NCBI GenBank assembly: GCA_030066085.1
Contig: JASJCI010000032.1
Location: 1 to 64,000, forward strand
Length of the DNA stretch: 64,000 nucleotides
Reading direction: 5' to 3'
Origin: Gammaproteobacteria bacterium
GTDB lineage: Bacteria > Pseudomonadota > Gammaproteobacteria > GCA-001735895
The translations under genes and the position numbers were made by a program. Below, piece by piece: positions 1 through 64,000 of the stretch. The notes beneath the pieces are model-generated. The model did no database searches and was not told the origin of the DNA. It saw only the letters and a list, made by a program, of their open reading frames with translations. How positions within the stretch are numbered: the stretch's first letter is position 1; the number at the start of each line of letters is the position of its first letter.

Positions 1-26
1 CCGCGGTCGAGCCGCGGGGTGACAGG
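1..26. repeat. Partial dispersed palindromic repeat at window edge
   Basis: The first bases hold CCGCGG, a TCGAG loop, CCGCGGGG and then GTGACA. This is the right half of the hairpin-plus-GTGACA element that recurs near 27.4, 35.9 and 59.4 kb. The left half lies outside the window. Confidence 0.6.
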
Positions 27-138
27 TGTTAACAGTGCTGTAAAAAATTATTCCGGACAGCAGTGCGCTTGCGCGGCGGTCCGCCGAAGCGGGATGACGG
101 GTGTGCGGTCGTTATTCGTGGGCAGGCGGTGATTTGAC

Positions 139-166
139 TTGAAATAGACCCGGGGATCGGTATCAT
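139..166 (+). promoter_or_regulatory. Candidate sigma-70 promoter for tRNA-Lys
   Basis: TTGAAA at 139-144 and TATCAT at 161-166 are separated by 16 bases. The predicted start near 173 lies about ten bases before the mature tRNA, and the bases between are GC-rich, as in stable-RNA promoters. Seen directly; function is inferred. Confidence 0.5.
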
Positions 167-182
167 TCCCGGTTCTTCACGG

Positions 183-258
183 GGGCCGTTAGCTCAGTTG
201 GTAGAGCATCTGACTTTTAATCAGGTGGTCGTAGGTTCGATCCCTACACGGCCCACCA
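183..258 (+). tRNA. tRNA-Lys (anticodon TTT)
   Basis: A complete 76-nt cloverleaf. The acceptor arm GGGCCGT (183-189) pairs with ACGGCCC (248-254), followed by discriminator A and an encoded CCA. The anticodon loop CTTTTAA gives anticodon TTT (Lys), closed by a TCTGA/TCAGG stem. The T-loop GTTCGAT is canonical. A run of eight T follows the CCA directly and may help termination. No other tRNA was found in the window. Confidence 0.97.
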
Positions 259-466
259 TTTTTTTTCCGTAAAACAAAGGCTTGCGGCTTGATGCGCCGC
301 GTTCTTTCGGTCAAGCACTGCGTCGACTCTACCTGTCATGCGCAATCCCCAATGACAGCGCCATGCAGCTCGGCAGCGTCACCAGTACCCTGCAGGACTC
401 GGCCGATACGGTCTGCAATAGTTTGACGGCCTTTGGCTTCACGGCCGCCGTCGCGGAGAAAGCCCG

Positions 467-994
467 ATGCACAAACTCAAAACCCTGTTAGCCGCCGCCT
501 CGCTCGCACTGCTTGCTGCCTGCACCGGCATCCCGGATGGCGTCAAAGCGGTCGACGACTTCGAGCTCGAGCAATACCTGGGCACCTGGTACGAGGTCGC
601 ACGACTCGACCATCGCTTCGAGCGCGGCCTGTCCAACGTCACCGCCAACTACTCATTGCGCGACGACGGCGGGGTTGCGGTCGTCAACCGCGGCTACCGC
701 GGCGACACGGGCGAGTGGGACGAGGCGAACGGTAAGGCATACTTCGTCGACGCGCCGAACGTCGGTCGGTTGAAGGTGTCGTTCTTCGGTCCGTTCTATG
801 GGGGCTACAACGTCGTCGCTGTCGACCCGGCGCGCTATTCGCTCGTCGTCGGCCCCGACCGATCGTACCTGTGGATACTCTCGCGCACGCCGTCGCTGGA
901 GGATGCCGTGCTCACCGAGCTCGTCGCCAGGGCCGAGAGGCTCGGCTTTGCGACCGACGAACTGATCTATGTCGAGCACGATCGTCCCGAATGA
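467..994 (+). CDS. blc: Blc-like outer-membrane lipocalin
   Basis: A 175-residue lipoprotein of the bacterial lipocalin (Blc) family, which binds lipids or lysophospholipids at the outer membrane. The N-terminus is a lipoprotein signal ending in a lipobox LLAAC (Cys19). The lipocalin signature GTWYEVAR follows near residue 40, and an FFGPFYGGYNV segment typical of Blc appears later. Length matches the family (about 170-180). It stands alone, converging on the DUF808 gene with only 30 bases between, which hold a short GGCGG-CTC-CCGCC hairpin. Identity is based on family motifs; the ligand is unknown. Confidence 0.9.
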   Translation: MHKLKTLLAAASLALLAACTGIPDGVKAVDDFELEQYLGTWYEVARLDHRFERGLSNVTANYSLRDDGGVAVVNRGYRGDTGEWDEANGKAYFVDAPNVGRLKVSFFGPFYGGYNVVAVDPARYSLVVGPDRSYLWILSRTPSLEDAVLTELVARAERLGFATDELIYVEHDRPE

Positions 995-1024
995 GGGCGG
1001 CTCCCGCCAGTTCCGATATAGACT

Positions 1025-1966
<942 letters not shown>

Positions 1967-2310
1967 GGGGCGCTCCCGGGTGCGAAATGGGCGTAGTTTA
2001 CTACCAAACAGAATCAGCCAGTGACCGGCTTTTCAGCGCAACAGGGATTCGTCGTGCCCGATCGGCATTGGCGCTGGAAAAAAATGCGCGAAGATATCCG
2101 GGCAGGGCGATATGTCGATCATCTGCCACGCGTCGCGACGAGCGCAATTGCGCGCGGCCGAGACGACCTCGACGGCGGCGATGCGCGTTTGTTTAGTCTC
2201 TATCCGCTGCGAAGCACGTACTTTTTCAACCGGTGATATCGAGATCGATTCCATCGCCCGTATAAAAGAACTTAGAATATGCGTCCGTTACGATAGCGAA
2301 TCGAGAAGCC
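1967..2310. other. Intergenic spacer between divergent DUF808 and yceH genes
   Basis: A 344-base spacer with no convincing gene. Short open frames exist on both strands but lack a family match, a ribosome-binding site and a consistent codon pattern. The last 70 bases are A/T-richer and probably carry the yceH promoter; no clear -35/-10 pair could be assigned. Confidence 0.5.
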
Positions 2311-2958
2311 ATGCCGCCGCGAGATCTGACCGCCAACGAATGCCGCGTAATCGGCTGCCTGCTGGAAAAGTCCGTCACAACGCCTGACCAGTACCCGCTT
2401 ACGCTGAACGCGCTGACCAATGCCTGTAACCAGAAATCGTCCCGCGAACCGGTCATGAACCTGTCGCAGGGTGCGGTGCAGAACACGGTTCGCCTGCTCG
2501 AGGAGCAGCACCTGCTGCGTGTTGAAGACAACTTCAAGCGCGGGACGGAAAAGTACTCGCATCGCTTCTGCAATACGTCCTTCAGCGAACTGCAATTCGA
2601 TGCGGCGCAATATGCGATCGTGACCCTGCTGCTGTTGCGCGGTGCGCAAACCCCCGGTGAAATTCGCGCCCGCAGTGGCCGGCTGCACGAGTTCGCCGAT
2701 AACGGCGAGGTCGTGGTTGCGCTGAACTCGCTGATCGAGCGGGACGGCGATCCGCTGCTGGTAAAGCTGCCGCGCAGCCCCGGACGCAAGGATTCCGAGT
2801 ACATGCACCTGTTTGCGGGTGAAGTCGATGTCGATGCTTACGCCGAGCAGGCCGGGACAGCCGCCGCCGGAGCCCCGCGCGCCAACCTGGGTGAACTCGA
2901 AGAGCGCGTGGCCGCGCTCGAAGCCGAAGTTGCGGCACTGAAACGACTGCTCGAGTAA
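2311..2958 (+). CDS. yceH: YceH family protein (DUF480)
   Basis: A 215-residue cytoplasmic protein of the YceH/DUF480 family. The diagnostic N-terminus is present: LTANECRVIGCLLEKSVTTP followed by the QYPLTLN and ACNQKSSREPVM blocks. The family fold is a tandem winged helix, so DNA or protein binding is plausible, but no function is established. The last 25 residues form a short heptad-like coiled coil (LEERVAALEAEVAALKRLL), as in other members. Length matches the family. Monocistronic, converging on the small membrane protein at 3055. Confidence 0.92.
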   Translation: MPPRDLTANECRVIGCLLEKSVTTPDQYPLTLNALTNACNQKSSREPVMNLSQGAVQNTVRLLEEQHLLRVEDNFKRGTEKYSHRFCNTSFSELQFDAAQYAIVTLLLLRGAQTPGEIRARSGRLHEFADNGEVVVALNSLIERDGDPLLVKLPRSPGRKDSEYMHLFAGEVDVDAYAEQAGTAAAGAPRANLGELEERVAALEAEVAALKRLLE

Positions 2959-3054
2959 AGCCCGCGCCAGCGCGCTGTGCCAGCGGTCCCCGGGATTACA
3001 AAACGCAGGGCAAGCTGGCGAGCAGGCCAGGGTGGTCTCGAGGAGCCGGTTTTA

Positions 3055-3555
3055 CTACGGACTGGTCGCAGCTTTGGCCGCCTGCCTGCGCCGCGAGCGC
3101 GGCCGCCAGATACCGAGCACCACGTTGACCAGCGCCACGCCGAGCAGTACCCACAGGGACAGCCATTCGGAGCTGGTTGTATCCCTGATCGTTGCCGGAT
3201 CGATCTGCCCGGCTAACGCCTGCGCGGCGATTTGTGCCTGCTTCTCGACCGGGCCCTGCACCGCGGTCAGGGTGCCCTCGAACACCAGGATGCCGGTCGC
3301 CAGCTTGAACCAGGCCCAGCCGGCGTTGTGAAATGCCGATGTCCACGCCATTGACATCAGTCCACCGAACAACACCAGGCCGATCGACGGCAGCAGGATC
3401 CAGGTTGCAATAGCGTCCATGGCCGCGCGAATTTTTGCATATTCGACGATAGCCTCCGGTTGCGGAACGAGACTGACCAGCACCAGCAGGCTCGCCATCG
3501 CCCCCGTGAAACCGATTGCTCCGAGGGTGTGTACAAACTTCAGCAGTTGACGCAT
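3055..3555 (-). CDS. Small four-helix membrane protein, DUF2269-like
   Basis: A 166-residue integral membrane protein with about four predicted transmembrane helices (roughly residues 7-28, 52-72, 77-95 and 128-148) and a basic C-terminal tail. The first helix motif KFVHTLGAIGFTGAM, with a His near the membrane edge, resembles DUF2269-type predicted membrane proteins, sometimes suspected of binding haem or metal; that assignment is tentative. It is 307 bases downstream of the HiPIP gene on the same strand, with a strong hairpin between them, so it is probably a separate transcript. Confidence 0.6.
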   Translation of the reverse strand: MRQLLKFVHTLGAIGFTGAMASLLVLVSLVPQPEAIVEYAKIRAAMDAIATWILLPSIGLVLFGGLMSMAWTSAFHNAGWAWFKLATGILVFEGTLTAVQGPVEKQAQIAAQALAGQIDPATIRDTTSSEWLSLWVLLGVALVNVVLGIWRPRSRRRQAAKAATSP

Positions 3556-3808
3556 GGGTGCGGGTCAGGTGTCGCGGAGGTCGAAGGCCGATCGTAGCCG
3601 TGTCGGAAAGCTCGCGGTACAGGTGGGGCGTTGCGCGCGGGGGCTGTATCTGGTCGGGAACAGAAGCCCGCCCGCAGACGTTTGGCCGGCCCGCCGTACT
3701 CGGGGTACATCGGGTGCACGATCGCTTGGAGGTGAGCGCGTTGATACGCCCGCCTCCGCGGCCGAGGCGAAGCCGTGAGCACGTAGTCTACGGAAAACAG
3801 GGAGAGTG

Positions 3809-3837
3809 GTTCGACGGCCGACCGCCGGCCGTCGAAC
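3809..3837 (-). terminator. Perfect 12-bp hairpin downstream of the HiPIP gene
   Basis: GTTCGACGGCCG (3809-3820), loop ACCGC, then CGGCCGTCGAAC (3826-3837). On the minus strand it starts 26 bases after the HiPIP stop and is followed by CTGTTTTCC. Stem strength and position suggest a terminator, though the T tract is weak. The rest of the 3556-3862 spacer shows nothing recognisable. Confidence 0.5.
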
Positions 3838-3862
3838 GCGGGTCTTCGGGTAGTGGACGGTT

Positions 3863-4156
3863 TTAGCTTTTGGCAACCCAGGCGCTGCACCAGCCCTTGG
3901 CGGCCACTTCCTTACCCGGAAAAATTGCGCAGGGACCCCACTCGGCGTCACCGCCGGTGTACAGCTGGCAGTTGGCGCAGTTTTTTGCTGCATCGGGCGA
4001 CTCGTGGGTGTAGCTCAGGGCCTTTGCTTGCGCGTCATTCGGATCGAGCTTGGCGTGGCCTCCGGCAACCGCGCTACCGGTCAGTGCTGCCAGCGGAATC
4101 GCGGCGGCGGTGGCAGCGGTCAAACCCAGCATCTTGCGTCGGCTAATTTCTTTCAT
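3863..4156 (-). CDS. hip: High-potential iron-sulfur protein (HiPIP)
   Basis: A 97-residue precursor of a periplasmic HiPIP, a one-electron carrier with a [4Fe-4S] cluster that typically links cytochrome bc1 to a reaction centre, an oxidase or another reductase. The N-terminus SRRKMLGL is a twin-arginine export signal, running to about residue 31. The mature part has four cysteines at 60, 63, 76 and 90 (Cx2C, x12, C, x13, C) with GPCAIF and GWCSAW, the HiPIP signature. AGGAG precedes the ATG. No photosynthetic genes are nearby, so a respiratory partner is more likely. Confidence 0.93.
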   Translation of the reverse strand: MKEISRRKMLGLTAATAAAIPLAALTGSAVAGGHAKLDPNDAQAKALSYTHESPDAAKNCANCQLYTGGDAEWGPCAIFPGKEVAAKGWCSAWVAKS

Positions 4157-4432
4157 GAAAAACTCCTGGTATTGGCTAAACGTGTGGGGTGTTTAAGTAA
4201 TGTATAACTCACGCCCGAAAATACGTGCTGCAGTAATATAAAGATCATTCCGGGGCAAAAAAAAGACTAGACAAAAATTATTTGCCAGTGCCGTGTTCAG
4301 GTAACGCGCAGTATATATCAGCGTGGCACCGTACCGGTAGTTACCGGCGATGTCGGTGGCGCCAGTGCCTCGTATGGCGGCATGCCTGGTGAGCGATGTG
4401 ATCCTTACCGATAGTAGCGACGTACTGTTTCC

Positions 4433-5047
4433 ATGATCCAGGTATCTTACGTCAGCAGTTCACCCGAGCCGATGACAGCCGAAGCGCTGTTAGCGCTGCT
4501 CGAAGAGTGTCGAACCAACAACCGCAAGCGCGGCATCACCGGCATGTTGCTGTACGGCAATGGCACATTTTTGCAGGCGATCGAGGGCGATGAACCGGTG
4601 ATCGATGATCTGCTGACCCGTATTTGCGCTGATCCACGCCATGGCGAAATCCAGATGCTGCAGCGGCGCGAGATCGACAGGCCCGAATACGCCGAGTGGA
4701 GTATGGGCTTCGACGAGGTCAGCAACCAGGAATTCGGCGACGTCGACGGTCTGCGGGATTTCGGTAGCGAGGATTTCAATTTCGATTACCTCGTGGGGCA
4801 TGATTCGGTGGTCGATTCGCTGCTCGATCACTATCGACAGCCCAACTGGGATCTCGTTATCGGCGAGATCGATGCGCAAAAACAGGTTATCCAGCGACTC
4901 GAGCAAACCGTTTCCCAGGCGAGGGATCGAATTGCGCTGGCACGGCTGGCGTTGGAGAGCATTACCGAGGCAAGCCGCAAGGGCCAACCCAGCGAATCCC
5001 TGGTCCAGCTGTGCGAGTCGGCACTCGACTCTCTGCGCAGCAGGTAA
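4433..5047 (+). CDS. BLUF-domain blue-light photoreceptor with short C-terminal helical region
   Basis: A 204-residue protein. Residues 1-95 are a BLUF (FAD-binding blue-light sensor) domain with the full photochemical set: Tyr6, Asn30, Gln48, Trp89 and Met91. The spacings 24/18/41/43 equal those of AppA Tyr21-Asn45-Gln63-Trp104-Met106. Residues 120-204 are polar and helical with coiled-coil character (KQVIQRLEQTVSQARDRI); no EAL, GGDEF or other enzymatic output domain is present. It probably signals by protein-protein contact. The gene stands alone; the upstream 276 bases are A/T-rich and no clear promoter was assigned. Confidence 0.92.
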   Translation: MIQVSYVSSSPEPMTAEALLALLEECRTNNRKRGITGMLLYGNGTFLQAIEGDEPVIDDLLTRICADPRHGEIQMLQRREIDRPEYAEWSMGFDEVSNQEFGDVDGLRDFGSEDFNFDYLVGHDSVVDSLLDHYRQPNWDLVIGEIDAQKQVIQRLEQTVSQARDRIALARLALESITEASRKGQPSESLVQLCESALDSLRSR

Positions 5048-5287
5048 GCACAGGCGCACCGCGGGTCGGGTTGCGGGCCCATGGCGCACTGCACCCATCG
5101 CTTAAACTCCGTAGAATCCCGCACACCGCGAAACCTCCCTTGCCCGGAGCATAACCCCCTCCATCAAGCGTTTTGACCATCGCTTCGCCTGCTGTTACGC
5201 CCGCGGGTCACGCTCGAGTTCATGGCTGGACTCGCTTGTAAATGGCGCTTATGCTGTAAAACAACAATCCGGAGGAGGTATCGGTTG

Positions 5288-6019
5288 ATGAGGTTTATGA
5301 CACTACTGGGGATTGTCGTCAGTTACGGGGTGCTGCTGGTAGCTGGCCCGACAGCAATGGCGGATGGCCACAATCCACTCAAGGATCCGAGCTTCGAACT
5401 GCGGCTCCCGCCCGAGCAGGGTGGCTGGATGCTGTTCGACGAGAGCATGTTTTCGCGCGACCAGGCGCGCACCGGTAACCAGTCGATGTTCAACTGGGGA
5501 TTCAGCCGTAAAGTGCCCTATCCACCCTACCTGCTCGGCAGCGTATCCGGCAGTTTCCAGGAATTCCCGGCGACACCGGACTCGCAGTGGCGTCTTACCG
5601 GGTATGGTGTCGCACCCGTTGCACTCAGGGGTGCGCCGGCGTTCGGCGTGGTGCAGATCTCGTTTTTCGACGCCGAGGGCAAGGATCTCGGTACGGTCGA
5701 GACCGCCAGTGACAAGGGTCCACAGGCCAGCATTTCGAACAAGTTGACCGCTGCGGCAACGGCCGGCGAGTGGGTCATGCTGGATACCGGCATAGTGACC
5801 GCCCCGGCAGGTACCGCGATGATCCACGCCTTTACCCTGTTCGTCGACTATTCCGGTTCGAACAGGTCGCAGGGGGTTTACTTCGACGATTTGACCCTCT
5901 GCAGCGTCGAAGGCGACGAGTCGAAATGCCGGGAGATGAGCTCTGAAAACATGCGTGGCATTGCGCCTTACTCGCTGCAGGCGCTGCACGCCGAGCGCAA
6001 GCTGCCCGCCGACGGCTAA
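5288..6019 (+). CDS. Secreted beta-sandwich protein, carbohydrate-binding-like
   Basis: A 243-residue exported protein of unknown function. The start at 5288 is chosen because GGAGGAGG (5271-5278) sits at correct spacing and a clean signal peptide follows (to about residue 25, AMADG). The mature part begins NPLKDPSFEL and ends in VYFDDLTLC, the typical boundaries of CBM4/9-like jelly-roll domains (N-P-S-F-E opening, FDD-L closing). One domain of about 180 residues is followed by a short tail. It converges on a GH16 glycan hydrolase gene, which supports polysaccharide binding. Function is inferred. Confidence 0.65.
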   Translation: MRFMTLLGIVVSYGVLLVAGPTAMADGHNPLKDPSFELRLPPEQGGWMLFDESMFSRDQARTGNQSMFNWGFSRKVPYPPYLLGSVSGSFQEFPATPDSQWRLTGYGVAPVALRGAPAFGVVQISFFDAEGKDLGTVETASDKGPQASISNKLTAAATAGEWVMLDTGIVTAPAGTAMIHAFTLFVDYSGSNRSQGVYFDDLTLCSVEGDESKCREMSSENMRGIAPYSLQALHAERKLPADG

Positions 6020-6031
6020 CGGCTAACCGAT

Positions 6032-6050
6032 CGCGCAGTTGTGCTGCGCG
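6032..6050 (+). terminator. Hairpin between convergent genes
   Basis: CGCGCAG, loop TTGTG, CTGCGCG (7-bp perfect stem), 12 bases after the stop of the 5288-6019 gene and before the end of the convergent GH16 gene. There is no T tract, so it is only a possible terminator. Confidence 0.35.
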
Positions 6051-6090
6051 CGGATTGCGGAATTGCGGAACCTCGATAGCCCTGACGATG

Positions 6091-6948
6091 TCACTCGCGG
6101 GCCTCGTGCTTGACCCAGTCGACCTCCATGGTCCAGCTGCTCGTCATCGGGTCAGGCTTGATCTTGGCGAAATTCAATATGGCGAATAGGGGTTCCGGGA
6201 AGCTATCACCTTCGCCCGGGCTGCGGTAAACCTCTGCGCCGTCGAGACGGAATACCAGGTCGCTGTTTTCCCATTCAACCGAGTATTCGTGGTATTCGCC
6301 GAGCGTCGCGGCCTGCACCAGCATCAGTGCCTGCCAGTCGCCGCCGTCGCAGTAACCGAGACTCTTGATCGCCCGCGCGGCGTAGTGATCGGGACCGCCG
6401 TCCGAGTGATGTTCGAAGATATCGATTTCACCCGAACCGGTCATCGGCCAGCAAACGTTTTCGTCTTCCTCCTGCACCGGCGGCTCGTTGTTGCGCGCGC
6501 CGAGTAACCACCAGGCGGGAAACATGCCGGGCTGGCCGCTGTTTTCAACCCGCAGCCGGGCAGTCCACTTGCCCTTGACGAACTCCTGGCGGTTCTTGGA
6601 AGCGATGCGCCCGGCGACGTACTGCGTAGCCGGATGTTGCTTGCCGAACTTGTCCACGTTGTCGCAAGGGCGCTTTTCGCCGAGATCGACGACCCGCAGC
6701 TTGAGCGTGCCGTCGCTGACTTCGCGCGTGTTGTAGAGATTATCGGGCACGTAACACTGATCCTCGTTGTTGACCCAGAGCATCTGGTCCTGCCAGTTGG
6801 CCGGATCGAAGCGGTCGAAGTCGTCGAAAAAAACCACCCGCCAGCCCGCAGCCGTGGGCTGGTTGCCGGTGTTCATGGATTGACCGCCGGTATGGGCGCA
6901 GGCGGATATCAGCAGAGCCGATGCGGCAATAAACGAGGCGAGTTTCAT
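6091..6948 (-). CDS. Glycoside hydrolase family 16 lipoprotein
   Basis: A 285-residue predicted lipoprotein: an N-terminal hydrophobic signal with lipobox LISAC (Cys17). The GH16 jelly-roll contains the catalytic motif GEIDIFEHH, with nucleophile Glu174, Asp176 and acid/base Glu179. The family cleaves beta-1,3(4)-glucans (laminarin, lichenin), agar, carrageenan or porphyran; the substrate cannot be read from sequence, though AWWLLG and WPMTGSGEIDIFE resemble laminarinase-type members. The start at 6948 gives a proper lipoprotein signal; longer frames upstream lack one. It faces the secreted beta-sandwich gene and may act with it on exported glycans. Confidence 0.88.
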   Translation of the reverse strand: MKLASFIAASALLISACAHTGGQSMNTGNQPTAAGWRVVFFDDFDRFDPANWQDQMLWVNNEDQCYVPDNLYNTREVSDGTLKLRVVDLGEKRPCDNVDKFGKQHPATQYVAGRIASKNRQEFVKGKWTARLRVENSGQPGMFPAWWLLGARNNEPPVQEEDENVCWPMTGSGEIDIFEHHSDGGPDHYAARAIKSLGYCDGGDWQALMLVQAATLGEYHEYSVEWENSDLVFRLDGAEVYRSPGEGDSFPEPLFAILNFAKIKPDPMTSSWTMEVDWVKHEARE

Positions 6949-7291
6949 ATCGAGTTCCGATTGGCCTGTTTCGACTGCGGCGGATGCCGTCCGGGCAGGG
7001 CCCGGCGGTTGGCCGGTGTTTTTCTGGTCGATTCGGACCAGTATAACCGATTGTCCTCGTACGAATCCGCGCTGTTTCGGTGCAGATCGAGGCCAGCGAT
7101 CCAGGACAATGGTGGCCGTGTACGCGGGTTGTTTGCGCACCACCAGGGCGCATCTCGCGGGGAATGCCGAGTGGCCTTGTAAGTCTATATATTTCAATTA
7201 TTTAGATTACCTTGTTGCTACCGCTGTTGGTTCGGCGAACAGCCAGCAAAAGTAACGACGAGAAATATTTCACTCACCCTTGATTTTTTTG
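6949..7291. other. Intergenic spacer upstream of GH16 gene
   Basis: With the promoter region to 7363, this is a 415-base gene-free stretch between divergent genes. It is A/T-rich around 7180-7220. Open frames here lack ribosome-binding sites and family matches. It must hold the divergent promoters; only the rightward one could be proposed. Confidence 0.45.
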
Positions 7292-7319
7292 TTGCAGCGC
7301 ACAAATCCTCGCCTAATAT
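7292..7319 (+). promoter_or_regulatory. Candidate promoter for the 102-aa gene
   Basis: TTGCAG (7292-7297), 16-base spacer, TAATAT (7314-7319). The predicted start near 7326 gives a leader of about 38 bases before the ATG at 7364. The -10 is good, the -35 only fair. Confidence 0.35.
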
Positions 7320-7363
7320 CCACGCCAGCAATGGTTCCGAACCTGATGAACAGGAGAATGGAA

Positions 7364-7672
7364 ATGCACAGGAACGCTGAAAACATACCGCAAGATGCGA
7401 ACCCGTCCTCGCTAGTCGGGCGGCTCGCGCGCAACCTGTCCGGGCTGCTCGAAGCCCATGCCGGGCGCACCGAGTCCCCGCGGGTTTATCCCGCGACCCG
7501 GCAGGATGGCCGCGATTCGGCCGGCGAGCGCGCGGTGCCCGCGCAGTTGTTGCCGGAAACGGAAACCGCGACTCGCTCATCGAGCGGCGGGCTGTGGCGC
7601 TGGCTCGGCAAGGCCTATGCCGCGCACGAGGCGCGCCTGGCGCGACTGCGCGTCTACGATCCCCGCCTGTAG
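7364..7672 (+). CDS. Hypothetical 102-aa protein
   Basis: Not recognised. A 102-residue soluble protein with no signal peptide or transmembrane helix. Start chosen at 7364, where AGGAG (7352-7356) has seven bases of spacing. The N-terminus is a short helix-forming stretch (SSLVGRLARNLSGLLEAH), the middle is polar and probably disordered (about residues 35-70), and the end is a basic helix (LWRWLGKAYAAHEARLARLRVYDPRL region, Trp- and Arg-rich). A promoter candidate upstream and a strong hairpin 11 bases downstream suggest a self-contained transcription unit, which supports it being real. Confidence 0.6.
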   Translation: MHRNAENIPQDANPSSLVGRLARNLSGLLEAHAGRTESPRVYPATRQDGRDSAGERAVPAQLLPETETATRSSSGGLWRWLGKAYAAHEARLARLRVYDPRL

Positions 7673-7682
7673 ATTCTACCAA

Positions 7683-7705
7683 CCGGCGGTGGCCCACACC
7701 GCCGG
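7683..7705 (+). terminator. Strong hairpin terminator after the 102-aa gene
   Basis: CCGGCGGTG (7683-7691), loop GCCCA, CACCGCCGG (7697-7705), followed by GTTTA. A 9-bp perfect GC-rich stem starting 11 bases after the stop codon. The T tract is short. Confidence 0.5.
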
Positions 7706-7954
7706 GTTTACCCGGCGCGCGATCCGTGGGTCGGTCGAGCCAGTCTCGACGAAGGTTCCGATATTTCGATTGCCCTCCCGCCTGTTGACGGGTCCGGGCG
7801 GCATTTTTCCCGATCCCGGCGATTTGCCAGCCCGCATCCAGGCGGACCGGTACCCCCACTTTTTCTGATCCCGGCGATGCGCTTTTTTTGATTGAACAAA
7901 ACCCGGGCTTTTTCCAGAATGTGGGCTTCGCCGAGGCCGTCGAGAATTGTCGCC

Positions 7955-10444
7955 ATGCCCGATCAACGTCCGCTGTCGCAGGTCCGTGTGCTCGATTTCG
8001 GCCAGTACCTTGCCGGGCCGCTGGTCGGCATGATGCTGGCTGATCTCGGTGCCGAAGTCATCCGCATCGACCCGCCCGGCGGGCCGCGCCTGCAGACGCC
8101 GGCCGCCGACATGCTCGCGCGCGGCAAAAGTGCGCTAAGTCTCGATCTCAGGAATCCTGCCGATCGCGACACCGCGCTCGAACTGGCGGCGCGTACCGAC
8201 GTGCTGATCGAAAATTTCCGTCCCGGGGTCATGGCGCGCCTGGGACTGGGCGCCGATATCCTGCACGCGCTCAATCCCGACCTGGTCTACCTGTCGTTGC
8301 CGGGATTTGCCTCCACCGACGCCGAACTGGCCGAGCTTCCGGCCTGGGAAGCCGCCATCGCGGCCTGCACCGGCCAGTTTACCGATATGGGTCTGAATCG
8401 CCGGCTGATGGGAATCAATCCCTCGTTTACGCCGCTGGCACTGGCCTCGGCCTATGGCGCCGCCTTCGGTGCGATGTCGGTGCTGTTCGCGCTGCGCGCG
8501 CGCAGCTTTAACGGCGGCGAGTACATCGAGGTGCCGCTGGCGTCGGCATTGCTCGAGGGCCTGGTGTACAACTGCGAACAAATCGAGGATTACCCCGAAC
8601 GCTACAAGTCGCCACGCGAGGTCGAGCTCGACCGGCGCGCGGCCGAAGGGTTACCCATGAATCTCGGTTTCGAGCAACTGTCCGAGTTTCTCGACCCGTT
8701 TTACCGCACCTACACCTGTGCCGACGGGCGCGGTTTCTACGTCGTCTCCGGCAGCGTCAAATCGCATCCGCGGCGTGTCCTGGAAACCCTCGGTCTCGAC
8801 GATTTGCTGGCGGAACTGCCGGAGTTCGATGCATACCTCGATAGCGCCGACTGGCCCGACGAATGGACGTTGAGCAATTACCCGGTCGGGGTGTGCGACC
8901 GCGCGCGAATCGCGCGCGCGATGAAGGCTGCGTTCCTGCAGAAAACCTCGACCGAATGGGAAGCGCTGTTCGGCGCGGCCAAGGCGCCGGCTACCGCGCA
9001 GCGCGCCACGCGCGAGTGGCTGGCCGATCCGCATGCGCTGGCCAGCGGCCTCGTGCTCGAAGTCGATGACCCGCGCCACGGCCGCATGCGCCAGATGGGT
9101 AACGTCGCCTGGCTGGCGGAAGATAACGCGGCCGCTGACAAGATCGCGGGACCGCTTGCCGACGATGCGCGCGAGCGCCTCCCTGAAATCCTGGCCGAAG
9201 CGCCGCGGGTTTCGACCAGATCCGGGTCAGCACCGGCGCGCGGCTGGCTGGAGGGCCTGCGGGTTCTGGACCTGACCAATGTCATCGCCGGACCGACCAT
9301 CGGTTCGACGCTGGCGCGTTTCGGCGCCGAAGTCACCCTGGTACAGCCGGTCGAGCCTTCGGTCGATCCGTGGAATACCACCGTGTTCGGTCTGCACGCG
9401 CAACGCGGCAAGCGCAGCCTGTTGCTCGATCTGTCCAGCCGGCGCGGACGCGAAGTCCTCGAGCGCCTGATCGCCGGGGTCGATGTCATTACGATGAACG
9501 GCAGCGATGCCCAGCGCGACGCACTGGGGCTCACGCCGGATCGTCTGCGCGCGCTGAACCCACGCCTGATCCTGGTGCAGCTCGACGCTTTCGGCGGCCC
9601 GCGCCGCGGGACGAAGTCCGATCACCTCGGTTACGACGACCTGGCGCAGGCGGCGACCGGCGTGATGCTGCGTTTCGGCGGCGGCATGCAAACGCCCGAG
9701 GAGCACGCCCATTTCGGTACCATCGACGTACTCACCGGTTTCTGTGCCTGCGTCGCGCTGGGCGCGGCGCTGTTGCGGCTGGAGCGCAGCGGCGAGGGGG
9801 GCGTGGCGCGCGCGTCGCTGGCGGCGGCGGGTAACCTGATCCAGGCGCAGTTCATGTACGATTTCGATGGCCGCGCAGCTTTCGACGAACCCGCCGGGCG
9901 CGACGCGCTCGGTTGGGGCCCGTATTACCACTGCTACGAGGCCGCGGACGGCTGGTTTCTGCTGGCCGCACCAATTGATCGAGCGCGGGCACTGGCGCGC
10001 GCGCCCGAACTGGCGCCGCTGGCCGAACTCGACGATAACGAGCTCGTTACCGAACTCGCGCGCCGGTTTCGGCAACAGTCGCTGGACTACTGGCAGGCGC
10101 GTCTGCAGCAGGGATCCACGGTGTTGATGCGCCTGGCGTCGCTGATGGAAACCCGCGATCGCGCGCGCCAGTGTGAGAGCGAGGGTGATATCGATATTGC
10201 CGAAGCGACTTTCCGCGTTATCCGCCACGACCGCCATCCGATGGGCCGCTGGTGCGACCTGGTCGCGCCGAACGCGGTGCGGCCGCGCAAGGCGCCGATT
10301 CGCATTCCCGGGCCGATGCCGAAATATGGCCAGCACAGTCGCGAGATCCTGCGCGAAACCGGTTACGACGACGATGCCATCGAGTCCATGATCGCCGGGC
10401 GGGTCGTCGCCCTGCAGTGGTCGGAAAAATACCTGCCCGAATAG
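7955..10444 (+). CDS. Tandem-duplicated CaiB/BaiF (class III) CoA-transferase
   Basis: An 829-residue protein made of two fused class III CoA-transferase modules. Module one (about 1-420) opens with RVLDFGQYLAGPLVGMMLADLGAEVIRI and has RPGVMARLGLG. Module two (about 425-825) opens with the parallel RVLDLTNVIAGPTIGSTLARFGAEVTLV. Single-module family members are about 400 residues. The family moves CoA between acyl groups, usually as dimers of interlocked subunits, so the fusion may be an internal pseudo-dimer. The ATG at 7955 is preferred over a TTG 63 bases upstream because it begins the family N-terminus. Monocistronic; the substrate is unknown. Confidence 0.85.
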   Translation: MPDQRPLSQVRVLDFGQYLAGPLVGMMLADLGAEVIRIDPPGGPRLQTPAADMLARGKSALSLDLRNPADRDTALELAARTDVLIENFRPGVMARLGLGADILHALNPDLVYLSLPGFASTDAELAELPAWEAAIAACTGQFTDMGLNRRLMGINPSFTPLALASAYGAAFGAMSVLFALRARSFNGGEYIEVPLASALLEGLVYNCEQIEDYPERYKSPREVELDRRAAEGLPMNLGFEQLSEFLDPFYRTYTCADGRGFYVVSGSVKSHPRRVLETLGLDDLLAELPEFDAYLDSADWPDEWTLSNYPVGVCDRARIARAMKAAFLQKTSTEWEALFGAAKAPATAQRATREWLADPHALASGLVLEVDDPRHGRMRQMGNVAWLAEDNAAADKIAGPLADDARERLPEILAEAPRVSTRSGSAPARGWLEGLRVLDLTNVIAGPTIGSTLARFGAEVTLVQPVEPSVDPWNTTVFGLHAQRGKRSLLLDLSSRRGREVLERLIAGVDVITMNGSDAQRDALGLTPDRLRALNPRLILVQLDAFGGPRRGTKSDHLGYDDLAQAATGVMLRFGGGMQTPEEHAHFGTIDVLTGFCACVALGAALLRLERSGEGGVARASLAAAGNLIQAQFMYDFDGRAAFDEPAGRDALGWGPYYHCYEAADGWFLLAAPIDRARALARAPELAPLAELDDNELVTELARRFRQQSLDYWQARLQQGSTVLMRLASLMETRDRARQCESEGDIDIAEATFRVIRHDRHPMGRWCDLVAPNAVRPRKAPIRIPGPMPKYGQHSREILRETGYDDDAIESMIAGRVVALQWSEKYLPE

Positions 10445-10472
10445 CCCGTCGGCTATCCCGGTCGGCGCGAAC

Positions 10473-11327
10473 CTATCCGGCGACGCTTTTGCGCGCCGAA
10501 TCCGAGCCCGATGACCGCTGCGGCGAAAACTGGCGCGACGGCTGTGCGACCGGTTTTTGCGCCAGCACGATCGACATTTCGCAGGTTGCGTGCACCGGAA
10601 ACAGGGGACGCAGGAAAACCATGGCCAGCGCGATCAGGGTCCAGGCGCCGGCAACCCGCAAACCGAAGTGTTTGTCCTCGCCATTGACCACCCAGCCGGA
10701 ATCCAACGCCCAGCCGCGCACGTCGCGGAGCGAGCGAAAACAGACGGGCTGACGATAGTCGCGGTCCGCCAGGATGTCGAAACCGTGTTGCTGCAGCAGT
10801 CGCCGACAGTCGGCGTGGTCGATCGGATTGCTCAGGCGATCGAGCGATTTTTTTACGCCGATCCAGTTGGCGTAACGTTCGAAACGACCCTCGTAGAGCT
10901 CGGCAAAAGATCGCCGGGTGGTAGTGGCCAGCGACAGGTAACCGCCCGGGCGTAACAGGCGAAAGGCCTGCTCCAGTAAATGTCCGCCATCACCGAAGCC
11001 GAGCACGAAATGGCATAGTACCAGGTCCTGTGAAGTGGGCGGGAGGTGAGCCGATGCGTCGTGTGCATCGGCATTGATCAGTTCGACTGCCGGCCCCAGT
11101 TTTTGCGCCGCCTGCGACAACATGCCCGGCGACACGTCGAAACCGGTGCATTGGCCGAGGTCGACCTGGCCCTGCAAATCGGCGATGGCGTTGCCAGTCC
11201 CGATACCCAGGTCGACAACCGACAATCCACCCCTGGTCCTGTGCCGATGCTGGTCGATTTGCTCGATCGCGACACGACGCGACGAGCCGTACAGGTTCGC
11301 CCAGTCGTTATCGTATCGCTCCGCCAC
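10473..11327 (-). CDS. Class I SAM-dependent methyltransferase
   Basis: A 284-residue protein. The SAM-binding motif I, VVDLGIGTGNA, lies near residue 40; motif II-like acidic FDVSPGM and motif IV QDLVLCHFVLGF follow, and LLRPGGYLSL is the post-motif. The N-terminal 155 residues resemble the BioC/UbiE-like Methyltransf_11/25 group. The remaining C-terminal region has one hydrophobic segment (WTLIALAMVFLRPLF) and a polar tail, unusual for a soluble methyltransferase. The first usable start is GTG at 11327; homology-like sequence (SVNYDKVAERYD) extends slightly upstream without a start codon. Substrate unknown. Converges on the CoA-transferase. Confidence 0.75.
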   Translation of the reverse strand: MAERYDNDWANLYGSSRRVAIEQIDQHRHRTRGGLSVVDLGIGTGNAIADLQGQVDLGQCTGFDVSPGMLSQAAQKLGPAVELINADAHDASAHLPPTSQDLVLCHFVLGFGDGGHLLEQAFRLLRPGGYLSLATTTRRSFAELYEGRFERYANWIGVKKSLDRLSNPIDHADCRRLLQQHGFDILADRDYRQPVCFRSLRDVRGWALDSGWVVNGEDKHFGLRVAGAWTLIALAMVFLRPLFPVHATCEMSIVLAQKPVAQPSRQFSPQRSSGSDSARKSVAG

Positions 11328-11587
11328 CTTGTCGTAGTTGACGCTGATTGCTGTAGCCCAACGGGTTTGATGAAGTTGTTCCGTTGCCGGTGGAGCATGG
11401 TAATTTCGAGTCCGTCACGCAATTGTAACGGGAGACGTAGCCGGGGCTAAAACCGCGGGTAGCGTATTTTGGTACCGCCCGCGGCTGCGGCTCGTCGGCA
11501 AGGCTGCTGTAAGCGCGGCGTCGGTTGCCATGGCGGGTTCGATTCTGCATCATCAGCAGGACTTTCAAGCCCCCGGCGGAACATGAC

Positions 11588-13648
11588 TTGGTTAACCTGA
11601 TTGCCGCGGCGACCGACGACTTCGACCTGGTTACGCGTTTTCCACGCGAGGTCCGGGTATTACCGCAGGTGTCGATCCCGCTGGAAGACGGCATCGAGCT
11701 GTCGGCGCGCATCTGGCTGCCGGCGGATGCCGAGGCCGATCCGGTGCCGGCCATCGTCGAGTACGTGCCGTTCCGTCACCGTGACTTTACCGCGCCGCGC
11801 GATGCCGCGCTGCATCCGTGGTTTGCCGGACACGGCTATGCATCGATTCGGCTCGAACTGCGCGGCAGCGGCGATTCGACCGGCATACCGATGGACGAAT
11901 ACGTCGCGCGGGAACAACAGGATGGCCTGGCCGCGCTGGAATGGATTGCGCGCCAGCCCTGGTGCAGCGGCGAGACGGGTATGATCGGCATATCCTGGGG
12001 CGGTTTCAGCGCGCTGCAGATCGCCGCGCAGCGGCCGCCGTCGCTGAAGGCGATCATCACCGTCGACTCCACCGACGATCGTTTCAACGACGATATCCAC
12101 TACAAGGGCGGTTGCCAGCTGTACGCCAACCTGTCCTGGGGCACGCAGTTTTTTACCTACATGGCGCGCCCGCCCGATCCGGTGGTCTCGGGCGAGAACT
12201 GGCGCGAGCGATGGCGCGAACGCATCGAGCAGGCGCCGTTCGTGCTCGGGGCCTGGGCCGGTCACCAGGATCGTGACGACTACTGGCGGCACGCCTCGGT
12301 AGGTGATGACTTCGACGCGATCGAATGCGCGGTTTACGCCGTTTGTGGCTGGGCCGACGCCTACTCCAACGCAATCCTGCGCATGGCCGGCGGACTGCGC
12401 TCACCCAGGCGAATCCTGGTCGGTCCCTGGGGTCACACCTATCCGCATATCGCCGTACCCGGCCCGCAGATCGGTTTCCTGCAGGACGCCGTGCGCTGGT
12501 GGGACCGCTGGCTCAAGGGAGTCGACAACGGTATCGATCGCGAACCGCCGGTGCTGCTGTGGCAGCAGGATTCGGCGCCGCCGCAGGCCGAATACCGCGA
12601 GCGCCCCGGACGCTGGATCGCGGACGATTGTTGGCCGAGCCGGCAGTGTCGCGAGAGCCGTTGGCGGCTCGATGCCGGTGCCGGCCTGGTGCCGGCCGGC
12701 GCAAGCGACGCCGCGAGCGGGGTCCTGTCGGTGTGCAGCCCGGTAACCACCGGCATGTTCGGCGGCGAATGGCTGCCGCACGGTATCGGTCCTGAAATGC
12801 CGCTCGACCAGCGTTTCGAGGACGGCGGTTCGCTGGTGTTCGAAACCGCGCCGCTGACGCAGGACCTGGTTCTGTACGGCGCGCCGCAACTGCGCCTCGG
12901 CGGGTCGGCGGATACACCCACCGGCCAGGTCATCGTCAGCCTGTCGGACGTGCTGCCCGACGGTCGCGTCACCCGCATCACCTACGGCCTGATGAACCTT
13001 TTGCATCGCGAAGGCCAGCAAAGCTCGCTGCCGCTGGTGCCGGGTGAGGGATTCGATTGCCGGGTGCAACTGGATGATATCGTGCAGCGCGTGCCGGCCG
13101 GGCATCGGCTGCAACTGTCGATCGCCACCCAGGCCTGGCCGTTGATCTGGCCGGCACCGGATTCGATGACGCTCACTGTCGACCTGGCCGCCACCGAACT
13201 CGTGCTGCCCCTGTTCGACGGCGATCCCGATCGCTTACCGGTACCGGAATTCGAACGACCCGCACTGCCGCCGCCGCTCGAGCTGACCTGGCTGCGCCCC
13301 GTGTCCCGCGAGCGAAAAATCGAGTACGACGTGGTCGAACGCCGCGCCATGCGAATCTACCGCAAGGACGACGGTGCCTACCGCATCGAGGAGCACGGCC
13401 TCGAAATCGATAGCGTCAGCGAGCAGCGTTACTGGATTCACGACGACGGCAGCCACCTGGCCGGCGGGCAGTTCACGGCCACGATCCTGACCGGCCGGGG
13501 CGACTGGCGCACGCGCGTGACCTGTGAAGTGACCCAGGTTGCCGAGCGCGAGCGGTTTGTCATCAGCGGTCGTCTGGAAGCCTGGGAAAACGATGAACTG
13601 TTTGCCGCGCGTGACATCGACCTCGAGATTCCCCGCGCCGGAACCTGA
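11588..13648 (+). CDS. CocE/NonD family serine hydrolase (X-Pro dipeptidyl-peptidase-like)
   Basis: About 686 residues. The N-terminal alpha/beta-hydrolase domain (IPLEDGIELSARIWLP; YVPFRHRD; RGSGDSTG) has the nucleophile motif GISWGG and a catalytic His in GPWGHTYPH. The C-terminal half (from about residue 340) is the jelly-roll domain of the S15/CocE family, including PLTQDLVLYGAPQLRL. Family members cleave acyl esters or amides such as cocaine, cephalosporin esters or X-Pro peptides. The start is uncertain: the frame offers TTG at 11525 or TTG at 11588, neither with a strong ribosome-binding site. No export signal is visible. Converges on the radical SAM gene. Confidence 0.85.
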   Translation: MVNLIAAATDDFDLVTRFPREVRVLPQVSIPLEDGIELSARIWLPADAEADPVPAIVEYVPFRHRDFTAPRDAALHPWFAGHGYASIRLELRGSGDSTGIPMDEYVAREQQDGLAALEWIARQPWCSGETGMIGISWGGFSALQIAAQRPPSLKAIITVDSTDDRFNDDIHYKGGCQLYANLSWGTQFFTYMARPPDPVVSGENWRERWRERIEQAPFVLGAWAGHQDRDDYWRHASVGDDFDAIECAVYAVCGWADAYSNAILRMAGGLRSPRRILVGPWGHTYPHIAVPGPQIGFLQDAVRWWDRWLKGVDNGIDREPPVLLWQQDSAPPQAEYRERPGRWIADDCWPSRQCRESRWRLDAGAGLVPAGASDAASGVLSVCSPVTTGMFGGEWLPHGIGPEMPLDQRFEDGGSLVFETAPLTQDLVLYGAPQLRLGGSADTPTGQVIVSLSDVLPDGRVTRITYGLMNLLHREGQQSSLPLVPGEGFDCRVQLDDIVQRVPAGHRLQLSIATQAWPLIWPAPDSMTLTVDLAATELVLPLFDGDPDRLPVPEFERPALPPPLELTWLRPVSRERKIEYDVVERRAMRIYRKDDGAYRIEEHGLEIDSVSEQRYWIHDDGSHLAGGQFTATILTGRGDWRTRVTCEVTQVAERERFVISGRLEAWENDELFAARDIDLEIPRAGT

Positions 13649-13669
13649 ACGCAGTGCCGCATTGCCGGT

Positions 13670-14752
13670 TTAGAAAAGGCCGAGCTGATCGCCGCTCCGT
13701 GCCGGCACGGTAAAGGCGTCGCGGTTGAGCTCGAAATCGCGCGGCGTCAGCTCGAGCCGCCGGCAGGCCAGGCGAAACCGCTGCGCGATCATGTCGGCAA
13801 ACGCGCCGGCGCCGCGCATGCGGATCCCCCAGCGGCTGTCGTAGTCCTTGCCGCCACGGGTATCGCGCACGCGCGTCAGCACGTGCCCGGCCTTGTGCGG
13901 ATAATGCGCCTGCAGCCATTCGCGGAACAATGGTCCCACCTCCAGCGGCAGGCGCAGCAGGATGTAACCGGCCGAGTTCGCGCCGGCTTCCCGTGCCGCG
14001 CCGAGAATCGCGTCAAGCTCGGGATCGGTCAGCACCGGAATCACGGGCGCGACCATGACCGACACCGGGATACCCGCCTCGGCCAGCGTTCGAATCGTCC
14101 GCAGGCGGCGATGCGGTGCCGCGGCGCGGGGTTCGAGCCGGCGTGCCAGCTCGCCGTCGAGCGTGGTCAGGCTGACATTGACCGACACCAGGTCGTCGCT
14201 CGCCATCTCGCGCAGGATGTCGATGTCGCGTTCCACCAGCGCCGACTTGGTCACGATCGCGAGCGGATGGCGAAACCGCTGCAGCACCTCGAGCAGCGAG
14301 CGCGTGATCCTGAGCCTGCGCTCGACCGGTTGGTAGGCATCGGTGTTGACGCCGAGCGCGATGGTCGCGGGCCGGTAACCCGGCTTGCGCAGGGTTTGTT
14401 CGAGCAGCCTGGCGGCCTCGGGTTTGCTGAACAGGCGGGTTTCGAAGTCGAGACCGGGTGACAGACCGAGGTAGGCATGGGTCGGGCGCGCGAAGCAGTA
14501 AACGCAGCCGTGTTCGCAGCCGCGGTAGGGATTGATCGAACGATCGAACGGGATATCGGGCGATTCGTTATAGACCAGGACGCTGCGCGAGCTGTCGGCC
14601 TGGACCTCGGTTGCTGGTCGCGCGTCGTCGGGCGGCGCTTCCCAACCATCGTCGAAGGCTTCGCGCCGCTGCTCCTCGAAACGGCCGCTGTTGTTGCTGA
14701 CTGCGCCGCGGCCCTTGATGATGCGGGTGTGATCGGGATTGGAAGGTTCCAT
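13670..14752 (-). CDS. PA0069 family radical SAM protein
   Basis: A 360-residue radical SAM protein. The cluster motif is CEHGCVYC (Cx3Cx2C) near residues 78-85, preceded by INPYRGCEHG, the conserved block of the PA0069/SplB-like family. The N-terminal IKGRGAVSNNSGRFE segment is also characteristic of this family. Members bind [4Fe-4S] and SAM; the reaction is unknown, although the family has distant similarity to spore photoproduct lyase. ATG at 14752. It converges on the hydrolase and is divergent from the DUF1992 gene. Confidence 0.9.
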   Translation of the reverse strand: MEPSNPDHTRIIKGRGAVSNNSGRFEEQRREAFDDGWEAPPDDARPATEVQADSSRSVLVYNESPDIPFDRSINPYRGCEHGCVYCFARPTHAYLGLSPGLDFETRLFSKPEAARLLEQTLRKPGYRPATIALGVNTDAYQPVERRLRITRSLLEVLQRFRHPLAIVTKSALVERDIDILREMASDDLVSVNVSLTTLDGELARRLEPRAAAPHRRLRTIRTLAEAGIPVSVMVAPVIPVLTDPELDAILGAAREAGANSAGYILLRLPLEVGPLFREWLQAHYPHKAGHVLTRVRDTRGGKDYDSRWGIRMRGAGAFADMIAQRFRLACRRLELTPRDFELNRDAFTVPARSGDQLGLF

Positions 14753-14877
14753 TACCGCCTACCCTAGTGCATTGCCGGGGGCGAAACAACCATCGGAATC
14801 CAGCTCAAATACGTCCCGCTGACACGACTTTCGCGGCATAATGGCGCGACTGGATAACGACAACGGGACAGGATTCC

Positions 14878-15282
14878 ATGCTCTACATCGACCGACTTGC
14901 CGAGGAACAGATCGAGGCCGCGATTCGCCGCGGTGAACTGGACGATTTGCCCGGGCAGGGCCAGCGCCTGGACCTCGACGACGAACGCGTCATTCCCGAA
15001 GCCCTGCGCGTGGCCTACCGGGTGTTGAAAAACGCCGGCTGCCTGCCGCCCGAGTTCGGTTTGCGCAGTGAAATCCGGGAACTCGAAGGCCTGCTGCACC
15101 AGGTCGAAGTCGATACCGAAAGCCAGGCGCTGCGCCGCCGCCTGTCCCTGTTGAAAACCCGGCTCGCGCTGCAGGGCCGCGAACTGCATTTGTCAGCCCA
15201 GGAGGGTGCTTACCGGCAAAAACTGCTCGATCGCCTGGCCGCCGACAAGGCCGGAAAAGGGGTCCACCGCGTCGGCGACTGA
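14878..15282 (+). CDS. DUF1992 (DnaJ-subfamily-C-28-like) protein
   Basis: A 134-residue cytoplasmic protein. It carries the DUF1992 signature: IEAAIRRGELDDLPGQGQRLDLDD and then RVAYRVLKNAGCLPPE. The domain occurs in bacterial proteins and in eukaryotic DNAJC28; no biochemical role is established. The remaining part is a long charged helix (residues 65-120). The sirtuin gene starts 16 bases after its stop on the same strand, so the two are probably co-transcribed. Confidence 0.9.
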   Translation: MLYIDRLAEEQIEAAIRRGELDDLPGQGQRLDLDDERVIPEALRVAYRVLKNAGCLPPEFGLRSEIRELEGLLHQVEVDTESQALRRRLSLLKTRLALQGRELHLSAQEGAYRQKLLDRLAADKAGKGVHRVGD

Positions 15283-15298
15283 GGCCGCCCCGACCGGC

Positions 15299-16057
15299 AT
15301 GACGCTCGAATCGAAACTCGCCTCGACCCGCGAATGGCTCGCGCGCTGCCCTCGCGTGGCCGCTTTTTCCGGCGCGGGTTTGAGCGCCGATTCGGGGCTT
15401 GCCACTTTCCGCGATCCGGACACCGATGCGCTCTGGTCGCGTTTCGATCCCACCCGGCTCGCGTCGCCGGAGGCTTTTGCCGCCGACCCCGAACTCGTTA
15501 TCGACTGGTACAACTGGCGCCGCAAACGTTATGCCGAGGTGGCGCCGAACGCGGCCCATCATGCGCTCGCGGCACAAACCGGCATGATTCAGATCACGCA
15601 AAACGTCGACCACCTGCTGGAGGCGGCCGGCGCTGCGCCGGAGCGGGTTTACCACCTGCACGGCAGTATCCTGTCCGATCGCTGTCACAGCGGCGACTGC
15701 GACTACCACGAGGCGATCGATCCCGCCGCGCCGCCCGGCTTGCGCGACTGCCCGCGCTGCGGTACCCGCCTGCGTCCAGCGGTCGTCTGGTTCGGTGAAA
15801 ATCTGCCCATGGAGGCCTGGACAAGGGCACAGTCGCTCTGTATGCGCCTCGATTGCCTGCTGGTCATCGGTACCAGCGCGACGGTTTATCCCGCCGCGGG
15901 CCTGATCGAACTCACCCGGCGGAGCGGTGGACGTATCATCGTCGTGGATCCCAATGCCGGGGTGGCCAGCGATGCGGCCGACAGTTTCCTGCAGGGCCGC
16001 GCGGCCGACCTGCTGCCTACGCTGCTCGGCGGCCTGGCGCTGACGTCGATCGACTGA
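15299..16057 (+). CDS. Sir2-family NAD-dependent protein deacylase
   Basis: A 252-residue sirtuin. NAD-binding motif FSGAGLSADSGLATFRD (residues 23-39), TQNVD, catalytic His121 in YHLHGS, a zinc site with Cys129/Cys134 and Cys151/Cys154, and WFGENLP. Tyr71 and Arg74 form the YxxR pair that marks class III sirtuins (SIRT5, E. coli CobB) and binds acidic acyl groups, so desuccinylation or demalonylation is predicted alongside deacetylation. Start chosen at ATG 15299 because it opens directly before the domain; an upstream frame overlaps the DUF1992 gene. The usual TQNIDGLH is altered to TQNVDHLL. Confidence 0.9.
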   Translation: MTLESKLASTREWLARCPRVAAFSGAGLSADSGLATFRDPDTDALWSRFDPTRLASPEAFAADPELVIDWYNWRRKRYAEVAPNAAHHALAAQTGMIQITQNVDHLLEAAGAAPERVYHLHGSILSDRCHSGDCDYHEAIDPAAPPGLRDCPRCGTRLRPAVVWFGENLPMEAWTRAQSLCMRLDCLLVIGTSATVYPAAGLIELTRRSGGRIIVVDPNAGVASDAADSFLQGRAADLLPTLLGGLALTSID

Positions 16058-16060
16058 GGC

Positions 16061-17467
16061 TCAGCGGCAGCGGGCGGCGGCGATGGCGTCGAATTCGTCC
16101 GCGCTCACGAAACGTTCGACCTCGAGATTCAGGAAAGCATCGTCGCGCCAGCGATGGCGCAGCGCGAGAAAGACACGCTGCTCGACGAGATCGACCCCGG
16201 CACTGTAGTGTCCCGCGGTGAAAACCAGGTGACGATTGTCGTCGAGGAAAAACTGGTAACCGCCGGTGAGCTGCTGGAAACGGTGATCTTCGACACGGTC
16301 CAGCAGGATACGGCGCTGCACGCCGACCGCCGGATCTCCGCTGCCGGGCCGGCTCGCCTGCAAAGCCAGGATGCGGCTGTGGTCGTTGTGAAAGTTATTG
16401 TCGAACACGACGATGGTATCGTTGCCGCCGAAGTCCGGGTCGTGCTGGCGGCTGGCGAGACCGTAGGCGTACCAGACGATCTTGCGTGTCGACGGCCGCA
16501 CCACGACCACCAGGTTCAGGCTGCGCAGGCTCAATACCAGGTCACCGCGCCGGAACAGGTCGGAATCCTCGCCCAGGTAAGGGTCGATATCGTTGCTGTG
16601 AAACGGATCCAGGTCGGCGTTTTCGATCCGCGTGTGGGTGCGGTCCAGCGGTTCGAATTCGGCTTCGCCGTACAACCAGCGTTCGGGCCGCGTGCCTTTC
16701 AGACGCGCTTCGAATATCGGTAAATCAGGGTTGGCATTGATGATGTCGCCAATGGACAGTCGCTGGCGCTCGGCGCCGGTGGCGGTGTCGAGCTCGACGA
16801 GGTCGGTCGCGTCCAGTACCCACAGCGCATCCAGCCGGTGTTCGCCGTCGCTGTTGAGGTAGTGATGGAAGCTGTAGCGGCTGTCGACGCGCCAGTCCGT
16901 CCCGCCGCAGCTGTTGACGTTGACCAGCTGGTTACCCGCACGCCGCAGCTCGGCGGGATCGCCGGCGACGTGGAAATAATTCAGCGCTCGCGGGCTGTCG
17001 CAGTTGCAGTCTTCGCGGCTGCCGAGCGGGATGACGGCGTGCAGCTTGCGATCGAATCCGATCAGCAACAGCTGGTAGGCGTAACCGCGGCCGCCGTCGG
17101 CCTGGGTCTTGACCAGCATGCCGGCATGGTTTGCGAGCACGCTGGCCGCAGGATCCAGGTACAGGTCGATCGCGGACTCCGGAAAGTATCGCTCGAGCCC
17201 TGGCGCGACCCGCAGTTCACGATAGTCGAAGTCAGCGGGCATCGCCGCCTGGCGTTGCGCGCGCAGCGGCGCCAGCCCGAGATCGTTGCGGATCTTGTCG
17301 AGTACCGAGCTGGGTTCTTCCAGCGGATGGCCGCTGACAAAATCCGACAGCATCGTGAAATGCCGATGCAGAAAATGATTGACTGGCGGGTAGAGTGCGC
17401 CGAGCAATACACCGAAGACGAAGACCAGCGCCAGCACCAGCAGTCGATGGCCGCGGCCGTTGCTCAC
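16061..17467 (-). CDS. Arylsulfotransferase (ASST)-like membrane-anchored protein
   Basis: A 468-residue protein with one N-terminal transmembrane anchor (about residues 9-25) and a large presumably periplasmic beta-propeller. The family hallmark is FHSNDIDP (His290) followed by GDLVLSLRSLNLVVVVRP and KIVW, as in the arylsulfotransferase group (PF14269/PF05935), where sulfate moves between phenolic compounds through a histidine. It starts with GTG at 17467, overlapping the sulfotransferase stop (GTGA), so the two are translationally coupled. The catalytic assignment of His290 is by family resemblance. Last gene of the four-gene sulfation cluster. Confidence 0.75.
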   Translation of the reverse strand: MSNGRGHRLLVLALVFVFGVLLGALYPPVNHFLHRHFTMLSDFVSGHPLEEPSSVLDKIRNDLGLAPLRAQRQAAMPADFDYRELRVAPGLERYFPESAIDLYLDPAASVLANHAGMLVKTQADGGRGYAYQLLLIGFDRKLHAVIPLGSREDCNCDSPRALNYFHVAGDPAELRRAGNQLVNVNSCGGTDWRVDSRYSFHHYLNSDGEHRLDALWVLDATDLVELDTATGAERQRLSIGDIINANPDLPIFEARLKGTRPERWLYGEAEFEPLDRTHTRIENADLDPFHSNDIDPYLGEDSDLFRRGDLVLSLRSLNLVVVVRPSTRKIVWYAYGLASRQHDPDFGGNDTIVVFDNNFHNDHSRILALQASRPGSGDPAVGVQRRILLDRVEDHRFQQLTGGYQFFLDDNRHLVFTAGHYSAGVDLVEQRVFLALRHRWRDDAFLNLEVERFVSADEFDAIAAARCR

Positions 17468-18474
17468 AGTCGCTGCTCCACCTGGCTTGTGAGCCGCGCG
17501 TAAACCTGTTCGCATTCCCACAGCAGTTGCGGGTCGCAGGCGTCGCGCAGGGATTCGGTATCGCGGTTGCGATTGACCAGTTGCGCGGTCGCAATGGCAA
17601 GTCCCCGCGCCTGTCCCAGGCGGTCGCAATCCTGCGCCAGCGTCTCGTAGCGCAGCGGCAGCAGCTGTTCGTGCTCGTCGACCAGGCCGGAGAGGTAATG
17701 GTAGGCGTCAAGCCAGCGCCGCAGCCAGTAGTCCAGCCGGTCGAGATCGTCGATGGCCGGAGCGGGCGCCTCGCCGGCGACGAACGGCCGGTGCAGCGCG
17801 CCGAATTCGTGATGCTCCAGCCAGCCGAAATAGCGCCTTTCGTACCACGACAGGCGGGCAAAGTTTTGCTGCTGGCGTAACAGGCTTCCGGCCTGCGCCA
17901 GTGGCTGGCGAAACGGCACCAGGAACAGCGAGCGTTGGAAGTAGCTGGCCAGCGCCGCGAGCTTGTCGATGGACTGGTTCATCTTGGCGAGGTAACGCTC
18001 GCCGCCGTAAGCGGCCAGCAGGTTTTCGATGAAACAGGCGTATTGCCGCAAAAGCTCCCCGGGCACCGCGCGCGGCCGCTGAACAGGCGCTGCGGCCGGG
18101 AAAAAGGTCGACCAGAAAAGTCCGTCGAGCGCCTCCACCGAATCGATGTCGATGTGAATGCCGTCACGATGGCTGCGCTCGCCGCGCTCGCCGCGGCGCC
18201 GCGGCAGTCGTTCGAGCTGGCGCGACCACGAAGGCGACAGCAGCAGCGGCAGCATGGTGTAGGTGGTTGCGGTGAATTGGCCGCCGGCATACAGCGACCG
18301 GGTCAGGGCGGTCGAACCCGCGCGCGCGAGGCCGCAGACGAACAGGTTTTGCCGTTCAGGACTGGCCGTGGACTTGCGGCGCTGGCACTCGCTGTCGAAC
18401 TGAAAGCGGCGGAAGCGCCGGCTGGACAAGAGCGCCAGGTGCAGGATGCGATCGGTTAAACCGTGACCAGTCAT
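17464..18474 (-). CDS. PAPS-type sulfotransferase family protein
   Basis: A 336-residue cytoplasmic protein. The 5'-phosphosulfate-binding loop is FVCGLARAGSTALTRSL (about residues 46-61), equivalent to GxPRSGTT in sulfotransferases. FLVPFRQPLAQAGSL resembles the 3'-phosphate-binding segment (R..P...S). Family members transfer sulfate from PAPS to hydroxyls of carbohydrates, lipids or peptides; the acceptor here is unknown. The ATG overlaps the stop of the upstream membrane protein (ATGA) and its own stop overlaps the ASST-like start (GTGA), a tightly coupled operon. Confidence 0.8.
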   Translation of the reverse strand: MTGHGLTDRILHLALLSSRRFRRFQFDSECQRRKSTASPERQNLFVCGLARAGSTALTRSLYAGGQFTATTYTMLPLLLSPSWSRQLERLPRRRGERGERSHRDGIHIDIDSVEALDGLFWSTFFPAAAPVQRPRAVPGELLRQYACFIENLLAAYGGERYLAKMNQSIDKLAALASYFQRSLFLVPFRQPLAQAGSLLRQQQNFARLSWYERRYFGWLEHHEFGALHRPFVAGEAPAPAIDDLDRLDYWLRRWLDAYHYLSGLVDEHEQLLPLRYETLAQDCDRLGQARGLAIATAQLVNRNRDTESLRDACDPQLLWECEQVYARLTSQVEQRL

Positions 18475-18839
18475 GACCGGCGCCGCCAGCGATACCAGGC
18501 AAGGCTGCCGGCCAACATGCCGATACCGGCCTCGATCGAAAACAGCGATGCCAGCGCGTCTGCGCGGAGAACGCCGGCGAATATGACCGATGGCGCATAC
18601 AGCAATGCGACCAGCAACAGCGCCAGCATGATCCCGGCGATGCAACCGGCGGCGCGCAGGCTGCGGCGCCGCAGGGCGCGTTCGCGCAGGCGGGTCGGCC
18701 GGGTACGCAGGTAGCGACGCGAACGCTCGAGTTCCCGTCGCAGCGAGGCCGACAGGCGCAGCAGCACGGGAAACATCCAGTAACCGATTGCCCAGGTATT
18801 CAGCGCAACGCACAGGGCAAACAGCGCGTCAGCCGCCAT
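18471..18839 (-). CDS. Small two-helix membrane protein in sulfation cluster
   Basis: Not recognised. A 122-residue protein with an N-terminal hydrophobic helix (about 5-27), a strongly basic, Arg-rich middle (RRELERSRRYLRTRP and following), and one or two further helices (about 58-80 and 92-110). The start at 18839 overlaps the upstream gene by 11 bases; a longer start at 18878 is possible. The basic loop is predicted cytoplasmic. Translational coupling to the sulfotransferase suggests it supports that enzyme or its substrate at the membrane. Confidence 0.65.
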   Translation of the reverse strand: MAADALFALCVALNTWAIGYWMFPVLLRLSASLRRELERSRRYLRTRPTRLRERALRRRSLRAAGCIAGIMLALLLVALLYAPSVIFAGVLRADALASLFSIEAGIGMLAGSLAWYRWRRRS

Positions 18840-19104
18840 CGGCCGGTTTCGATTCCCGCGCCGGTGACTCGGTGTCATCCCTGTCGGCCGGGTCTGCGCG
18901 CCGGTTTCGATCGCGCCAGCGGCGCAGCGGCATGACCACGAAGGAAAACAGCGACAGCAGCAGCACCACGACGAGCGCGATTATCGTACCGATGATGCCT
19001 AGACCGAGCGTGGGGCCCATGTAGGCCGGCGCCACCGCTGGCCAGGCCAGCAGGGCGACGGCGCCCAGCGCGGCGCAGCGGCATTTTGATTTACGCGTCG
19101 ACAT
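18829..19104 (-). CDS. Small membrane protein with signal peptide, first gene of sulfation cluster
   Basis: Not recognised as a named family. A 91-residue protein: signal peptide ending around PAVAPAYMGP, then a Gly-rich YMGPTLGLGIIGTI segment leading into one transmembrane helix (about 35-58), an RRWRDRNRR stop-transfer, and a polar acidic tail. Similar AYxGPGxG... small proteins occur beside glycan-modifying genes in proteobacteria (recollection, not checked). Start chosen at 19104, where a signal peptide begins. Overlaps the next gene. Confidence 0.6.
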   Translation of the reverse strand: MSTRKSKCRCAALGAVALLAWPAVAPAYMGPTLGLGIIGTIIALVVVLLLSLFSFVVMPLRRWRDRNRRADPADRDDTESPARESKPADGG

Positions 19105-19330
19105 CGTTGCTTTGGCGTGTATTCGGAATGCCGCAGTATATAAAGGAAGATCCGGCAAAGTCATGCCGAATACCGCGACACCGGCCCCGGGGCCGTGCTA
19201 CTCGAGCCCGGACCCATGCGGTCATTTGACGCCGGTTCGCAACGCGATAACGATGACAAATGCGTCGGGGAGCGGGGTAACGTGACGAGTTGGACTGGTT
19301 TACAATCGGGATTTTACTCCGGAGTCAGCC

Positions 19331-20152
19331 ATGCCCCGTTTCAATCGACTGCTCATCACCGGCGCCGCCGGTAACCTCGGGCGCGAACTGCGCCGCGGTC
19401 TCGCGCCGCTTGCCACCACGCTCAGGCTCACCGACCGCGTCGAGATGGCGCCGGCGCAAAGCCACGAAGAAACTGTGGTATGCGAGCTCAGCGATTTCGA
19501 CGCTATTTCGAATGCGGTCGAGGGTTGCGATGCCATCGTGCATTTCGGCGCCGCGCCGGTCGAGCGACCCTGGGCGGAGGTGCTGGATTCATCGATCGTC
19601 GGCGGTTACAACGTCTACGAAGCCGCGCGCCGGCATGGTGTCCAACGCATCGTTTACGCCAGCTCGATTCATGCCGTCGGCTACGAGCGGCGCGAGGTCG
19701 GCGCGGATACCGATACGCCGCACAACCCGGACTCGCTGTACGGTGTGTCCAAGTGTTTCGTTGAGGACCTCGCCAAACTCTACTTCAACAAGTGGGGTAT
19801 CGAGTCGGCCCTGCTGAGGATCAATTCCTGTTACCCCAAACCGCGCGATCGTCGCCATCTCGCCACCTGGCTGAGTTTTGCCGACCTGATTCAGCTGGTC
19901 GAGCGCTGCCTGGTATCCGAGCGCATCGGTCATACCGTCGTCTATGGTATTTCCGATAACCGCGAAGCCTTCTTTTCCAATCACAAGGTTGCGCACCTGG
20001 GATACCGGCCCGTGGACAGCGCCGAGGATTACCGTGCCGAGGTCGAGGCCGAGGTAGCGCCGGGCGATCCCTTCGATCCGGGTATCGAGTACGTCGGTGG
20101 TTTCCTGTGTAACTATGGCCATCCGGACGAATCCGAGTACCTCGAGTCCTGA
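19331..20152 (+). CDS. udh: Uronate dehydrogenase-like NAD-dependent SDR
   Basis: A 273-residue extended-type SDR. Rossmann motif TGAAGNLG (residues 10-17), Ser111/112, and YGVSK with catalytic Tyr137 and Lys141. The SLYGVSKCFVEDLAKLYF context matches uronate dehydrogenase (Udh), which oxidises glucuronate or galacturonate to the aldarolactone using NAD+. ATG at 19331 after a GGAG. The product could feed an aldarate pathway, but no such genes are present in the window. Other nucleoside-sugar epimerase activities are possible. Confidence 0.78.
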   Translation: MPRFNRLLITGAAGNLGRELRRGLAPLATTLRLTDRVEMAPAQSHEETVVCELSDFDAISNAVEGCDAIVHFGAAPVERPWAEVLDSSIVGGYNVYEAARRHGVQRIVYASSIHAVGYERREVGADTDTPHNPDSLYGVSKCFVEDLAKLYFNKWGIESALLRINSCYPKPRDRRHLATWLSFADLIQLVERCLVSERIGHTVVYGISDNREAFFSNHKVAHLGYRPVDSAEDYRAEVEAEVAPGDPFDPGIEYVGGFLCNYGHPDESEYLES

Positions 20153-20224
20153 TCGCTTTGCGCTGGTGCGGTGCGGTCTTCTGCGGTTTAATGACGGGCA
20201 GCTCAATTTACCCTGCCAACTGAT

Positions 20225-21160
20225 ATGTCGATCGATCGGACTGGCGACAGCCACACTACGCACGATGCCGAGGAGGATGCGCGCAACCGCGATATCCTGA
20301 TCTATATCAACGGCGAGCTATTGCATCGGAACGAGGCGAAAGTATCGGTTTACGACTCCGGGTTCATGCTCGGCGACGGCATGTGGGAGGGCCTGCGCCT
20401 GTACCATGGAAAGTGGGCGTTTCTCGCTGAACACCTCGACCGCTTTTTCGACAGCTGCAAGGCCGTATCGCTCGACGTCGGCACCGATCGCGCCGGCATC
20501 GTCGACGCACTCGAGCACACCCGCGAAGCCAACGGCATGTCGCACGATGTCCACTGTCGGCTGATGCTGACGCGTGGCGTCAAGGTCAAGCCTTTCCAGC
20601 ACCCGTCACTGTCACGTTCCGGTCCTACGCTGGTCATCATCATGGAGCATTCTAAGCCGGCGGACGCACTGCAGTCGCGCGGCATCCGGCTCGCGACCGT
20701 GCCGCAGGTGCGCGGCCTGCCGATGGCGCAGGACGCCAAGTACAACAGTCACTCCAAGCTGAACTGCGTGATCGCCTGCCTGCAGGCCGAGCAGGCGGGT
20801 GCCGACGAGGCGCTGATGCTGGATCCGCACGGCTTCGTCAACACCACCAATGCCTGCAACTTTTTCATCGTGCGCCGCGGCGAGGTCTGGACCTCGACCG
20901 GCGACTACTGCATGAATGGCGTGACCCGGCAAAAGGTCGTCGACCTGTGCCGCGCCAACGACATACCGGTATACGAGCGCAATTATTCGCTGGTCGATGC
21001 CTATGGCGCCGACGAGGCTTTCCTGACCGGCACCTTCGGCGCGCAGACGCCGGTGGCCGAGATCGACGGCAAGCCGATCGGCGACGGCAGCCATCCGCTG
21101 ACCGAACGCATTCGTGCATTGTACAAGCAGCTCGTGCTGGAAAACGTCGGCGCCGCCTGA
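20225..21160 (+). CDS. Class IV PLP-dependent aminotransferase (BCAT/DAAT-like)
   Basis: A 311-residue fold-type IV enzyme. PLP lysine is Lys178 (SKLNCVIA), with YDSGFMLGDGMWEG and R-L-x-HL-x-RF typical of the family. Family members include branched-chain and D-amino acid aminotransferases and aminodeoxychorismate lyase. The Glu that normally contacts the PLP ring nitrogen (V-x-E in BCAT/DAAT) is Thr207 here, in GFVNTTNACNFF, marking a distinct subgroup. The first 20 residues are polar and variable, so the true start may be downstream. Located 73 bases after udh on the same strand. Confidence 0.8.
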   Translation: MSIDRTGDSHTTHDAEEDARNRDILIYINGELLHRNEAKVSVYDSGFMLGDGMWEGLRLYHGKWAFLAEHLDRFFDSCKAVSLDVGTDRAGIVDALEHTREANGMSHDVHCRLMLTRGVKVKPFQHPSLSRSGPTLVIIMEHSKPADALQSRGIRLATVPQVRGLPMAQDAKYNSHSKLNCVIACLQAEQAGADEALMLDPHGFVNTTNACNFFIVRRGEVWTSTGDYCMNGVTRQKVVDLCRANDIPVYERNYSLVDAYGADEAFLTGTFGAQTPVAEIDGKPIGDGSHPLTERIRALYKQLVLENVGAA

Positions 21161-21169
21161 GCCGCCAGC

Positions 21170-21420
21170 GTCATTCCGCGCCCCGGGCTCCGTCACCCCT
21201 GCGCAAGCGGGAATTTCCCGCTGGCACTCATCATCATCCTCGCGCAAGCACGAAACCACAAGTGCTTATCGTCATCCCCGCGCCCCGGGCTCCGTCACCC
21301 CTGCGCAAGCGGGAATTTCCCGCTGACACTCATCGTCATCCCCGCGCAAGCGGGGATCTTGTAACGATGCTGTGTTCTGTAGGTCCCCGCTTGCGCGCGG
21401 ATGACGTTGGGGGTTAGATA
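21170..21420. repeat. Direct repeat of about 62 bp plus palindromic element
   Basis: Two near-identical copies of about 62 bases (21170-21231 and 21271-21332) begin GTCATYCCGCGCC and hold GCGGGAATTTCCCGC. They are followed by a bipartite inverted element: GTCATCCCCGCG-CAA-GCGGGG, about 30 bases, then its inverse ending GATGACG. It belongs to the same dispersed family as the repeats near 27.4, 35.9, 37.2 and 59.4 kb, and fills the space between the aminotransferase and LysR genes. Confidence 0.75.
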
Positions 21421-21483
21421 GATGAACGGGTGTGGTTTTAAAGAAGCAATACTTTACCAAGCGTGCGCGCGAGTGCGGTAAGA

Positions 21484-21498
21484 TTAAGCTTTGCTTTA
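21484..21498 (+). promoter_or_regulatory. Predicted LysR autoregulatory site TTAAG-N5-CTTTA
   Basis: A 15-bp dyad 22 bases before the LysR start codon. It matches the two dyads in the spacer downstream (22412 and 22453) in half-site sequence and N5 spacing, and fits the T-N11-A LysR-box rule approximately. Confidence 0.5.
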
Positions 21499-21519
21499 GA
21501 CAGTACCCGGGTTCGCCCA

Positions 21520-22410
21520 ATGTCCAGCCTGCGCCGTTTCCGTACGCTGATCGCGATTGCCGAGCAGGGCAATTTCTCCGATGCCGCGCGCTCGGTGTAC
21601 CTGACACCGGCCGCGGTCAGCCAGCAGATGAAGGCGCTGGAGGCCGAACTCGGGGTCGAACTGTTCGATCGCAGCCGGCGACCGCCCGGTCTGAATCCGG
21701 CCGGCTATGCGCTGATCCCGAAGGCGCGCGAACTGGTGCGCATCTACGACTCGATCCTCGATTCCATGGCGGGCGACATCGCGGTCGGTGAAAACCTGAC
21801 CATCGGTACGGTGCCTACAACCATGTCCGAGATGATGCCGCGCGCGCTCAGGGCCATGCAGCGTGAGCGCGAAGAGTTGCACGTGCGGCTTTACCCGGGG
21901 TTGTCGGAAGAACTCTACACCCAGGTCGATCGCGGATTTCTCGATGCCGCGGTGCTGACCGAGCCCCCGGAGATTGCCCGTCACCTGGTGTGGCAACCGT
22001 TTGCGCAGCAGCCGCTGGTGTTGCTCGCGGGTGCGGATGTGGGCGAGGCGAGTCCGCGCGACATTTTGCGCGAACGGCCCTACATCCGCTTCGCGCGCCG
22101 CGCCTGGGTTGGCCGCAAGATTGACCGCTGGCTGGCAGCCAACCGGATCGACGTCAACGAACGCATGGAGCTGGATACGCTGGAGGCCGTCAGCGCGATG
22201 GTCGCCAATGGCCTCGGCGTGTCGATCGTGCCGCTCAACCTGGCGCCGCCGCCCGGTCTCGAGGTTCTGCCGCTGGATCCAGAACGCCTGTTTCGGACCC
22301 TCGGCGTGCTGAGTCGGCGCGACAACGCGCGGCATCGCCTGATCGAATGGCTGCGGCGGGAACTTGGCCAAATCGCCAGCGAGGCAGGGCAGGGCGTCGA
22401 ATCCGAATAA
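21520..22410 (+). CDS. LysR-family transcriptional regulator
   Basis: A 296-residue LTTR: N-terminal winged HTH (LIAIAEQGNFSDAARSVYLTPAAVSQQMKALEAELGVELFDR, residues about 10-50) and a substrate-binding domain. ATG 21520 starts the HTH directly. It lies immediately upstream of, and in the same direction as, the frd-like/fumarase operon. TTAAG-N5-CTTWW dyads occur before its own start and twice before the operon. It therefore probably controls the operon and itself, perhaps with a C4-dicarboxylate as co-inducer (inference). Confidence 0.9.
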   Translation: MSSLRRFRTLIAIAEQGNFSDAARSVYLTPAAVSQQMKALEAELGVELFDRSRRPPGLNPAGYALIPKARELVRIYDSILDSMAGDIAVGENLTIGTVPTTMSEMMPRALRAMQREREELHVRLYPGLSEELYTQVDRGFLDAAVLTEPPEIARHLVWQPFAQQPLVLLAGADVGEASPRDILRERPYIRFARRAWVGRKIDRWLAANRIDVNERMELDTLEAVSAMVANGLGVSIVPLNLAPPPGLEVLPLDPERLFRTLGVLSRRDNARHRLIEWLRRELGQIASEAGQGVESE

Positions 22411-22411
22411 A

Positions 22412-22426
22412 TTAAGAATTCCTTAA
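22412..22426 (+). promoter_or_regulatory. Predicted LysR recognition site (RBS box) TTAAG-N5-CTTAA
   Basis: A perfect dyad TTAAG-AATTC-CTTAA containing an exact T-N11-A LysR box. Its centre (22419) is about 65 bases upstream of the predicted transcription start near 22484, the classic location of the LTTR recognition site. Confidence 0.55.
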
Positions 22427-22448
22427 AATAAGATTCAATATAATTCGA

Positions 22449-22477
22449 TTGTTTAAGGTTTTCTTTTAAATTGTAAT
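22449..22477 (+). promoter_or_regulatory. Candidate promoter of the frd-like/fumarase operon
   Basis: TTGTTT (22449-22454), 17-base spacer, TGTAAT (22472-22477; five of six to consensus). It lies in a markedly A/T-rich stretch. A poor -35 is usual for LysR-activated promoters. Confidence 0.45.
22453..22467 (+). promoter_or_regulatory. Predicted LysR activation site (ABS box) TTAAG-N5-CTTTT
   Basis: A weaker second dyad centred 41 bases (about four helical turns) from the upstream box, overlapping the -35 element. This is the expected arrangement for an LTTR activation-binding site. Confidence 0.45.
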
Positions 22478-22529
22478 AGCGTTTTAACCTCGCATTCGGC
22501 CGCGCTTCGCGTTGGTCGGGAGTAACGCG

Positions 22530-23258
22530 TTGCGCGAAGAAATCGGCAAAATCCAGGTGCAGGTCCGCCGCGGCGGGCCCGACGACGGCCGCCTGGTCGA
22601 TTACGAAGTGCCATTGCTGGCGAGCCAGACCGTGCTCGACGTGGTGACCTGGATCCAGCGTAATCTCGAGCCCGCGTTGTCCTACCGCTTCGCCTGCCGC
22701 GTCGGCATGTGCGGTTCCTGCGCGATGACGGTCAACGGCCGGCCGCGCTGGACCTGTCGCTCGCACGTCACCGATGTCATGAAAGACGGTCGTATCCGCA
22801 TCGAGCCGCTGCGCAACCTGCCGGTGATCAAGGATCTCGCCTGCGATCTGTCCGGCTTTTTTGACAAGTGGCAGCGCGCCGAGGGTGCTTTCGTACCGAC
22901 GCAGACGCGCAAGGACTCGCTGGCGCCGATCGCGCCACAGGAACCGGCCCGGCAGGCGGCCAGCGCCGGCATCGAATGTATCAACTGCGCGGTCTGCTAC
23001 GCCGCCTGCGACGCGGTCGAGCAAAATCCCGAGTACCTCGGTCCGGCCGCGCTGAACCGCGCCTGGACCCTGGTCAACGATGCGCGCGATGGTGGCAACC
23101 GCGCACGCCTGCAGGCGGTCACCGGCCCTGGCGGTTGCCAGTCCTGCCATTCGCAGCAGGGTTGCACCAGCCACTGCCCGAACGCGCTCAACCCGACGCG
23201 CTCGATCGCCGGCCTGAAGCAGGCGGCGGCGCGCGCCTGGCTGCGCGGGGAACTCTGA
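22530..23258 (+). CDS. Succinate dehydrogenase/fumarate reductase iron-sulfur subunit
   Basis: A 242-residue SdhB/FrdB homologue that passes electrons from the flavoprotein to the membrane anchor. The [2Fe-2S] site is C-x4-CGSC ... C (RVGMCGSCAMTVNG, RWTC). The second domain has CINCAVCYAAC for the [4Fe-4S] cluster and CQSC...CTSHCP for the remaining clusters, then NPTRSI as in SdhB. Start set at TTG 22530 because CGGGAG lies eight bases upstream; a TTG at 22512 is an alternative. First gene of a B-C-D-A operon, an order unlike the sdhCDAB order of typical proteobacterial SDH. Confidence 0.88.
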   Translation: MREEIGKIQVQVRRGGPDDGRLVDYEVPLLASQTVLDVVTWIQRNLEPALSYRFACRVGMCGSCAMTVNGRPRWTCRSHVTDVMKDGRIRIEPLRNLPVIKDLACDLSGFFDKWQRAEGAFVPTQTRKDSLAPIAPQEPARQAASAGIECINCAVCYAACDAVEQNPEYLGPAALNRAWTLVNDARDGGNRARLQAVTGPGGCQSCHSQQGCTSHCPNALNPTRSIAGLKQAAARAWLRGEL

Positions 23259-23259
23259 G

Positions 23260-23592
23260 ATGCTGGATTTTCGTCTATATCTCGCCCAGCGCATCAGCGC
23301 GATGATCCTCGCGCCGCTGGTGCTGCTGCATCTCGGCGTCATGATCTACGCGGTGCAGGGCGGACTCAGCGCCGAGGAAATCCTCGGCCGCACGCGCGAC
23401 AGTTTATGGTGGGGCTCGGTTTACGGCCTGTTCGTGCTCGCGGTTGCGGTACACGCCGCGATCGGGTTGCGCGTGATCGTCGCCGAGTGGTTCGGACCCG
23501 GCAAACGATCGCTCGATCTGTTGATGTGGCTGGTCATGCTCGGCTTGCTCACACTCGGCGGACGCGCAGTCTACGCGGTGACGCTGGCATGA
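23260..23592 (+). CDS. Membrane anchor subunit 1 of frd/sdh-like complex
   Basis: A 110-residue protein with three predicted transmembrane helices (about 12-32, 50-72 and 86-106). The first helix has AQRISAMILAPLVLLHL, with a His suited to haem or quinone binding, and helix two has AVHAAIGLRVI, like SdhC/SdhD haem-ligand helices (H-x-x-x-G-L-R). Starts one base after the iron-sulfur subunit stop and overlaps the next gene by four bases (ATGA). By position it is an anchor of the same complex. Confidence 0.8.
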   Translation: MLDFRLYLAQRISAMILAPLVLLHLGVMIYAVQGGLSAEEILGRTRDSLWWGSVYGLFVLAVAVHAAIGLRVIVAEWFGPGKRSLDLLMWLVMLGLLTLGGRAVYAVTLA

Positions 23593-23930
23593 TTCGGCCG
23601 CACCGCAGCCAGCCGCTCTGGTACGCGTTTATCCTGCACCGGCTGTCGGGCATCGGCCTCGCGCTGTTCTTGCCGCTGCATTTCTACTTGCTCGGACTCG
23701 CGCTCGGCGACAGCGCGGACTTCGACGCCGCGCTGCAGTGGACCGAGCAGCCGCTGGTCAAGGCGGCCGAGTTCGGTCTCGTATTCCTGCTGTCGGTGCA
23801 CCTGTTCGGCGGCCTGCGCCTGCTGGTGCTCGAGTTCTTTGCCTGGACCGCGGCACAGAAAACGCTCGCCGCCGCCGCCGCGGGGCTGTCGTTCTTCGTC
23901 GCCTGCGGCTTCCTGTTGAGGGCGATCTGA
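23589..23930 (+). CDS. Membrane anchor subunit 2, SdhC-like cytochrome b
   Basis: A 113-residue protein with three predicted transmembrane helices (about 18-38, 60-82 and 90-110). ILHRLSGIGLALFLPLHF closely follows the SdhC signature (H-R-x-S/T-G), and LLSVHLFGGLRLLVLEF supplies the second haem-type His in an H-x-x-x-G-L-R context. Together with the previous gene it should form the quinone- and haem-binding anchor. The ATG at 23589 overlaps the upstream stop (ATGA). Confidence 0.82.
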   Translation: MIRPHRSQPLWYAFILHRLSGIGLALFLPLHFYLLGLALGDSADFDAALQWTEQPLVKAAEFGLVFLLSVHLFGGLRLLVLEFFAWTAAQKTLAAAAAGLSFFVACGFLLRAI

Positions 23931-23932
23931 GC

Positions 23933-25714
23933 ATGCTGCGTACCCTCGATACCGATATCCTGATTCTCGGCTCCGGCGGTGCCGGGCTGCTGGCCGCGAT
24001 CCACGCGCAGCGGCAGAATCCGGAGCTGCAGATCACGCTCGCGGTCAAGGGCCTGATCGGCAAATGCGGCTGCACCCGCATGGTCCAGGGCGGCTACAAC
24101 GTCGCACTATCGGAAGCCGACTCTGTCGAGCGTCATTTCATGGACAGCATCGTCGGCGGCAAGTGGCTGCCGGACCAGGATCTCGCGTGGAAGCTGTGCG
24201 AAACCGCGGTCGAGCGCGTGCACGAACTCGAAAACGAGATGGGCTGCTTTTTCGACCGCAAGGCCGACGGTACGCTGGATCACAAGGCCTTCGCCGGTCA
24301 GACTGCCGATCGCACCGTGCACAAGGGCGATCTGACCGGTATCGAGATTATCAACCGCCTGATGGAGCAGGCGCTGCGCCTGCCGCTGCAAAAACTCGAA
24401 GAGCACCGCGCGCTGGCGCTGGTGCCGAGCCGCGACGGTTCGCGTATCGCCGGGGTGTTGCTGGTCGACATGCGCACGGGAGAGTTCGTGTTGGTGCGCG
24501 CGCGCGCGGTGATGCTCGGCACCGGCGGCGGGCCCACCATGTACCGCTACTACACGCCGTCCGGCGAAAAGAGCATGGACGGGCTCGCGATGGCGCTGCG
24601 CATCGGCCTGCCGCTACGCGACATGGAAATGGTGCAGTTTCACCCGACCGGCCTGCTGGCGGGCAAGGATACGCGCATGACCGGCACCGTGCTCGAGGAA
24701 GGCCTGCGCGGCGCCGGAGGCTACCTGCTGAACGGTGACGGCGAGCGCTTCATGTTCGCGCACGACGAGCGCGGCGAGCGCGCCACGCGCGACATCGTCA
24801 GCCGCGCGATCTACGACGAAATGCGCCGTGGCAATACCACCCCCAACGGCGGCGTCTGCATCGCGATGTCGCATCTCGGCGTCGATCTCGTGCGGCAGAA
24901 GTTCAAGGGCATGGTCAGGCGCTGCGCCGACTGCGGCTTCGATCTGGCCGCGGGGCGGGTCGAGGTGGTGCCGACCGCGCATTACCTGATGGGCGGCCTG
25001 GTCTGCGATACCGAGACCGCAACCGGGATGCCGGGGCTGTACGTCGCCGGCGAAGACGCGGGCGGTATCCACGGCGCCAATCGCCTGGGCGGCAACGGCG
25101 TCGCCAACTCGACCGTGTACGGCGGTATCGCCGGTGAAGTCATGGCCGAACGGGTCGATCTGGCCTCGGCGCTGGCGGATGCCGACCAGGACGTCATCGA
25201 GGCCGCGATCGAACATGCGCGCCGTCCATTTTCCGCCAGCGGCGAGCGCGTCAACGTCAACGACCTGCGCGAAAAGCTGATGGACATCATGTGGGAAGAC
25301 GTCGGTGTGATCCGCAGTGCCGACGGTATCAGGCGCGGCATGCAGCGACTCGCCGCGTTGCGCGACGAACTCTACGCCAGCCCCATCGGCAGCGAGGACC
25401 GCGTGTTCAACCAGACCTGGCACGACTGGCTGAATCTCGACAACCTGATCGAGATATCCGAGGTCATCGCGGCCGCATCCTTGGCGCGGGAGAATTCGCG
25501 CGGCGCGCACTACCGCGAGGATTTTCCCGACAGCGGTTCACTCGACGATTCGTATTTTACCGTCGTGCGCCGCGGCGACGCGGGTCTCGATGTCGTCAAC
25601 GAACCGGTACAATTTACGATTATCCGGCCGGGCGAAACGCTGGTGGAGGGCTATACCGAAACCGCGCCTCAGATCGGCCATTCAGGGGGCCAGCCAACGG
25701 GAAGCGCAGCATGA
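23933..25714 (+). CDS. FrdA/SdhA-like flavoprotein subunit lacking the covalent-FAD histidine
   Basis: A 593-residue FAD flavoprotein. FAD fold DILILGSGGAGLLAAI, catalytic/substrate residues in FHPTG, EEGLRGAGGYLLN, TAHYLMGG and HGANRLGGN are all present, so the dicarboxylate active site is intact. The conserved S-H-T motif whose His carries 8-alpha-linked FAD in SdhA/FrdA reads G-C-T here (Cys47 in KCGCTRMVQGG), so FAD is probably non-covalent. In E. coli FrdA, loss of this His abolishes succinate oxidation but leaves fumarate reduction. This argues against an ordinary SDH. The start at 23933 is two bases after the anchor gene. Confidence 0.88.
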   Translation: MLRTLDTDILILGSGGAGLLAAIHAQRQNPELQITLAVKGLIGKCGCTRMVQGGYNVALSEADSVERHFMDSIVGGKWLPDQDLAWKLCETAVERVHELENEMGCFFDRKADGTLDHKAFAGQTADRTVHKGDLTGIEIINRLMEQALRLPLQKLEEHRALALVPSRDGSRIAGVLLVDMRTGEFVLVRARAVMLGTGGGPTMYRYYTPSGEKSMDGLAMALRIGLPLRDMEMVQFHPTGLLAGKDTRMTGTVLEEGLRGAGGYLLNGDGERFMFAHDERGERATRDIVSRAIYDEMRRGNTTPNGGVCIAMSHLGVDLVRQKFKGMVRRCADCGFDLAAGRVEVVPTAHYLMGGLVCDTETATGMPGLYVAGEDAGGIHGANRLGGNGVANSTVYGGIAGEVMAERVDLASALADADQDVIEAAIEHARRPFSASGERVNVNDLREKLMDIMWEDVGVIRSADGIRRGMQRLAALRDELYASPIGSEDRVFNQTWHDWLNLDNLIEISEVIAAASLARENSRGAHYREDFPDSGSLDDSYFTVVRRGDAGLDVVNEPVQFTIIRPGETLVEGYTETAPQIGHSGGQPTGSAA

Positions 25715-26646
25715 TCAGTCAACAAGTGATACAGGACACCGCCTACGACATCATGGGGCGGGCCGCGATCGATATTCCGCCGGACTACCGCTCGGGCGTC
25801 GAATTCATGATCGAAAAGGAGGACGGCCTGTCGAAGTTCGTGCTGCAGACGATGATGGAAAACTGGGATGCCGCGACCGAGGATCGCCGGCCCATGTGCG
25901 CCGACTCGGGTCTGCCGCGTTATTACGTCAAGGTTGGTAACGAGGCGCAATACGAAGGCGGTCCGATCGGCATCGAGCACGCGCTGCGCGAAGCAACCGC
26001 GAGGGCCACGCACGACATTCCGCTCAGGCCGAACCGCGTGCACCCGCTGTGGCGTACCGATCACAACAATAACGTCGGCATCAACGCGCCCGAGATCGAC
26101 TGGAGCTTCGAGCCCGACGCCGACTGGATCGACATCACCACGGTGCACAAGGGCGGCCTGTTCGGCACCGACTACCGCATGCTGTTCCCGGGCGACGGCA
26201 TCGACGGCATCAAGCGCTTTTTCCTCGACACCCTGCTGTCCTACGGCAAGCGCGGACTCGCGTGCCAGCCGGCGATCGTCGGCATCGGCCTCGGTGGCTC
26301 CAAGGATACGACCATGGTGCTCGGCAAGCAGGCGGCCTGCCTGCGCGTGGTCGGCGATCGTAATCCCGATCCGAAAATCTCCGAGCTCGAACTGGAGCTG
26401 AAGGAGCTCGGCAACAGCATCGGCATGGGCGCGATGGGCTTCAGTGGCAAGTCGATGGTCAGCGACTGTCACATCGAGGTCGGCTACACGCATACCGGCG
26501 GCATGCCGATGAGCGTGCACATGTTTTGCCTGTCGTCGCGGCGCGCGACCGCACGCCTGTTCGCCGACGGCAGGGTCGAGTACCGCACCGACCCGCAGTG
26601 GTTCACCCCCTACATGCGCCGGGAGACGACGTCATGGCAGAACTGA
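25711..26646 (+). CDS. Class I fumarase / tartrate dehydratase alpha subunit
   Basis: A 311-residue iron-sulfur hydro-lyase subunit. MCADSGLPRYYVKVG corresponds to the first cluster cysteine block of two-subunit class I fumarases (C-x-D-T/S-G). ACQPAIVGIGLGGSKDTT and VHMFCLSSRRA supply the other two cysteines of the [4Fe-4S] cluster. Class I enzymes hydrate fumarate, and some act on mesaconate or tartrate. The middle (residues 100-150, WRTDHNNNVGINAPEIDW) differs from textbook fumarases. ATGA overlap with the flavoprotein stop makes it part of the same operon. Confidence 0.85.
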   Translation: MISQQVIQDTAYDIMGRAAIDIPPDYRSGVEFMIEKEDGLSKFVLQTMMENWDAATEDRRPMCADSGLPRYYVKVGNEAQYEGGPIGIEHALREATARATHDIPLRPNRVHPLWRTDHNNNVGINAPEIDWSFEPDADWIDITTVHKGGLFGTDYRMLFPGDGIDGIKRFFLDTLLSYGKRGLACQPAIVGIGLGGSKDTTMVLGKQAACLRVVGDRNPDPKISELELELKELGNSIGMGAMGFSGKSMVSDCHIEVGYTHTGGMPMSVHMFCLSSRRATARLFADGRVEYRTDPQWFTPYMRRETTSWQN

Positions 26647-27314
26647 GCGAAGGGCAAAAGGTCGTGCGCCTGCAGGTGCCGGTATCGCACGACGATATCA
26701 AGGATCTCGAAATCGGCACCGTGGTGTACCTCGATGGCGTGATCTACACCGGTCGCGAGGGCGTGTACAAGCGCGTGATCGAGGACGGTCACGAGATTCC
26801 GCTCGATCTGCCGGCGGTCAGCAACGCCAACTTTCACTGTTCGCCAGCGGCCGCGATCGAACCCGACGGCAGTTACAACGTCGGCGGCGTCACCGCCACC
26901 GCGAGTTTCCGTTTCGCCAAGTGGATGCAGCGCTGGTTCGAGCTTTCCGGCGCGAAGATCATCATTGGCAAGGGTGGCATGTCGAGTTCGGATTACCGCG
27001 AGCTGTTCGTGCCGGCGGGTGCGATTTATCTCACCACGGTCGGTTACGGTACGGGCGCGCTGCTGGGGCGCGGCATCAGGAAGGTACGCCAGGTCGAGTG
27101 GTTCGAAGAGCTCGGCAACGCGCAGGCGATGTGGGTGTTCGAGGTCGAGAACTTCGGCCCGTTTATCGTCGACAGCGATCTCGATGGCAACAGCCTGTTC
27201 GAGCAGCAGGCGGAGCAAGTGAACAAAAACATCGAGTCGCTTTACCAAGGCCTGAAAAAGCCGGCGCTGTCGCGCTACGGCGAAACCGACGATCGCAACG
27301 ACGAGTTGATCTAG
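26634..27314 (+). CDS. Class I fumarase / tartrate dehydratase beta subunit
   Basis: A 226-residue partner of the preceding subunit, matching the FumA C-terminal/TtdB swivelling domain. It has YLDGVIYTGREGVYKR (typical TGRDxAH-like block), GKGGMSS, TTVGYGTGALLG and a conserved WVFEVENFGPFIVDSD close. ATG at 26634 lies inside the end of the alpha gene (13-base overlap), and AUG context rather than a separate promoter implies coupling. With the alpha subunit it should hydrate the product of the upstream dicarboxylate oxidoreductase, or feed it fumarate. Confidence 0.87.
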   Translation: MAELSEGQKVVRLQVPVSHDDIKDLEIGTVVYLDGVIYTGREGVYKRVIEDGHEIPLDLPAVSNANFHCSPAAAIEPDGSYNVGGVTATASFRFAKWMQRWFELSGAKIIIGKGGMSSSDYRELFVPAGAIYLTTVGYGTGALLGRGIRKVRQVEWFEELGNAQAMWVFEVENFGPFIVDSDLDGNSLFEQQAEQVNKNIESLYQGLKKPALSRYGETDDRNDELI

Positions 27315-27360
27315 CTCACCGATCTCACTAGCTATTTGCCAAAATCTCTGTAGTAAATGT

Positions 27361-27482
27361 CATACCGCGGCTTGACCGCGGTATCCAGATGTTAAGCACG
27401 TAGACTGGACCCCGCGGTCAAGCCGCGGGGTGACAGAATATCTTGTTGTAGTGGCCGGGCCCCCGCTTTCGCGGGGGTGACG
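27361..27482. repeat. Bipartite palindromic repeat plus extra hairpin
   Basis: Three hairpins: ATACCGCGG-CTTGA-CCGCGGTAT (27362-27384), CCCCGCGG-TCAAG-CCGCGGGG (27410-27430) and CCCCCGC-TTTC-GCGGGGG (27460-27477). The first two face each other, with CAT... outside left and GTGACA outside right, forming one inverted element. It also follows the fumarase operon, where the hairpins could end transcription. Confidence 0.75.
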
Positions 27483-27510
27483 GTGTGTATCGGGGCGACG
27501 AGTAGGGGGA

Positions 27511-27774
27511 TCAGCCCCGGCCGCGGAACAGCGCGCTCATGCGGTGTTGCGGCAGGTCGTTACGCGCCGCCTCGGCCAGCGCCTGCTCGCGGCTCAGGCC
27601 GATGTCCTTCAGCTGGGCGTCGTTCATTTCCAGCAGCTGGCGACGCTCGGCGCGAATCGCCGCTTTAATCTGCAGATTTTTCACCCAGTCGAGGAACAGG
27701 TCGCGCGCGGTCTCGAGGATGCCGGCGGTTTCGGTTTGCATGCTCCGGGAGCATTTTTCGGTGTAAGCAGTCAT
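27511..27774 (-). CDS. DUF1127 (YjiS-like) small protein
   Basis: An 87-residue protein with the DUF1127 domain at residues about 40-75: RAERRQLLEMNDAQLKDIGLSREQALAEA. In other bacteria, short Arg-rich DUF1127 proteins act in RNA turnover or in phosphate and carbon metabolism; this one has a longer N-terminus with a hydrophobic helix (ILETARDLFLDWVKNL). Divergent from the LysR gene at 27895, sharing a 120-base spacer, so it may be regulated by that protein. Confidence 0.85.
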   Translation of the reverse strand: MTAYTEKCSRSMQTETAGILETARDLFLDWVKNLQIKAAIRAERRQLLEMNDAQLKDIGLSREQALAEAARNDLPQHRMSALFRGRG

Positions 27775-27861
27775 GTTACGCTCCTATCAAAAAATGTGAA
27801 AAATCGAAGCCTGGGCTTCACGGATGTTGACTATAGGTGAGGGTAGAGGTATAAGTAAAAC

Positions 27862-27884
27862 GAATAAAATTGATCTTTTAATTC
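27862..27884 (+). promoter_or_regulatory. A/T-rich inverted repeat between DUF1127 and LysR
   Basis: GAATAAAA and TTTTAATTC form an imperfect dyad (one-base slip) around TTGATC, ending ten bases before the LysR start. It is a plausible operator for the divergent pair; no promoter elements could be fixed with certainty. Confidence 0.35.
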
Positions 27885-27894
27885 ACAAATAGTT

Positions 27895-28773
27895 ATGGCT
27901 TCAAATCCCATCCGCAATCTCGATCTCGGTACCCTGCGCAGTTTCGTCACCATCACCGATGCCGGCAGCATGACGCGTGCGGCGGGGCGCCTGTTCATGA
28001 CCCAGTCCGCGATCAGCATGCAGATCAAGCGCCTCGAGGAAGCGCTTGGTTTCAGCGTGTTCGAACGTTCCTCGCAGGGTATGAAAACCACCAGCGAGGG
28101 TGACCAGCTCTATCATTACGCCAGCCAGATGCTGTCGCTCAACGACGAAATCATGGGTCGCCTGACGTCACCGGATTACGAGGGCGAAGTCCGCATCGGC
28201 GTGCCCGGCGATATCGTTTACCCGCATATTCCGAACGTATTGAAAGCCTTCAGCCGCGATTTTCCGCGCGTGCAGATCCGGCTCTCCACCGCGTCGACCT
28301 TTCGCCTGCTGCAGTCCTACGACAAGGGCCGCCATGACATCGTGCTGACCACCGAGCAGTCGCCGCGAAAGGACAGCAACATATTGTTGACCGAGCCGCT
28401 GATCTGGACCGGGGCGATGGATGGCCACGCGTTTCGCAAGCGGCCGCTGCCGCTCGGTTTCGCGCGCCACTGCGCGTTTCGCGCCGGCGTCACGCGGGCG
28501 CTCGATCGGGCCGGCATTCCGTGGGTCGACCTGGTCGTGTCCGACGACGAAGCCGCGATCGAAGCGATGGTGACCGCCGATCTGTGCGTGCATGCCGAAC
28601 TCGAAAGCGCGAGCCGCACCACGCGGGTCGCGATCGATCACGCCGGGCAGCTGCCCGAGCTGCCGCAGCACTCGGTAGCGCTCTACAGCGACGAAAACAC
28701 GCCGAGTCCGATCGTGCGTACGCTGTCGACTTACCTGCAGCGCGCTTTTTTGTGGCAGCCGGTCGCGGCCTGA
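27895..28773 (+). CDS. LysR-family regulator next to taurine-like ABC operon
   Basis: A 292-residue LTTR. HTH residues about 10-70: LRSFVTITDAGSMTRAAGRLFMTQSAISMQIKRLEEALG. The effector domain (from about 95) begins GEVRIGVPGDIVYPHIP, resembling regulators of the DsdC/NhaR-like or sulfonate type, but this is not specific. It precedes an ABC transporter operon on the same strand with 250 bases between, and likely regulates it or the divergent DUF1127 gene. Confidence 0.88.
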   Translation: MASNPIRNLDLGTLRSFVTITDAGSMTRAAGRLFMTQSAISMQIKRLEEALGFSVFERSSQGMKTTSEGDQLYHYASQMLSLNDEIMGRLTSPDYEGEVRIGVPGDIVYPHIPNVLKAFSRDFPRVQIRLSTASTFRLLQSYDKGRHDIVLTTEQSPRKDSNILLTEPLIWTGAMDGHAFRKRPLPLGFARHCAFRAGVTRALDRAGIPWVDLVVSDDEAAIEAMVTADLCVHAELESASRTTRVAIDHAGQLPELPQHSVALYSDENTPSPIVRTLSTYLQRAFLWQPVAA

Positions 28774-28791
28774 CGCCCCGCGAGGGTGCAT

Positions 28792-28810
28792 CCGGCGTTT
28801 TAATCGCCGG
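28792..28810 (+). terminator. Possible terminator after LysR
   Basis: CCGGCG, loop TTTTAAT, CGCCGG, 18 bases after the LysR stop. A 6-bp stem without a following T tract, so weak. Confidence 0.3.
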
Positions 28811-28874
28811 GGAATTCCAGTAACATCGCCGTTCTTGGTACTATCCGTCTCGTTTTGTGACTCTGCGGGCATGC

Positions 28875-28886
28875 GGGTCACGACCC
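28875..28886 (+). promoter_or_regulatory. Palindrome GGGTC-AC-GACCC upstream of ABC operon
   Basis: A perfect short dyad about 140 bases before the binding-protein start, within the LysR-ABC spacer. It could be an operator. It is not related to the TTAAG boxes of the other LysR. Confidence 0.3.
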
Positions 28887-28968
28887 GGGTCATCGGGCGA
28901 GAATACCGGTGTGCCAGGATGGTGCGGTTGCCCTCAACGCCAGGCGAAGTCCGGAATAGACGGACCGC

Positions 28969-28983
28969 CCCCGGTAACCGGGG
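28969..28983 (+). promoter_or_regulatory. Dyad CCCCGGT-A-ACCGGGG in leader of ABC operon
   Basis: A 15-bp odd palindrome about 40 bases before the ATG of the binding protein and just ahead of its A/T-rich leader and CGAGGAG site. It may be a regulator site or a leader hairpin. Confidence 0.35.
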
Positions 28984-29023
28984 AAACCGACAAAACGATA
29001 AATATTACTCCGAGGAGTCGTTG

Positions 29024-30049
29024 ATGAAATCCAAACTCAAGTCTTTCCGCCTTGCCACGGTGACCGCAATGCTGGTCGCGGTGACGGCGGTTTCTTCCCT
29101 GCCACAGCGCGCGGCCGCCGACGGCCACGGCATTACCGTGGCTTACTTCCTGGAGTGGCCGATGCCGTTCCAGTACGCCAAGGTCGAGGGCATGTACGAA
29201 AAAGCCCTGGGTATGCCGATCAAGTGGGTTGCTTTCGATACCGGAACCGCGATGTCCGCGGCGATGGCGTCAGGTGACGTGCAGATCTCGGTCAGCCAGG
29301 GTGTACCGCCGTTCGTGGTTGCCGCGTCTGCCGGCCAGGACCTGCAAATCGTCGACGTCGCGGTCAGCTACGCCGACAACGATAACTGCGTGGTTGCCGA
29401 GGCGCTCGAAATCGACAAGACCAATGCCAAGGAACTCGAAGGCAAGAAAGTCGGTGTGCCGAAGGGTACCGCCGCGCACTATGGCTTCCTCAAGCAGATG
29501 GATCACTTCGGCGTCAACATCAACACGATGGAAATCGTCGACATGGCTCCGCCGGACGGTGCCGCCGCGTTTGCCCAGGGCAACCTCGACATGGTCTGCG
29601 GCTGGGGTGGTGCACTGCGTCGCATGGTCGAGCACGGTAACGTGCTGCTGACCGGCGCCGAGAAAACCGAGCTGGGTATCCTGGTATTCGACGTCACCTC
29701 GGTTCCGGCCAGCTTTGCCGCCGAGGAAGCCGAAGTGCTGTCCAAGTTCCTCAAGGTCACCGCCGATGCCAACGAGATGTGGAACTCCGGCAAGCACCGC
29801 GACAAGATGCTGCCGGTGATTGCGAAGGATTCCGGTATGGACGTGGATGCCACCGCGGCCACGATCGACACCTTCGTGTTCCCGTCGGTCGACGACCAGC
29901 TGAGCAAGGCCTGGCTGGGCGGCAACGCACAGGAGTTCATGCTCGGTGTCGCCAACGTCTTCCTCGAAGCGGGCAGCATCGATGCCGCGCGCGAAACCTA
30001 CGAAGACGCGGTGAACCCGATTCCGCTGAACGATGCCGCGGGCATGTAA
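29024..30049 (+). CDS. TauA-like periplasmic substrate-binding protein
   Basis: A 341-residue exported solute-binding protein. Signal peptide through about residue 33 (AAADG), then ITVAYFLEWPMPFQYAKVEG, typical of the TauA/SsuA-NMT1 family, which binds taurine, alkylsulfonates, nitrate or pyrimidine precursors. The ligand cannot be fixed; the Trp/Tyr-rich start and GDVQISVSQGVPP fit taurine-type pockets. The CGAGGAG at 29011-29017 decides the start. First gene of a binding protein-ATPase-permease operon. Confidence 0.85.
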   Translation: MKSKLKSFRLATVTAMLVAVTAVSSLPQRAAADGHGITVAYFLEWPMPFQYAKVEGMYEKALGMPIKWVAFDTGTAMSAAMASGDVQISVSQGVPPFVVAASAGQDLQIVDVAVSYADNDNCVVAEALEIDKTNAKELEGKKVGVPKGTAAHYGFLKQMDHFGVNINTMEIVDMAPPDGAAAFAQGNLDMVCGWGGALRRMVEHGNVLLTGAEKTELGILVFDVTSVPASFAAEEAEVLSKFLKVTADANEMWNSGKHRDKMLPVIAKDSGMDVDATAATIDTFVFPSVDDQLSKAWLGGNAQEFMLGVANVFLEAGSIDAARETYEDAVNPIPLNDAAGM

Positions 30050-30141
30050 GCGGCGCGATTCACGTTAATCGCATGCGAAGCCGGGCGGCGTTCGACGAAT
30101 GCTGCCCGGCTCTCGCCAATAATAATCAGGGGGGATAACCG

Positions 30142-30948
30142 ATGTCGGATCTGAACATCGACGAGCTGTCCATGCGCTTCGATCTGCCGAACGGCACGCA
30201 CGTGCAGGCGCTGCTGGACGTCAATCTCGAGTTAAAAACCGGTGAACTGATGTCGGTGCTGGGTCCTTCGGGCTGCGGCAAGACGACGCTGTTGAACATC
30301 GTGGCCGGTTTTCTCGCACCGACCAAGGGCCAGGTTCGACTGAACGACGAGGTTGTCACCGGCCCGGGCCGTGATCGCGGCATGGTGTTTCAGCAGGGTG
30401 CACTGTTCGAATGGATGAGCGTACGCGAAAACATCGCCTTCGGGCCAAAGATGAAGAAAACGCCCGCGGCGCGTACGCGGGAAATTGTCGATCACCTGCT
30501 CGAGACGGTCGGCCTGCAGGACTTCGGTGAAAAGGCGGTTTACGAGCTGTCGGGCGGCATGCAGCAGCGGGTGGCGCTGGCGCGCTGTCTCGCCAATGAA
30601 CCCGAGGTCATCCTGATGGATGAACCGCTCGGCGCGCTCGATGCGCTCACGCGCGAAAAAATGCAGGGTCTCGTGCTCAAGCTGTGGAAAGAGACCGGCA
30701 AGACGATCATCCTGATCACGCACTCGGTGGAGGAAGCCCTGTTGCTGGGCGAACGCCTGCTGGTCATGGCGCCGCGACCGGGCCGCATTCACAAGGAATA
30801 CCGGTTGCCGTTCGCCGAGGCCGGCGTCAACCAGGATTTGCGTGAAGTCAAAAAGATCCCGGAATTCGGTGAACGCCGGGAAGAGATACTGTCCATGATC
30901 TGGGAAATGGAAGAAGAGATCATGGGCCGGGCGGAGGAAGGCGCATGA
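30142..30948 (+). CDS. TauB/SsuB-like ABC transporter ATPase
   Basis: A 268-residue ATPase. Walker A GPSGCGKTT (about residues 41-49), Q-loop FQQGALFEW, signature LSGGMQQR, Walker B VILMDEPLGALD and the H-loop ITHSVEEA are all present. The spacing and the MAPRPGRI segment are those of the nitrate/sulfonate/taurine subfamily. A C-terminal acidic helix (EMEEEIMGRAEEGA) extends beyond the domain. It ends in an ATGA overlap with the permease gene. Confidence 0.93.
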   Translation: MSDLNIDELSMRFDLPNGTHVQALLDVNLELKTGELMSVLGPSGCGKTTLLNIVAGFLAPTKGQVRLNDEVVTGPGRDRGMVFQQGALFEWMSVRENIAFGPKMKKTPAARTREIVDHLLETVGLQDFGEKAVYELSGGMQQRVALARCLANEPEVILMDEPLGALDALTREKMQGLVLKLWKETGKTIILITHSVEEALLLGERLLVMAPRPGRIHKEYRLPFAEAGVNQDLREVKKIPEFGERREEILSMIWEMEEEIMGRAEEGA

Positions 30949-32207
30949 TTATTCTATCCATGTACATCGCGATCTTCGTGGTCGCGTTCTTCGCCGTTTC
31001 GTTAATTACCCGCGGCCGCGAAGACAAGGGTTTCAACGCCCTCAAGACGGTGACCTTCGGCGACGAAAGTGCGGTCTCGCCCAACCGGGCAGCGGCGGTT
31101 ATCTCGGTGGCCACGATTTTCCTGATCTGGGGTGCGTTCACCGATTCCAAACTGGTGCCGTTCCATGTCTCCGGTCCGTTCATCGGCGAAACCTCGTTTA
31201 CCTATACCGCGACCAATGCGGCCGGCGACGAAGATGACGGCGAAGTCAGAATCGTGGTGCACAAGATCGGCGAAAAGCCCGATGCGCCGGAGGTCGAGGA
31301 CGGCGACGGCTTCGTGCGCAACGACAGCTCGCTGGTCGGCGCCTGGCGCTCCAAGCTGATCAACGCCAAGCGCAACGACGAAGGTTACAAGGAAGACGGC
31401 TATCGTATCATCGCGGTCGACGGGCAGCCGATCGCGCCGGGGCAGAGCGTGCAGGTTGCCGACGGCGAGGTCGCGCTGACCGACAAGCAGTCGTTCAACT
31501 TCACCCCGCTAAAAGGCCTGCAGCTGGAGCCGATCTGGATGCCGGCGCCCGAGGCCGTGGTGCAGCGCTTCATCGACATCGCGCAGAACGGCTACCAGAA
31601 CTTCGGCCTGTGGGAACACCTCGGCTGGTCGCTGATCCGGGTCGTGGTCGGTTTCCTGATCGGTGCGCTGGTCGGTATTCCGCTCGGTTACGCGATGGGT
31701 TTGTCCGGCTGGTTCCGCGGCTGGTTCGACCCGATCGTCGAGTTCATGCGCCCGGTGCCGCCGCTGGCGCTGATCCCGCTGGTCATCATCTGGTTCGGCA
31801 TCTGGGAAACCGGCAAGATCGTGCTGCTGTTCCTGGCGTCGTTGTGGATCATGACGATTGCCGCCCGCGCAGGCGTGTCCGGCATCAATATTTCGAAGGT
31901 GCACGCCGCCTATTCGCTGGGTGCATCGAAGACCCAGCTCATGTGGCACGTCATAGTGCCCAACTCGCTGCCGGAAATCTTCACCGGTGCGCGCGTTGCC
32001 ATGGGCGTCTGCTGGGGCACGGTGGTCGCGGCCGAACTGGTCGCGGCGCAAAAGGGCGCCGGCATGATGATCATCGCCGCGTCCAAGTTCCAGCTCACCG
32101 ATATCGTGTTGATGGGGATCATCATGATCGGCATCATCGGTTACGGCATCGATATCCTGATGCGCAAGACCGAGAAATGGCTGGTGCCCTGGAAGGGACG
32201 TCACTGA
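30945..32207 (+). CDS. TauC/SsuC-like ABC permease with an Ig-like periplasmic insertion
   Basis: A 420-residue permease, against about 250-290 for normal TauC/SsuC. Residues 1-21 form an extra transmembrane helix. Residues 48-66 are the canonical first helix. Residues about 71-195 are an inserted soluble region in the first periplasmic loop. The canonical loop (PIWMPAPEAVVQRFIDIA) and the remaining helices follow from about 197, with the EAA-type loop HAAYSLGASKTQLMWHVIVP. The insert starts with TSFTYTATNAAG...GEVRIVV, a pattern of bacterial Ig/cadherin-like domains, and ends in GYRIIAVDGQPI. It faces the side where the binding protein docks. Confidence 0.85.
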   Translation: MIILSMYIAIFVVAFFAVSLITRGREDKGFNALKTVTFGDESAVSPNRAAAVISVATIFLIWGAFTDSKLVPFHVSGPFIGETSFTYTATNAAGDEDDGEVRIVVHKIGEKPDAPEVEDGDGFVRNDSSLVGAWRSKLINAKRNDEGYKEDGYRIIAVDGQPIAPGQSVQVADGEVALTDKQSFNFTPLKGLQLEPIWMPAPEAVVQRFIDIAQNGYQNFGLWEHLGWSLIRVVVGFLIGALVGIPLGYAMGLSGWFRGWFDPIVEFMRPVPPLALIPLVIIWFGIWETGKIVLLFLASLWIMTIAARAGVSGINISKVHAAYSLGASKTQLMWHVIVPNSLPEIFTGARVAMGVCWGTVVAAELVAAQKGAGMMIIAASKFQLTDIVLMGIIMIGIIGYGIDILMRKTEKWLVPWKGRH

Positions 32208-32214
32208 TCGCTGC

Positions 32215-32239
32215 GGCGGGCCGCGTTGCGCGGCCCGCC
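32215..32239. terminator. Bidirectional terminator hairpin between permease and AraC genes
   Basis: GGCGGGCCGCG, loop TTG, CGCGGCCCGCC (11-bp perfect stem), eight bases after the permease stop and 12 before the end of the convergent AraC gene. T tracts are short in both directions. Confidence 0.6.
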
Positions 32240-32250
32240 CAACATTTGCT

Positions 32251-33057
32251 TCAGTCGTCAACTCCGCGCGACCGCCACGCGGTCGGCGTGGTGCCGAGGC
32301 AGCGGCGAAACATCGAGATGAACGCGCTGGTGTTGTCGTAACCGGTCTCGAGCGCGACCCGCGTCACCCGTTCTCCCTGGTTCAGTAACTCGACTGCGCG
32401 CAGCAGGCGGCACTGCTGGCGCCATTCGCGAAAGCTCATGCCCGTCTCGCGCGGAAACAGCCGCACCAGCGTGCGCTTGCTGGCGCCGACAGCCTCGGCC
32501 CAGGCATCGAGACCGCGCGCGTCGGCGGGGTCGTCCAGCAATGCCCCGGTAATTCGCCGCAGGCGTGCATCGCGCGGCAGCGGTAACGCCAGCGATGTGA
32601 CCGGTTGGGCGCGAATCTGGTCGGCAATGACCGGCATCAGCCGCGCCGCCGGGCTGTCGGGCGCATATTCGGGCCCACTCCGGACCGCCTCGACGATCAG
32701 TTCCCGCAGCAACGGCGTTACCTGCATCACGCAGACGTCGGCCGGCATACCGACGGCCGCCTCGGGCTGCAGGTACAGCGTGCGCATGCGAAGCGCGTCG
32801 CGCGCATCGATTCGATGTTCGATATCGGCCGGCATCCACACCGCACGCTGTGGCGGAACCACGTAGGCGGCCGAGCGCGTGGTCACGGTCATTACGCCGC
32901 GACTGGCGTAAACCAGTTGCGCGCGCCGGTGCCGATGAAACGCGATCTGTTCACCGCGGGCGAGATCGCGGCCGTGCGCGACTATGGCCTGCGGCAAGGA
33001 TTCGAGTGGCTGAATCGACGCGCTGATCGGCGCGCGAATTTGGCGTGTTTGCGGCAT
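32251..33057 (-). CDS. AraC-family regulator with N-terminal cupin
   Basis: A 268-residue regulator: cupin-like sensor at residues about 30-110 (FHRHRRAQLVYASRGVMTV; VPPQRAVWMPADIEHRI), and a C-terminal double HTH (LDAWAEAVGASKRTLVRLFPRETGMSFREWRQQCRL; ETGYDNTSAFISMFRRCLGTTP). This arrangement resembles NimR-type AraC proteins that control adjacent MFS exporters. It is divergent from the MFS gene at 33133 with 75 bases between, and probably regulates it. Confidence 0.9.
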   Translation of the reverse strand: MPQTRQIRAPISASIQPLESLPQAIVAHGRDLARGEQIAFHRHRRAQLVYASRGVMTVTTRSAAYVVPPQRAVWMPADIEHRIDARDALRMRTLYLQPEAAVGMPADVCVMQVTPLLRELIVEAVRSGPEYAPDSPAARLMPVIADQIRAQPVTSLALPLPRDARLRRITGALLDDPADARGLDAWAEAVGASKRTLVRLFPRETGMSFREWRQQCRLLRAVELLNQGERVTRVALETGYDNTSAFISMFRRCLGTTPTAWRSRGVDD

Positions 33058-33132
33058 TAAGTGGCTTTATTTGCTGAGTGCGCCGAATCATTGTTGCGCA
33101 CAATCATCAGCGGGTCAAACGGGAAGCGAGTC

Positions 33133-34335
33133 ATGTCGCGCGCGAAAATCGATTTTCTCTATCTCAATATCGGTCATTTTCTCGATCACCTCGTGATGCT
33201 GATCTTCGCCACGGTCGCGGCACTGAAACTCAGCGATGAGTGGGGCTTGAGTTATGCCGAGCTGGTGCCATACGCGATGCCCGGGTTCGTCGCGTTCGGC
33301 GCCGGTGCGATCGTCGCCGGCTGGATTGCCGACAAGTGGAGTCGCGAAGGCATGATCGCGGTGTTTTTTTTCGGTATCGGGAGCAGCACGATCCTGGCGG
33401 GTTTCGTCAATGGGCCGCTGTCGATGGCGATCTGTCTCACCCTGATCGGTGCCTTCGCCGCTATCTACCACCCGGTCGGACTGGCGCTGGTGGTGCAGGG
33501 GCGCGCCCGCACCGGCATCCCGCTCGCGATCAACGGTATCTACGGCAACATGGGCGTGGCCTGTGCCGCGCTGTTCACCGGCTTTCTGATCGATACCGCC
33601 GGCTGGCGCGCCGCGTTCTTCGTGCCCGGTACCCTGAGCCTGCTGATTGGTATCGGTTACCTCGGGCATTTGCGCGGCAGGGCGCGGGAAACCGATGACG
33701 CGACAGTCGCGGCGGCGAAAAAGTCCGCGCCCGCGGCGGAGATATCGCGCGCGACGCTGCTGCGCGTATTCGCGATCATCTTTTTTACCACCGCGATGGG
33801 CGGGCTGATCTTCCAGAGCACCACCTTTGCGCTGCCAAAGATCCTCGACGAACGCCTGACCGGGATTGCCGGCAGCGCGAGCGAGGTCGGCTGGTACGCA
33901 TTCCTCGTGTTCTCGCTCGCCGCGCTGGCGCAACTGCTGGTCGGTTACCTGGTCGATCGTCACTCGGTGCGCCTTGTGTTCGCGGTGGTGGGCCTGACCC
34001 AGGCACTGTTCTTTTTTGCGATGATCCACCTCGACGGCTGGCTCGCGCTGCTGGTCGCGTTCGGCTTCATGTTCGTCGTGTTCGGCCAGATCCCGATCAA
34101 CGACGTGCTGGTCGGGCGCATGGCGCGCAGCCAGTGGCGCAGCCGCGCGTATGCAATCCGTTACGTCGTCACTTTTTCGGTGATGGCCTCGGCGGTGCCG
34201 CTGATCGGCTGGATCCACGGGCGCTGGGGTTTCACCCTGTTGTTCGAGGTGCTCGCCGTGGCAGCCACGGCCATTTTCCTGGCGACACTGCTATTGCCGG
34301 GCCGCAGGGTGACCGAACCGGCTGTCGTCCACTGA
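33133..34335 (+). CDS. MFS transporter (Fsr-like)
   Basis: A 400-residue carrier with about 12 hydrophobic segments. The N-terminal NIGHFLDHLVMLIFATVAAL and the conserved AGWIADKWSR loop between helices 2 and 3 are MFS features; the family resembles fosmidomycin-resistance (Fsr)-type exporters. Start at ATG 33133 with GGGAAG before it. Divergent from, and probably regulated by, the AraC protein. Substrate unknown. Confidence 0.85.
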   Translation: MSRAKIDFLYLNIGHFLDHLVMLIFATVAALKLSDEWGLSYAELVPYAMPGFVAFGAGAIVAGWIADKWSREGMIAVFFFGIGSSTILAGFVNGPLSMAICLTLIGAFAAIYHPVGLALVVQGRARTGIPLAINGIYGNMGVACAALFTGFLIDTAGWRAAFFVPGTLSLLIGIGYLGHLRGRARETDDATVAAAKKSAPAAEISRATLLRVFAIIFFTTAMGGLIFQSTTFALPKILDERLTGIAGSASEVGWYAFLVFSLAALAQLLVGYLVDRHSVRLVFAVVGLTQALFFFAMIHLDGWLALLVAFGFMFVVFGQIPINDVLVGRMARSQWRSRAYAIRYVVTFSVMASAVPLIGWIHGRWGFTLLFEVLAVAATAIFLATLLLPGRRVTEPAVVH

Positions 34336-34431
34336 CCACGATGATCCGCGTCGCGGGCTTGACCTGAGTCAGTCTCCCCATCGAGCCACGGGTGTAAGCT
34401 CGCAGGCAGAATTTCGACGGAGGATAACTTG

Positions 34432-34932
34432 ATGAAATCTTTTGCAAAAATTTTACTCGCCGGTCTTGTCTGCCTGGTTGCCCCGCTACAGGCGGACGAG
34501 CACGCCCTGTTCACTACCCAGTCGCTGACTCCTGAAACCGCGCTCAAGGCCGCTACCGCCGCGCTCGATAAATGTCGTGCCGATGGCTTCCAGGTTGCGG
34601 TAGCGGTGGTCGATCGCATGGGCAACATGCAGGTCATGATCCGTGATCGCTTTGCCGGTGCGCACACCCCCGACACGGCACGGCGCAAGGCCTGGACCGC
34701 GACCAGTTTTCGCACCAATACCACCGACCTGCTCGACGTGACTGCGCCGGGTAAACCGCAGTCCGGCGTGCGCGAGATCACGGGCGCGCTGGTGCTTGGC
34801 GGTGGCGTGCTGATCGAGGCAGGTGGCTCGCTGGTGGGCGCTATCGGCGTTTCGGGTGCGCCCGGCGGTGAACTCGACGATATCTGTGCCGAGGCCGGTA
34901 TCGCCGCGATCGAGGAAGACATCGCTTTCTGA
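34432..34932 (+). CDS. GlcG/HbpS-like exported haem-degrading-family protein
   Basis: A 166-residue protein with a signal peptide (to about residue 21, LQADE) and a GlcG/HbpS domain: ALKAATAALDKCRADGFQVAVAVVDRMGNM and later ALVLGGGVLIEAGGSLVGAIGVSGAPGGE-DDICAEAG. HbpS binds haem or cobalamin in the periplasm or extracellularly; other members have no known ligand. GGAGG eleven bases upstream decides the ATG at 34432. It stands alone between the MFS gene and the thioesterase. Confidence 0.88.
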   Translation: MKSFAKILLAGLVCLVAPLQADEHALFTTQSLTPETALKAATAALDKCRADGFQVAVAVVDRMGNMQVMIRDRFAGAHTPDTARRKAWTATSFRTNTTDLLDVTAPGKPQSGVREITGALVLGGGVLIEAGGSLVGAIGVSGAPGGELDDICAEAGIAAIEEDIAF

Positions 34933-35002
34933 CCGGGCTTCGGCATCATGCCTCGGATATAATCCGTGCCGACGCCGGCAGCGCCGGCATGGAGAAGGCT
35001 GT

Positions 35003-35452
35003 ATGCTGATTGCGACCCAGCGGATCCGGATCGAGTGGGCCCATTGCGACCCGGCCGGGATCCTGTTCAACCCGAACTACTACCTGTGGATGGATTCGGG
35101 CACGCACGCGCTGTTGCACGCCGCCGGCTTCGACCTGGCGGCGGAAGTGCGCGCCGACCCGCTGTTTCGCGGCTGTCCCCTGGTCTCCAGCGGCATGGAT
35201 TTCATGCGCCCGTATTATTTCGGCGATATTGCCACCTGTGTTTCGCAGGTGGAAAAGTTCGGCAATACCTCGTTTGTCGTTCGCCACGAGTTTCGTCGTG
35301 GCGATGAACCCGAACCCTTCGCCAGCGGCAACGAAGTCCGCGTCTGGGGCTACTCGGACGCGCAACGGCCGGAACGGCTGGTCGCGGTGCGTGTACCGGA
35401 CGACGTGCGCGCGATACTGTCGGTCGACGGTTCGGTCGACGTTACCCCCTGA
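35003..35452 (+). CDS. 4-hydroxybenzoyl-CoA thioesterase-like HotDog protein
   Basis: A 149-residue single HotDog-fold thioesterase. The active-site block is IEWAHCDPAGILFNPNYYLWMD, where Asp (residue 16) corresponds to the catalytic Asp17 of Pseudomonas 4-HBA-CoA thioesterase. Its length matches that group (about 140). GGAGAAGG is upstream of ATG 35003. Given the aromatic degradation genes at 36-45 kb, an aryl-CoA substrate is plausible, but other acyl-CoA thioesters cannot be excluded. Confidence 0.85.
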   Translation: MLIATQRIRIEWAHCDPAGILFNPNYYLWMDSGTHALLHAAGFDLAAEVRADPLFRGCPLVSSGMDFMRPYYFGDIATCVSQVEKFGNTSFVVRHEFRRGDEPEPFASGNEVRVWGYSDAQRPERLVAVRVPDDVRAILSVDGSVDVTP

Positions 35453-35502
35453 GCCGCAACTGGTCTTATAATGGCGGCCAGCGAAACCCGGAGGAACCGA
35501 GC

Positions 35503-35772
35503 GTGGTTACATTCATCATCCTGATCAACGTCGACAAGAACCGGATTACAGCGGTGGCGGAAGAACTCGCAGATATGCCCGAGATCACTGAGGTCTATTC
35601 AGTTACCGGGATTTACGACCTGGTTGCGATCGTGCGCACCCGCACCAACGACGATGTCGCCGAACTCGTCACCAGCAAGCTCGGTGCGGTCGAGGGGATT
35701 GCCGATACCGACACCATGCTCGCGTTCAAGACTTTCTCCAAGCACGACCTGGAGTCGATGTTCTCGATCTGA
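35503..35772 (+). CDS. Stand-alone Lrp/AsnC ligand-binding (RAM) domain protein
   Basis: An 89-residue protein consisting only of the C-terminal regulation of amino-acid metabolism (RAM) domain of Lrp/AsnC regulators: VTFIILINVDKNRI, ITEVYSVTGIYDLVAIV, and DTMLAFKTF. There is no HTH. Such stand-alone domains form oligomers and bind small ligands; regulatory targets are usually unknown. Starts with GTG at 35503, with GGAGG upstream. It follows the thioesterase by 50 bases. Confidence 0.88.
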   Translation: MVTFIILINVDKNRITAVAEELADMPEITEVYSVTGIYDLVAIVRTRTNDDVAELVTSKLGAVEGIADTDTMLAFKTFSKHDLESMFSI

Positions 35773-35804
35773 CGCCTGCCGTTATCGCGCTCAACTGATA
35801 ATCT

Positions 35805-36003
35805 GTCATCCCGCGGCTTGACCGCTCAGCACAGACACGGAAATCAGCTCCAGCACTCTTTGTCATCCCGCGGCTAGGTCGATCCGATTGAGGGATTCGA
35901 CTCGAAAAGTCCTACTTGTCACCCCGCGGCTTGACCGCGGGGTCCAGGGATGTTGCTGAAAAGGCTTACCGCTGGATCCCGCGGTCAAGCCGCGGGATGA
36001 CAA
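35805..36003. repeat. Cluster of palindromic GTCAYCCCGCGG repeats
   Basis: Two single half elements (near 35805 and 35860) precede a full bipartite element: CCCCGCGG-CTTGA-CCGCGGGG (35922-35942), spacer, and ATCCCGCGG-TCAAG-CCGCGGGAT (35976-35998), flanked by GTCA and TGACA in inverted orientation. The spacer holds GTCCAG...CTGGAT. No gene is present in this 240-base stretch. Confidence 0.75.
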
Positions 36004-36012
36004 TTGTCAGGG

Positions 36013-36468
36013 CTAGTCCACCCGCGCCGGTGCGCGACTGAGGTCGTTGTTGCCCTGCGCCAGCTTGTCCAGCAGCTGCAGCAGGCGGGCCGCTTCTTCG
36101 ACCGTCAGCGGAGCGACGATGCGCCGCTGCGCCGCGTCGACCGCTGGTCGAACTTCCCTCAACAGGGCCATCCCTGCCTTCGTCAGGCTGACGATCTTGG
36201 CGCGCCCGTCCTGTTCCGACTGGCTGCGTTGCAGCAGATAGCGCTGCTCGAGCTTGCGCAAGACGACCGTCACCGTGCTGCGATCCAGCGCGGTGGCTCC
36301 GCCCAGCGTGACCTGGTCCTGCGGTCCGCTATCGGCGAGCGTTTGCAGTACGGCGTACTGCAGGGGCGTCAGGTCGAAGCGTGCACATTCCTCGAGAAAA
36401 ACCGCCACCGCGATCTGGTGACAGCGGCGCAACAGGTGTCCCGGCATGCCGGTAATGGTGGTGCTCAT
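36013..36468 (-). CDS. MarR-family regulator of gentisate genes
   Basis: A 151-residue MarR protein: winged HTH at about residues 35-100, DLTPLQYAVLQTLAD, QVTLGGATALDRSTVTVVLRKLEQRYLLQR and DGRAKIVSLTKAG. In the same direction as, and seven bases after, the FAH-family gene, so it is part of the gentisate unit. MarR proteins often repress aromatic catabolism genes and are released by a pathway intermediate; that role is inferred. Confidence 0.88.
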   Translation of the reverse strand: MSTTITGMPGHLLRRCHQIAVAVFLEECARFDLTPLQYAVLQTLADSGPQDQVTLGGATALDRSTVTVVLRKLEQRYLLQRSQSEQDGRAKIVSLTKAGMALLREVRPAVDAAQRRIVAPLTVEEAARLLQLLDKLAQGNNDLSRAPARVD

Positions 36469-36475
36469 CGAGTTC

Positions 36476-37174
36476 TCAATCAGCGTGTACGATGGTCGTG
36501 GTGATTTGTCCGAGTCCCTCGATTTCGATCGTGATGACGTCGTTCGCCTGCAGCGGGCCGACCCCGGCCGGAGTGCCGCTGTAAATCAGGTCGCCGGCCA
36601 TCAGGGTGATGCTGCGCGACAGGAACGCGATCTGTTCGGGTATGCTCCAGATCATGTCCGCCAGGTCCGCGTCCTGGCGGATCTCGCCGTTGACGTCGAG
36701 ACGGATGAAGCCCTGGCCCGGGTGCCCGACCGCGGCGACCGGGTGCAGGGGACCGCACACGGCGGAATGGTCGAAGCCCTTGCCGAGATCCCAGGGACGA
36801 CCCATGTCGCGCGCGGCCAGCTGCAGATCGCGCCGGGTCAGGTCGTTGCCGATCGCGTACCCCCAGACGTGATCCAGCGCGGCAGCCTCGTCGATATCGA
36901 CTCCGCCATGGCCGAGGGCAACCACGAGTTCCGCCTCGTAGTGCAGGTTCGCGGTTTGCGGCGGATACGGGATCCGGGTCCCGTCGTCGACCACCGCGTC
37001 GGCCGGCTTGGTGAAAAAGAACGGCGGTTCGCGATCCGGGTCCTTGCCCATCTCGCGTGCGTGCGCGGCGTAGTTGCGCCCGACGCAGAAAATGCGCCGC
37101 ACCGGGAAACGGGCGGCGCTGCCGACAACGGCGACGGTTGCAGGCGCCGGCGGTTCGAACACGTATTCGGTCAT
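36476..37174 (-). CDS. Fumarylacetoacetate hydrolase-family protein, probable fumarylpyruvate hydrolase
   Basis: A 232-residue FAH-family hydrolase. FCVGRNYAAHAREMG, the metal-binding LHYEAELVVALG, NDLTRRDLQ, KGFDHSAVCGP and SGTPAGVGPL are the conserved blocks. Close to gentisate dioxygenase, it is best explained as fumarylpyruvate hydrolase (NagK type), giving fumarate and pyruvate. ATG at 37174. It is separated from gentisate dioxygenase by a 187-base repeat-filled gap, and 3-7 bases from MarR. Confidence 0.85.
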   Translation of the reverse strand: MTEYVFEPPAPATVAVVGSAARFPVRRIFCVGRNYAAHAREMGKDPDREPPFFFTKPADAVVDDGTRIPYPPQTANLHYEAELVVALGHGGVDIDEAAALDHVWGYAIGNDLTRRDLQLAARDMGRPWDLGKGFDHSAVCGPLHPVAAVGHPGQGFIRLDVNGEIRQDADLADMIWSIPEQIAFLSRSITLMAGDLIYSGTPAGVGPLQANDVITIEIEGLGQITTTIVHAD

Positions 37175-37196
37175 AAGTGTTTACCTCAAATCAAAA

Positions 37197-37337
37197 CCGT
37201 CGTCCCCGCGCAAGCGGGGACCTTGTAAAGCGCGCTCTGCACGAGATCCCCGCTTTCGCGGGGATGACGGGTAAGGGCGTGGGGATGACGGGTAAGGGCG
37301 CGGGGATGACGGGTAAGGGCGCGGGGATGACGGCAAG
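37197..37337. repeat. Palindromic element with a 21-bp tandem repeat
   Basis: A bipartite element (CCCCGCG-CAA-GCGGGG, then CCCCGC-TTTC-GCGGGG) is followed by four tandem units of 21 bases, GCGGGGATGACGGGTAAGGGC type: 37258-37278, 37279-37299, 37300-37320 and a truncated 37321-37337. Unit two has one substitution (GTGG). It looks like stepwise amplification of the right end of a repeat element. There is no gene in this gap. Confidence 0.8.
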
Positions 37338-37361
37338 TGCTGATGGATGACACGGGCAAGA

Positions 37362-38411
37362 TCACGCATCACCCCGCTGTTCGCGCCAGAAGCCGAGTTT
37401 TTGCTGCGCCACGCGATCGGAGTAGCTGAACAGCACGGCTTCGTCGTCGGCCTCGTGCTCGATCCACTTCCAGCTCGGCGCGACGAAGATATCGCGCGGA
37501 CCCCAGTCGAAGGTCTTGCCATCGATGGTCGTGCGGCCATGGCCCTCGGTGGAAACGAACACGGTGGCGTCGGTACTGCGGTAAGCGCGGGTGCGCATAC
37601 CTTGCGGCAGCAGCTGCAGGAAGGCGGAAATCGTCGGCATCGCGAAACCGCCGTCGGCCGGGTTGACGTAGCGCAGCTTGAGCCCGTGGCACGGATCCCA
37701 TTCCTGTTGCCGCTTGAGCGCCTCGAGCGCCTCGCGCGAACGTTCATAGGGGTAGTTGAAAATCGGCGAGGCCAGTTCACGGGGTTCGAAATCGACCGGC
37801 AGCATATTGGCGCCGTAGCGCGCGAGACTGTCGCCAGTCGGCCGGGTCTGCGCCTGGGTGTCGGCCGCGCCCGGTTCGGCGAACGATGCGTCGAAAAAGC
37901 TGGCAAGCGGGATATCCAGGCCGTCGAGCCAGATCATCGGCTGGTCGCTTTGATTGCCGTGGTCGTGCCAGGCCCAGGGCGGCGTGATGACAAAATCGCC
38001 GAACGACATCAGCGTGCGTTCGCCCTCGACCGCGGTGTAGGCGCCGTCGCCGTCGATGACGAAACGCAGCGCCGACTGGCTGTGTCGATGCGCCGGCGCA
38101 ACCTCTCCCGGCAACACCAGCTGCAGCCCGGCATAGAGCGAAGTCGTGATCCTGGATTGCCCGCGCAGGCCCGGGTTTTCGAGGATCAGCACGCGCCGCT
38201 CGGCCTCTTTGGCCGTGATCAGTTCGCCGGCCTCGAGCAGCCATTCGCGCAGCGGCGCATAGCGCCAGCAATGGGGTTGGCAGGCGCTTTTCGGTTCGGG
38301 GGTGATGATGTCGGCGAACACGGTCCACAGCGCGTTGCAGTTGCCTGCATTTATCTTGTCGTAAAACGCGAGGCGTTCGGGCGTTTCCGCCGGTTTTTCG
38401 GTCAGGGACAT
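37362..38411 (-). CDS. Gentisate 1,2-dioxygenase
   Basis: A 349-residue bicupin ring-cleavage dioxygenase that opens gentisate to maleylpyruvate using Fe(II). The N-terminal cupin has the iron motif AHRHSQSALRF (His108, His110) with PPWAWHDHGN supplying the third ligand. WRYAPLREWLLEAGELI and PGLRGQSRITTSLYAGLQLVLPGE are conserved gentisate dioxygenase blocks. GAGGAG precedes ATG 38411. It begins 16 bases after the hydroxylase gene. No maleylpyruvate isomerase gene follows. Confidence 0.9.
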   Translation of the reverse strand: MSLTEKPAETPERLAFYDKINAGNCNALWTVFADIITPEPKSACQPHCWRYAPLREWLLEAGELITAKEAERRVLILENPGLRGQSRITTSLYAGLQLVLPGEVAPAHRHSQSALRFVIDGDGAYTAVEGERTLMSFGDFVITPPWAWHDHGNQSDQPMIWLDGLDIPLASFFDASFAEPGAADTQAQTRPTGDSLARYGANMLPVDFEPRELASPIFNYPYERSREALEALKRQQEWDPCHGLKLRYVNPADGGFAMPTISAFLQLLPQGMRTRAYRSTDATVFVSTEGHGRTTIDGKTFDWGPRDIFVAPSWKWIEHEADDEAVLFSYSDRVAQQKLGFWREQRGDA

Positions 38412-38427
38412 GGTTTGCTCCTCGATG

Positions 38428-39615
38428 TCATGGATCGAGACCGGTGCCGCCGTAGAGCCAGGCCAGCCGATCGTACCAGTCATCGGTCGACAGCCCTGAC
38501 ATGATCTGGTTACGGACCTCGGCGACCGCGCCGGCGGCATGGTAGACGTAGTCGCCGATCAGGCGCGAATCGAGCTGTACGCGCGCGGTGCGCACGCGAC
38601 GCTGGCGCTGGTAGCGATCGAGCGCGGTTTCGATATCGTCGCTATGGGAACCGAACATGTGGCTCAGGCAGACCGCGTCCTCCAGCGCCATGCAGGCGCC
38701 CTGGGCGAAGTACTGCAGCATCGGGTGGGCGGCGTCGCCGAGCAGCGCAACCCGTCCGTCGACCCAGTCGAGTACCGGGTCGCGGTCGCACAGCACCCAC
38801 AGTTTCCAGTCCTCGCCGTGTTCGATGATCTGTTGCGCGCGCGGGTGGATATGCTCGAAACCCTGGCGCACTTCGTCCTTGCTGACCGGTTTGCCGGTCA
38901 CGGCTTCCTCGACGTCGTTGTGATAAGTCACGACCAGGTTGAAGACTTTCCAGCCCTTCAGCGGGTAATGCACGATGTGACATTTCGGTCCGGCCCACAG
39001 CGTGGCCGCGTTCCAGCGCAGGTCCGCGGGCATGCGCTCGGCCGGAATCACCGAGCGATAGGTCGTATGGCCAGATACGCGTGGTTCACCGTCGCCGATC
39101 AGCTGCGCGCGCAGGTTCGAGCGCAGACCGTCGGCAGCGATCAGCGCACGCCCGTCGAGCGGGTCGCGGTCCTCGAGGAGAACCCGTACCGAGCTGCCGT
39201 CCTGTTCGTAACCGAGCACATTGTGGCGGGTGCGTAACTCGATCAGGTCGCTGGCGCGGCAGGCATCGAGCAGGGCACCATGCAGGTCGGCGCGGTGTAC
39301 GACCGCGTAGGGATTACCGAAGCGCCGGCGAAAATCGGCTTCGAGCGGGATTGCCGCGATCTGCTCCGCCGACAACGCGTCCATCAGGCGCAGATGATCG
39401 ATGTAGACTGCGCGGGTGCGCGCCTGGTCGCCAACGCCCAGGTAATCGAAGCAGTGGAACGCATTGGGACCGATCTGGATGCCGGCGCCGATTTCGCCGA
39501 GCTCGGCGGCGCGTTCCAGCACGATCGACGCGATACCCTTGCGCGCGAGACCGAGCGCGGCGGCGATACCACCGATGCCACCACCGGCTATGATGACGGG
39601 CAGGGTCCGTGCCAT
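38428..39615 (-). CDS. FAD-dependent 3-hydroxybenzoate 6-monooxygenase
   Basis: A 395-residue flavin monooxygenase. FAD motif VIIAGGGIGGIAAALGLARKG at residues about 7-27, the GDAAHPMLQYFAQGACMALEDA block near residue 290, and VHRADLHGALLDA. QYFAQGACMALEDA is typical of 3-hydroxybenzoate 6-hydroxylases (and salicylate hydroxylases), which make gentisate. Next to gentisate dioxygenase this is the best assignment; salicylate 5- or 1-hydroxylase remains possible. First gene of the gentisate operon. Confidence 0.85.
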   Translation of the reverse strand: MARTLPVIIAGGGIGGIAAALGLARKGIASIVLERAAELGEIGAGIQIGPNAFHCFDYLGVGDQARTRAVYIDHLRLMDALSAEQIAAIPLEADFRRRFGNPYAVVHRADLHGALLDACRASDLIELRTRHNVLGYEQDGSSVRVLLEDRDPLDGRALIAADGLRSNLRAQLIGDGEPRVSGHTTYRSVIPAERMPADLRWNAATLWAGPKCHIVHYPLKGWKVFNLVVTYHNDVEEAVTGKPVSKDEVRQGFEHIHPRAQQIIEHGEDWKLWVLCDRDPVLDWVDGRVALLGDAAHPMLQYFAQGACMALEDAVCLSHMFGSHSDDIETALDRYQRQRRVRTARVQLDSRLIGDYVYHAAGAVAEVRNQIMSGLSTDDWYDRLAWLYGGTGLDP

Positions 39616-39716
39616 TCGCGGCGCCGCCTCCTCGAGTACTTAATCAGTATTATGAGTATCTTACCGATCGCAGGTGTGGGGTCAACGCGCGGGCTCGCGC
39701 GATCGGACGAAGGAGT

Positions 39717-40295
39717 TTACTTCCAGACGTCGCCGAGGCCGAGGGGGGCCGGCAGCGAATTGACCAGTTGCTCGAACAGCGCGGAAAACTCGTTGTCCCA
39801 CTGGGCGCTGAACATCGGGTCCTCGTTTTCGCCGAAGGCCGCGTCGATGATGGCCCAGTCGTCGGCTTCCAGCGCTTGTTCGGCGCGCGGCAGAACCTCG
39901 CTCTCCTCGAGTCTTGCATGCTGACGCTCGAAGTCGGTATAGCGCCGGACCGCGTCGCGGAAACGCTCGAATTCGTCAGTGCCGACAAACTCGTATGCGG
40001 ACAGCGCCTTCAGCATCTCGACGAACAGGATCTCGCCCTCGGTATGCTGCTGACCGAGTTGCCGAATAAGCGCTTCTGTGTCGGGCGCGCGTGCCAGCAG
40101 GCGCGGAAACAGGTACTCGTTTTCCTTGGGGTGGTGATAGCGATCGAGGAAGCGGTCGATATAGGTCAGCAAGCCGTGAAACACGGCAAAGTCCGGTTGC
40201 CGGCCCTGCTCGATTTCCTCGACCAGGCGATCGAGGCTGTAGAGTACGGCGCCGAGATTCTTGTGTTCGTTGCGGATGATCGCCAGCGAGCGCAT
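39717..40295 (-). CDS. Hemerythrin-like HHE-domain protein
   Basis: A 192-residue four-helix-bundle protein with a hemerythrin/HHE domain: IIRNEHKNL, HGLLTYIDRF-LDRYHHPKENEYLFPRL and later QQHTEGE and FERQHARLEESEVLP. The His/Glu spacing fits a diiron site that binds O2 or NO, or senses oxygen. GAGAGGAAACC gives a good start at 40295. It sits between the divergent gentisate and protocatechuate operons. Confidence 0.88.
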   Translation of the reverse strand: MRSLAIIRNEHKNLGAVLYSLDRLVEEIEQGRQPDFAVFHGLLTYIDRFLDRYHHPKENEYLFPRLLARAPDTEALIRQLGQQHTEGEILFVEMLKALSAYEFVGTDEFERFRDAVRRYTDFERQHARLEESEVLPRAEQALEADDWAIIDAAFGENEDPMFSAQWDNEFSALFEQLVNSLPAPLGLGDVWK

Positions 40296-40401
40296 GGTTT
40301 CCTCTCCTTGACTGGCGAGATTGTATCACTCCAGCGGGGCAGGCGGAGCTTCCCCGTGACCCGATTCAGATTGCCCGTAACCACCGATCGGGATTAATAA
40401 T

Positions 40402-41626
<1,225 letters not shown>

Positions 41627-41650
41627 TCCAGGCAATAAAAGGAGGCGCCC

Positions 41651-42445
41651 ATGCACATGATCCAGCTCGACAACGTCGCTTTGCACTACCGGATCCAGGG
41701 GGATCCGGGGGGCAAACCAATCGTATTCGCCAATTCGCTCGGTACCGATTTTCGCCTGTGGGACGGCCTGTATCCCCTGCTGCCGGCAGGCTACAAGATC
41801 GTGCGCTTCGACCTGCGCGGGCACGGCCTGTCGGGCACGCCGGACGGCGACTGGCGCATGCAGGACCTGGTCGAGGACACCGCGCAGCTGCTGCGTGCGC
41901 TGCACGTCCGCGATTGCCTGTTCGTCGGCCTGTCGATCGGCGGCATCATCGCCCAGGGGCTGGCCGCGACGCACCCGGATCTGGTGCGGACGATGGTCCT
42001 GGCCAACACCGGCGCGCGTATCGGTACGCCGGAGATGTGGCAGGAGCGGATCGAGGCGGTGCAGTCCGGCGGGGTCGAAGCGCTGGCGGACGCGGTCATG
42101 CAGCGCTGGTTCGCGAAATCCTATCACCAGAAACGCGCGCTCGAAATGGCCGGCTGGCGCAACATGCTGACGCGCACGCCCGCCGAAGGTTACATCGGCT
42201 GCAGCCGCGCGATCGCGGCCACCGATTATCGCGAGCAAACGGCAAAACTGACCCTGCCGACGCTCGCCATCGCCGGCGCAGAGGACGGCTCGACGCCACC
42301 CGAACTGGTGCAAGAGACAGCGGACCTGATCGCGGGATCGCGCTACGAACTGATCGACGACGCGGCCCACCTGACCTGCGTCGAACAGACCGGGTCCTTC
42401 GCGCGCCTGTTGATCCGCTTCATGCACGAGACCGGTCATGTCTGA
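41651..42445 (+). CDS. pcaD: 3-oxoadipate enol-lactonase
   Basis: A 264-residue alpha/beta-hydrolase. Nucleophile motif VGLSIGGIIAQGLA (Ser near 97), acid Asp in AGAEDGSTPPE and catalytic His in DDAAHLTCVEQ. It hydrolyses 3-oxoadipate enol-lactone to 3-oxoadipate. AAGGAGG precedes ATG 41651. It follows pobA by 24 bases and overlaps pcaC by eight. Confidence 0.93.
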   Translation: MHMIQLDNVALHYRIQGDPGGKPIVFANSLGTDFRLWDGLYPLLPAGYKIVRFDLRGHGLSGTPDGDWRMQDLVEDTAQLLRALHVRDCLFVGLSIGGIIAQGLAATHPDLVRTMVLANTGARIGTPEMWQERIEAVQSGGVEALADAVMQRWFAKSYHQKRALEMAGWRNMLTRTPAEGYIGCSRAIAATDYREQTAKLTLPTLAIAGAEDGSTPPELVQETADLIAGSRYELIDDAAHLTCVEQTGSFARLLIRFMHETGHV

Positions 42446-42818
42446 CGCGTACGATGCCGGCATGTCGATTCGCCGCCGCGTGCTCGGCGATGCGCACGTG
42501 GATGCGGCCAAGGCGCGCAAGACCGATTTCGATGCGGCCTTTCAACAGCTGATTACCGAGGCTGCCTGGGGAAGGGTGTGGGCGCGCGACACAATCAGCC
42601 TGCGCGAACGCTCGATGCTGACGATCGCGCTGCTGGCCGCGCTCGGCAACGACGACGAGGTCGCGATGCACGTGCGCGCCTGCGCCAATACCGGCGCGAG
42701 TCCCGACGATGTCATGGAGGCCCTGCTGCACGTTGCAGTGTACGCGGGCGTAGCGCGCGCCAACCGCGCGATTCGCATCGCGCGTGAAGTCTATGCCGAC
42801 ATGGGATCCGAGCCGTGA
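42438..42818 (+). CDS. pcaC: 4-carboxymuconolactone decarboxylase
   Basis: A 126-residue PcaC (AhpD-like fold). [20 protein letters not shown] and [25 protein letters not shown] with the C-terminal [16 protein letters not shown] block are family hallmarks. It decarboxylates 4-carboxymuconolactone to the enol-lactone. ATG 42438 lies in the end of pcaD, and its stop overlaps the pcaH GTG (GTGA). Confidence 0.95.
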
Positions 42819-43552
42819 GCGGCGAATCGGCCGGGGGCCGTTTTCTGCCGCGCGAGCGCGACTGGCATCCGCCGGCGCTGGCGCCGGATTACCGCTCGAG
42901 CCGCCTGCGCTCGCCGCGCGCACCACTGCTGAGCCTGCCGTCGACGCTGTCGGAGGAAACCGGCCCGGTGTTCGGCCATGTCTCGATCGGCGAACTCGAC
43001 CACGACCTGGTACACAACTATGCCGCCGCGGGCGCCAGCGCGCTCGGTCCGCGCATACTGGTGCACGGTTACGTGCGTGACCAGTCCGGCCGCCCGCTGC
43101 CGCATACGCTGGTCGAAATCTGGCAGGCCAACGCGGGCGGGCGTTACCGCCACCCGAATGAAACCTATATCGCGCCGCTGGATCCGAATTTCGGCGGCTG
43201 CGGTCGTTGCCTGACCGATGCCGATGGCCATTATCGTTTCCAGACGATCCAGCCGGCGCCTTACCCATGGCCCAACGGGCCCAATTCCTGGCGGCCCGCG
43301 CATATCCACTTTTCGCTGTTCGGCGAGGCTTTCGCGCAGCGCCTGGTCACGCAGATGTACTTCGAGGGTGATCCGTTGATCGAGTTGTGCCCGATCGTGC
43401 AGGCGATCCCGAGGGCGGATGCGATCGATACGCTGGTCGCGCGCCTCGACATGGACGCGGCCTTGCCGATGGACATGCTGGCCTGGCGCTTCGACCTCGT
43501 CCTGCGCGGGCGCGACCAGACCTATTTCGACAACCGGACCGAGGGGCTTTGA
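42815..43552 (+). CDS. pcaH: Protocatechuate 3,4-dioxygenase beta subunit
   Basis: A 245-residue catalytic subunit with the iron ligands Tyr111, Tyr150, His163 and His165; spacings 39/13/2 equal those of Pseudomonas PcaH Tyr408/Tyr447/His460/His462. It cleaves protocatechuate between the hydroxyls to 3-carboxy-cis,cis-muconate. Starts with GTG at 42815, coupled to pcaC by GTGA. Forms a hetero-oligomer with the next gene product. Confidence 0.96.
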
Positions 43553-43554
43553 GC

Positions 43555-44169
43555 ATGGCCGAGGACAAGCTTTTGCATGAATCCCCGTCGCAGACCGCCG
43601 GTCCTTATGTCCACATCGGTTGTTTGCCGAACTTTTGCGGCATCGGCGGCGTGTACGCCGCCGACCCGGGCAGTGTGCTGGTCAACGCGGACACGCGCGG
43701 CGAACGCATCGCGATCACGGGCCGCGTGTTCGACGGCGAGGGTGAGCCGGTGAAAGACGCCGTGCTCGAAATCTGGCAGGCCGATGCCGCCGGTGTTTAC
43801 CCGTCAGCCAGCGACCCGCGCGGCGATGCGGATCCGAATTTCTTCGGCTGGGGCAGGGCGGCGGCCGATCTCGCAACAGGCGAGTACCGCTTCGAAACTA
43901 TCAGGCCTGGCCGCGTACCCTTTGCCGAGGGTCGCCTGCAGGCACCGCACGTCACCTGCTGGATTGTCGCGCGCGGCATCAACATGGGCCTGCAGACCCG
44001 TATCTACTTCGCCGATGAAGCCGAGGCCAACGCGCAGGATCCGTTGCTGGCCCTGGTCGAGCCGCGCGCGCGCATCGATACACTGATTGCAGCAAGCGAC
44101 GGCGACGGCAGTTATCGTTTCGACATTCACCTGCAGGGCGCGCGGGAAACCGTGTTCCTGGATATCTGA
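43555..44169 (+). CDS. pcaG: Protocatechuate 3,4-dioxygenase alpha subunit
   Basis: A 204-residue PcaG. SPSQTAGPYVHIG, EIWQADAAGVYPS and FFGWGRAAADLATGEYRFETIRPG are the alpha-subunit versions of the PcaH blocks; the iron ligand tyrosines and histidines are absent, as in other alpha subunits. Start at ATG 43555, two bases after the pcaH stop. The upstream frame overlapping pcaH is not used. Confidence 0.95.
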   Translation: MAEDKLLHESPSQTAGPYVHIGCLPNFCGIGGVYAADPGSVLVNADTRGERIAITGRVFDGEGEPVKDAVLEIWQADAAGVYPSASDPRGDADPNFFGWGRAAADLATGEYRFETIRPGRVPFAEGRLQAPHVTCWIVARGINMGLQTRIYFADEAEANAQDPLLALVEPRARIDTLIAASDGDGSYRFDIHLQGARETVFLDI

Positions 44170-44174
44170 TCGTC

Positions 44175-45500
44175 ATGGCCGTCGGCCCGTTCGATTCGTC
44201 GATTTATCGCATGCTGCTGCGCGACGAAGAGGTCGCGGCCTGTTTCGACGATGCCGCCCAGATCGAATCATGGTTGAAGGTCGAGTCGGCGCTGGCCAAG
44301 GCGCAGGCAGGGATCGGCCTGCTGCCCGCCGATGCCGCCGCGGCCATAGAACAGGCCTGCAAAACCTGTGATATCGACCCGGCTCGACTGGCCGCGCGTA
44401 CGGGGAGGGACGCTATCCCCGTGCCGGCACTGCTTGCACTGGTGCGCGAGAAGCTGGCGGCGGAGCACGCGGACTGGCTGCACTTCGGCGCCACCACGCA
44501 GGATATCGTCGACACCGGCCTGGTGCTGCGCCTGCGCGCGGTCTGCGATATCGTCGATGCGCGCCTGCGGCTGCTGCTGCAGCTACTCGCGGACCTCGCC
44601 GATGCGCATGCCGAATTGCCGATGATTGCGCGCACGCGGCGCATGCCGGCAACACCGACCAGCTTCGGTGCCGTGGTAGCGGCCTGGGGGGCACCGCTAC
44701 TGGCGCAGATCGAGTCGCTGGCGCAACTGCGTCCGCGCCTGTTGCGCGTGAGCCTCGCCGGCGCTGCCGGCAATGCTGCCGCGCTCGGCCCGCGGTCTGC
44801 CGAATTGCGCCAGGCACTGGCGCGGCAACTCGACCTGGTGGTCGACGACCTGTGCTGGCACACCGATCGTTCCGCGCTGCTTGAGCTGGCGTCCTGCCTT
44901 ACCCGTATAACCGCGGCGCTGGCAAAATTTGCCGACGACTGCCTGTTTGCCGCCGCGCCCGAGGTCGGCGAGCTGAAGCTGCCGGCGGAGGGCGGCTCGT
45001 CGACCATGCCGCACAAGCAAAACCCGGTACTGGCCGAAACCCTGCTCGCGCTGCACGAGATAGCGCTCTCGGGTGACGCCGAGTTGCGGCGCGCGGCGGT
45101 GCATCGCCAGCAGCGCGATGGTGCAGCCTGGCTGCTCGAATGGCATGCGCTGCCGCAAACCTGCCTGGCGGCCGGCCGCACACTGCAGATCGGCCTCGCG
45201 CTGCTGACCCGGATCGAACCGAATGCCGCACGCATGCGAGCCAATCTCGAGGGTGTACACGGGCTCGCGCATGCCGAGGCCATCAGTTTCCGCCTCGCGC
45301 AGCAAGTACCCCGTGCCGAGGCACGGGAGCTGGTCAAGCGGCTGTGTAAGCAAGCCGCGAATACCGATGCGAACCTGGTGCAGCTGGTGGCTGCCGAGTT
45401 CGCGGATGTCGACTGGCAAGCCGTGGTCGCGCCGGAAGCTCAACTGGGTGACGCCGCTGAACAGGCGCGGCGGTTCGCCGAACTGGCGCGCGCCACCTGA
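44175..45500 (+). CDS. pcaB: 3-carboxy-cis,cis-muconate cycloisomerase
   Basis: A 441-residue member of the fumarase/aspartase superfamily. The signature GGSSTMPHKQNP is present near residue 275, along with WLKVESALAKAQA and ADWLHFGATTQDIVDTGL. It turns carboxymuconate into carboxymuconolactone, which PcaC then decarboxylates. Six bases after pcaG. The string ends here: pcaIJ and pcaF, needed after 3-oxoadipate, are not in the window. Confidence 0.94.
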   Translation: MAVGPFDSSIYRMLLRDEEVAACFDDAAQIESWLKVESALAKAQAGIGLLPADAAAAIEQACKTCDIDPARLAARTGRDAIPVPALLALVREKLAAEHADWLHFGATTQDIVDTGLVLRLRAVCDIVDARLRLLLQLLADLADAHAELPMIARTRRMPATPTSFGAVVAAWGAPLLAQIESLAQLRPRLLRVSLAGAAGNAAALGPRSAELRQALARQLDLVVDDLCWHTDRSALLELASCLTRITAALAKFADDCLFAAAPEVGELKLPAEGGSSTMPHKQNPVLAETLLALHEIALSGDAELRRAAVHRQQRDGAAWLLEWHALPQTCLAAGRTLQIGLALLTRIEPNAARMRANLEGVHGLAHAEAISFRLAQQVPRAEARELVKRLCKQAANTDANLVQLVAAEFADVDWQAVVAPEAQLGDAAEQARRFAELARAT

Positions 45501-45515
45501 CGCGGGAAACCGCGG

Positions 45516-46706
45516 TCAGCGGCTCGCGGCCCCGGCTTTTTCCTGTTTCTGCTTCACGAGCTGAAATGCCAGCAGTGCAATCAATGCCAGCATTATGGCG
45601 ATGCCCCCGAGCACCAGCGGGGCCGCCGGGCTGCCCGTGAGGTCGATCGAGTAGCCGGCGATCATCGGGAAAATACCCATGCCCAGGTAGTACATCGTGA
45701 AAAAGATTCCCATGCCCAGGGCGCGGTTGGTCGGACCGAGCACCTGCGCAGGCAGCGCCATGATCAAACCGCCCGCGGGGCCGAAAACGAGGCCGATTGC
45801 GATGAACAGCAGCACGTAGGCGGACGTCAGGGGTATGGTCCACAGCAGTACGGCGATGGCGAGAAAGCTGACGACCATCGTTGCCACCGGGCGACCGATC
45901 CGCTCGGCCACCCACGCGCCCAGCGGCAGGGCCGGAATGATCAGCCAGCTGGCCAGGCTGACCGTCGCGCCTGCCGCACCCAGCTCGAAACCCCGAGTGA
46001 CCAGGTATTCCGCGCCAAAACTCAGCGGCAGGATCAACGCCACGTTGTAGAGCGCCCACACGCAGCCGCTCAAGACTGCGCCCTGCAGCTCGGCCCGGCT
46101 GAGTCGCGCCGGGGTCGGCGGCCCCGCGGGCGGGTCGATATCTTCGTTGCCGGGCGGGCTGGTATAAACCAGTGCGACCAGCAGCAGGGCCAGGGTCGAG
46201 AGCGCGACCGGCACGAAAAAAGCCCAGCGGAGACCGATTACATCCGAGAGCGGCCCGATGATCACCAGTGCCAGCGCAATTCCGAGCGGCCAGCTGGATA
46301 TCAATACGCCCATCGCGGTGGCGATGCGTCGACCGACGAACCAGTCGGTAACCATCTTGGTCAGCAGCACGTTCAGCAGGACCGCGCCCAGGCCGGCCAG
46401 CAGGCGCCCGCCGAACATTACCGGGTAAAGTTCAGACAGGGCGAGTGCCGCGCCGCCCAGCGTCATCATCGCCAGGCCCGCGAGCACGATACGCTTGTCG
46501 CCGAAGCGCTGACCCAGCCAGCCGCCGGGAAGTGCGAACAGCGCTCCGGGCAACAGGTAAAGGCCGATCAGTGTACCCAGCTCGGTATGCGTCAGTATCG
46601 CCTCGTCCGTCAGCCTGGGTCCAACCGCGGCAATCGACTGGAACTGGAATCCCATGGTCATGCGGGCGAGGGTCAGCGTGACGAGAATCAGCCAAAGGCG
46701 TTGCAT
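45516..46706 (-). CDS. MFS transporter
   Basis: A 396-residue carrier with about 12 hydrophobic segments. The start MQRLWLILVTLTLARMTMGFQFQ and GGWLGQRFGDKR between helices 2 and 3 are MFS features; it resembles the nitrate/nitrite/cyanate (NarK/CynX-like) group, but substrate is not readable. It converges on pcaB and may or may not belong with the aromatic genes. Start at ATG 46706. Confidence 0.82.
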   Translation of the reverse strand: MQRLWLILVTLTLARMTMGFQFQSIAAVGPRLTDEAILTHTELGTLIGLYLLPGALFALPGGWLGQRFGDKRIVLAGLAMMTLGGAALALSELYPVMFGGRLLAGLGAVLLNVLLTKMVTDWFVGRRIATAMGVLISSWPLGIALALVIIGPLSDVIGLRWAFFVPVALSTLALLLVALVYTSPPGNEDIDPPAGPPTPARLSRAELQGAVLSGCVWALYNVALILPLSFGAEYLVTRGFELGAAGATVSLASWLIIPALPLGAWVAERIGRPVATMVVSFLAIAVLLWTIPLTSAYVLLFIAIGLVFGPAGGLIMALPAQVLGPTNRALGMGIFFTMYYLGMGIFPMIAGYSIDLTGSPAAPLVLGGIAIMLALIALLAFQLVKQKQEKAGAASR

Positions 46707-46910
46707 GCAGGGTCCGGGGCTTGTTATAGCGTCGCTGCAAGGTAACACAACTTCTCTATGATGCCGGCAAGTATCGACCGCAATGGCGCTCTTTACCCTG
46801 TCCATGCAGGCCAGGTCCCGGCCACGCCACGCTGGCGGAGCGATCACCCGACTGGCGACCCCGCCGATCTCGCGCTAGTATCGGCGGGCTGACAAGAACC
46901 AGAAATCGAA

Positions 46911-48680
46911 GTGTCCCAAAGCCACGAGCGCAAACTCGCCGTCCTGCTGCATGCCGACATCGTCGGCTCGACCGCCCTGGTGCAAAAGGACGAAAGCCTG
47001 GCGCATGCGCGCATGCAGGCGGCGTTTCGATCCTTTGCCGACGCGATCGCCGAACATGGCGGCAGCACGCAGGAGATTCGCGGCGATGCGCTGGTGGCGG
47101 AGTTTGCGCGCGCCTCCGATGCAGTGACTGCGGCCATATCTTTCCAGCGGCATAACTCACGCATCAATCAATCGATCGCTGACGATCTGAAACCGCTGCT
47201 GCGTATCGGTATTGCGATGGGCGAGGTAATCGTTGCCGATAACACGGTAACCGGCGAAGGCATCGTGCTCGCGCAACGGCTCGAACAGCTGGCGCCGCCC
47301 GGGGGGATCTGTATCCAGGGTGCTGCCCGTGAAACCGTACCGAAGCGGCTGCCGTTCGCATTCAAATCGCTTGGCGAGCAGATGCTCAAGGGCTTCGAGC
47401 AGCCGGTCCGCGCTTACCTGCTAGACACCGGCGAACAGGTCGGCGAGATGCCGGTCGCACCCGCGGCCCCGACGAAATCACCGATACTCGAACTGCCGGC
47501 AAAACCATCCATCGCGATCCTGCCGTTCGATAACATGAGTAACGACCCGGAGCAGGAGTTTTTCGCCGAAGGCATCAGCGAGGACATCATTACCGAGCTG
47601 TCCAAGTTCCGCTCGTTTTTCGTGATCGCGCGTAACTCGTCATTTTCTTTCAAGGGGCAGTCCCTGAACGCGCGGCAGATCGGCAGCAATCTCGGCGTGC
47701 GATACGTGGTCGAAGGCAGCGTCCGCCGTGCCGGCAAGCGGGTCAGGATTACCGCGCAGTTGATCGATGCCGTCGACGATACGCATTTATGGGCCGAGCG
47801 CTACGACCGTGATCTCGAGGATATTTTCGCGGTGCAGGACGAGGTAACGCGCGCAATCGTCACCGCGATCGAGCCGCAGCTTGCTACCACCGAGCAGCAG
47901 CGCGCGCGGCGCAAACCGACCGATAATCTCGATGCCTGGGAATGTTACCAGCGCGGTCTCTGGCATATGTTCAGCTACGATCGCACCGACGAGGCGCAGC
48001 ATTTTTTCGAGCGCGCGATTGCGCTGGACCCGGAGTTTTGCCGGGCCTATGCCGGGCTTGCCTATACGCGCGCGATCCGGATTCTGCTCGGTGCCGCAGC
48101 GGATCTCGAGACCGAACTGCGGCAGGGTATCGACGCCGCCGAACGCGCCATCGGCATCGACGGGGGTGATCCCTTCGCTCATTTTGCCCGCGGACGGATC
48201 GCGATCTTCAGCGGTGAACACGAAAGGGCGCTGGCCGCGTTTCGCCGTGCGCTGGAACTGAATCCGAACTATGCGCTGGCGCACTTCGGGCTGGCCCACG
48301 GGCTCTGGCACGCCGGTCGCCCCGCCGAGGCGCTGCCGCACCACGACGAGGCCATCCGCCTGACACCGAGCGATCCCATCATGTGGGCATTCCTCGCGAG
48401 CAAGGCGATTGCGCTGGTCATGGATGGGCGCGAGCAAGAGGGCGTGGCGATTTCGCGCGAGGCCCAGGGATACAGCGATCACCACCTGTTCGCCTACCTG
48501 GCCGAGGTCAGCGGTCTCGGCCTGCTGGGACGCGTGGATGAAGCTGAAATCGCGCTTATGCGCCTGCGCGGCGTGCAAGCCGACATATCGCTCGAATTTT
48601 TGCAGCGCTCGCTGCCGATGGCCGAGTCGGAGGCAAAGCGACGATTCCTGCGCGGGCTCGAGCTCGCGGGCCTGGGCTGA
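46911..48680 (+). CDS. Class III cyclase-homology/TolB-like/TPR protein
   Basis: A 589-residue three-part protein. Residues 8-165: class III nucleotide cyclase domain with metal Asp16 (HADIVGST) and Asp59 (RGDALVAEF). Residues 200-320: a TolB-like domain, PSIAILPFDNMSNDPEQEFFAEGISEDI. From 335: TPR repeats. The transition-state Asn of active cyclases (usually V-N-x-A-x-R) reads I-V-L-A-Q-R, and the purine-specifying Lys is Glu55, so nucleotide cyclisation is doubtful. GTG at 46911. Divergent from the MFS gene. Probably a cytoplasmic signalling or scaffold protein. Confidence 0.85.
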   Translation: MSQSHERKLAVLLHADIVGSTALVQKDESLAHARMQAAFRSFADAIAEHGGSTQEIRGDALVAEFARASDAVTAAISFQRHNSRINQSIADDLKPLLRIGIAMGEVIVADNTVTGEGIVLAQRLEQLAPPGGICIQGAARETVPKRLPFAFKSLGEQMLKGFEQPVRAYLLDTGEQVGEMPVAPAAPTKSPILELPAKPSIAILPFDNMSNDPEQEFFAEGISEDIITELSKFRSFFVIARNSSFSFKGQSLNARQIGSNLGVRYVVEGSVRRAGKRVRITAQLIDAVDDTHLWAERYDRDLEDIFAVQDEVTRAIVTAIEPQLATTEQQRARRKPTDNLDAWECYQRGLWHMFSYDRTDEAQHFFERAIALDPEFCRAYAGLAYTRAIRILLGAAADLETELRQGIDAAERAIGIDGGDPFAHFARGRIAIFSGEHERALAAFRRALELNPNYALAHFGLAHGLWHAGRPAEALPHHDEAIRLTPSDPIMWAFLASKAIALVMDGREQEGVAISREAQGYSDHHLFAYLAEVSGLGLLGRVDEAEIALMRLRGVQADISLEFLQRSLPMAESEAKRRFLRGLELAGLG

Positions 48681-48863
48681 CGTACCCCTGGCGCCGCCAT
48701 CTTTACCTCGCGTGCCTCGATGGTCGTAATCCAGCGACCGTTTGAATCGCCTTGCTCGCGCATTTTTGTGAGATATTGCGCGATAATCGAAAAAATTTCT
48801 TAATATTTGCCCGAAAACGGGTAAATTTATTGCAATTTATTATCCGCTTCCTAAATTACCGCC

Positions 48864-49139
48864 ATGAGCGCTCCCGCCAGTCTTCAACCCCTGCTGGATC
48901 ACCTCGGCCAGGTCAGCCGGCTCTCGCCGGCCGAGGCCGAGAAAATCGTTGCCGAGGTGATCGCTTTTTTCCAGGAAACGCCGGAGGATTTCGTCCGCCG
49001 TCGCCACCGGGAATTGAAACAGGCGGAAGGCTGGTCCAACGAGCGTATATTCGCAACCATCGAGGGCGAATTGCGGGGCCAGGTGTTTGCCGCGCCGTCG
49101 CTTAGCCAGCGCCAGATTCGGCGCATGATTTACGGATAG
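48864..49139 (+). CDS. Hypothetical 91-aa protein upstream of glmS
   Basis: Not recognised. A 91-residue protein. The N-terminal half has regular helices (LQPLLDHLGQVSRLSPAEAEKIVAEVI), followed by FFQETPEDFVRRRHRELKQAEGWSNERIF and QRQIRRMIYG. The small size, basic C-terminus and helix-turn-helix-like RQIRRMI end would suit nucleic-acid binding. It ends ten bases before glmS and is probably co-transcribed; the A/T-rich 50 bases before it may hold the promoter of both. Confidence 0.7.
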   Translation: MSAPASLQPLLDHLGQVSRLSPAEAEKIVAEVIAFFQETPEDFVRRRHRELKQAEGWSNERIFATIEGELRGQVFAAPSLSQRQIRRMIYG

Positions 49140-49149
49140 GAAAAAACCC

Positions 49150-50982
<1,833 letters not shown>

Positions 50983-51148
50983 AGCGGAAAGCATGACTCC
51001 GGGTACCTTGCAACCGGGTGGTCACTCGCGGGCTATTGGACCGGTTGGGCTATGGCTGCATGCTCGAGAAGTCCAGCCATCGTGGTGCCTCTCAAAAAAG
51101 TTACAGGAACCTGCTGTGCTAACTGTCGATAAACGCAGTAGTGGCAAA

Positions 51149-52081
51149 TCACCTGTCGAGACTTGTAAAGTCGCTTTCCAGGTTGTCGCGATCCCAGTCG
51201 GCCAGGACTGCGGCAGCCTCGTAGGTCGTCTGCAGGAAATCCAGCAGGGCCGCGTCAGGATCTTCAGCGTTGCGCAGCGCTTCGTAGGGTAATACGAACT
51301 CGCCTAACTCGGCGTGGTAATACGCCGCGTCCGGTTTGACCGGGTAATCGTTGAAGCCTTCAGGGGCGGGGTAGGCGTAAGCATAGAATGCCGCTTCACC
51401 CAATCCTGCCCCGGGCCAGAATCCCGCGCTTGAAACCTCGTGCGAGTAGGCTTCTTCCATGACCCAGTCGGCACAGTTTGGCGCGCCGCCCGGATGTTTT
51501 GGCGCCGTGCGTCCGGAAAAGCGAGTAACGGCGAGGTCGAACGCTCCCCAGAAAAAATGCACGGGACTGACCTTGCCGTGAAAGCGGGATCGGAACACCG
51601 TAAAGACGCGATCGACCTGGGTCAGTATCCGCCAGAAGCGGGTCACGGCTTCCTTGTCGTAGGCGGCCAGCGCGGTGTTTTGGTCAAATGCCGTTATGGG
51701 ATCTGGAATCTCAACCGGCTTGGGATAAATCGATACGTTGATACCGAGTCGAGCCAGGCTGCTCATGGTTTTGTCGTAGAAGTCCGCCACGGACATGGGT
51801 TCCAGGGAGAACCGTTCCTGCCTCCCGTCACTCAGCTGGATGACAAGCTGGTGATCGCAAAAGTCGAAGTCGATCTGGAATGTGCGGTTTTGATAGGGTA
51901 TGGATGACGTCGTCAGACCGCGTGCGGAAACGTATAGCGGCACATGCCAAGAATGATTGATCCAGGGCGTCTGGGTCAATCGTACTTTGCCGACTATCTG
52001 GGTCCACAGGTGTAGCGTCGAATAGCTGTCCTGCCATTGTTCGAGAGGCAGGCTCGGCCAGTCCGTAGCGTGATCGTTCAT
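51149..52081 (-). CDS. DUF5996 family protein
   Basis: A 310-residue protein matching DUF5996 in full: WPSLPLEQWQDSYSTLHLWTQIVGKVRL at the start, HSWHVPLYVSARGLTT, FDFCDHQLVI, WGAFDLAVTRFSGR and AYSHEVSSAGFWPG. The family has no known role; the His-rich, Trp-rich blocks suggest a metal or small-molecule site. No signal peptide. The start at 52081 is chosen because it opens the domain; no good ribosome-binding site was seen. The 166-base gap to glmS shows nothing recognisable. Confidence 0.85.
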   Translation of the reverse strand: MNDHATDWPSLPLEQWQDSYSTLHLWTQIVGKVRLTQTPWINHSWHVPLYVSARGLTTSSIPYQNRTFQIDFDFCDHQLVIQLSDGRQERFSLEPMSVADFYDKTMSSLARLGINVSIYPKPVEIPDPITAFDQNTALAAYDKEAVTRFWRILTQVDRVFTVFRSRFHGKVSPVHFFWGAFDLAVTRFSGRTAPKHPGGAPNCADWVMEEAYSHEVSSAGFWPGAGLGEAAFYAYAYPAPEGFNDYPVKPDAAYYHAELGEFVLPYEALRNAEDPDAALLDFLQTTYEAAAVLADWDRDNLESDFTSLDR

Positions 52082-52911
52082 CAAGCTTTTACTCCGGCGT
52101 TTGCGTGAAAATAACAGCTCTGGTGGGCTGGGTGGTATTCGGGACAGTATACCTTTTTCAGCCGCAGCAGCGGCTGACAAGCAGGGTTACTGTCTCCAGA
52201 ACGATTCGTGATTGTTCCGTCGCGCGTCGATCTCCGCGCGTCGTTCAGCGCGCCGCGCCGGCGCGATTTCACCCATTTGAGCGATGCCGGACGCTGCCGT
52301 TTGTGTTACCACGTTTACCTGATCTTCGGCGCCGAACGGCTGACGACTCGATGCGACGCGCTCGCAGCGATCCAGTCGCGCCCGGCGGAGCTGAATTCGT
52401 CGACAACCAGCGGAGAAAAAGATGCGAATCCTCGTTCCCGACCCGCTGCCGCCCGCTTTCGCACCTGCGCAAGCGGCGTTGTTCGATTGGCTCGACCCCG
52501 CAAAAACCTGCGCTACGGGACTGACCGGGGCGTCGAGCAAAGCGATACCCGGTAGCGCTCCATCGAACGCGTGCCCCGCTGCGAAATTGGTCGACAGGTC
52601 TCTTCATTCGATACTCTGCGGTCCGAAATCTAATACCTTGTCGAATGTGCATGCAGCGGCAACGACAAGCGCGCATGCTCCGGCACTGTCAAATGCGAGA
52701 TCTTCCGGACGGGTCGATGCGAAGCTCGCGATTGCCTGCACAACGAGACTGCCAAAATATAACAAATCGGCAGAAAAACCCGCCCGGGGTACGACCGGTG
52801 CTGAACGCACCCGTCGCTCGAACCCGAGCGTTCAAAGCCGTTCCTGTCACTTGACGCGAGTCATCCGGAATCACAGGGCTCCGGATAGCATGGGCAAATA
52901 AGGAGGGAAAC
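52082..52911. other. 830-base gene-free stretch before penicillin acylase gene
   Basis: No convincing gene on either strand. Open frames of 60-160 codons exist but have no ribosome-binding site, family match or normal composition (Ser/Ala/Arg-rich, proline-poor). It may hold a decayed gene and the divergent promoters of DUF5996 and the acylase. The A/T-rich segment near 52740-52780 (AAAATATAAC) is a possible -10 region for the acylase, 130-170 bases upstream. AAGGAGGG before 52912 is a good ribosome-binding site. Confidence 0.5.
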
Positions 52912-55836
52912 ATGAATAAACTCAATGCCATTCTGGCCGCCGGTCTGATGTTCGTCACGCTACCGGCCGCGGCCAGCGAAATTATCCTGCCGGGCCTCGA
53001 CGCGCCGGTCACCGTCACGCGCGACAGCAACGGCATTCCGCACATCCGCGCCCGCAACGAGCACGACCTGTTCTTCATGCAGGGCCGCGTCCACGCCGAG
53101 GATCGGCTGTGGCAGATGGACCTGCTGCGCCGCTCGGCCGCGGGTACGCTGGCCGAGCTGTTCGGCCCGCCGCTGGTGGCAAGCGATGTCGAAACGAGGA
53201 CAATCGGCTTCTCCCGCGCGGCCGAACGCTCGCTCGCCGCGCACTCGGCGGCGACACGCGAGATCTTCGAGGCCTATAGCGCCGGCGTCAACTCGTTCAT
53301 CGACGCGGCCGAAACCGCGGGCCAGCTGCCGCCCGAGTACGGTGCCCTGACCCTCGGCACGGTCAAACGCTGGACGCCGCTGGATACGGTGCTCGTCGGC
53401 AAGGCGCTCGGTGCCGGTACATCGTTCGACGTGGCCGGCGACATCGACCTGACGATTGCGTTTGAGACCTACAGGACCGTCGGCACCCTGCTGCCGGCAC
53501 CTTTCGGTTTCGATGGCAGCGCGCTGTTTTTCGGGGACCTGTTCCGCAGCGAGCCGCTCGATCCGGCGTCGACCGTGCCCGATGCGTTGAACGCATTTCC
53601 GCCGCGGGCCAAGCGCCCGCGATTGCGCGAGCGCCTCGAGGCGCTGCGCGAACGCCTCGGTGACGATGCGCTCGAGGATGCCGAGGAATACCTCGAGCGC
53701 ATTCGCAAGCTGCCGAAAATACCGGGCACGATGAGTCTCGAGATCGATGACCTCGGCGGCAGCAACACCTGGGTTATCGGCGGTCAGCACACGCCGAGCG
53801 GCCGCCCGCTGCTCGCCAACGACGCCCACCTGCCGCTCGAAAGCCCGACCTTTTTCCACGACATGCACCTGGTCGCGCCGGGCTATCACGCGATCGGCAG
53901 CACCTTGCCGGGCGCGCCCTGCGTCGCCCGCGGGCACAACGCGTCGATCGCCTGGGGCGTGACCAATGCGCGTCTCGACATCACCGACGTCTTCGATGAG
54001 ACGGTCGTGCCGGCGCCGACTCCGAGCGGTCTGGCAACCCTGCATGACGACGGCCTGGACCCGGTCGAGCTGGTTTTCGAAGCTTTCCTGGTCAAAATAG
54101 GCGGCAGCCTGGTGCCGGCCAGGTTCGACGACATCAGCGGGTTCCCGCCCGGCGTACGGCCCGTGCTCATCGTCCCGCGGCGCAACCACGGCCCGCTGAT
54201 TACGCCACCCGATGAAACAACGGGCGCGGCGCTGAGCGTGCAGTCGACCGGCTTCGGCCCGACGCTCGATCCCGAGGGCCTGTGCGATATCAGTCGCGCG
54301 CAGAATCTCGACGAGTTCAAGGCCGCGCTGCAAAAGATCGACTTTGCGTCGCAGCACTTTTCCTACGCCGATCGGCACGGCAACATCGCCTATTTCGCGT
54401 CCGGCGAGTTGCCGCTGCGCAAGGACCTGCAAAAACAAACCGATCCGACCAATCCGGTAACGCCGCCGTTCCTGATTCGTGACGGCAAGGGCGGCGAGGA
54501 CTGGCTCCCGCTCGCCGGGCCGCTGCCGCCGAACCAGGCGACGCCGTACGCGATCCTGCCGTTCGACGAAATGCCGCGGGTCGAAAATCCGCCCGGCGGC
54601 GTGATCGTCAACGCCAACAACGACCCGGTCGGCAATACGCTCGACAACAACGTGCTCAACGATTTTCGTGCAGGCGGCAACGGCTTGCGCTACCTGAGCT
54701 GGGGCGGGCGCAGTTTCTCGCTGCGCGCCGGCCGCATCACCGAGATGATCGGCGAGGAGCTCGCCGGCAATCCGAAACGCCCGTGGCGTCGCGGCAAGAT
54801 CAGCTTCGCCGACATGCGCAAGCTGCAAGCCGACATCGTGCTCAGCGATGCGCGCATCTTTACGCCCTACATCTTCGACGCCTGGGACAATGCCAACGCG
54901 GCCGGCGCGCACCCGGTGCTCGCGTCGTTCACGCTCGATCCACGCATCGCCGAGGCGGTCGAGCGCCTGCGGCACTGGGATTTCAGGACGCCGACCGGCA
55001 TTCCCGAGGGCTATGATGCGAAGCGTGACGAAAATGATGCGGCCAGCAGCGTCGCGACGACGATCTATTCGACCTGGCGTGGCAAGATGGTGGCGAATAC
55101 GATCGACGCGACCCTCGACGGCATCAGTGCGGTCGCCGGGATCGACCTTCCCAAACCGGGCGATCGCGAGGAACTACTGACCGCGCTCAAGCATTTGCTC
55201 GACTGCGTCGACGCGTTGGGCGGCGTCGACGCGTGCGAAAACGGCGTCAGCGAATCGGGCCTGAACTTCTTCAACGTGCCGGGTTTCGCAATCGAAGATC
55301 CGGCCGCCCGCCGCGACATCGTCATACTCGCTTCGCTGGCCGAAGCGCTCAACCTGTTGGCCGATGAGCCGTTTGCGCCGGCATTCGCCAATTCGACCGA
55401 CCAGGACGATTACCGCTGGGGCAGGCTGCACCGCATCGTCATCAAGCACGCCCTGGGTGACGTCGACGGTCGGTTCAATTTCCCGCCGGCCTTCGGTTTA
55501 TTCCCGCCGCCGCTGGCCGATCTCGCCGGCATCCCGACCGACGGCGCCTTCGAGACGGTCGACGTCGGCTCGCCGCTCAGCGCGACCAACGTGCGCGTGC
55601 GCGACAGCGATTCGTTCATGTTCGACTCCGGTGCGACCGGGCGCCTCGTCGCCTGGCTCGGCTGGTTCAAGGTGCGCGCGGTATCGAGTCTGCCCGGCGG
55701 CGAGAGCGGAGTTCCCTTCAGCCCGTTCTATGTCAACCTGCTCGATCCGTATCTCCGCAACGAGACCTACCCGCTGCTGACCTCGCCGCGCGCGATCAGT
55801 GCGCAGGCGTACTCGACGGACAACTACCGGCCGTAG
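52912..55836 (+). CDS. Secreted penicillin acylase-family N-terminal nucleophile hydrolase
   Basis: A 974-residue precursor. Signal peptide to about residue 21, alpha-chain with RDSNGIPHIRARNEHDLFFMQGRVHAEDRLWQMDLLRR, then the processing site LGGS with nucleophile Ser284 (SNTWVIGG), where autocleavage should create the beta chain. HGPLI, IAYFASGELPLR and VNANNDP (oxyanion Asn) follow. The family includes penicillin acylases and acyl-homoserine-lactone acylases (PvdQ/QuiP); the large Asp/Pro-rich C-terminus and length (974) resemble the latter group only loosely. Periplasmic. No operon partners. Confidence 0.88.
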   Translation: MNKLNAILAAGLMFVTLPAAASEIILPGLDAPVTVTRDSNGIPHIRARNEHDLFFMQGRVHAEDRLWQMDLLRRSAAGTLAELFGPPLVASDVETRTIGFSRAAERSLAAHSAATREIFEAYSAGVNSFIDAAETAGQLPPEYGALTLGTVKRWTPLDTVLVGKALGAGTSFDVAGDIDLTIAFETYRTVGTLLPAPFGFDGSALFFGDLFRSEPLDPASTVPDALNAFPPRAKRPRLRERLEALRERLGDDALEDAEEYLERIRKLPKIPGTMSLEIDDLGGSNTWVIGGQHTPSGRPLLANDAHLPLESPTFFHDMHLVAPGYHAIGSTLPGAPCVARGHNASIAWGVTNARLDITDVFDETVVPAPTPSGLATLHDDGLDPVELVFEAFLVKIGGSLVPARFDDISGFPPGVRPVLIVPRRNHGPLITPPDETTGAALSVQSTGFGPTLDPEGLCDISRAQNLDEFKAALQKIDFASQHFSYADRHGNIAYFASGELPLRKDLQKQTDPTNPVTPPFLIRDGKGGEDWLPLAGPLPPNQATPYAILPFDEMPRVENPPGGVIVNANNDPVGNTLDNNVLNDFRAGGNGLRYLSWGGRSFSLRAGRITEMIGEELAGNPKRPWRRGKISFADMRKLQADIVLSDARIFTPYIFDAWDNANAAGAHPVLASFTLDPRIAEAVERLRHWDFRTPTGIPEGYDAKRDENDAASSVATTIYSTWRGKMVANTIDATLDGISAVAGIDLPKPGDREELLTALKHLLDCVDALGGVDACENGVSESGLNFFNVPGFAIEDPAARRDIVILASLAEALNLLADEPFAPAFANSTDQDDYRWGRLHRIVIKHALGDVDGRFNFPPAFGLFPPPLADLAGIPTDGAFETVDVGSPLSATNVRVRDSDSFMFDSGATGRLVAWLGWFKVRAVSSLPGGESGVPFSPFYVNLLDPYLRNETYPLLTSPRAISAQAYSTDNYRP

Positions 55837-55846
55837 AAACACCCGC

Positions 55847-55869
55847 TCCCGCCGCCGCGCGCGGCGGGA
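55847..55869 (+). terminator. Hairpin terminator after acylase gene
   Basis: TCCCGCCGC, loop CGCGC, GCGGCGGGA (9-bp perfect stem), 11 bases after the acylase stop. No T tract, so function is probable but not certain. Confidence 0.5.
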
Positions 55870-55952
55870 CCGGTCGGTTCGCGACGACCAAGCGGATCAT
55901 TCGACCGGCGCAGTCCGCCGGACCTCGAGCTCGGCGGCGACATTACGCGGCG

Positions 55953-56075
55953 TTACTTCTTCCCTGCGAACCCGGGTAACTCGGGATGCGGCAGATTACC
56001 GCGCCGCATCAGCTCGACCCGGTAGCGGGTCAGCGGCGGAAGCGGCAGCACCGCCAGCATGTTGGCGAGCAGATT
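55953..56075 (-). pseudogene. C-terminal remnant of a lost minus-strand gene
   Basis: On the minus strand 40 codons run between an in-frame TGA (56076-56078) and a TAA (55953-55955): LLANMLAVLPLPPL, TRYRVELMRRG, NLPHPELPGFAGKK. The reading has natural-looking protein composition but no start. It reads like the C-terminal end of a membrane or lipid enzyme, which I cannot name. The rest of the 519-base gap 55837-56355 has no other recognisable content. Confidence 0.35.
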
Positions 56076-56355
56076 TCAGGCGACCGACGGTACGGTCATC
56101 GGCATTACTACGTTCTCGGCAGGGGAGATTCGGACAAGTAATATCGGGCGTTTGCTTGTGGCTGAAGGCCGCCGCCCGAGATGCTCATGCGAGCGCCTGC
56201 TTGCGGGTTACGAACTCGATCGGGTCCCGCTATCGTCAACTATTTCCCTTTATCCATGGCCCGCTTAGCATTTATCATCCGCCACTTCGAAGACGACGCG
56301 TAGCGTGTGAAATGCCGCGTCCAACCGCAACCTTTCCCCGGAACAAACCTTGACC

Positions 56356-56847
56356 ATGACAAGCCCGTTGAAGTACCTGGTTCGACCCATAGTGATTCTG
56401 GCCATCGGCGCCTGGATGACGCCGACTTATGCGCAGGAAAATGCCCCGATCCTGGATAGAGACCTGTTTTCTATCGGCGCCGGGATCTCCAGCAACGAAA
56501 TCAGCGATCCCGACGAAGACGAAACCGGTTTCCAGTTTCTCGTGGCATACGACCTGCCGCAGGTCAACCTGATGGAGGGAGTCAACAGTTCGGTAGAGTT
56601 CGGCATCATGGATTTTGGCTTCGACGAAGACGACTCCGGCATCTGGGGCAGCTATGTTGTCGATGGACCTATTTCCGCGGGGATTGGATGGCTTGCGCAG
56701 GCAGGTCTCGATATCGGTGACGACAGCGGACTCCTGTTTGGCGCGGGCCTGACCACCAGCCCCAATGAAACAACGGTCCTGCGACTGGAATACACCATGC
56801 GTGACGACGTGGATTCACTGATGATCAATATTCTGTATCACCTCTGA
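56356..56847 (+). CDS. Small outer-membrane beta-barrel protein
   Basis: Family not recognised. A 163-residue exported protein: signal peptide ending AQE (about residue 27), followed by alternating hydrophobic/polar strands (FSIGAGISS; FQFLVAYDL; SSVEFGIMDFGF; ISAGIGWLAQAGLDI; LLFGAGLTT; TVLRLEYTM; SLMINILYHL). It ends in LYHL with a final aromatic-containing strand, typical of small eight-stranded outer-membrane barrels (OmpW/YfaZ/OmpX type). The ATG at 56356 is preferred over a TTG six bases upstream. Acidic loops (DPDEDETG; DEDDSG) could bind metal ions. Confidence 0.75.
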   Translation: MTSPLKYLVRPIVILAIGAWMTPTYAQENAPILDRDLFSIGAGISSNEISDPDEDETGFQFLVAYDLPQVNLMEGVNSSVEFGIMDFGFDEDDSGIWGSYVVDGPISAGIGWLAQAGLDIGDDSGLLFGAGLTTSPNETTVLRLEYTMRDDVDSLMINILYHL

Positions 56848-56973
56848 CTTACGCCCGACTTTACCCGAACCAGCCTGGTGCATTTGGCGGCAAGATCTGC
56901 CCCGGCCGCAAAAGATTTGTAATATTGCGTGCCTAAAGTAAGTCGGATTTATTGATATCGCGAGGAAATCCCC

Positions 56974-59391
56974 ATGGATGCACCCGTTTCCAGCCAGCCA
57001 GAAAAGTCACTGAGCGACGCCGAGCTGTTGGCTATCGACGCCTACTGGCGCGCCTGCAACTACCTGGCGGTCGGCATGATTTACCTGCGCGACAACCCGC
57101 TCCTGCGCGAACCGCTGCAGAAGGAACACGTCAAGCACCGGCTGCTGGGCCACTGGGGTGCGTCGCCGGCGCTTAGCCTGGTTTACGTACACTGCAACCG
57201 CTTGATCCGGCAGTACGATCTCGACATGATTTTCATGGCCGGCCCGGGACACGGCGCGCCCGGCGTACTGGGACCGGTGTATCTCGAGGGCACCTACGCG
57301 GAGATTTATCCCGACAAGAGCGAGGATGCCGACGGCATGCAGCGCTTTTTCAAGCAGTTTTCGTTTCCGGGCAAGATCGGCAGCCATGTGACGCCGGAGA
57401 CGCCGGGTTCGATCCACGAAGGTGGCGAGCTCGGTTACAGCCTGTCACATGCTTACGGCGCGGTGCTCGACAATCCCGACCTGATCGTGACCTGCGTGGT
57501 CGGTGACGGCGAAGCGGAAACCGGCCCGCTCGCGACCGCCTGGCATTCGAACAAGTACATCAATCCGCTGCGCGATGGCGCGGTCCTGCCGGTGCTGAAC
57601 CTGAACGGTTACAAGATCGCCAACCCGACGATTCTCGCGCGTATCTCGGCCGAGGAACTCGAGCAGCTGTTTCGCGGTTACGGCTATACCCCGCATTTTG
57701 TCGAGGGCAGCGATCCGGCCGAAGTCCATCAGCAGCTGGCGGCAACCATGGAAGCCGCCATTTTACAGATTCGCGAAATTCAGCGGACCCAGCGCGATGC
57801 GGGTATTGCCGAGCGCCCGCGCTGGCCGATGATCGTGTTGCGTACGCCCAAGGGCTGGACCGGGCCGGACGAGGTCGACGGCAAACGCGTCGAGGGTTTC
57901 TGGCGCTCGCACCAGGTGCCGGTCGGCGATATTCACGCCAACCCGGAACACCTGCAGCTGCTCGAGCAGTGGATGCGCAGCTATCGCCCCGATGAACTGT
58001 TCGACGACAGCGGGACGCTGATTCCCGCACTGAGGGCACTGGCGCCGGTGGGTAACCGGCGCATGGGAGCCAATCCGCATGCCAACGGCGGGCTGCTGCG
58101 CCGTGCGCTGCACATGCCCGATTTCCGTGACCTTGCCATCGACATGGAGAGCCCGGGCGTGGAACGCTTTCAGAACACGCGCGCGCTCGGCCTGCTGCTG
58201 CGCGAAATCATGCAGATGAACCCGGACAACTTTCGCCTGATGGGCCCCGACGAAACCGCGTCCAACCGGTTACAGGACGTTTACGCGGTTACGCAGAAGG
58301 CATGGATGGCGGATATCTATCCCGAGGACGAGAACGGCAGCGAACTGGCGCGCGATGGCCGGGTCATGGAAATGCTGAGTGAACATACCCTGCAGGGTTG
58401 GCTGGAGGGTTACCTGCTGACCGGCCGTCACGGCCTGTTCCACACCTACGAGGCTTTTGCCCACGTGGTCGACTCGATGTTCAACCAGCACGCCAAGTGG
58501 CTCGATATCTGCCGTAACCACGTGCCCTGGCGACGCTCGGTGTCGTCGCTCAATATCCTGCTGTCATCGCTGGTCTGGCGCCAGGACCACAACGGTTTCA
58601 GCCACCAGGATCCGGGTTACGTCGACCTCGTCACCAACAAGAGTCCCGACGTGGTGCGGGTTTATTTTCCGCCTGATGCCAACTGCCTGCTGTCGGTGGC
58701 GGATCACTGCCTGCGCAGCGTCGACTATATCAACGTGATCATTTCGGACAAGCAGCAGCACCTGCAGTACCTCGGCATGGACGACGCCATTACCCACTGT
58801 ACCAAGGGTATCGGCATCTGGGACTGGGCCAGCAACGACGACGTCGAACGCAAGATCAGCGCGCCGGACGTCGTGCTGGCCTGCTGCGGTGATATCCCGA
58901 CCCTCGAGGCGCTCGCCGCGGCCGCGATCCTGCGCGAGGAAATCCCCGAACTCAAGCTGCGCTTCGTCAACGTCGTCGACCTGTTCAAACTGATCTCGGA
59001 AGGAGAGCATCCGCACGGCCTGTCCGACCGCGATTTCGACTCGCTGTTCACCAGGGACAAGCCGGTAATTTTCAATTTTCACGGCTATCCGTGGCTGATC
59101 CACAAGCTGGTGTACCGGCGCAGCAACCCGGAGCGGATCCACGTGCGCGGCTACAAGGAACGCGGCAACATCAATACGCCGCTGGAGCTTGCGATCAACA
59201 ACCAGGTCGATCGCTTCACCCTCGTGATCGATGTCATCAACCGCGTGCCGGAGCTGCAGGCTTCGGCGGGTCACGTCAAGGAGCGCATGAAAAACCGGAT
59301 CATCGAGGCGCTCGCCTACGCGCATGAACACGGCAAGGACCAGGATGAGATCACCAGCTGGCAGTGGCCTTACGGGCGGCAGAAGAATTGA
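56974..59391 (+). CDS. xfp: Phosphoketolase (xylulose-5-P/fructose-6-P)
   Basis: An 805-residue ThDP enzyme that splits xylulose-5-phosphate or fructose-6-phosphate with phosphate into acetyl phosphate plus a triose or tetrose phosphate. Signature blocks: [41 protein letters not shown], and the ThDP motif [18 protein letters not shown] ... [13 protein letters not shown], and [12 protein letters not shown] in the second half. Length fits the family (about 800). Monocistronic, with an A/T-rich leader. No acetate kinase or phosphotransacetylase in the window. Confidence 0.96.
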
Positions 59392-59426
59392 GCCAATTCG
59401 ATGCGGGCCTGCTAAAACTCGCGTGT

Positions 59427-59505
59427 CACCCCGCGGCTTGCCCGCGGGGTCCAGTTGCTTGCAGGTTGCTTTGGGTGCCGCGGTTAAACCGCGGGACGAC
59501 AAGAT
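59427..59505. repeat. Degenerate bipartite palindromic repeat
   Basis: CCCCGCGG-CTTGC-CCGCGGGG (59429-59449) then a 30-base spacer and CCGCGG-TTAAA-CCGCGG with GACGACA outside. The same family as the 27.4 and 35.9 kb elements, with more changes. It fills the gap between the convergent phosphoketolase and secretin-like genes and may terminate both. Confidence 0.65.
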
Positions 59506-59513
59506 GGGGCTGG

Positions 59514-60470
59514 TTATTTGACCAGGTCGGCCTTGATCCAGATGCTTTCGTTCCTGCGGCTACGCGTCGAGCTGTAGCTGGCGTTGCCGCTCTGGCTTTG
59601 TTTGAGTTCCTCGCTGACGCCGCCGATCAACAGCCAGTCGCCGAGGCGACCGCTGATCGTGGTGCTCGCGCTCTGGGTCGCGATATTGCCGCCATTGGCA
59701 TTCTTGAGCGAATTCTTGAACGGGCTCACCCGCAGCGTCACCCGTTCGCCGCTGACGCGCGGCTGCACGTAGAAACCGGTAACCACGTCGCGGTACTCGA
59801 TACCGCCGGCAACCCCGCGCGGACGAACCCAGTAGGCGCCGGAAAACAACGGGATCTGTTCGCCGGTCTCGATATAGGCCTCGTTACCCTCGCTTACGCG
59901 GACCTGGTGAATCGGGCTGTCGGCCAGGCGCAGGCGGGTGCTGGTGCCGTCGATGCCGGCGCTGCCGCGATCGGTGCTGATAGTGACGCTGTTGTCCGCG
60001 TCGCCGCCTTTGCCGATGGTGACGCTGCCGTCACCACCTTCGACGCGCAGGCTGCCGTCGATACCGAGTTCGCCGAGCCCGCGCGTGCTGCCCTGGAATA
60101 CCGAGATCTGCAGCAGCTTGGCCGGCTGGTCCAGCAGGTCGATCATCGCGCGCACATCCGCCACCGTCGATGGCGAGGCGCGCAGGAAAATCTTGAATCC
60201 GCTGCCGGAGATCGCGTCACCGTCGGCGAGCATCGGTTGCACGATCGGGATGACTTCTGCCGCCGGTCGGCTGTTGAGCTGGATGGTCGTCATCGAGTTC
60301 GCCGACGCCAGCGGGGTTGGCAGCATCAGCAAGCACAGCAGCAGCTTCAGTGCACCTGACACATGCCGGCGCCCGGCGCGCAGGCGCCATCCCGGCATCG
60401 CGCCGGCGGGCGAGAGGGGGATGCGAAGTCGTTGCAAAAGCGAACCGGACATACCTGCTATGTAGAGCAT
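59514..60470 (-). CDS. Orphan secretin-like (type II/III secretion GspD-related) exported protein
   Basis: Up to 318 residues. A signal-peptide region (residues about 35-58, ALKLLLCLLMLPTPLASANS) is followed by an N-terminal secretin short-domain-like segment (TTIQLNSRPAAEVIPIVQPML), then EAYIETGEQIPLFSG and a C-terminal secretin-like portion (TTISGRLGDWLLIGGVSEE). It lacks the length of a full secretin (about 600) and has no gsp/tad neighbours. The start is uncertain: ATGs at 60470, 60452 and 60398 are all in frame. Periplasmic or outer-membrane location likely. Confidence 0.6.
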   Translation of the reverse strand: MLYIAGMSGSLLQRLRIPLSPAGAMPGWRLRAGRRHVSGALKLLLCLLMLPTPLASANSMTTIQLNSRPAAEVIPIVQPMLADGDAISGSGFKIFLRASPSTVADVRAMIDLLDQPAKLLQISVFQGSTRGLGELGIDGSLRVEGGDGSVTIGKGGDADNSVTISTDRGSAGIDGTSTRLRLADSPIHQVRVSEGNEAYIETGEQIPLFSGAYWVRPRGVAGGIEYRDVVTGFYVQPRVSGERVTLRVSPFKNSLKNANGGNIATQSASTTISGRLGDWLLIGGVSEELKQSQSGNASYSSTRSRRNESIWIKADLVK

Positions 60471-60535
60471 TAAGCACCGATATGCAAACCATCGACCCGC
60501 TGCGGTTTGCGCAGGCAGGCTGGCCGTAAGCCGTT

Positions 60536-61720
60536 TCAGACCCGTTTGCGCAGCAACGCCGCGCAGGCAAAACCGATGGCTGCCATCAGCCCGACTTCCA
60601 GCCCGGCCCAGCTCCAGCTGCCGCCCTGTTCCACCAGGCTGCCAACCAGCAGCGGGCCGAGCGTCTGGCCGATGCCGGCGCCCTGCAGCAGCAGGCCGGA
60701 CATCAGCGCGATATGCGACGGCTGCGCGGCGAAGCGCGGCGCGAGCGCAAACGCGGTGCCGGGATAGAGACCGCCGCAGGCCGAGAACGCGATGCCGCAC
60801 AGCGTTTTCACCACGGGGCTGGTAAATGGCGCGAATACGAGCGCGCCGAATATACCCATCGCGACGAACGCGAACAGCAGCAGGCGCGTCGGCGCAATGC
60901 CGCGACCGATCAGCCAGCCCGCGCCAACGTTGCCGAACACGTTGGCCATTGCCACCAGCGCGCCGAGGTAGGCCGCGCTGCCGAGTGCGAGGCCGCGATC
61001 GGTGACCAGCAGGGTCGGAAAAAACGCGGTCACCGGTTGATACAGCGCGGAGTAACAGACGAAACCGCCGACCAGCAGCAGCGGACCCGTGCGCAACGCG
61101 TTGCCGACGATGTCGCGCACCGCCGGGGTCGAGGCGGATGCACCGCGGTCGCCGCGAAACACGAGTGCCAGCAACAGGCACCACGACAGCATGACGATGC
61201 CGACATCGTTCCACAATCCGCGCCAGCCGTGCAGCTCGACCAGCAGCGGCGTGATCAGCATCGATGCGCCGATACCGGCCGGCATGAATGCGCCCCACAG
61301 GCCCATCGCCAGCGGGCGATCGGGCGCCGCCGCCGAGCGGCTGATCAGCGACGGCAGCGCGACGATCGCGAGGATGAAGCCGAAACCCTCGAGCAGGCGC
61401 GTGGCGAGCAGCAGGCCGAAACCATCGGACTGTGCGCCGAGCAGGCTGCCGACCGCCGAGATCGCGAGGCCCGCGCAGGCCGTGCGCAGGTGTCCGAGAC
61501 GGTCGGACACGAGGCCGAAGCCGGCGCCGAGCAGCGCGCCGACCAGCGTGAACAGCGACACGATCAGGCCGGCTTCGAACAGGCTGAGCGCCAGTTCGTC
61601 GATGATCAATGCCAGCGATGCCGCGGTCTTGCCGATCTGGAACGCGGCGATACAGCCCGCCAGGAACGCGATCCAGATACGCGGCCAGTGAGAGACCGGT
61701 TCGGCCCCTTGCACGCTCAC
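60536..61720 (-). CDS. MFS transporter (CynX/NarK-like)
   Basis: A 394-residue carrier with about 12 hydrophobic segments; FGLVSDRLGHLRTACAG is the helix 2-3 loop and MLITPLLVELHGWRGLW matches CynX-like members. ATG at 61720 overlaps the stop of the BenE gene (ATGA). It therefore belongs to the operon with 3-hydroxyacyl-CoA dehydrogenase, MaoC and BenE, and may export or import a related acid. Substrate not readable. Confidence 0.82.
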   Translation of the reverse strand: MSVQGAEPVSHWPRIWIAFLAGCIAAFQIGKTAASLALIIDELALSLFEAGLIVSLFTLVGALLGAGFGLVSDRLGHLRTACAGLAISAVGSLLGAQSDGFGLLLATRLLEGFGFILAIVALPSLISRSAAAPDRPLAMGLWGAFMPAGIGASMLITPLLVELHGWRGLWNDVGIVMLSWCLLLALVFRGDRGASASTPAVRDIVGNALRTGPLLLVGGFVCYSALYQPVTAFFPTLLVTDRGLALGSAAYLGALVAMANVFGNVGAGWLIGRGIAPTRLLLFAFVAMGIFGALVFAPFTSPVVKTLCGIAFSACGGLYPGTAFALAPRFAAQPSHIALMSGLLLQGAGIGQTLGPLLVGSLVEQGGSWSWAGLEVGLMAAIGFACAALLRKRV

Positions 61721-62952
61721 GCGGTGCCGCCGTCGGCGCGATAATCGTCACGCTCGAGCAGGCGCGACACCAGGATGCCGGCAACCAGGCCCCAGAACGC
61801 GGCGCCGATGTTGAACAGCGGCAGATCGGCGACGGTGACCAGGAACGCGATCAGTGCGCCGAGGGTGTAGCGCCCGCCAAAGCAGGTCGTGAACGCGGCC
61901 TGCAGGATCTTGAGCATCGCCAGCCCGGCCAGCGTCATGACGAAGGCTTCCGGCGCATCCAGCAGGAAGCGGGTGAAGGTCGGCGCGAACAGGCCGAACA
62001 GGAAGGCGAGCAGGCCGACGAAGATACCGGCGGTGTAGTGGCGCGCGCGTTCACCCGAGCTGCTGATGATCGCGTTGGTCGGCCCCGTCAGGCAGGTGTT
62101 GACCCCGCCGACCGCTGCCACCGCGAGGCTGCCGAGACCGCAGGCGGCGGTGATCGCGTTGACCGGCGGCTGGTGGCCGACCGCGCGCAGTACCGTGATG
62201 CCCTGGCCGTTTTGCACTACCAGCACCGTGATCGCGAGGGGTACCACCAGCTCGATCGCGGCCGCCAGCGACCAGGCCGGCACCTGGATGACCGGGCGGA
62301 TGATTTCGAGCGCGGCAAAGGTGTCGGCGTCGAAGCGCTCGCCGAATAGCGCCGCCGCAACCCCGACCAGCAGTGCGCCGATGATCGGCGGCATGCGCCG
62401 GCCGAGCGCCGGCAAGGCGCTCAGCAGGATCCAGGCGATCACCATCGGTCCCGCGATCCACAGGTCCTGGTGCAGTGCGCGCACGACGTCGAGGCCGAAA
62501 CGCAGGAACACGCCGGCAACCATGCCCATTACGATCGGCATCGGCACCGCCGCCATCGCGCGCTTGACCCAGCCGGTAACGCTCAGCACGAACATTAGCA
62601 GCCCGGTCAGGTAAAACGCCCCGACCACCTCGGCGAAGGACAGGTGCGCGAGTGCCGGGCCGACCAGCACCGTGCCGGGGATGGTCCAGAAGAACACTAG
62701 CGGTTGTCGGTAAAGCCAGCAGAACGCGATCGAGATCAGGCTGTTGATACACAATACACCGAATACCCAGGACGCGATTTCGGCTTCGGACAGGCCGCCG
62801 CTGCGGCCCACCGACAGGATGATCGCGACCGGTGCGGTGACCGAAAAAAGCCAGCCGATGAAGCCATTGGCGGCATAGGTTGGACCGAAGTCGCGCCACA
62901 GCTCGGCCAGGCCGGGGCGCGTGGCGGGAGGCCGCTCCAGCGGACCGATCAA
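61717..62952 (-). CDS. benE: BenE-family benzoate/H+ symporter
   Basis: About 411 residues, with about 12 hydrophobic helices. FWTIPGTVLVGPALAHLSFAEVVGAFYLTG and GVNTCLTGPTNAIISSSGERARHY are hallmarks of the BenE (NCS2-related) family. The start is uncertain: TTG at 62952 is the first usable codon downstream of the maoC stop and keeps the N-terminus at family length (about 390). Its stop overlaps the MFS start. Uptake of benzoate or another aromatic acid is inferred from the family. Confidence 0.85.
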   Translation of the reverse strand: MIGPLERPPATRPGLAELWRDFGPTYAANGFIGWLFSVTAPVAIILSVGRSGGLSEAEIASWVFGVLCINSLISIAFCWLYRQPLVFFWTIPGTVLVGPALAHLSFAEVVGAFYLTGLLMFVLSVTGWVKRAMAAVPMPIVMGMVAGVFLRFGLDVVRALHQDLWIAGPMVIAWILLSALPALGRRMPPIIGALLVGVAAALFGERFDADTFAALEIIRPVIQVPAWSLAAAIELVVPLAITVLVVQNGQGITVLRAVGHQPPVNAITAACGLGSLAVAAVGGVNTCLTGPTNAIISSSGERARHYTAGIFVGLLAFLFGLFAPTFTRFLLDAPEAFVMTLAGLAMLKILQAAFTTCFGGRYTLGALIAFLVTVADLPLFNIGAAFWGLVAGILVSRLLERDDYRADGGTA

Positions 62953-62980
62953 GCGTCGTAACCCCGGGTCGGCATGGACA

Positions 62981-63427
62981 TCAAGCCGGATCGACGGCCA
63001 GGTCGAAAAAACTGGTGGCGACGAGATCGAGTACCTCGCCGTCCTGCTGGTTGAACAGCTGCCAGCGCCAGCGCAGGATACCGAGGTCCGGGTTGTTGCT
63101 CGCGCGCCGCGTGTCGAGCACCTCGGCGCGCAGCCGCAGCTGATCGCCGGGACGAACCGGGGCCGGCCACCTGACGTACTCCAGCCCTGGCGAAGCAAAG
63201 GATTCGGAGCCGGCGAGCGCGTTGTCCACCAGCAGGCGCATCGCGATGCCGCAGGTATGCCAGCCGCTCGCGATCAGGCCGTCGAAGCGTCCCGTGCAGG
63301 CCCGTTCCGGATCCGCGTGGAACCACTGCGGGTCGTATTGGCCGGCAAACTCGACGATTTCGGCTTCGCTCACCGGGTAAGGACCGGCTTCGATGATGCG
63401 CCCCGGGGTGAAATCGCCGAAGCGCAT
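62981..63427 (-). CDS. MaoC-like (R)-specific enoyl-CoA hydratase/dehydratase
   Basis: A 148-residue single HotDog-fold hydratase. FAGQYDPQWFHADPE is the catalytic D-x-x-x-x-H block, and GLIASGWHTCGIAMRLLVD follows. Start at 63427, two bases after the upstream gene's stop. It is placed between a 3-hydroxyacyl-CoA dehydrogenase and BenE, which suggests CoA-linked degradation of an aromatic or fatty acid. Confidence 0.88.
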   Translation of the reverse strand: MRFGDFTPGRIIEAGPYPVSEAEIVEFAGQYDPQWFHADPERACTGRFDGLIASGWHTCGIAMRLLVDNALAGSESFASPGLEYVRWPAPVRPGDQLRLRAEVLDTRRASNNPDLGILRWRWQLFNQQDGEVLDLVATSFFDLAVDPA

Positions 63428-63429
63428 GT

Positions 63430-64000
63430 TCAGGCATGCCCGCCTGTGTCGGACCAGGCGCGCTGGCGCAGCCACGGGCTGACGCGGTAGCGCTCGCCGC
63501 GGTAGGCGGCATCGAGCGCATCGACCAGGCGAATGACGGCCGCCGGTCCCCAGCTCGCTAGCCATTCGAACGGTCCGGCGGGGTAGTTGACGCCGAGACA
63601 CATCGCGCGGTTGGCGTCGACTTCGCTACAGACGCCCTGCTGGACCGCGTCGGCGGCCTCGTTGATCAACATCGCCAGCGTGCGTGCAACCACCAGCCCC
63701 GGCGTATCCTCGACCTGTTGCGGCGCGAAGCCGAACAGCGCGAGCCAGCGCGGCGCCTGCTCCACCCAGTTCGCCGAAGCCCGCTCGGCGTGACTCCACG
63801 CGAGCGCGCTACCGGGTTCGTGCACCAGCGGCAGGTCGAACACGGCGATATCGCGCCCGAGTTCGGCCGCGGTGCGGCCGTCGGTAAGCCGCAGGCGGGC
63901 GCTGTCGACCTGCAGACCGATCCACTTGCTGTCGTTGATGCGCTCGAAGCGGCAGTTGTGTTGTTGCAGGATAGCGGCCATGTGCTCGGCCACCGGGCCT
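63430..64000 (-). CDS. 3-hydroxyacyl-CoA dehydrogenase, C-terminal part (partial)
   Basis: The reading frame runs off the right edge, so only the last 190 residues are visible. VEDTPGLVVARTLAMLINEAADAVQQGVCSEVDANRAMCLGVNYPAGPFEWLASWG is the C-terminal 3-hydroxyacyl-CoA dehydrogenase domain, as in PaaH/PaaC of phenylacetate degradation. The NAD-binding part is outside the window. It is the first visible gene of the minus-strand operon with maoC, benE and an MFS carrier. Confidence 0.85.
   Translation of the reverse strand, partial: GPVAEHMAAILQQHNCRFERINDSKWIGLQVDSARLRLTDGRTAAELGRDIAVFDLPLVHEPGSALAWSHAERASANWVEQAPRWLALFGFAPQQVEDTPGLVVARTLAMLINEAADAVQQGVCSEVDANRAMCLGVNYPAGPFEWLASWGPAAVIRLVDALDAAYRGERYRVSPWLRQRAWSDTGGHA

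Follow-up and report, generated by a model that had tools for sequence, protein, structure and literature searches.

What does a complex II homologue do when its flavoprotein lacks the histidine for covalent FAD attachment and its genes run directly into those of a two-subunit fumarase? We analyzed a window of 64,000 nucleotides from a Gammaproteobacteria bacterium (assembly GCA_030066085.1, contig JASJCI010000032.1, positions 1 to 64,000) that carries six such genes, B-C-D-A followed by fumarase alpha and beta (Table 1). As read from the sequence, the gene content, substituted residues, family identity and genomic associations of this module are described below. We consider it probable that the six genes encode a respiratory module that oxidizes 3-sulfopropanoate and hydrates 3-sulfoacrylate, rather than a succinate dehydrogenase and a fumarase proper.

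Table 1. Module genes and their neighbors in the window
Feature	Position	Strand	Assignment	Evidence
Aminotransferase	20225..21160	+	class IV aminotransferase, perhaps an accessory gene	PF01063
LysR1	21520..22410	+	LysR-type regulator, likely regulator of the module	Pfam/NCBIfam LysR family
B	22530..23258 (alternative start 22512)	+	SdhB/FrdB-like iron-sulfur subunit	TIGR00384 185.7 bits, above cut-off; 1kf6_B E=5.4e-39; cluster Cys kept
C	23260..23592	+	SdhD-like membrane anchor, HAxIG heme-ligand motif	PF01127 above cut-off; E. coli SdhD alignment
D	23589..23930	+	SdhC-like cytochrome b subunit (ILHRLSG; VHLFGGLR)	TIGR02970 56.1 bits, above cut-off; E. coli SdhC alignment
A	23933..25714	+	SdhA/FrdA-homologous flavoprotein, candidate 3-sulfopropanoate dehydrogenase	593 aa; PF00890, PF02910; alignment, clade
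Fumarase alpha	25711..26646	+	class I fumarase-like, candidate 3-sulfoacrylate hydratase alpha	PF05681 222 bits; 7xky_A E=5e-54
Fumarase beta	26634..27314	+	class I fumarase-like, candidate 3-sulfoacrylate hydratase beta	PF05683 85.5 bits (longer frame); 7xky_B E=1.6e-26
Second LysR	27895..28773	+	LysR-type regulator; may control the adjacent transporter (by association only)	PF00126, PF03466
TauA/TauB/TauC-like	29060..32207 (SBP 29060-30049; ATPase 30142-30948; permease 30960-32207)	+	ABC transporter, candidate sulfonate importer	NCBIfam taurine ABC models best, all below cut-off

In A, G46-C47-T48 aligned opposite the S-H-T motif of E. coli FrdA and SdhA and of the SdhA from this genome, and no histidine was found at the FAD site, which bears out the initial annotation's reading that Cys47 takes the place of the attachment histidine. 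Cys47 was invariant in 89 of 89 bacterial A proteins aligned, that of the window included, and was also retained in A of two haloarchaea and of Rhodococcus and Cupriavidus; therefore, we do not regard it as a chance substitution. The claim that all other catalytic residues remain was correct for the motif residues (H237, T239, E256, R286, H350 and R384 are kept), but it overlooked the site of E. coli FrdA Thr244. This residue, the substrate-contacting Thr of E. coli QFR (PMC10238741), is replaced by Glu255 in all 91 A sequences aligned (89 bacterial and 2 haloarchaeal). Cys47, Glu255, Lys131 and Arg283 were each invariant across these members; the Cys47 site is occupied by His, His and Ser in FrdA, SdhA and NadB, respectively, and the Glu255, Lys131 and Arg283 sites by Thr, Ala and Leu. 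Judged by both the S-H-T histidine and the substrate-contacting threonine, the window's A and all aligned relatives fall outside the covalent-FAD SdhA/FrdA proteins. The flavin of A is probably not histidyl-linked. A point against a sulfonate substrate is that glutamate, in the place of Thr244, would not obviously bind a sulfonate. The A family formed a separate clade, in a comparison that took in a NadB-like protein from contig C28, and shared 32-34% identity with SdhA, FrdA and NadB. Its best NCBIfam model was TfrA (478.8 bits, under the cut-off of 718); the NadB model TIGR00551 gave 350.1 bits, under its cut-off of 452.75, and the clade lies apart from NadB.

The coordinates agree with the tight B-C-D-A-alpha-beta arrangement described previously, with a 1 bp gap between B and C, a 4 bp overlap of C and D, a 2 bp gap between D and A, a 4 bp overlap of A and alpha and a 13 bp overlap of alpha and beta. 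The first four genes, which jointly encode a homologous flavoprotein, an iron-sulfur subunit and a pair of membrane anchors, belong to the complex II (SQR/QFR) superfamily, and the heme-ligand histidine motifs are conserved in both anchors. The last two genes belong to the two-subunit class I fumarase superfamily by their Fumerase and Fumerase_C domains (PF05681 and PF05683) and cluster-ligand cysteines. Fumarase and TtdAB equivalog cut-offs were missed (PRK06246, 192.7 of 276 bits; TtdA, 157.4 of 365; TtdB, 119.3 of 264), and in alpha, in an alignment that left out the contig C61 fumarase of this genome, the cluster cysteines were retained while CQDTG became C[AG]D[ST]G. A supposed loss of the fumarase catalytic Thr in beta was dropped because another two-subunit fumarase also lacks that Thr.

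The genome also encodes a canonical SHT-type SdhA, with an adjoining SdhE gene, on contig C71, and another class I fumarase elsewhere. The complex in the window is thus not the only SDH-like complex of this genome, and it is not the housekeeping SDH, the latter as already proposed. SuyAB followed by a module-type TPP enzyme was found on contig C47, and Xsc above the cut-off on contig C43. When a sulfite dehydrogenase was sought in this genome, the main PF00174 match was a protein of 302 aa, which may be of the MsrP type. Within the window, no sulfite gene adjoins the module, and only the TauABC-like transporter points to sulfonates, with taurine ABC transporter models scoring 152 of 304, 274.8 of 357 and 233.9 of 342 bits against their cut-offs. 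TauB/TauC-type genes also lie beside the module in six other loci (L053, L057, L058, L073, L080 and L059), aminotransferase counterparts with 68-71% identity lie near it in L066 and L069, and relatives of LysR1 adjoin it in about 40 of 80 related loci.

The module was matched in at least 587 stretches of bacterial genomes. TauE/SafE occurred within 8 kb of it in 22 of 33 genomes, against an expectation of 0.84 given the 3-12 copies in each genome, a sulfite-handling association above expectation whose counts are not phylogenetically independent and whose plasmid loci form a non-random sample. Other recurrent neighbors were YeiH, the sulfite dehydrogenase Sor/SoxC, NIPSNAP, TctABC, SuyAB and sulfolactate dehydrogenases (SuyAB, SlcC and ComC are named here by homology; no SuyAB model matched in the library used). 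In one metagenome-assembled genome (L059), a single strand carries SuyB-B-C-D-TauE-ABC transporter-fumarase alpha/beta-A-hydroxyacid dehydrogenase-Ldh. A UxaA pair, Ldh, a molybdopterin oxidoreductase, YeiH and TauE accompany the module in L098, and Ldh and a hydroxyacid dehydrogenase in L096. In two haloarchaea (L095, L099), A and B are retained and the class I fumarase is missing; an ArgH-like lyase, a UxaA pair and TauE are present, and the Ldh of L095 scored best to L-sulfolactate dehydrogenase. Taken together, these neighborhoods suggest organosulfonates. Against this, the prediction that SuyB would track the module failed: within the order it was present in 7 of 21 module genomes and 6 of 20 others, and 18 of 33 other module genomes, including that of Roseovarius nubinhibens, lacked it.

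According to PMC11489063, 3-sulfopropanoate arises from sulfoquinovose-derived DHPS and from homotaurine. This 2024 paper describes its bacterial degradation as previously unreported, one thesis excepted, and cites from a thesis the conversion of 3-sulfopropanoate to sulfoacrylate and then sulfolactate in R. nubinhibens ISM. The genome of this strain carries the module (L036), and our literature search found no enzyme assignment for the two steps. We infer the substrate, direction, flavin state and electron acceptor of the module as follows. 3-Sulfopropanoate is succinate with a sulfonate in place of one carboxylate, and 3-sulfoacrylate and 3-sulfolactate correspond in the same manner to fumarate and malate. 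ABCD, a complex II paralogue, would dehydrogenate 3-sulfopropanoate to 3-sulfoacrylate, with the electrons reaching ubiquinone by way of the iron-sulfur clusters and heme b, and the fumarase-like enzyme would hydrate 3-sulfoacrylate to 3-sulfolactate. Cys47 would leave a non-covalent FAD of lower potential, unfit for succinate but adequate where a couple of lower potential reduces ubiquinone. 3-Sulfolactate could leave by established routes, through SlcC/ComC and SuyAB to give pyruvate and sulfite, or through sulfopyruvate and then Xsc or a cysteate lyase, and the sulfite would be exported via TauE or oxidized.

The sulfite genes would also fit oxidation of sulfosuccinate to sulfofumarate, in which hydration at the sulfonate-bearing carbon gives a bisulfite adduct that yields oxaloacetate and sulfite. 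This would account for TauE, Sor and YeiH without sulfolactate enzymes, and for the loci without SuyB; moreover, class I fumarases hydrate mesaconate to citramalate (PMC4682846). However, it leaves SuyB, Ldh and the hydroxyacid dehydrogenase unexplained, both in the single-strand run of L059 and in haloarchaea. Sulfosuccinate was our initial sulfonate hypothesis and was demoted because these three genes share one run with the module. Our literature search also returned no publication on this route or on enzymes of sulfosuccinate or sulfofumarate, and we regard this route as unlikely.

The initial annotation suggested a fumarate reductase or an oxidoreductase plus hydro-lyase acting on another dicarboxylate such as mesaconate or tartrate. 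Homology of A to FrdA/SdhA, together with TfrA as its best, below-cut-off model, is compatible with a fumarate reductase or a second succinate dehydrogenase acting on ordinary C4 acids, and relatives with non-covalent FAD have been described as fumarate-reducing only (PMC9557727). However, in this genome MqnA was not found and no MenD scored above the cut-off, which makes a menaquinol fumarate reductase unlikely. The heme-b, SQR-like anchors, the replacement of Thr244 by Glu, the canonical SDH and additional class I fumarase, and the sulfonate neighborhoods likewise speak against ordinary C4 acids. Fumarate reductase was rejected on quinone and residue grounds, and we hold activity on C4 acids, in either form, to be quite improbable. 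The broader idea of an oxidoreductase coupled to a hydro-lyase on a different substrate survives as a class, but the context does not support mesaconate or tartrate, since the genes that recur nearby encode sulfite exporters, sulfite dehydrogenases and enzymes of sulfolactate. For a branched-dicarboxylate route from methylsuccinate through mesaconate and citramalate to a CoA-transferase, the sole hint was a CaiB/BaiF CoA-transferase between the two fumarase genes in a few alphaproteobacterial loci. It scored 188.5 against the mesaconate CoA-transferase cut-off of 700, on which evidence mesaconate/methylsuccinate was rejected as the main reading, and this route leaves the sulfite and sulfolactate genes unexplained; we give it very little credence.

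Returning to 3-sulfopropanoate, we think it reasonably likely that this unassigned complex II branch is a dedicated sulfonate:ubiquinone oxidoreductase that forms, with a fumarase-derived hydratase (in haloarchaea, an ArgH-like lyase), a "sulfo" version of the succinate-fumarate-malate segment. Respiration of 3-sulfopropanoate would then extend over several proteobacterial classes, an actinobacterium and haloarchaea, and loss of the FAD histidine would tune the flavin to a lower-potential substrate. If so, complex II gains a new substrate, and the module may fill enzyme gaps in the way hundreds of bacteria and certain haloarchaea break down organosulfur compounds. It offers testable genes for the gap in 3-sulfopropanoate degradation. 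Automatic names such as "succinate dehydrogenase/fumarate hydratase" are probably wrong for this family, with consequences for metabolic models. The His-to-Cys and Thr-to-Glu replacements, both invariant, also constitute a natural experiment on covalent flavin, Thr244 and complex II specificity.

The module shares with SdhABCD/FrdABCD its four subunits, FAD domain family, iron-sulfur motifs of B and heme-ligand motifs in both anchors. It differs in Cys47 for the FAD histidine, Glu255 for Thr244, an identity of about 33%, the order B-(SdhD)-(SdhC)-A, an operon with fumarase-like genes and LysR, and sulfonate neighborhoods. NadB, of the same flavoprotein superfamily, likewise lacks the FAD-linking histidine; however, Ser occupies its Cys47 site and Glu its Phe120 site, it has no anchors, and it stands in a separate clade at 34% identity. 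The FAD of Tfr is reported to be non-covalent. Although TfrA of the methanogen TfrA/TfrB provides the best-scoring model, A falls far under its cut-off, the module has membrane anchors, and its B has the normal SdhB length and matches just the initial part of the TfrB model, which is longer. With two-subunit class I fumarase and TtdAB, the module shares both subunits and the cluster cysteines, and 7xky is a solved relative, but the module carries the family-specific CQDTG replacement and lies below the NCBIfam equivalog cut-offs. Homologues of the SlcC/ComC-SuyAB and TauE system of sulfolactate mineralization (e.g., PMC12421959) recur beside the module, and SuyAB is encoded elsewhere in this genome. 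That route starts at sulfolactaldehyde or sulfolactate, with no complex II or fumarase homologue in the passages of PMC12421959 consulted, whereas sulfolactate made by the proposed module would enter it.

The flavoprotein A (23933-25714) could be aligned end to end with FrdA, SdhA and NadB, sharing 32-34% identity with them. The initial annotation had placed Cys47 at the position of the FAD-linked histidine with the other catalytic residues kept, and the alignment agreed: the SHT motif of FrdA and SdhA matches G-C-T in the window protein, NadB has Ser there, and H237, T239, E256, R286, H350 and R384 are retained. Cysteine occupies column 47 in 89 of 89 aligned bacterial A proteins, a set made up of the window protein, the best 80 of at least 587 relatives and 8 from plasmid loci. 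Two haloarchaeal copies, likewise plasmid-borne, have it as well and bring the total to 91 sequences; the A copies of Rhodococcus jostii RHA1 and Cupriavidus also keep it. Thr244 of E. coli QFR hydrogen-bonds the substrate carboxylate (PMC10238741); none of the 91 sequences has it, each carrying Glu255 instead. Two further positions show no variation either, Lys131 and Arg283, which stand in place of the Ala and Leu of the references. In a FastTree phylogeny of representatives, the A proteins formed one clade separate from SdhA/FrdA and NadB (support 1.00). Cys47 is thus the mark of a distinct family whose active site has been remodelled, and A is not an SDH in decay.

The order B-C-D-A followed by fumarase alpha and beta, as initially annotated, was borne out by the coordinates, with 1 bp between B and C, 2 bp between D and A, and overlaps of 4 bp (C/D), 4 bp (A/alpha) and 13 bp (alpha/beta). 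A second LysR gene and a TauABC-like ABC transporter lie 3′ of the module; the best models for all transporter subunits are taurine models, each scoring below its cut-off. Within the window, the module has no sulfite gene next to it.

Features in the window and in compared loci
Feature	Position	Strand	Remark
Six-gene module	22512/22530-27314	+	two possible B starts
LysR1	21520-22410	+	upstream of B
Class IV aminotransferase	20225-21160	+	directly upstream of LysR1; 68-71% identical genes close to the module in L066 and L069, both Rhodobacteraceae
NAD-dependent epimerase/dehydratase family protein	19331-20152	+	scores highest, though under the cut-off, with the NCBIfam model for glucose-6-phosphate dehydrogenase Azf; presumably resembles uronate dehydrogenase
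829 aa protein	7955-10444	+	CaiB/BaiF CoA-transferase matches in N- and C-terminal parts
Gentisate pathway cluster	36476-39615	-	3-hydroxybenzoate 6-monooxygenase, gentisate 1,2-dioxygenase over cut-offs; fumarylacetoacetate-hydrolase-family protein
Protocatechuate branch	40436-45500	+	4-hydroxybenzoate 3-monooxygenase, pcaD, pcaC, pcaH, pcaG over cut-offs; pcaB-like protein below
CaiB/BaiF CoA-transferase	L036 10759-11874		between fumarase alpha and beta genes; also L037, L049, L056, L060
'Sulfolactaldehyde 3-reductase' and GabD	L090 22047-24572		downstream of module; conjugative plasmid, strain NT-25
TPP enzyme, FMN-dependent alpha-hydroxyacid dehydrogenase-like protein, second TPP enzyme	L120 9244-13915 (contig C47:97243-101914)		own genome; first TPP enzyme adjacent to SuyAB

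Fumarate reduction had been one suggested role. The second, canonical SDH that the initial annotation proposed to seek elsewhere in the genome was found as an SHT-type SdhA with an adjoining SdhE gene (contig C71). Contig C28 encodes a NadB-like protein, and a further class I fumarase lies on C61. Anchors C and D are SQR-like, with heme-ligand His motifs in both, and in the same genome MqnA was not found and no MenD reached the cut-off. Given the midpoint potentials, a quinol:fumarate reductase is thermodynamically unlikely if ubiquinone is the sole quinone.

We propose that ABCD would convert 3-sulfopropanoate to 3-sulfoacrylate and the fumarase-like alpha/beta would convert the latter to 3-sulfolactate. 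These compounds are the sulfonate counterparts of succinate, fumarate and malate, in whose place A and the hydratase would use them. Covalent FAD attachment raises the potential by ~100 mV and is needed for succinate oxidation (PMC10238741), and relatives with non-covalent FAD do not oxidize succinate (PMC9557727). Loss of the histidine in a ubiquinone-linked dehydrogenase would thus make sense if the substrate couple lay below fumarate/succinate, as is expected of sulfoacrylate/3-sulfopropanoate. Sulfolactate, in turn, would be a substrate of enzymes encoded beside the module.

At the MAG locus L059, genes for SuyB, B, C, D, TauE, an ABC transporter, fumarase alpha, fumarase beta, A, an SlcC-like 2-hydroxyacid dehydrogenase and an Ldh all lie on one strand. 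This Ldh scores highest against the NCBIfam model for L-sulfolactate dehydrogenase, without reaching the cut-off; L096 and L098 have gene sets resembling it. In two haloarchaeal loci (L095, L099), A and B occur alongside a UxaA-type, SuyAB-like pair, TauE and an ArgH-like lyase, the last taking the place of the class I fumarase. The L095 lyase is over the argH cut-off and also matches XcbC of coenzyme M biosynthesis at 257 bits (cut-off 575); members of this superfamily reportedly make and use sulfoacrylate in Xanthobacter. PMC12421959 describes a sulfolactate route through SlcC/ComC and SuyAB with TauE. In the window's own genome, SuyA and SuyB (the latter 76% identical to L059 SuyB) precede a TPP enzyme on contig C47, and Xsc is over its cut-off on C43; sulfolactate exits are therefore present, unlinked to the module. 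This TPP enzyme is 53% identical to the one beside the module in Sulfitobacter (L091); its family is found together with the module at 14 further loci and may process sulfopyruvate. SuyB is no commoner with the module in the order (7 of 21 genomes versus 6 of 20 without) and is absent from 18 of the other 33 genomes with the module, so either other exits are used or, in some, the substrate is a different one.

Relatives are encoded in at least 587 candidate stretches of the genome collection. Among the best 80, mainly from Alpha- and Gammaproteobacteria, B-C-D-A-alpha-beta is intact in nearly all sufficiently long loci and a LysR gene recurs in about half. Methylobacterium oryzae and the L059 MAG have a more conventional class I fumarase and a different gene order; in Rhodococcus the arrangement is B-A-anchors-alpha-beta, and of the six genes haloarchaea possess just A and B. 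Of the 41 genomes in the order, 21 carry the module; these 21 belong to the window's genus, and none of the 10 from other genera has it.

The transporter type nearby differs between loci (TctABC, TauABC-like, Liv-like, TRAP, DctA-like), a pattern typical of a peripheral catabolic pathway. TauE/SafE lies within 8 kb of the module in 22 of 33 genomes against 0.84 expected from their 3-12 copies per genome (naive Poisson P ~1e-23, which overstates independence). Genes for YeiH 'sulfate exporter', SorA/SoxC-like sulfite dehydrogenase and NIPSNAP occur near it in several orders, and sulfite handling is the recurring theme. Since PMC11489063 names one TauE as a probable 3-sulfopropionate exporter, TauE need not signify sulfite but still signifies sulfonate. 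The two NT-25 plasmid enzymes could make 3-sulfopropanoate from 3-hydroxypropanesulfonate.

The 3-sulfopropanoate hypothesis was formulated before PMC11489063 was consulted, which cites a thesis in which Roseovarius nubinhibens ISM reportedly grew on homotaurine via 3-sulfopropanoate, sulfoacrylate and sulfolactate. The contig of this strain (L036) reads TauE-LysR-TctCBA-B-C-D-A-alpha-CaiB-beta, and these intermediates, together with the module, provide independent support for the 3-sulfopropanoate reading.
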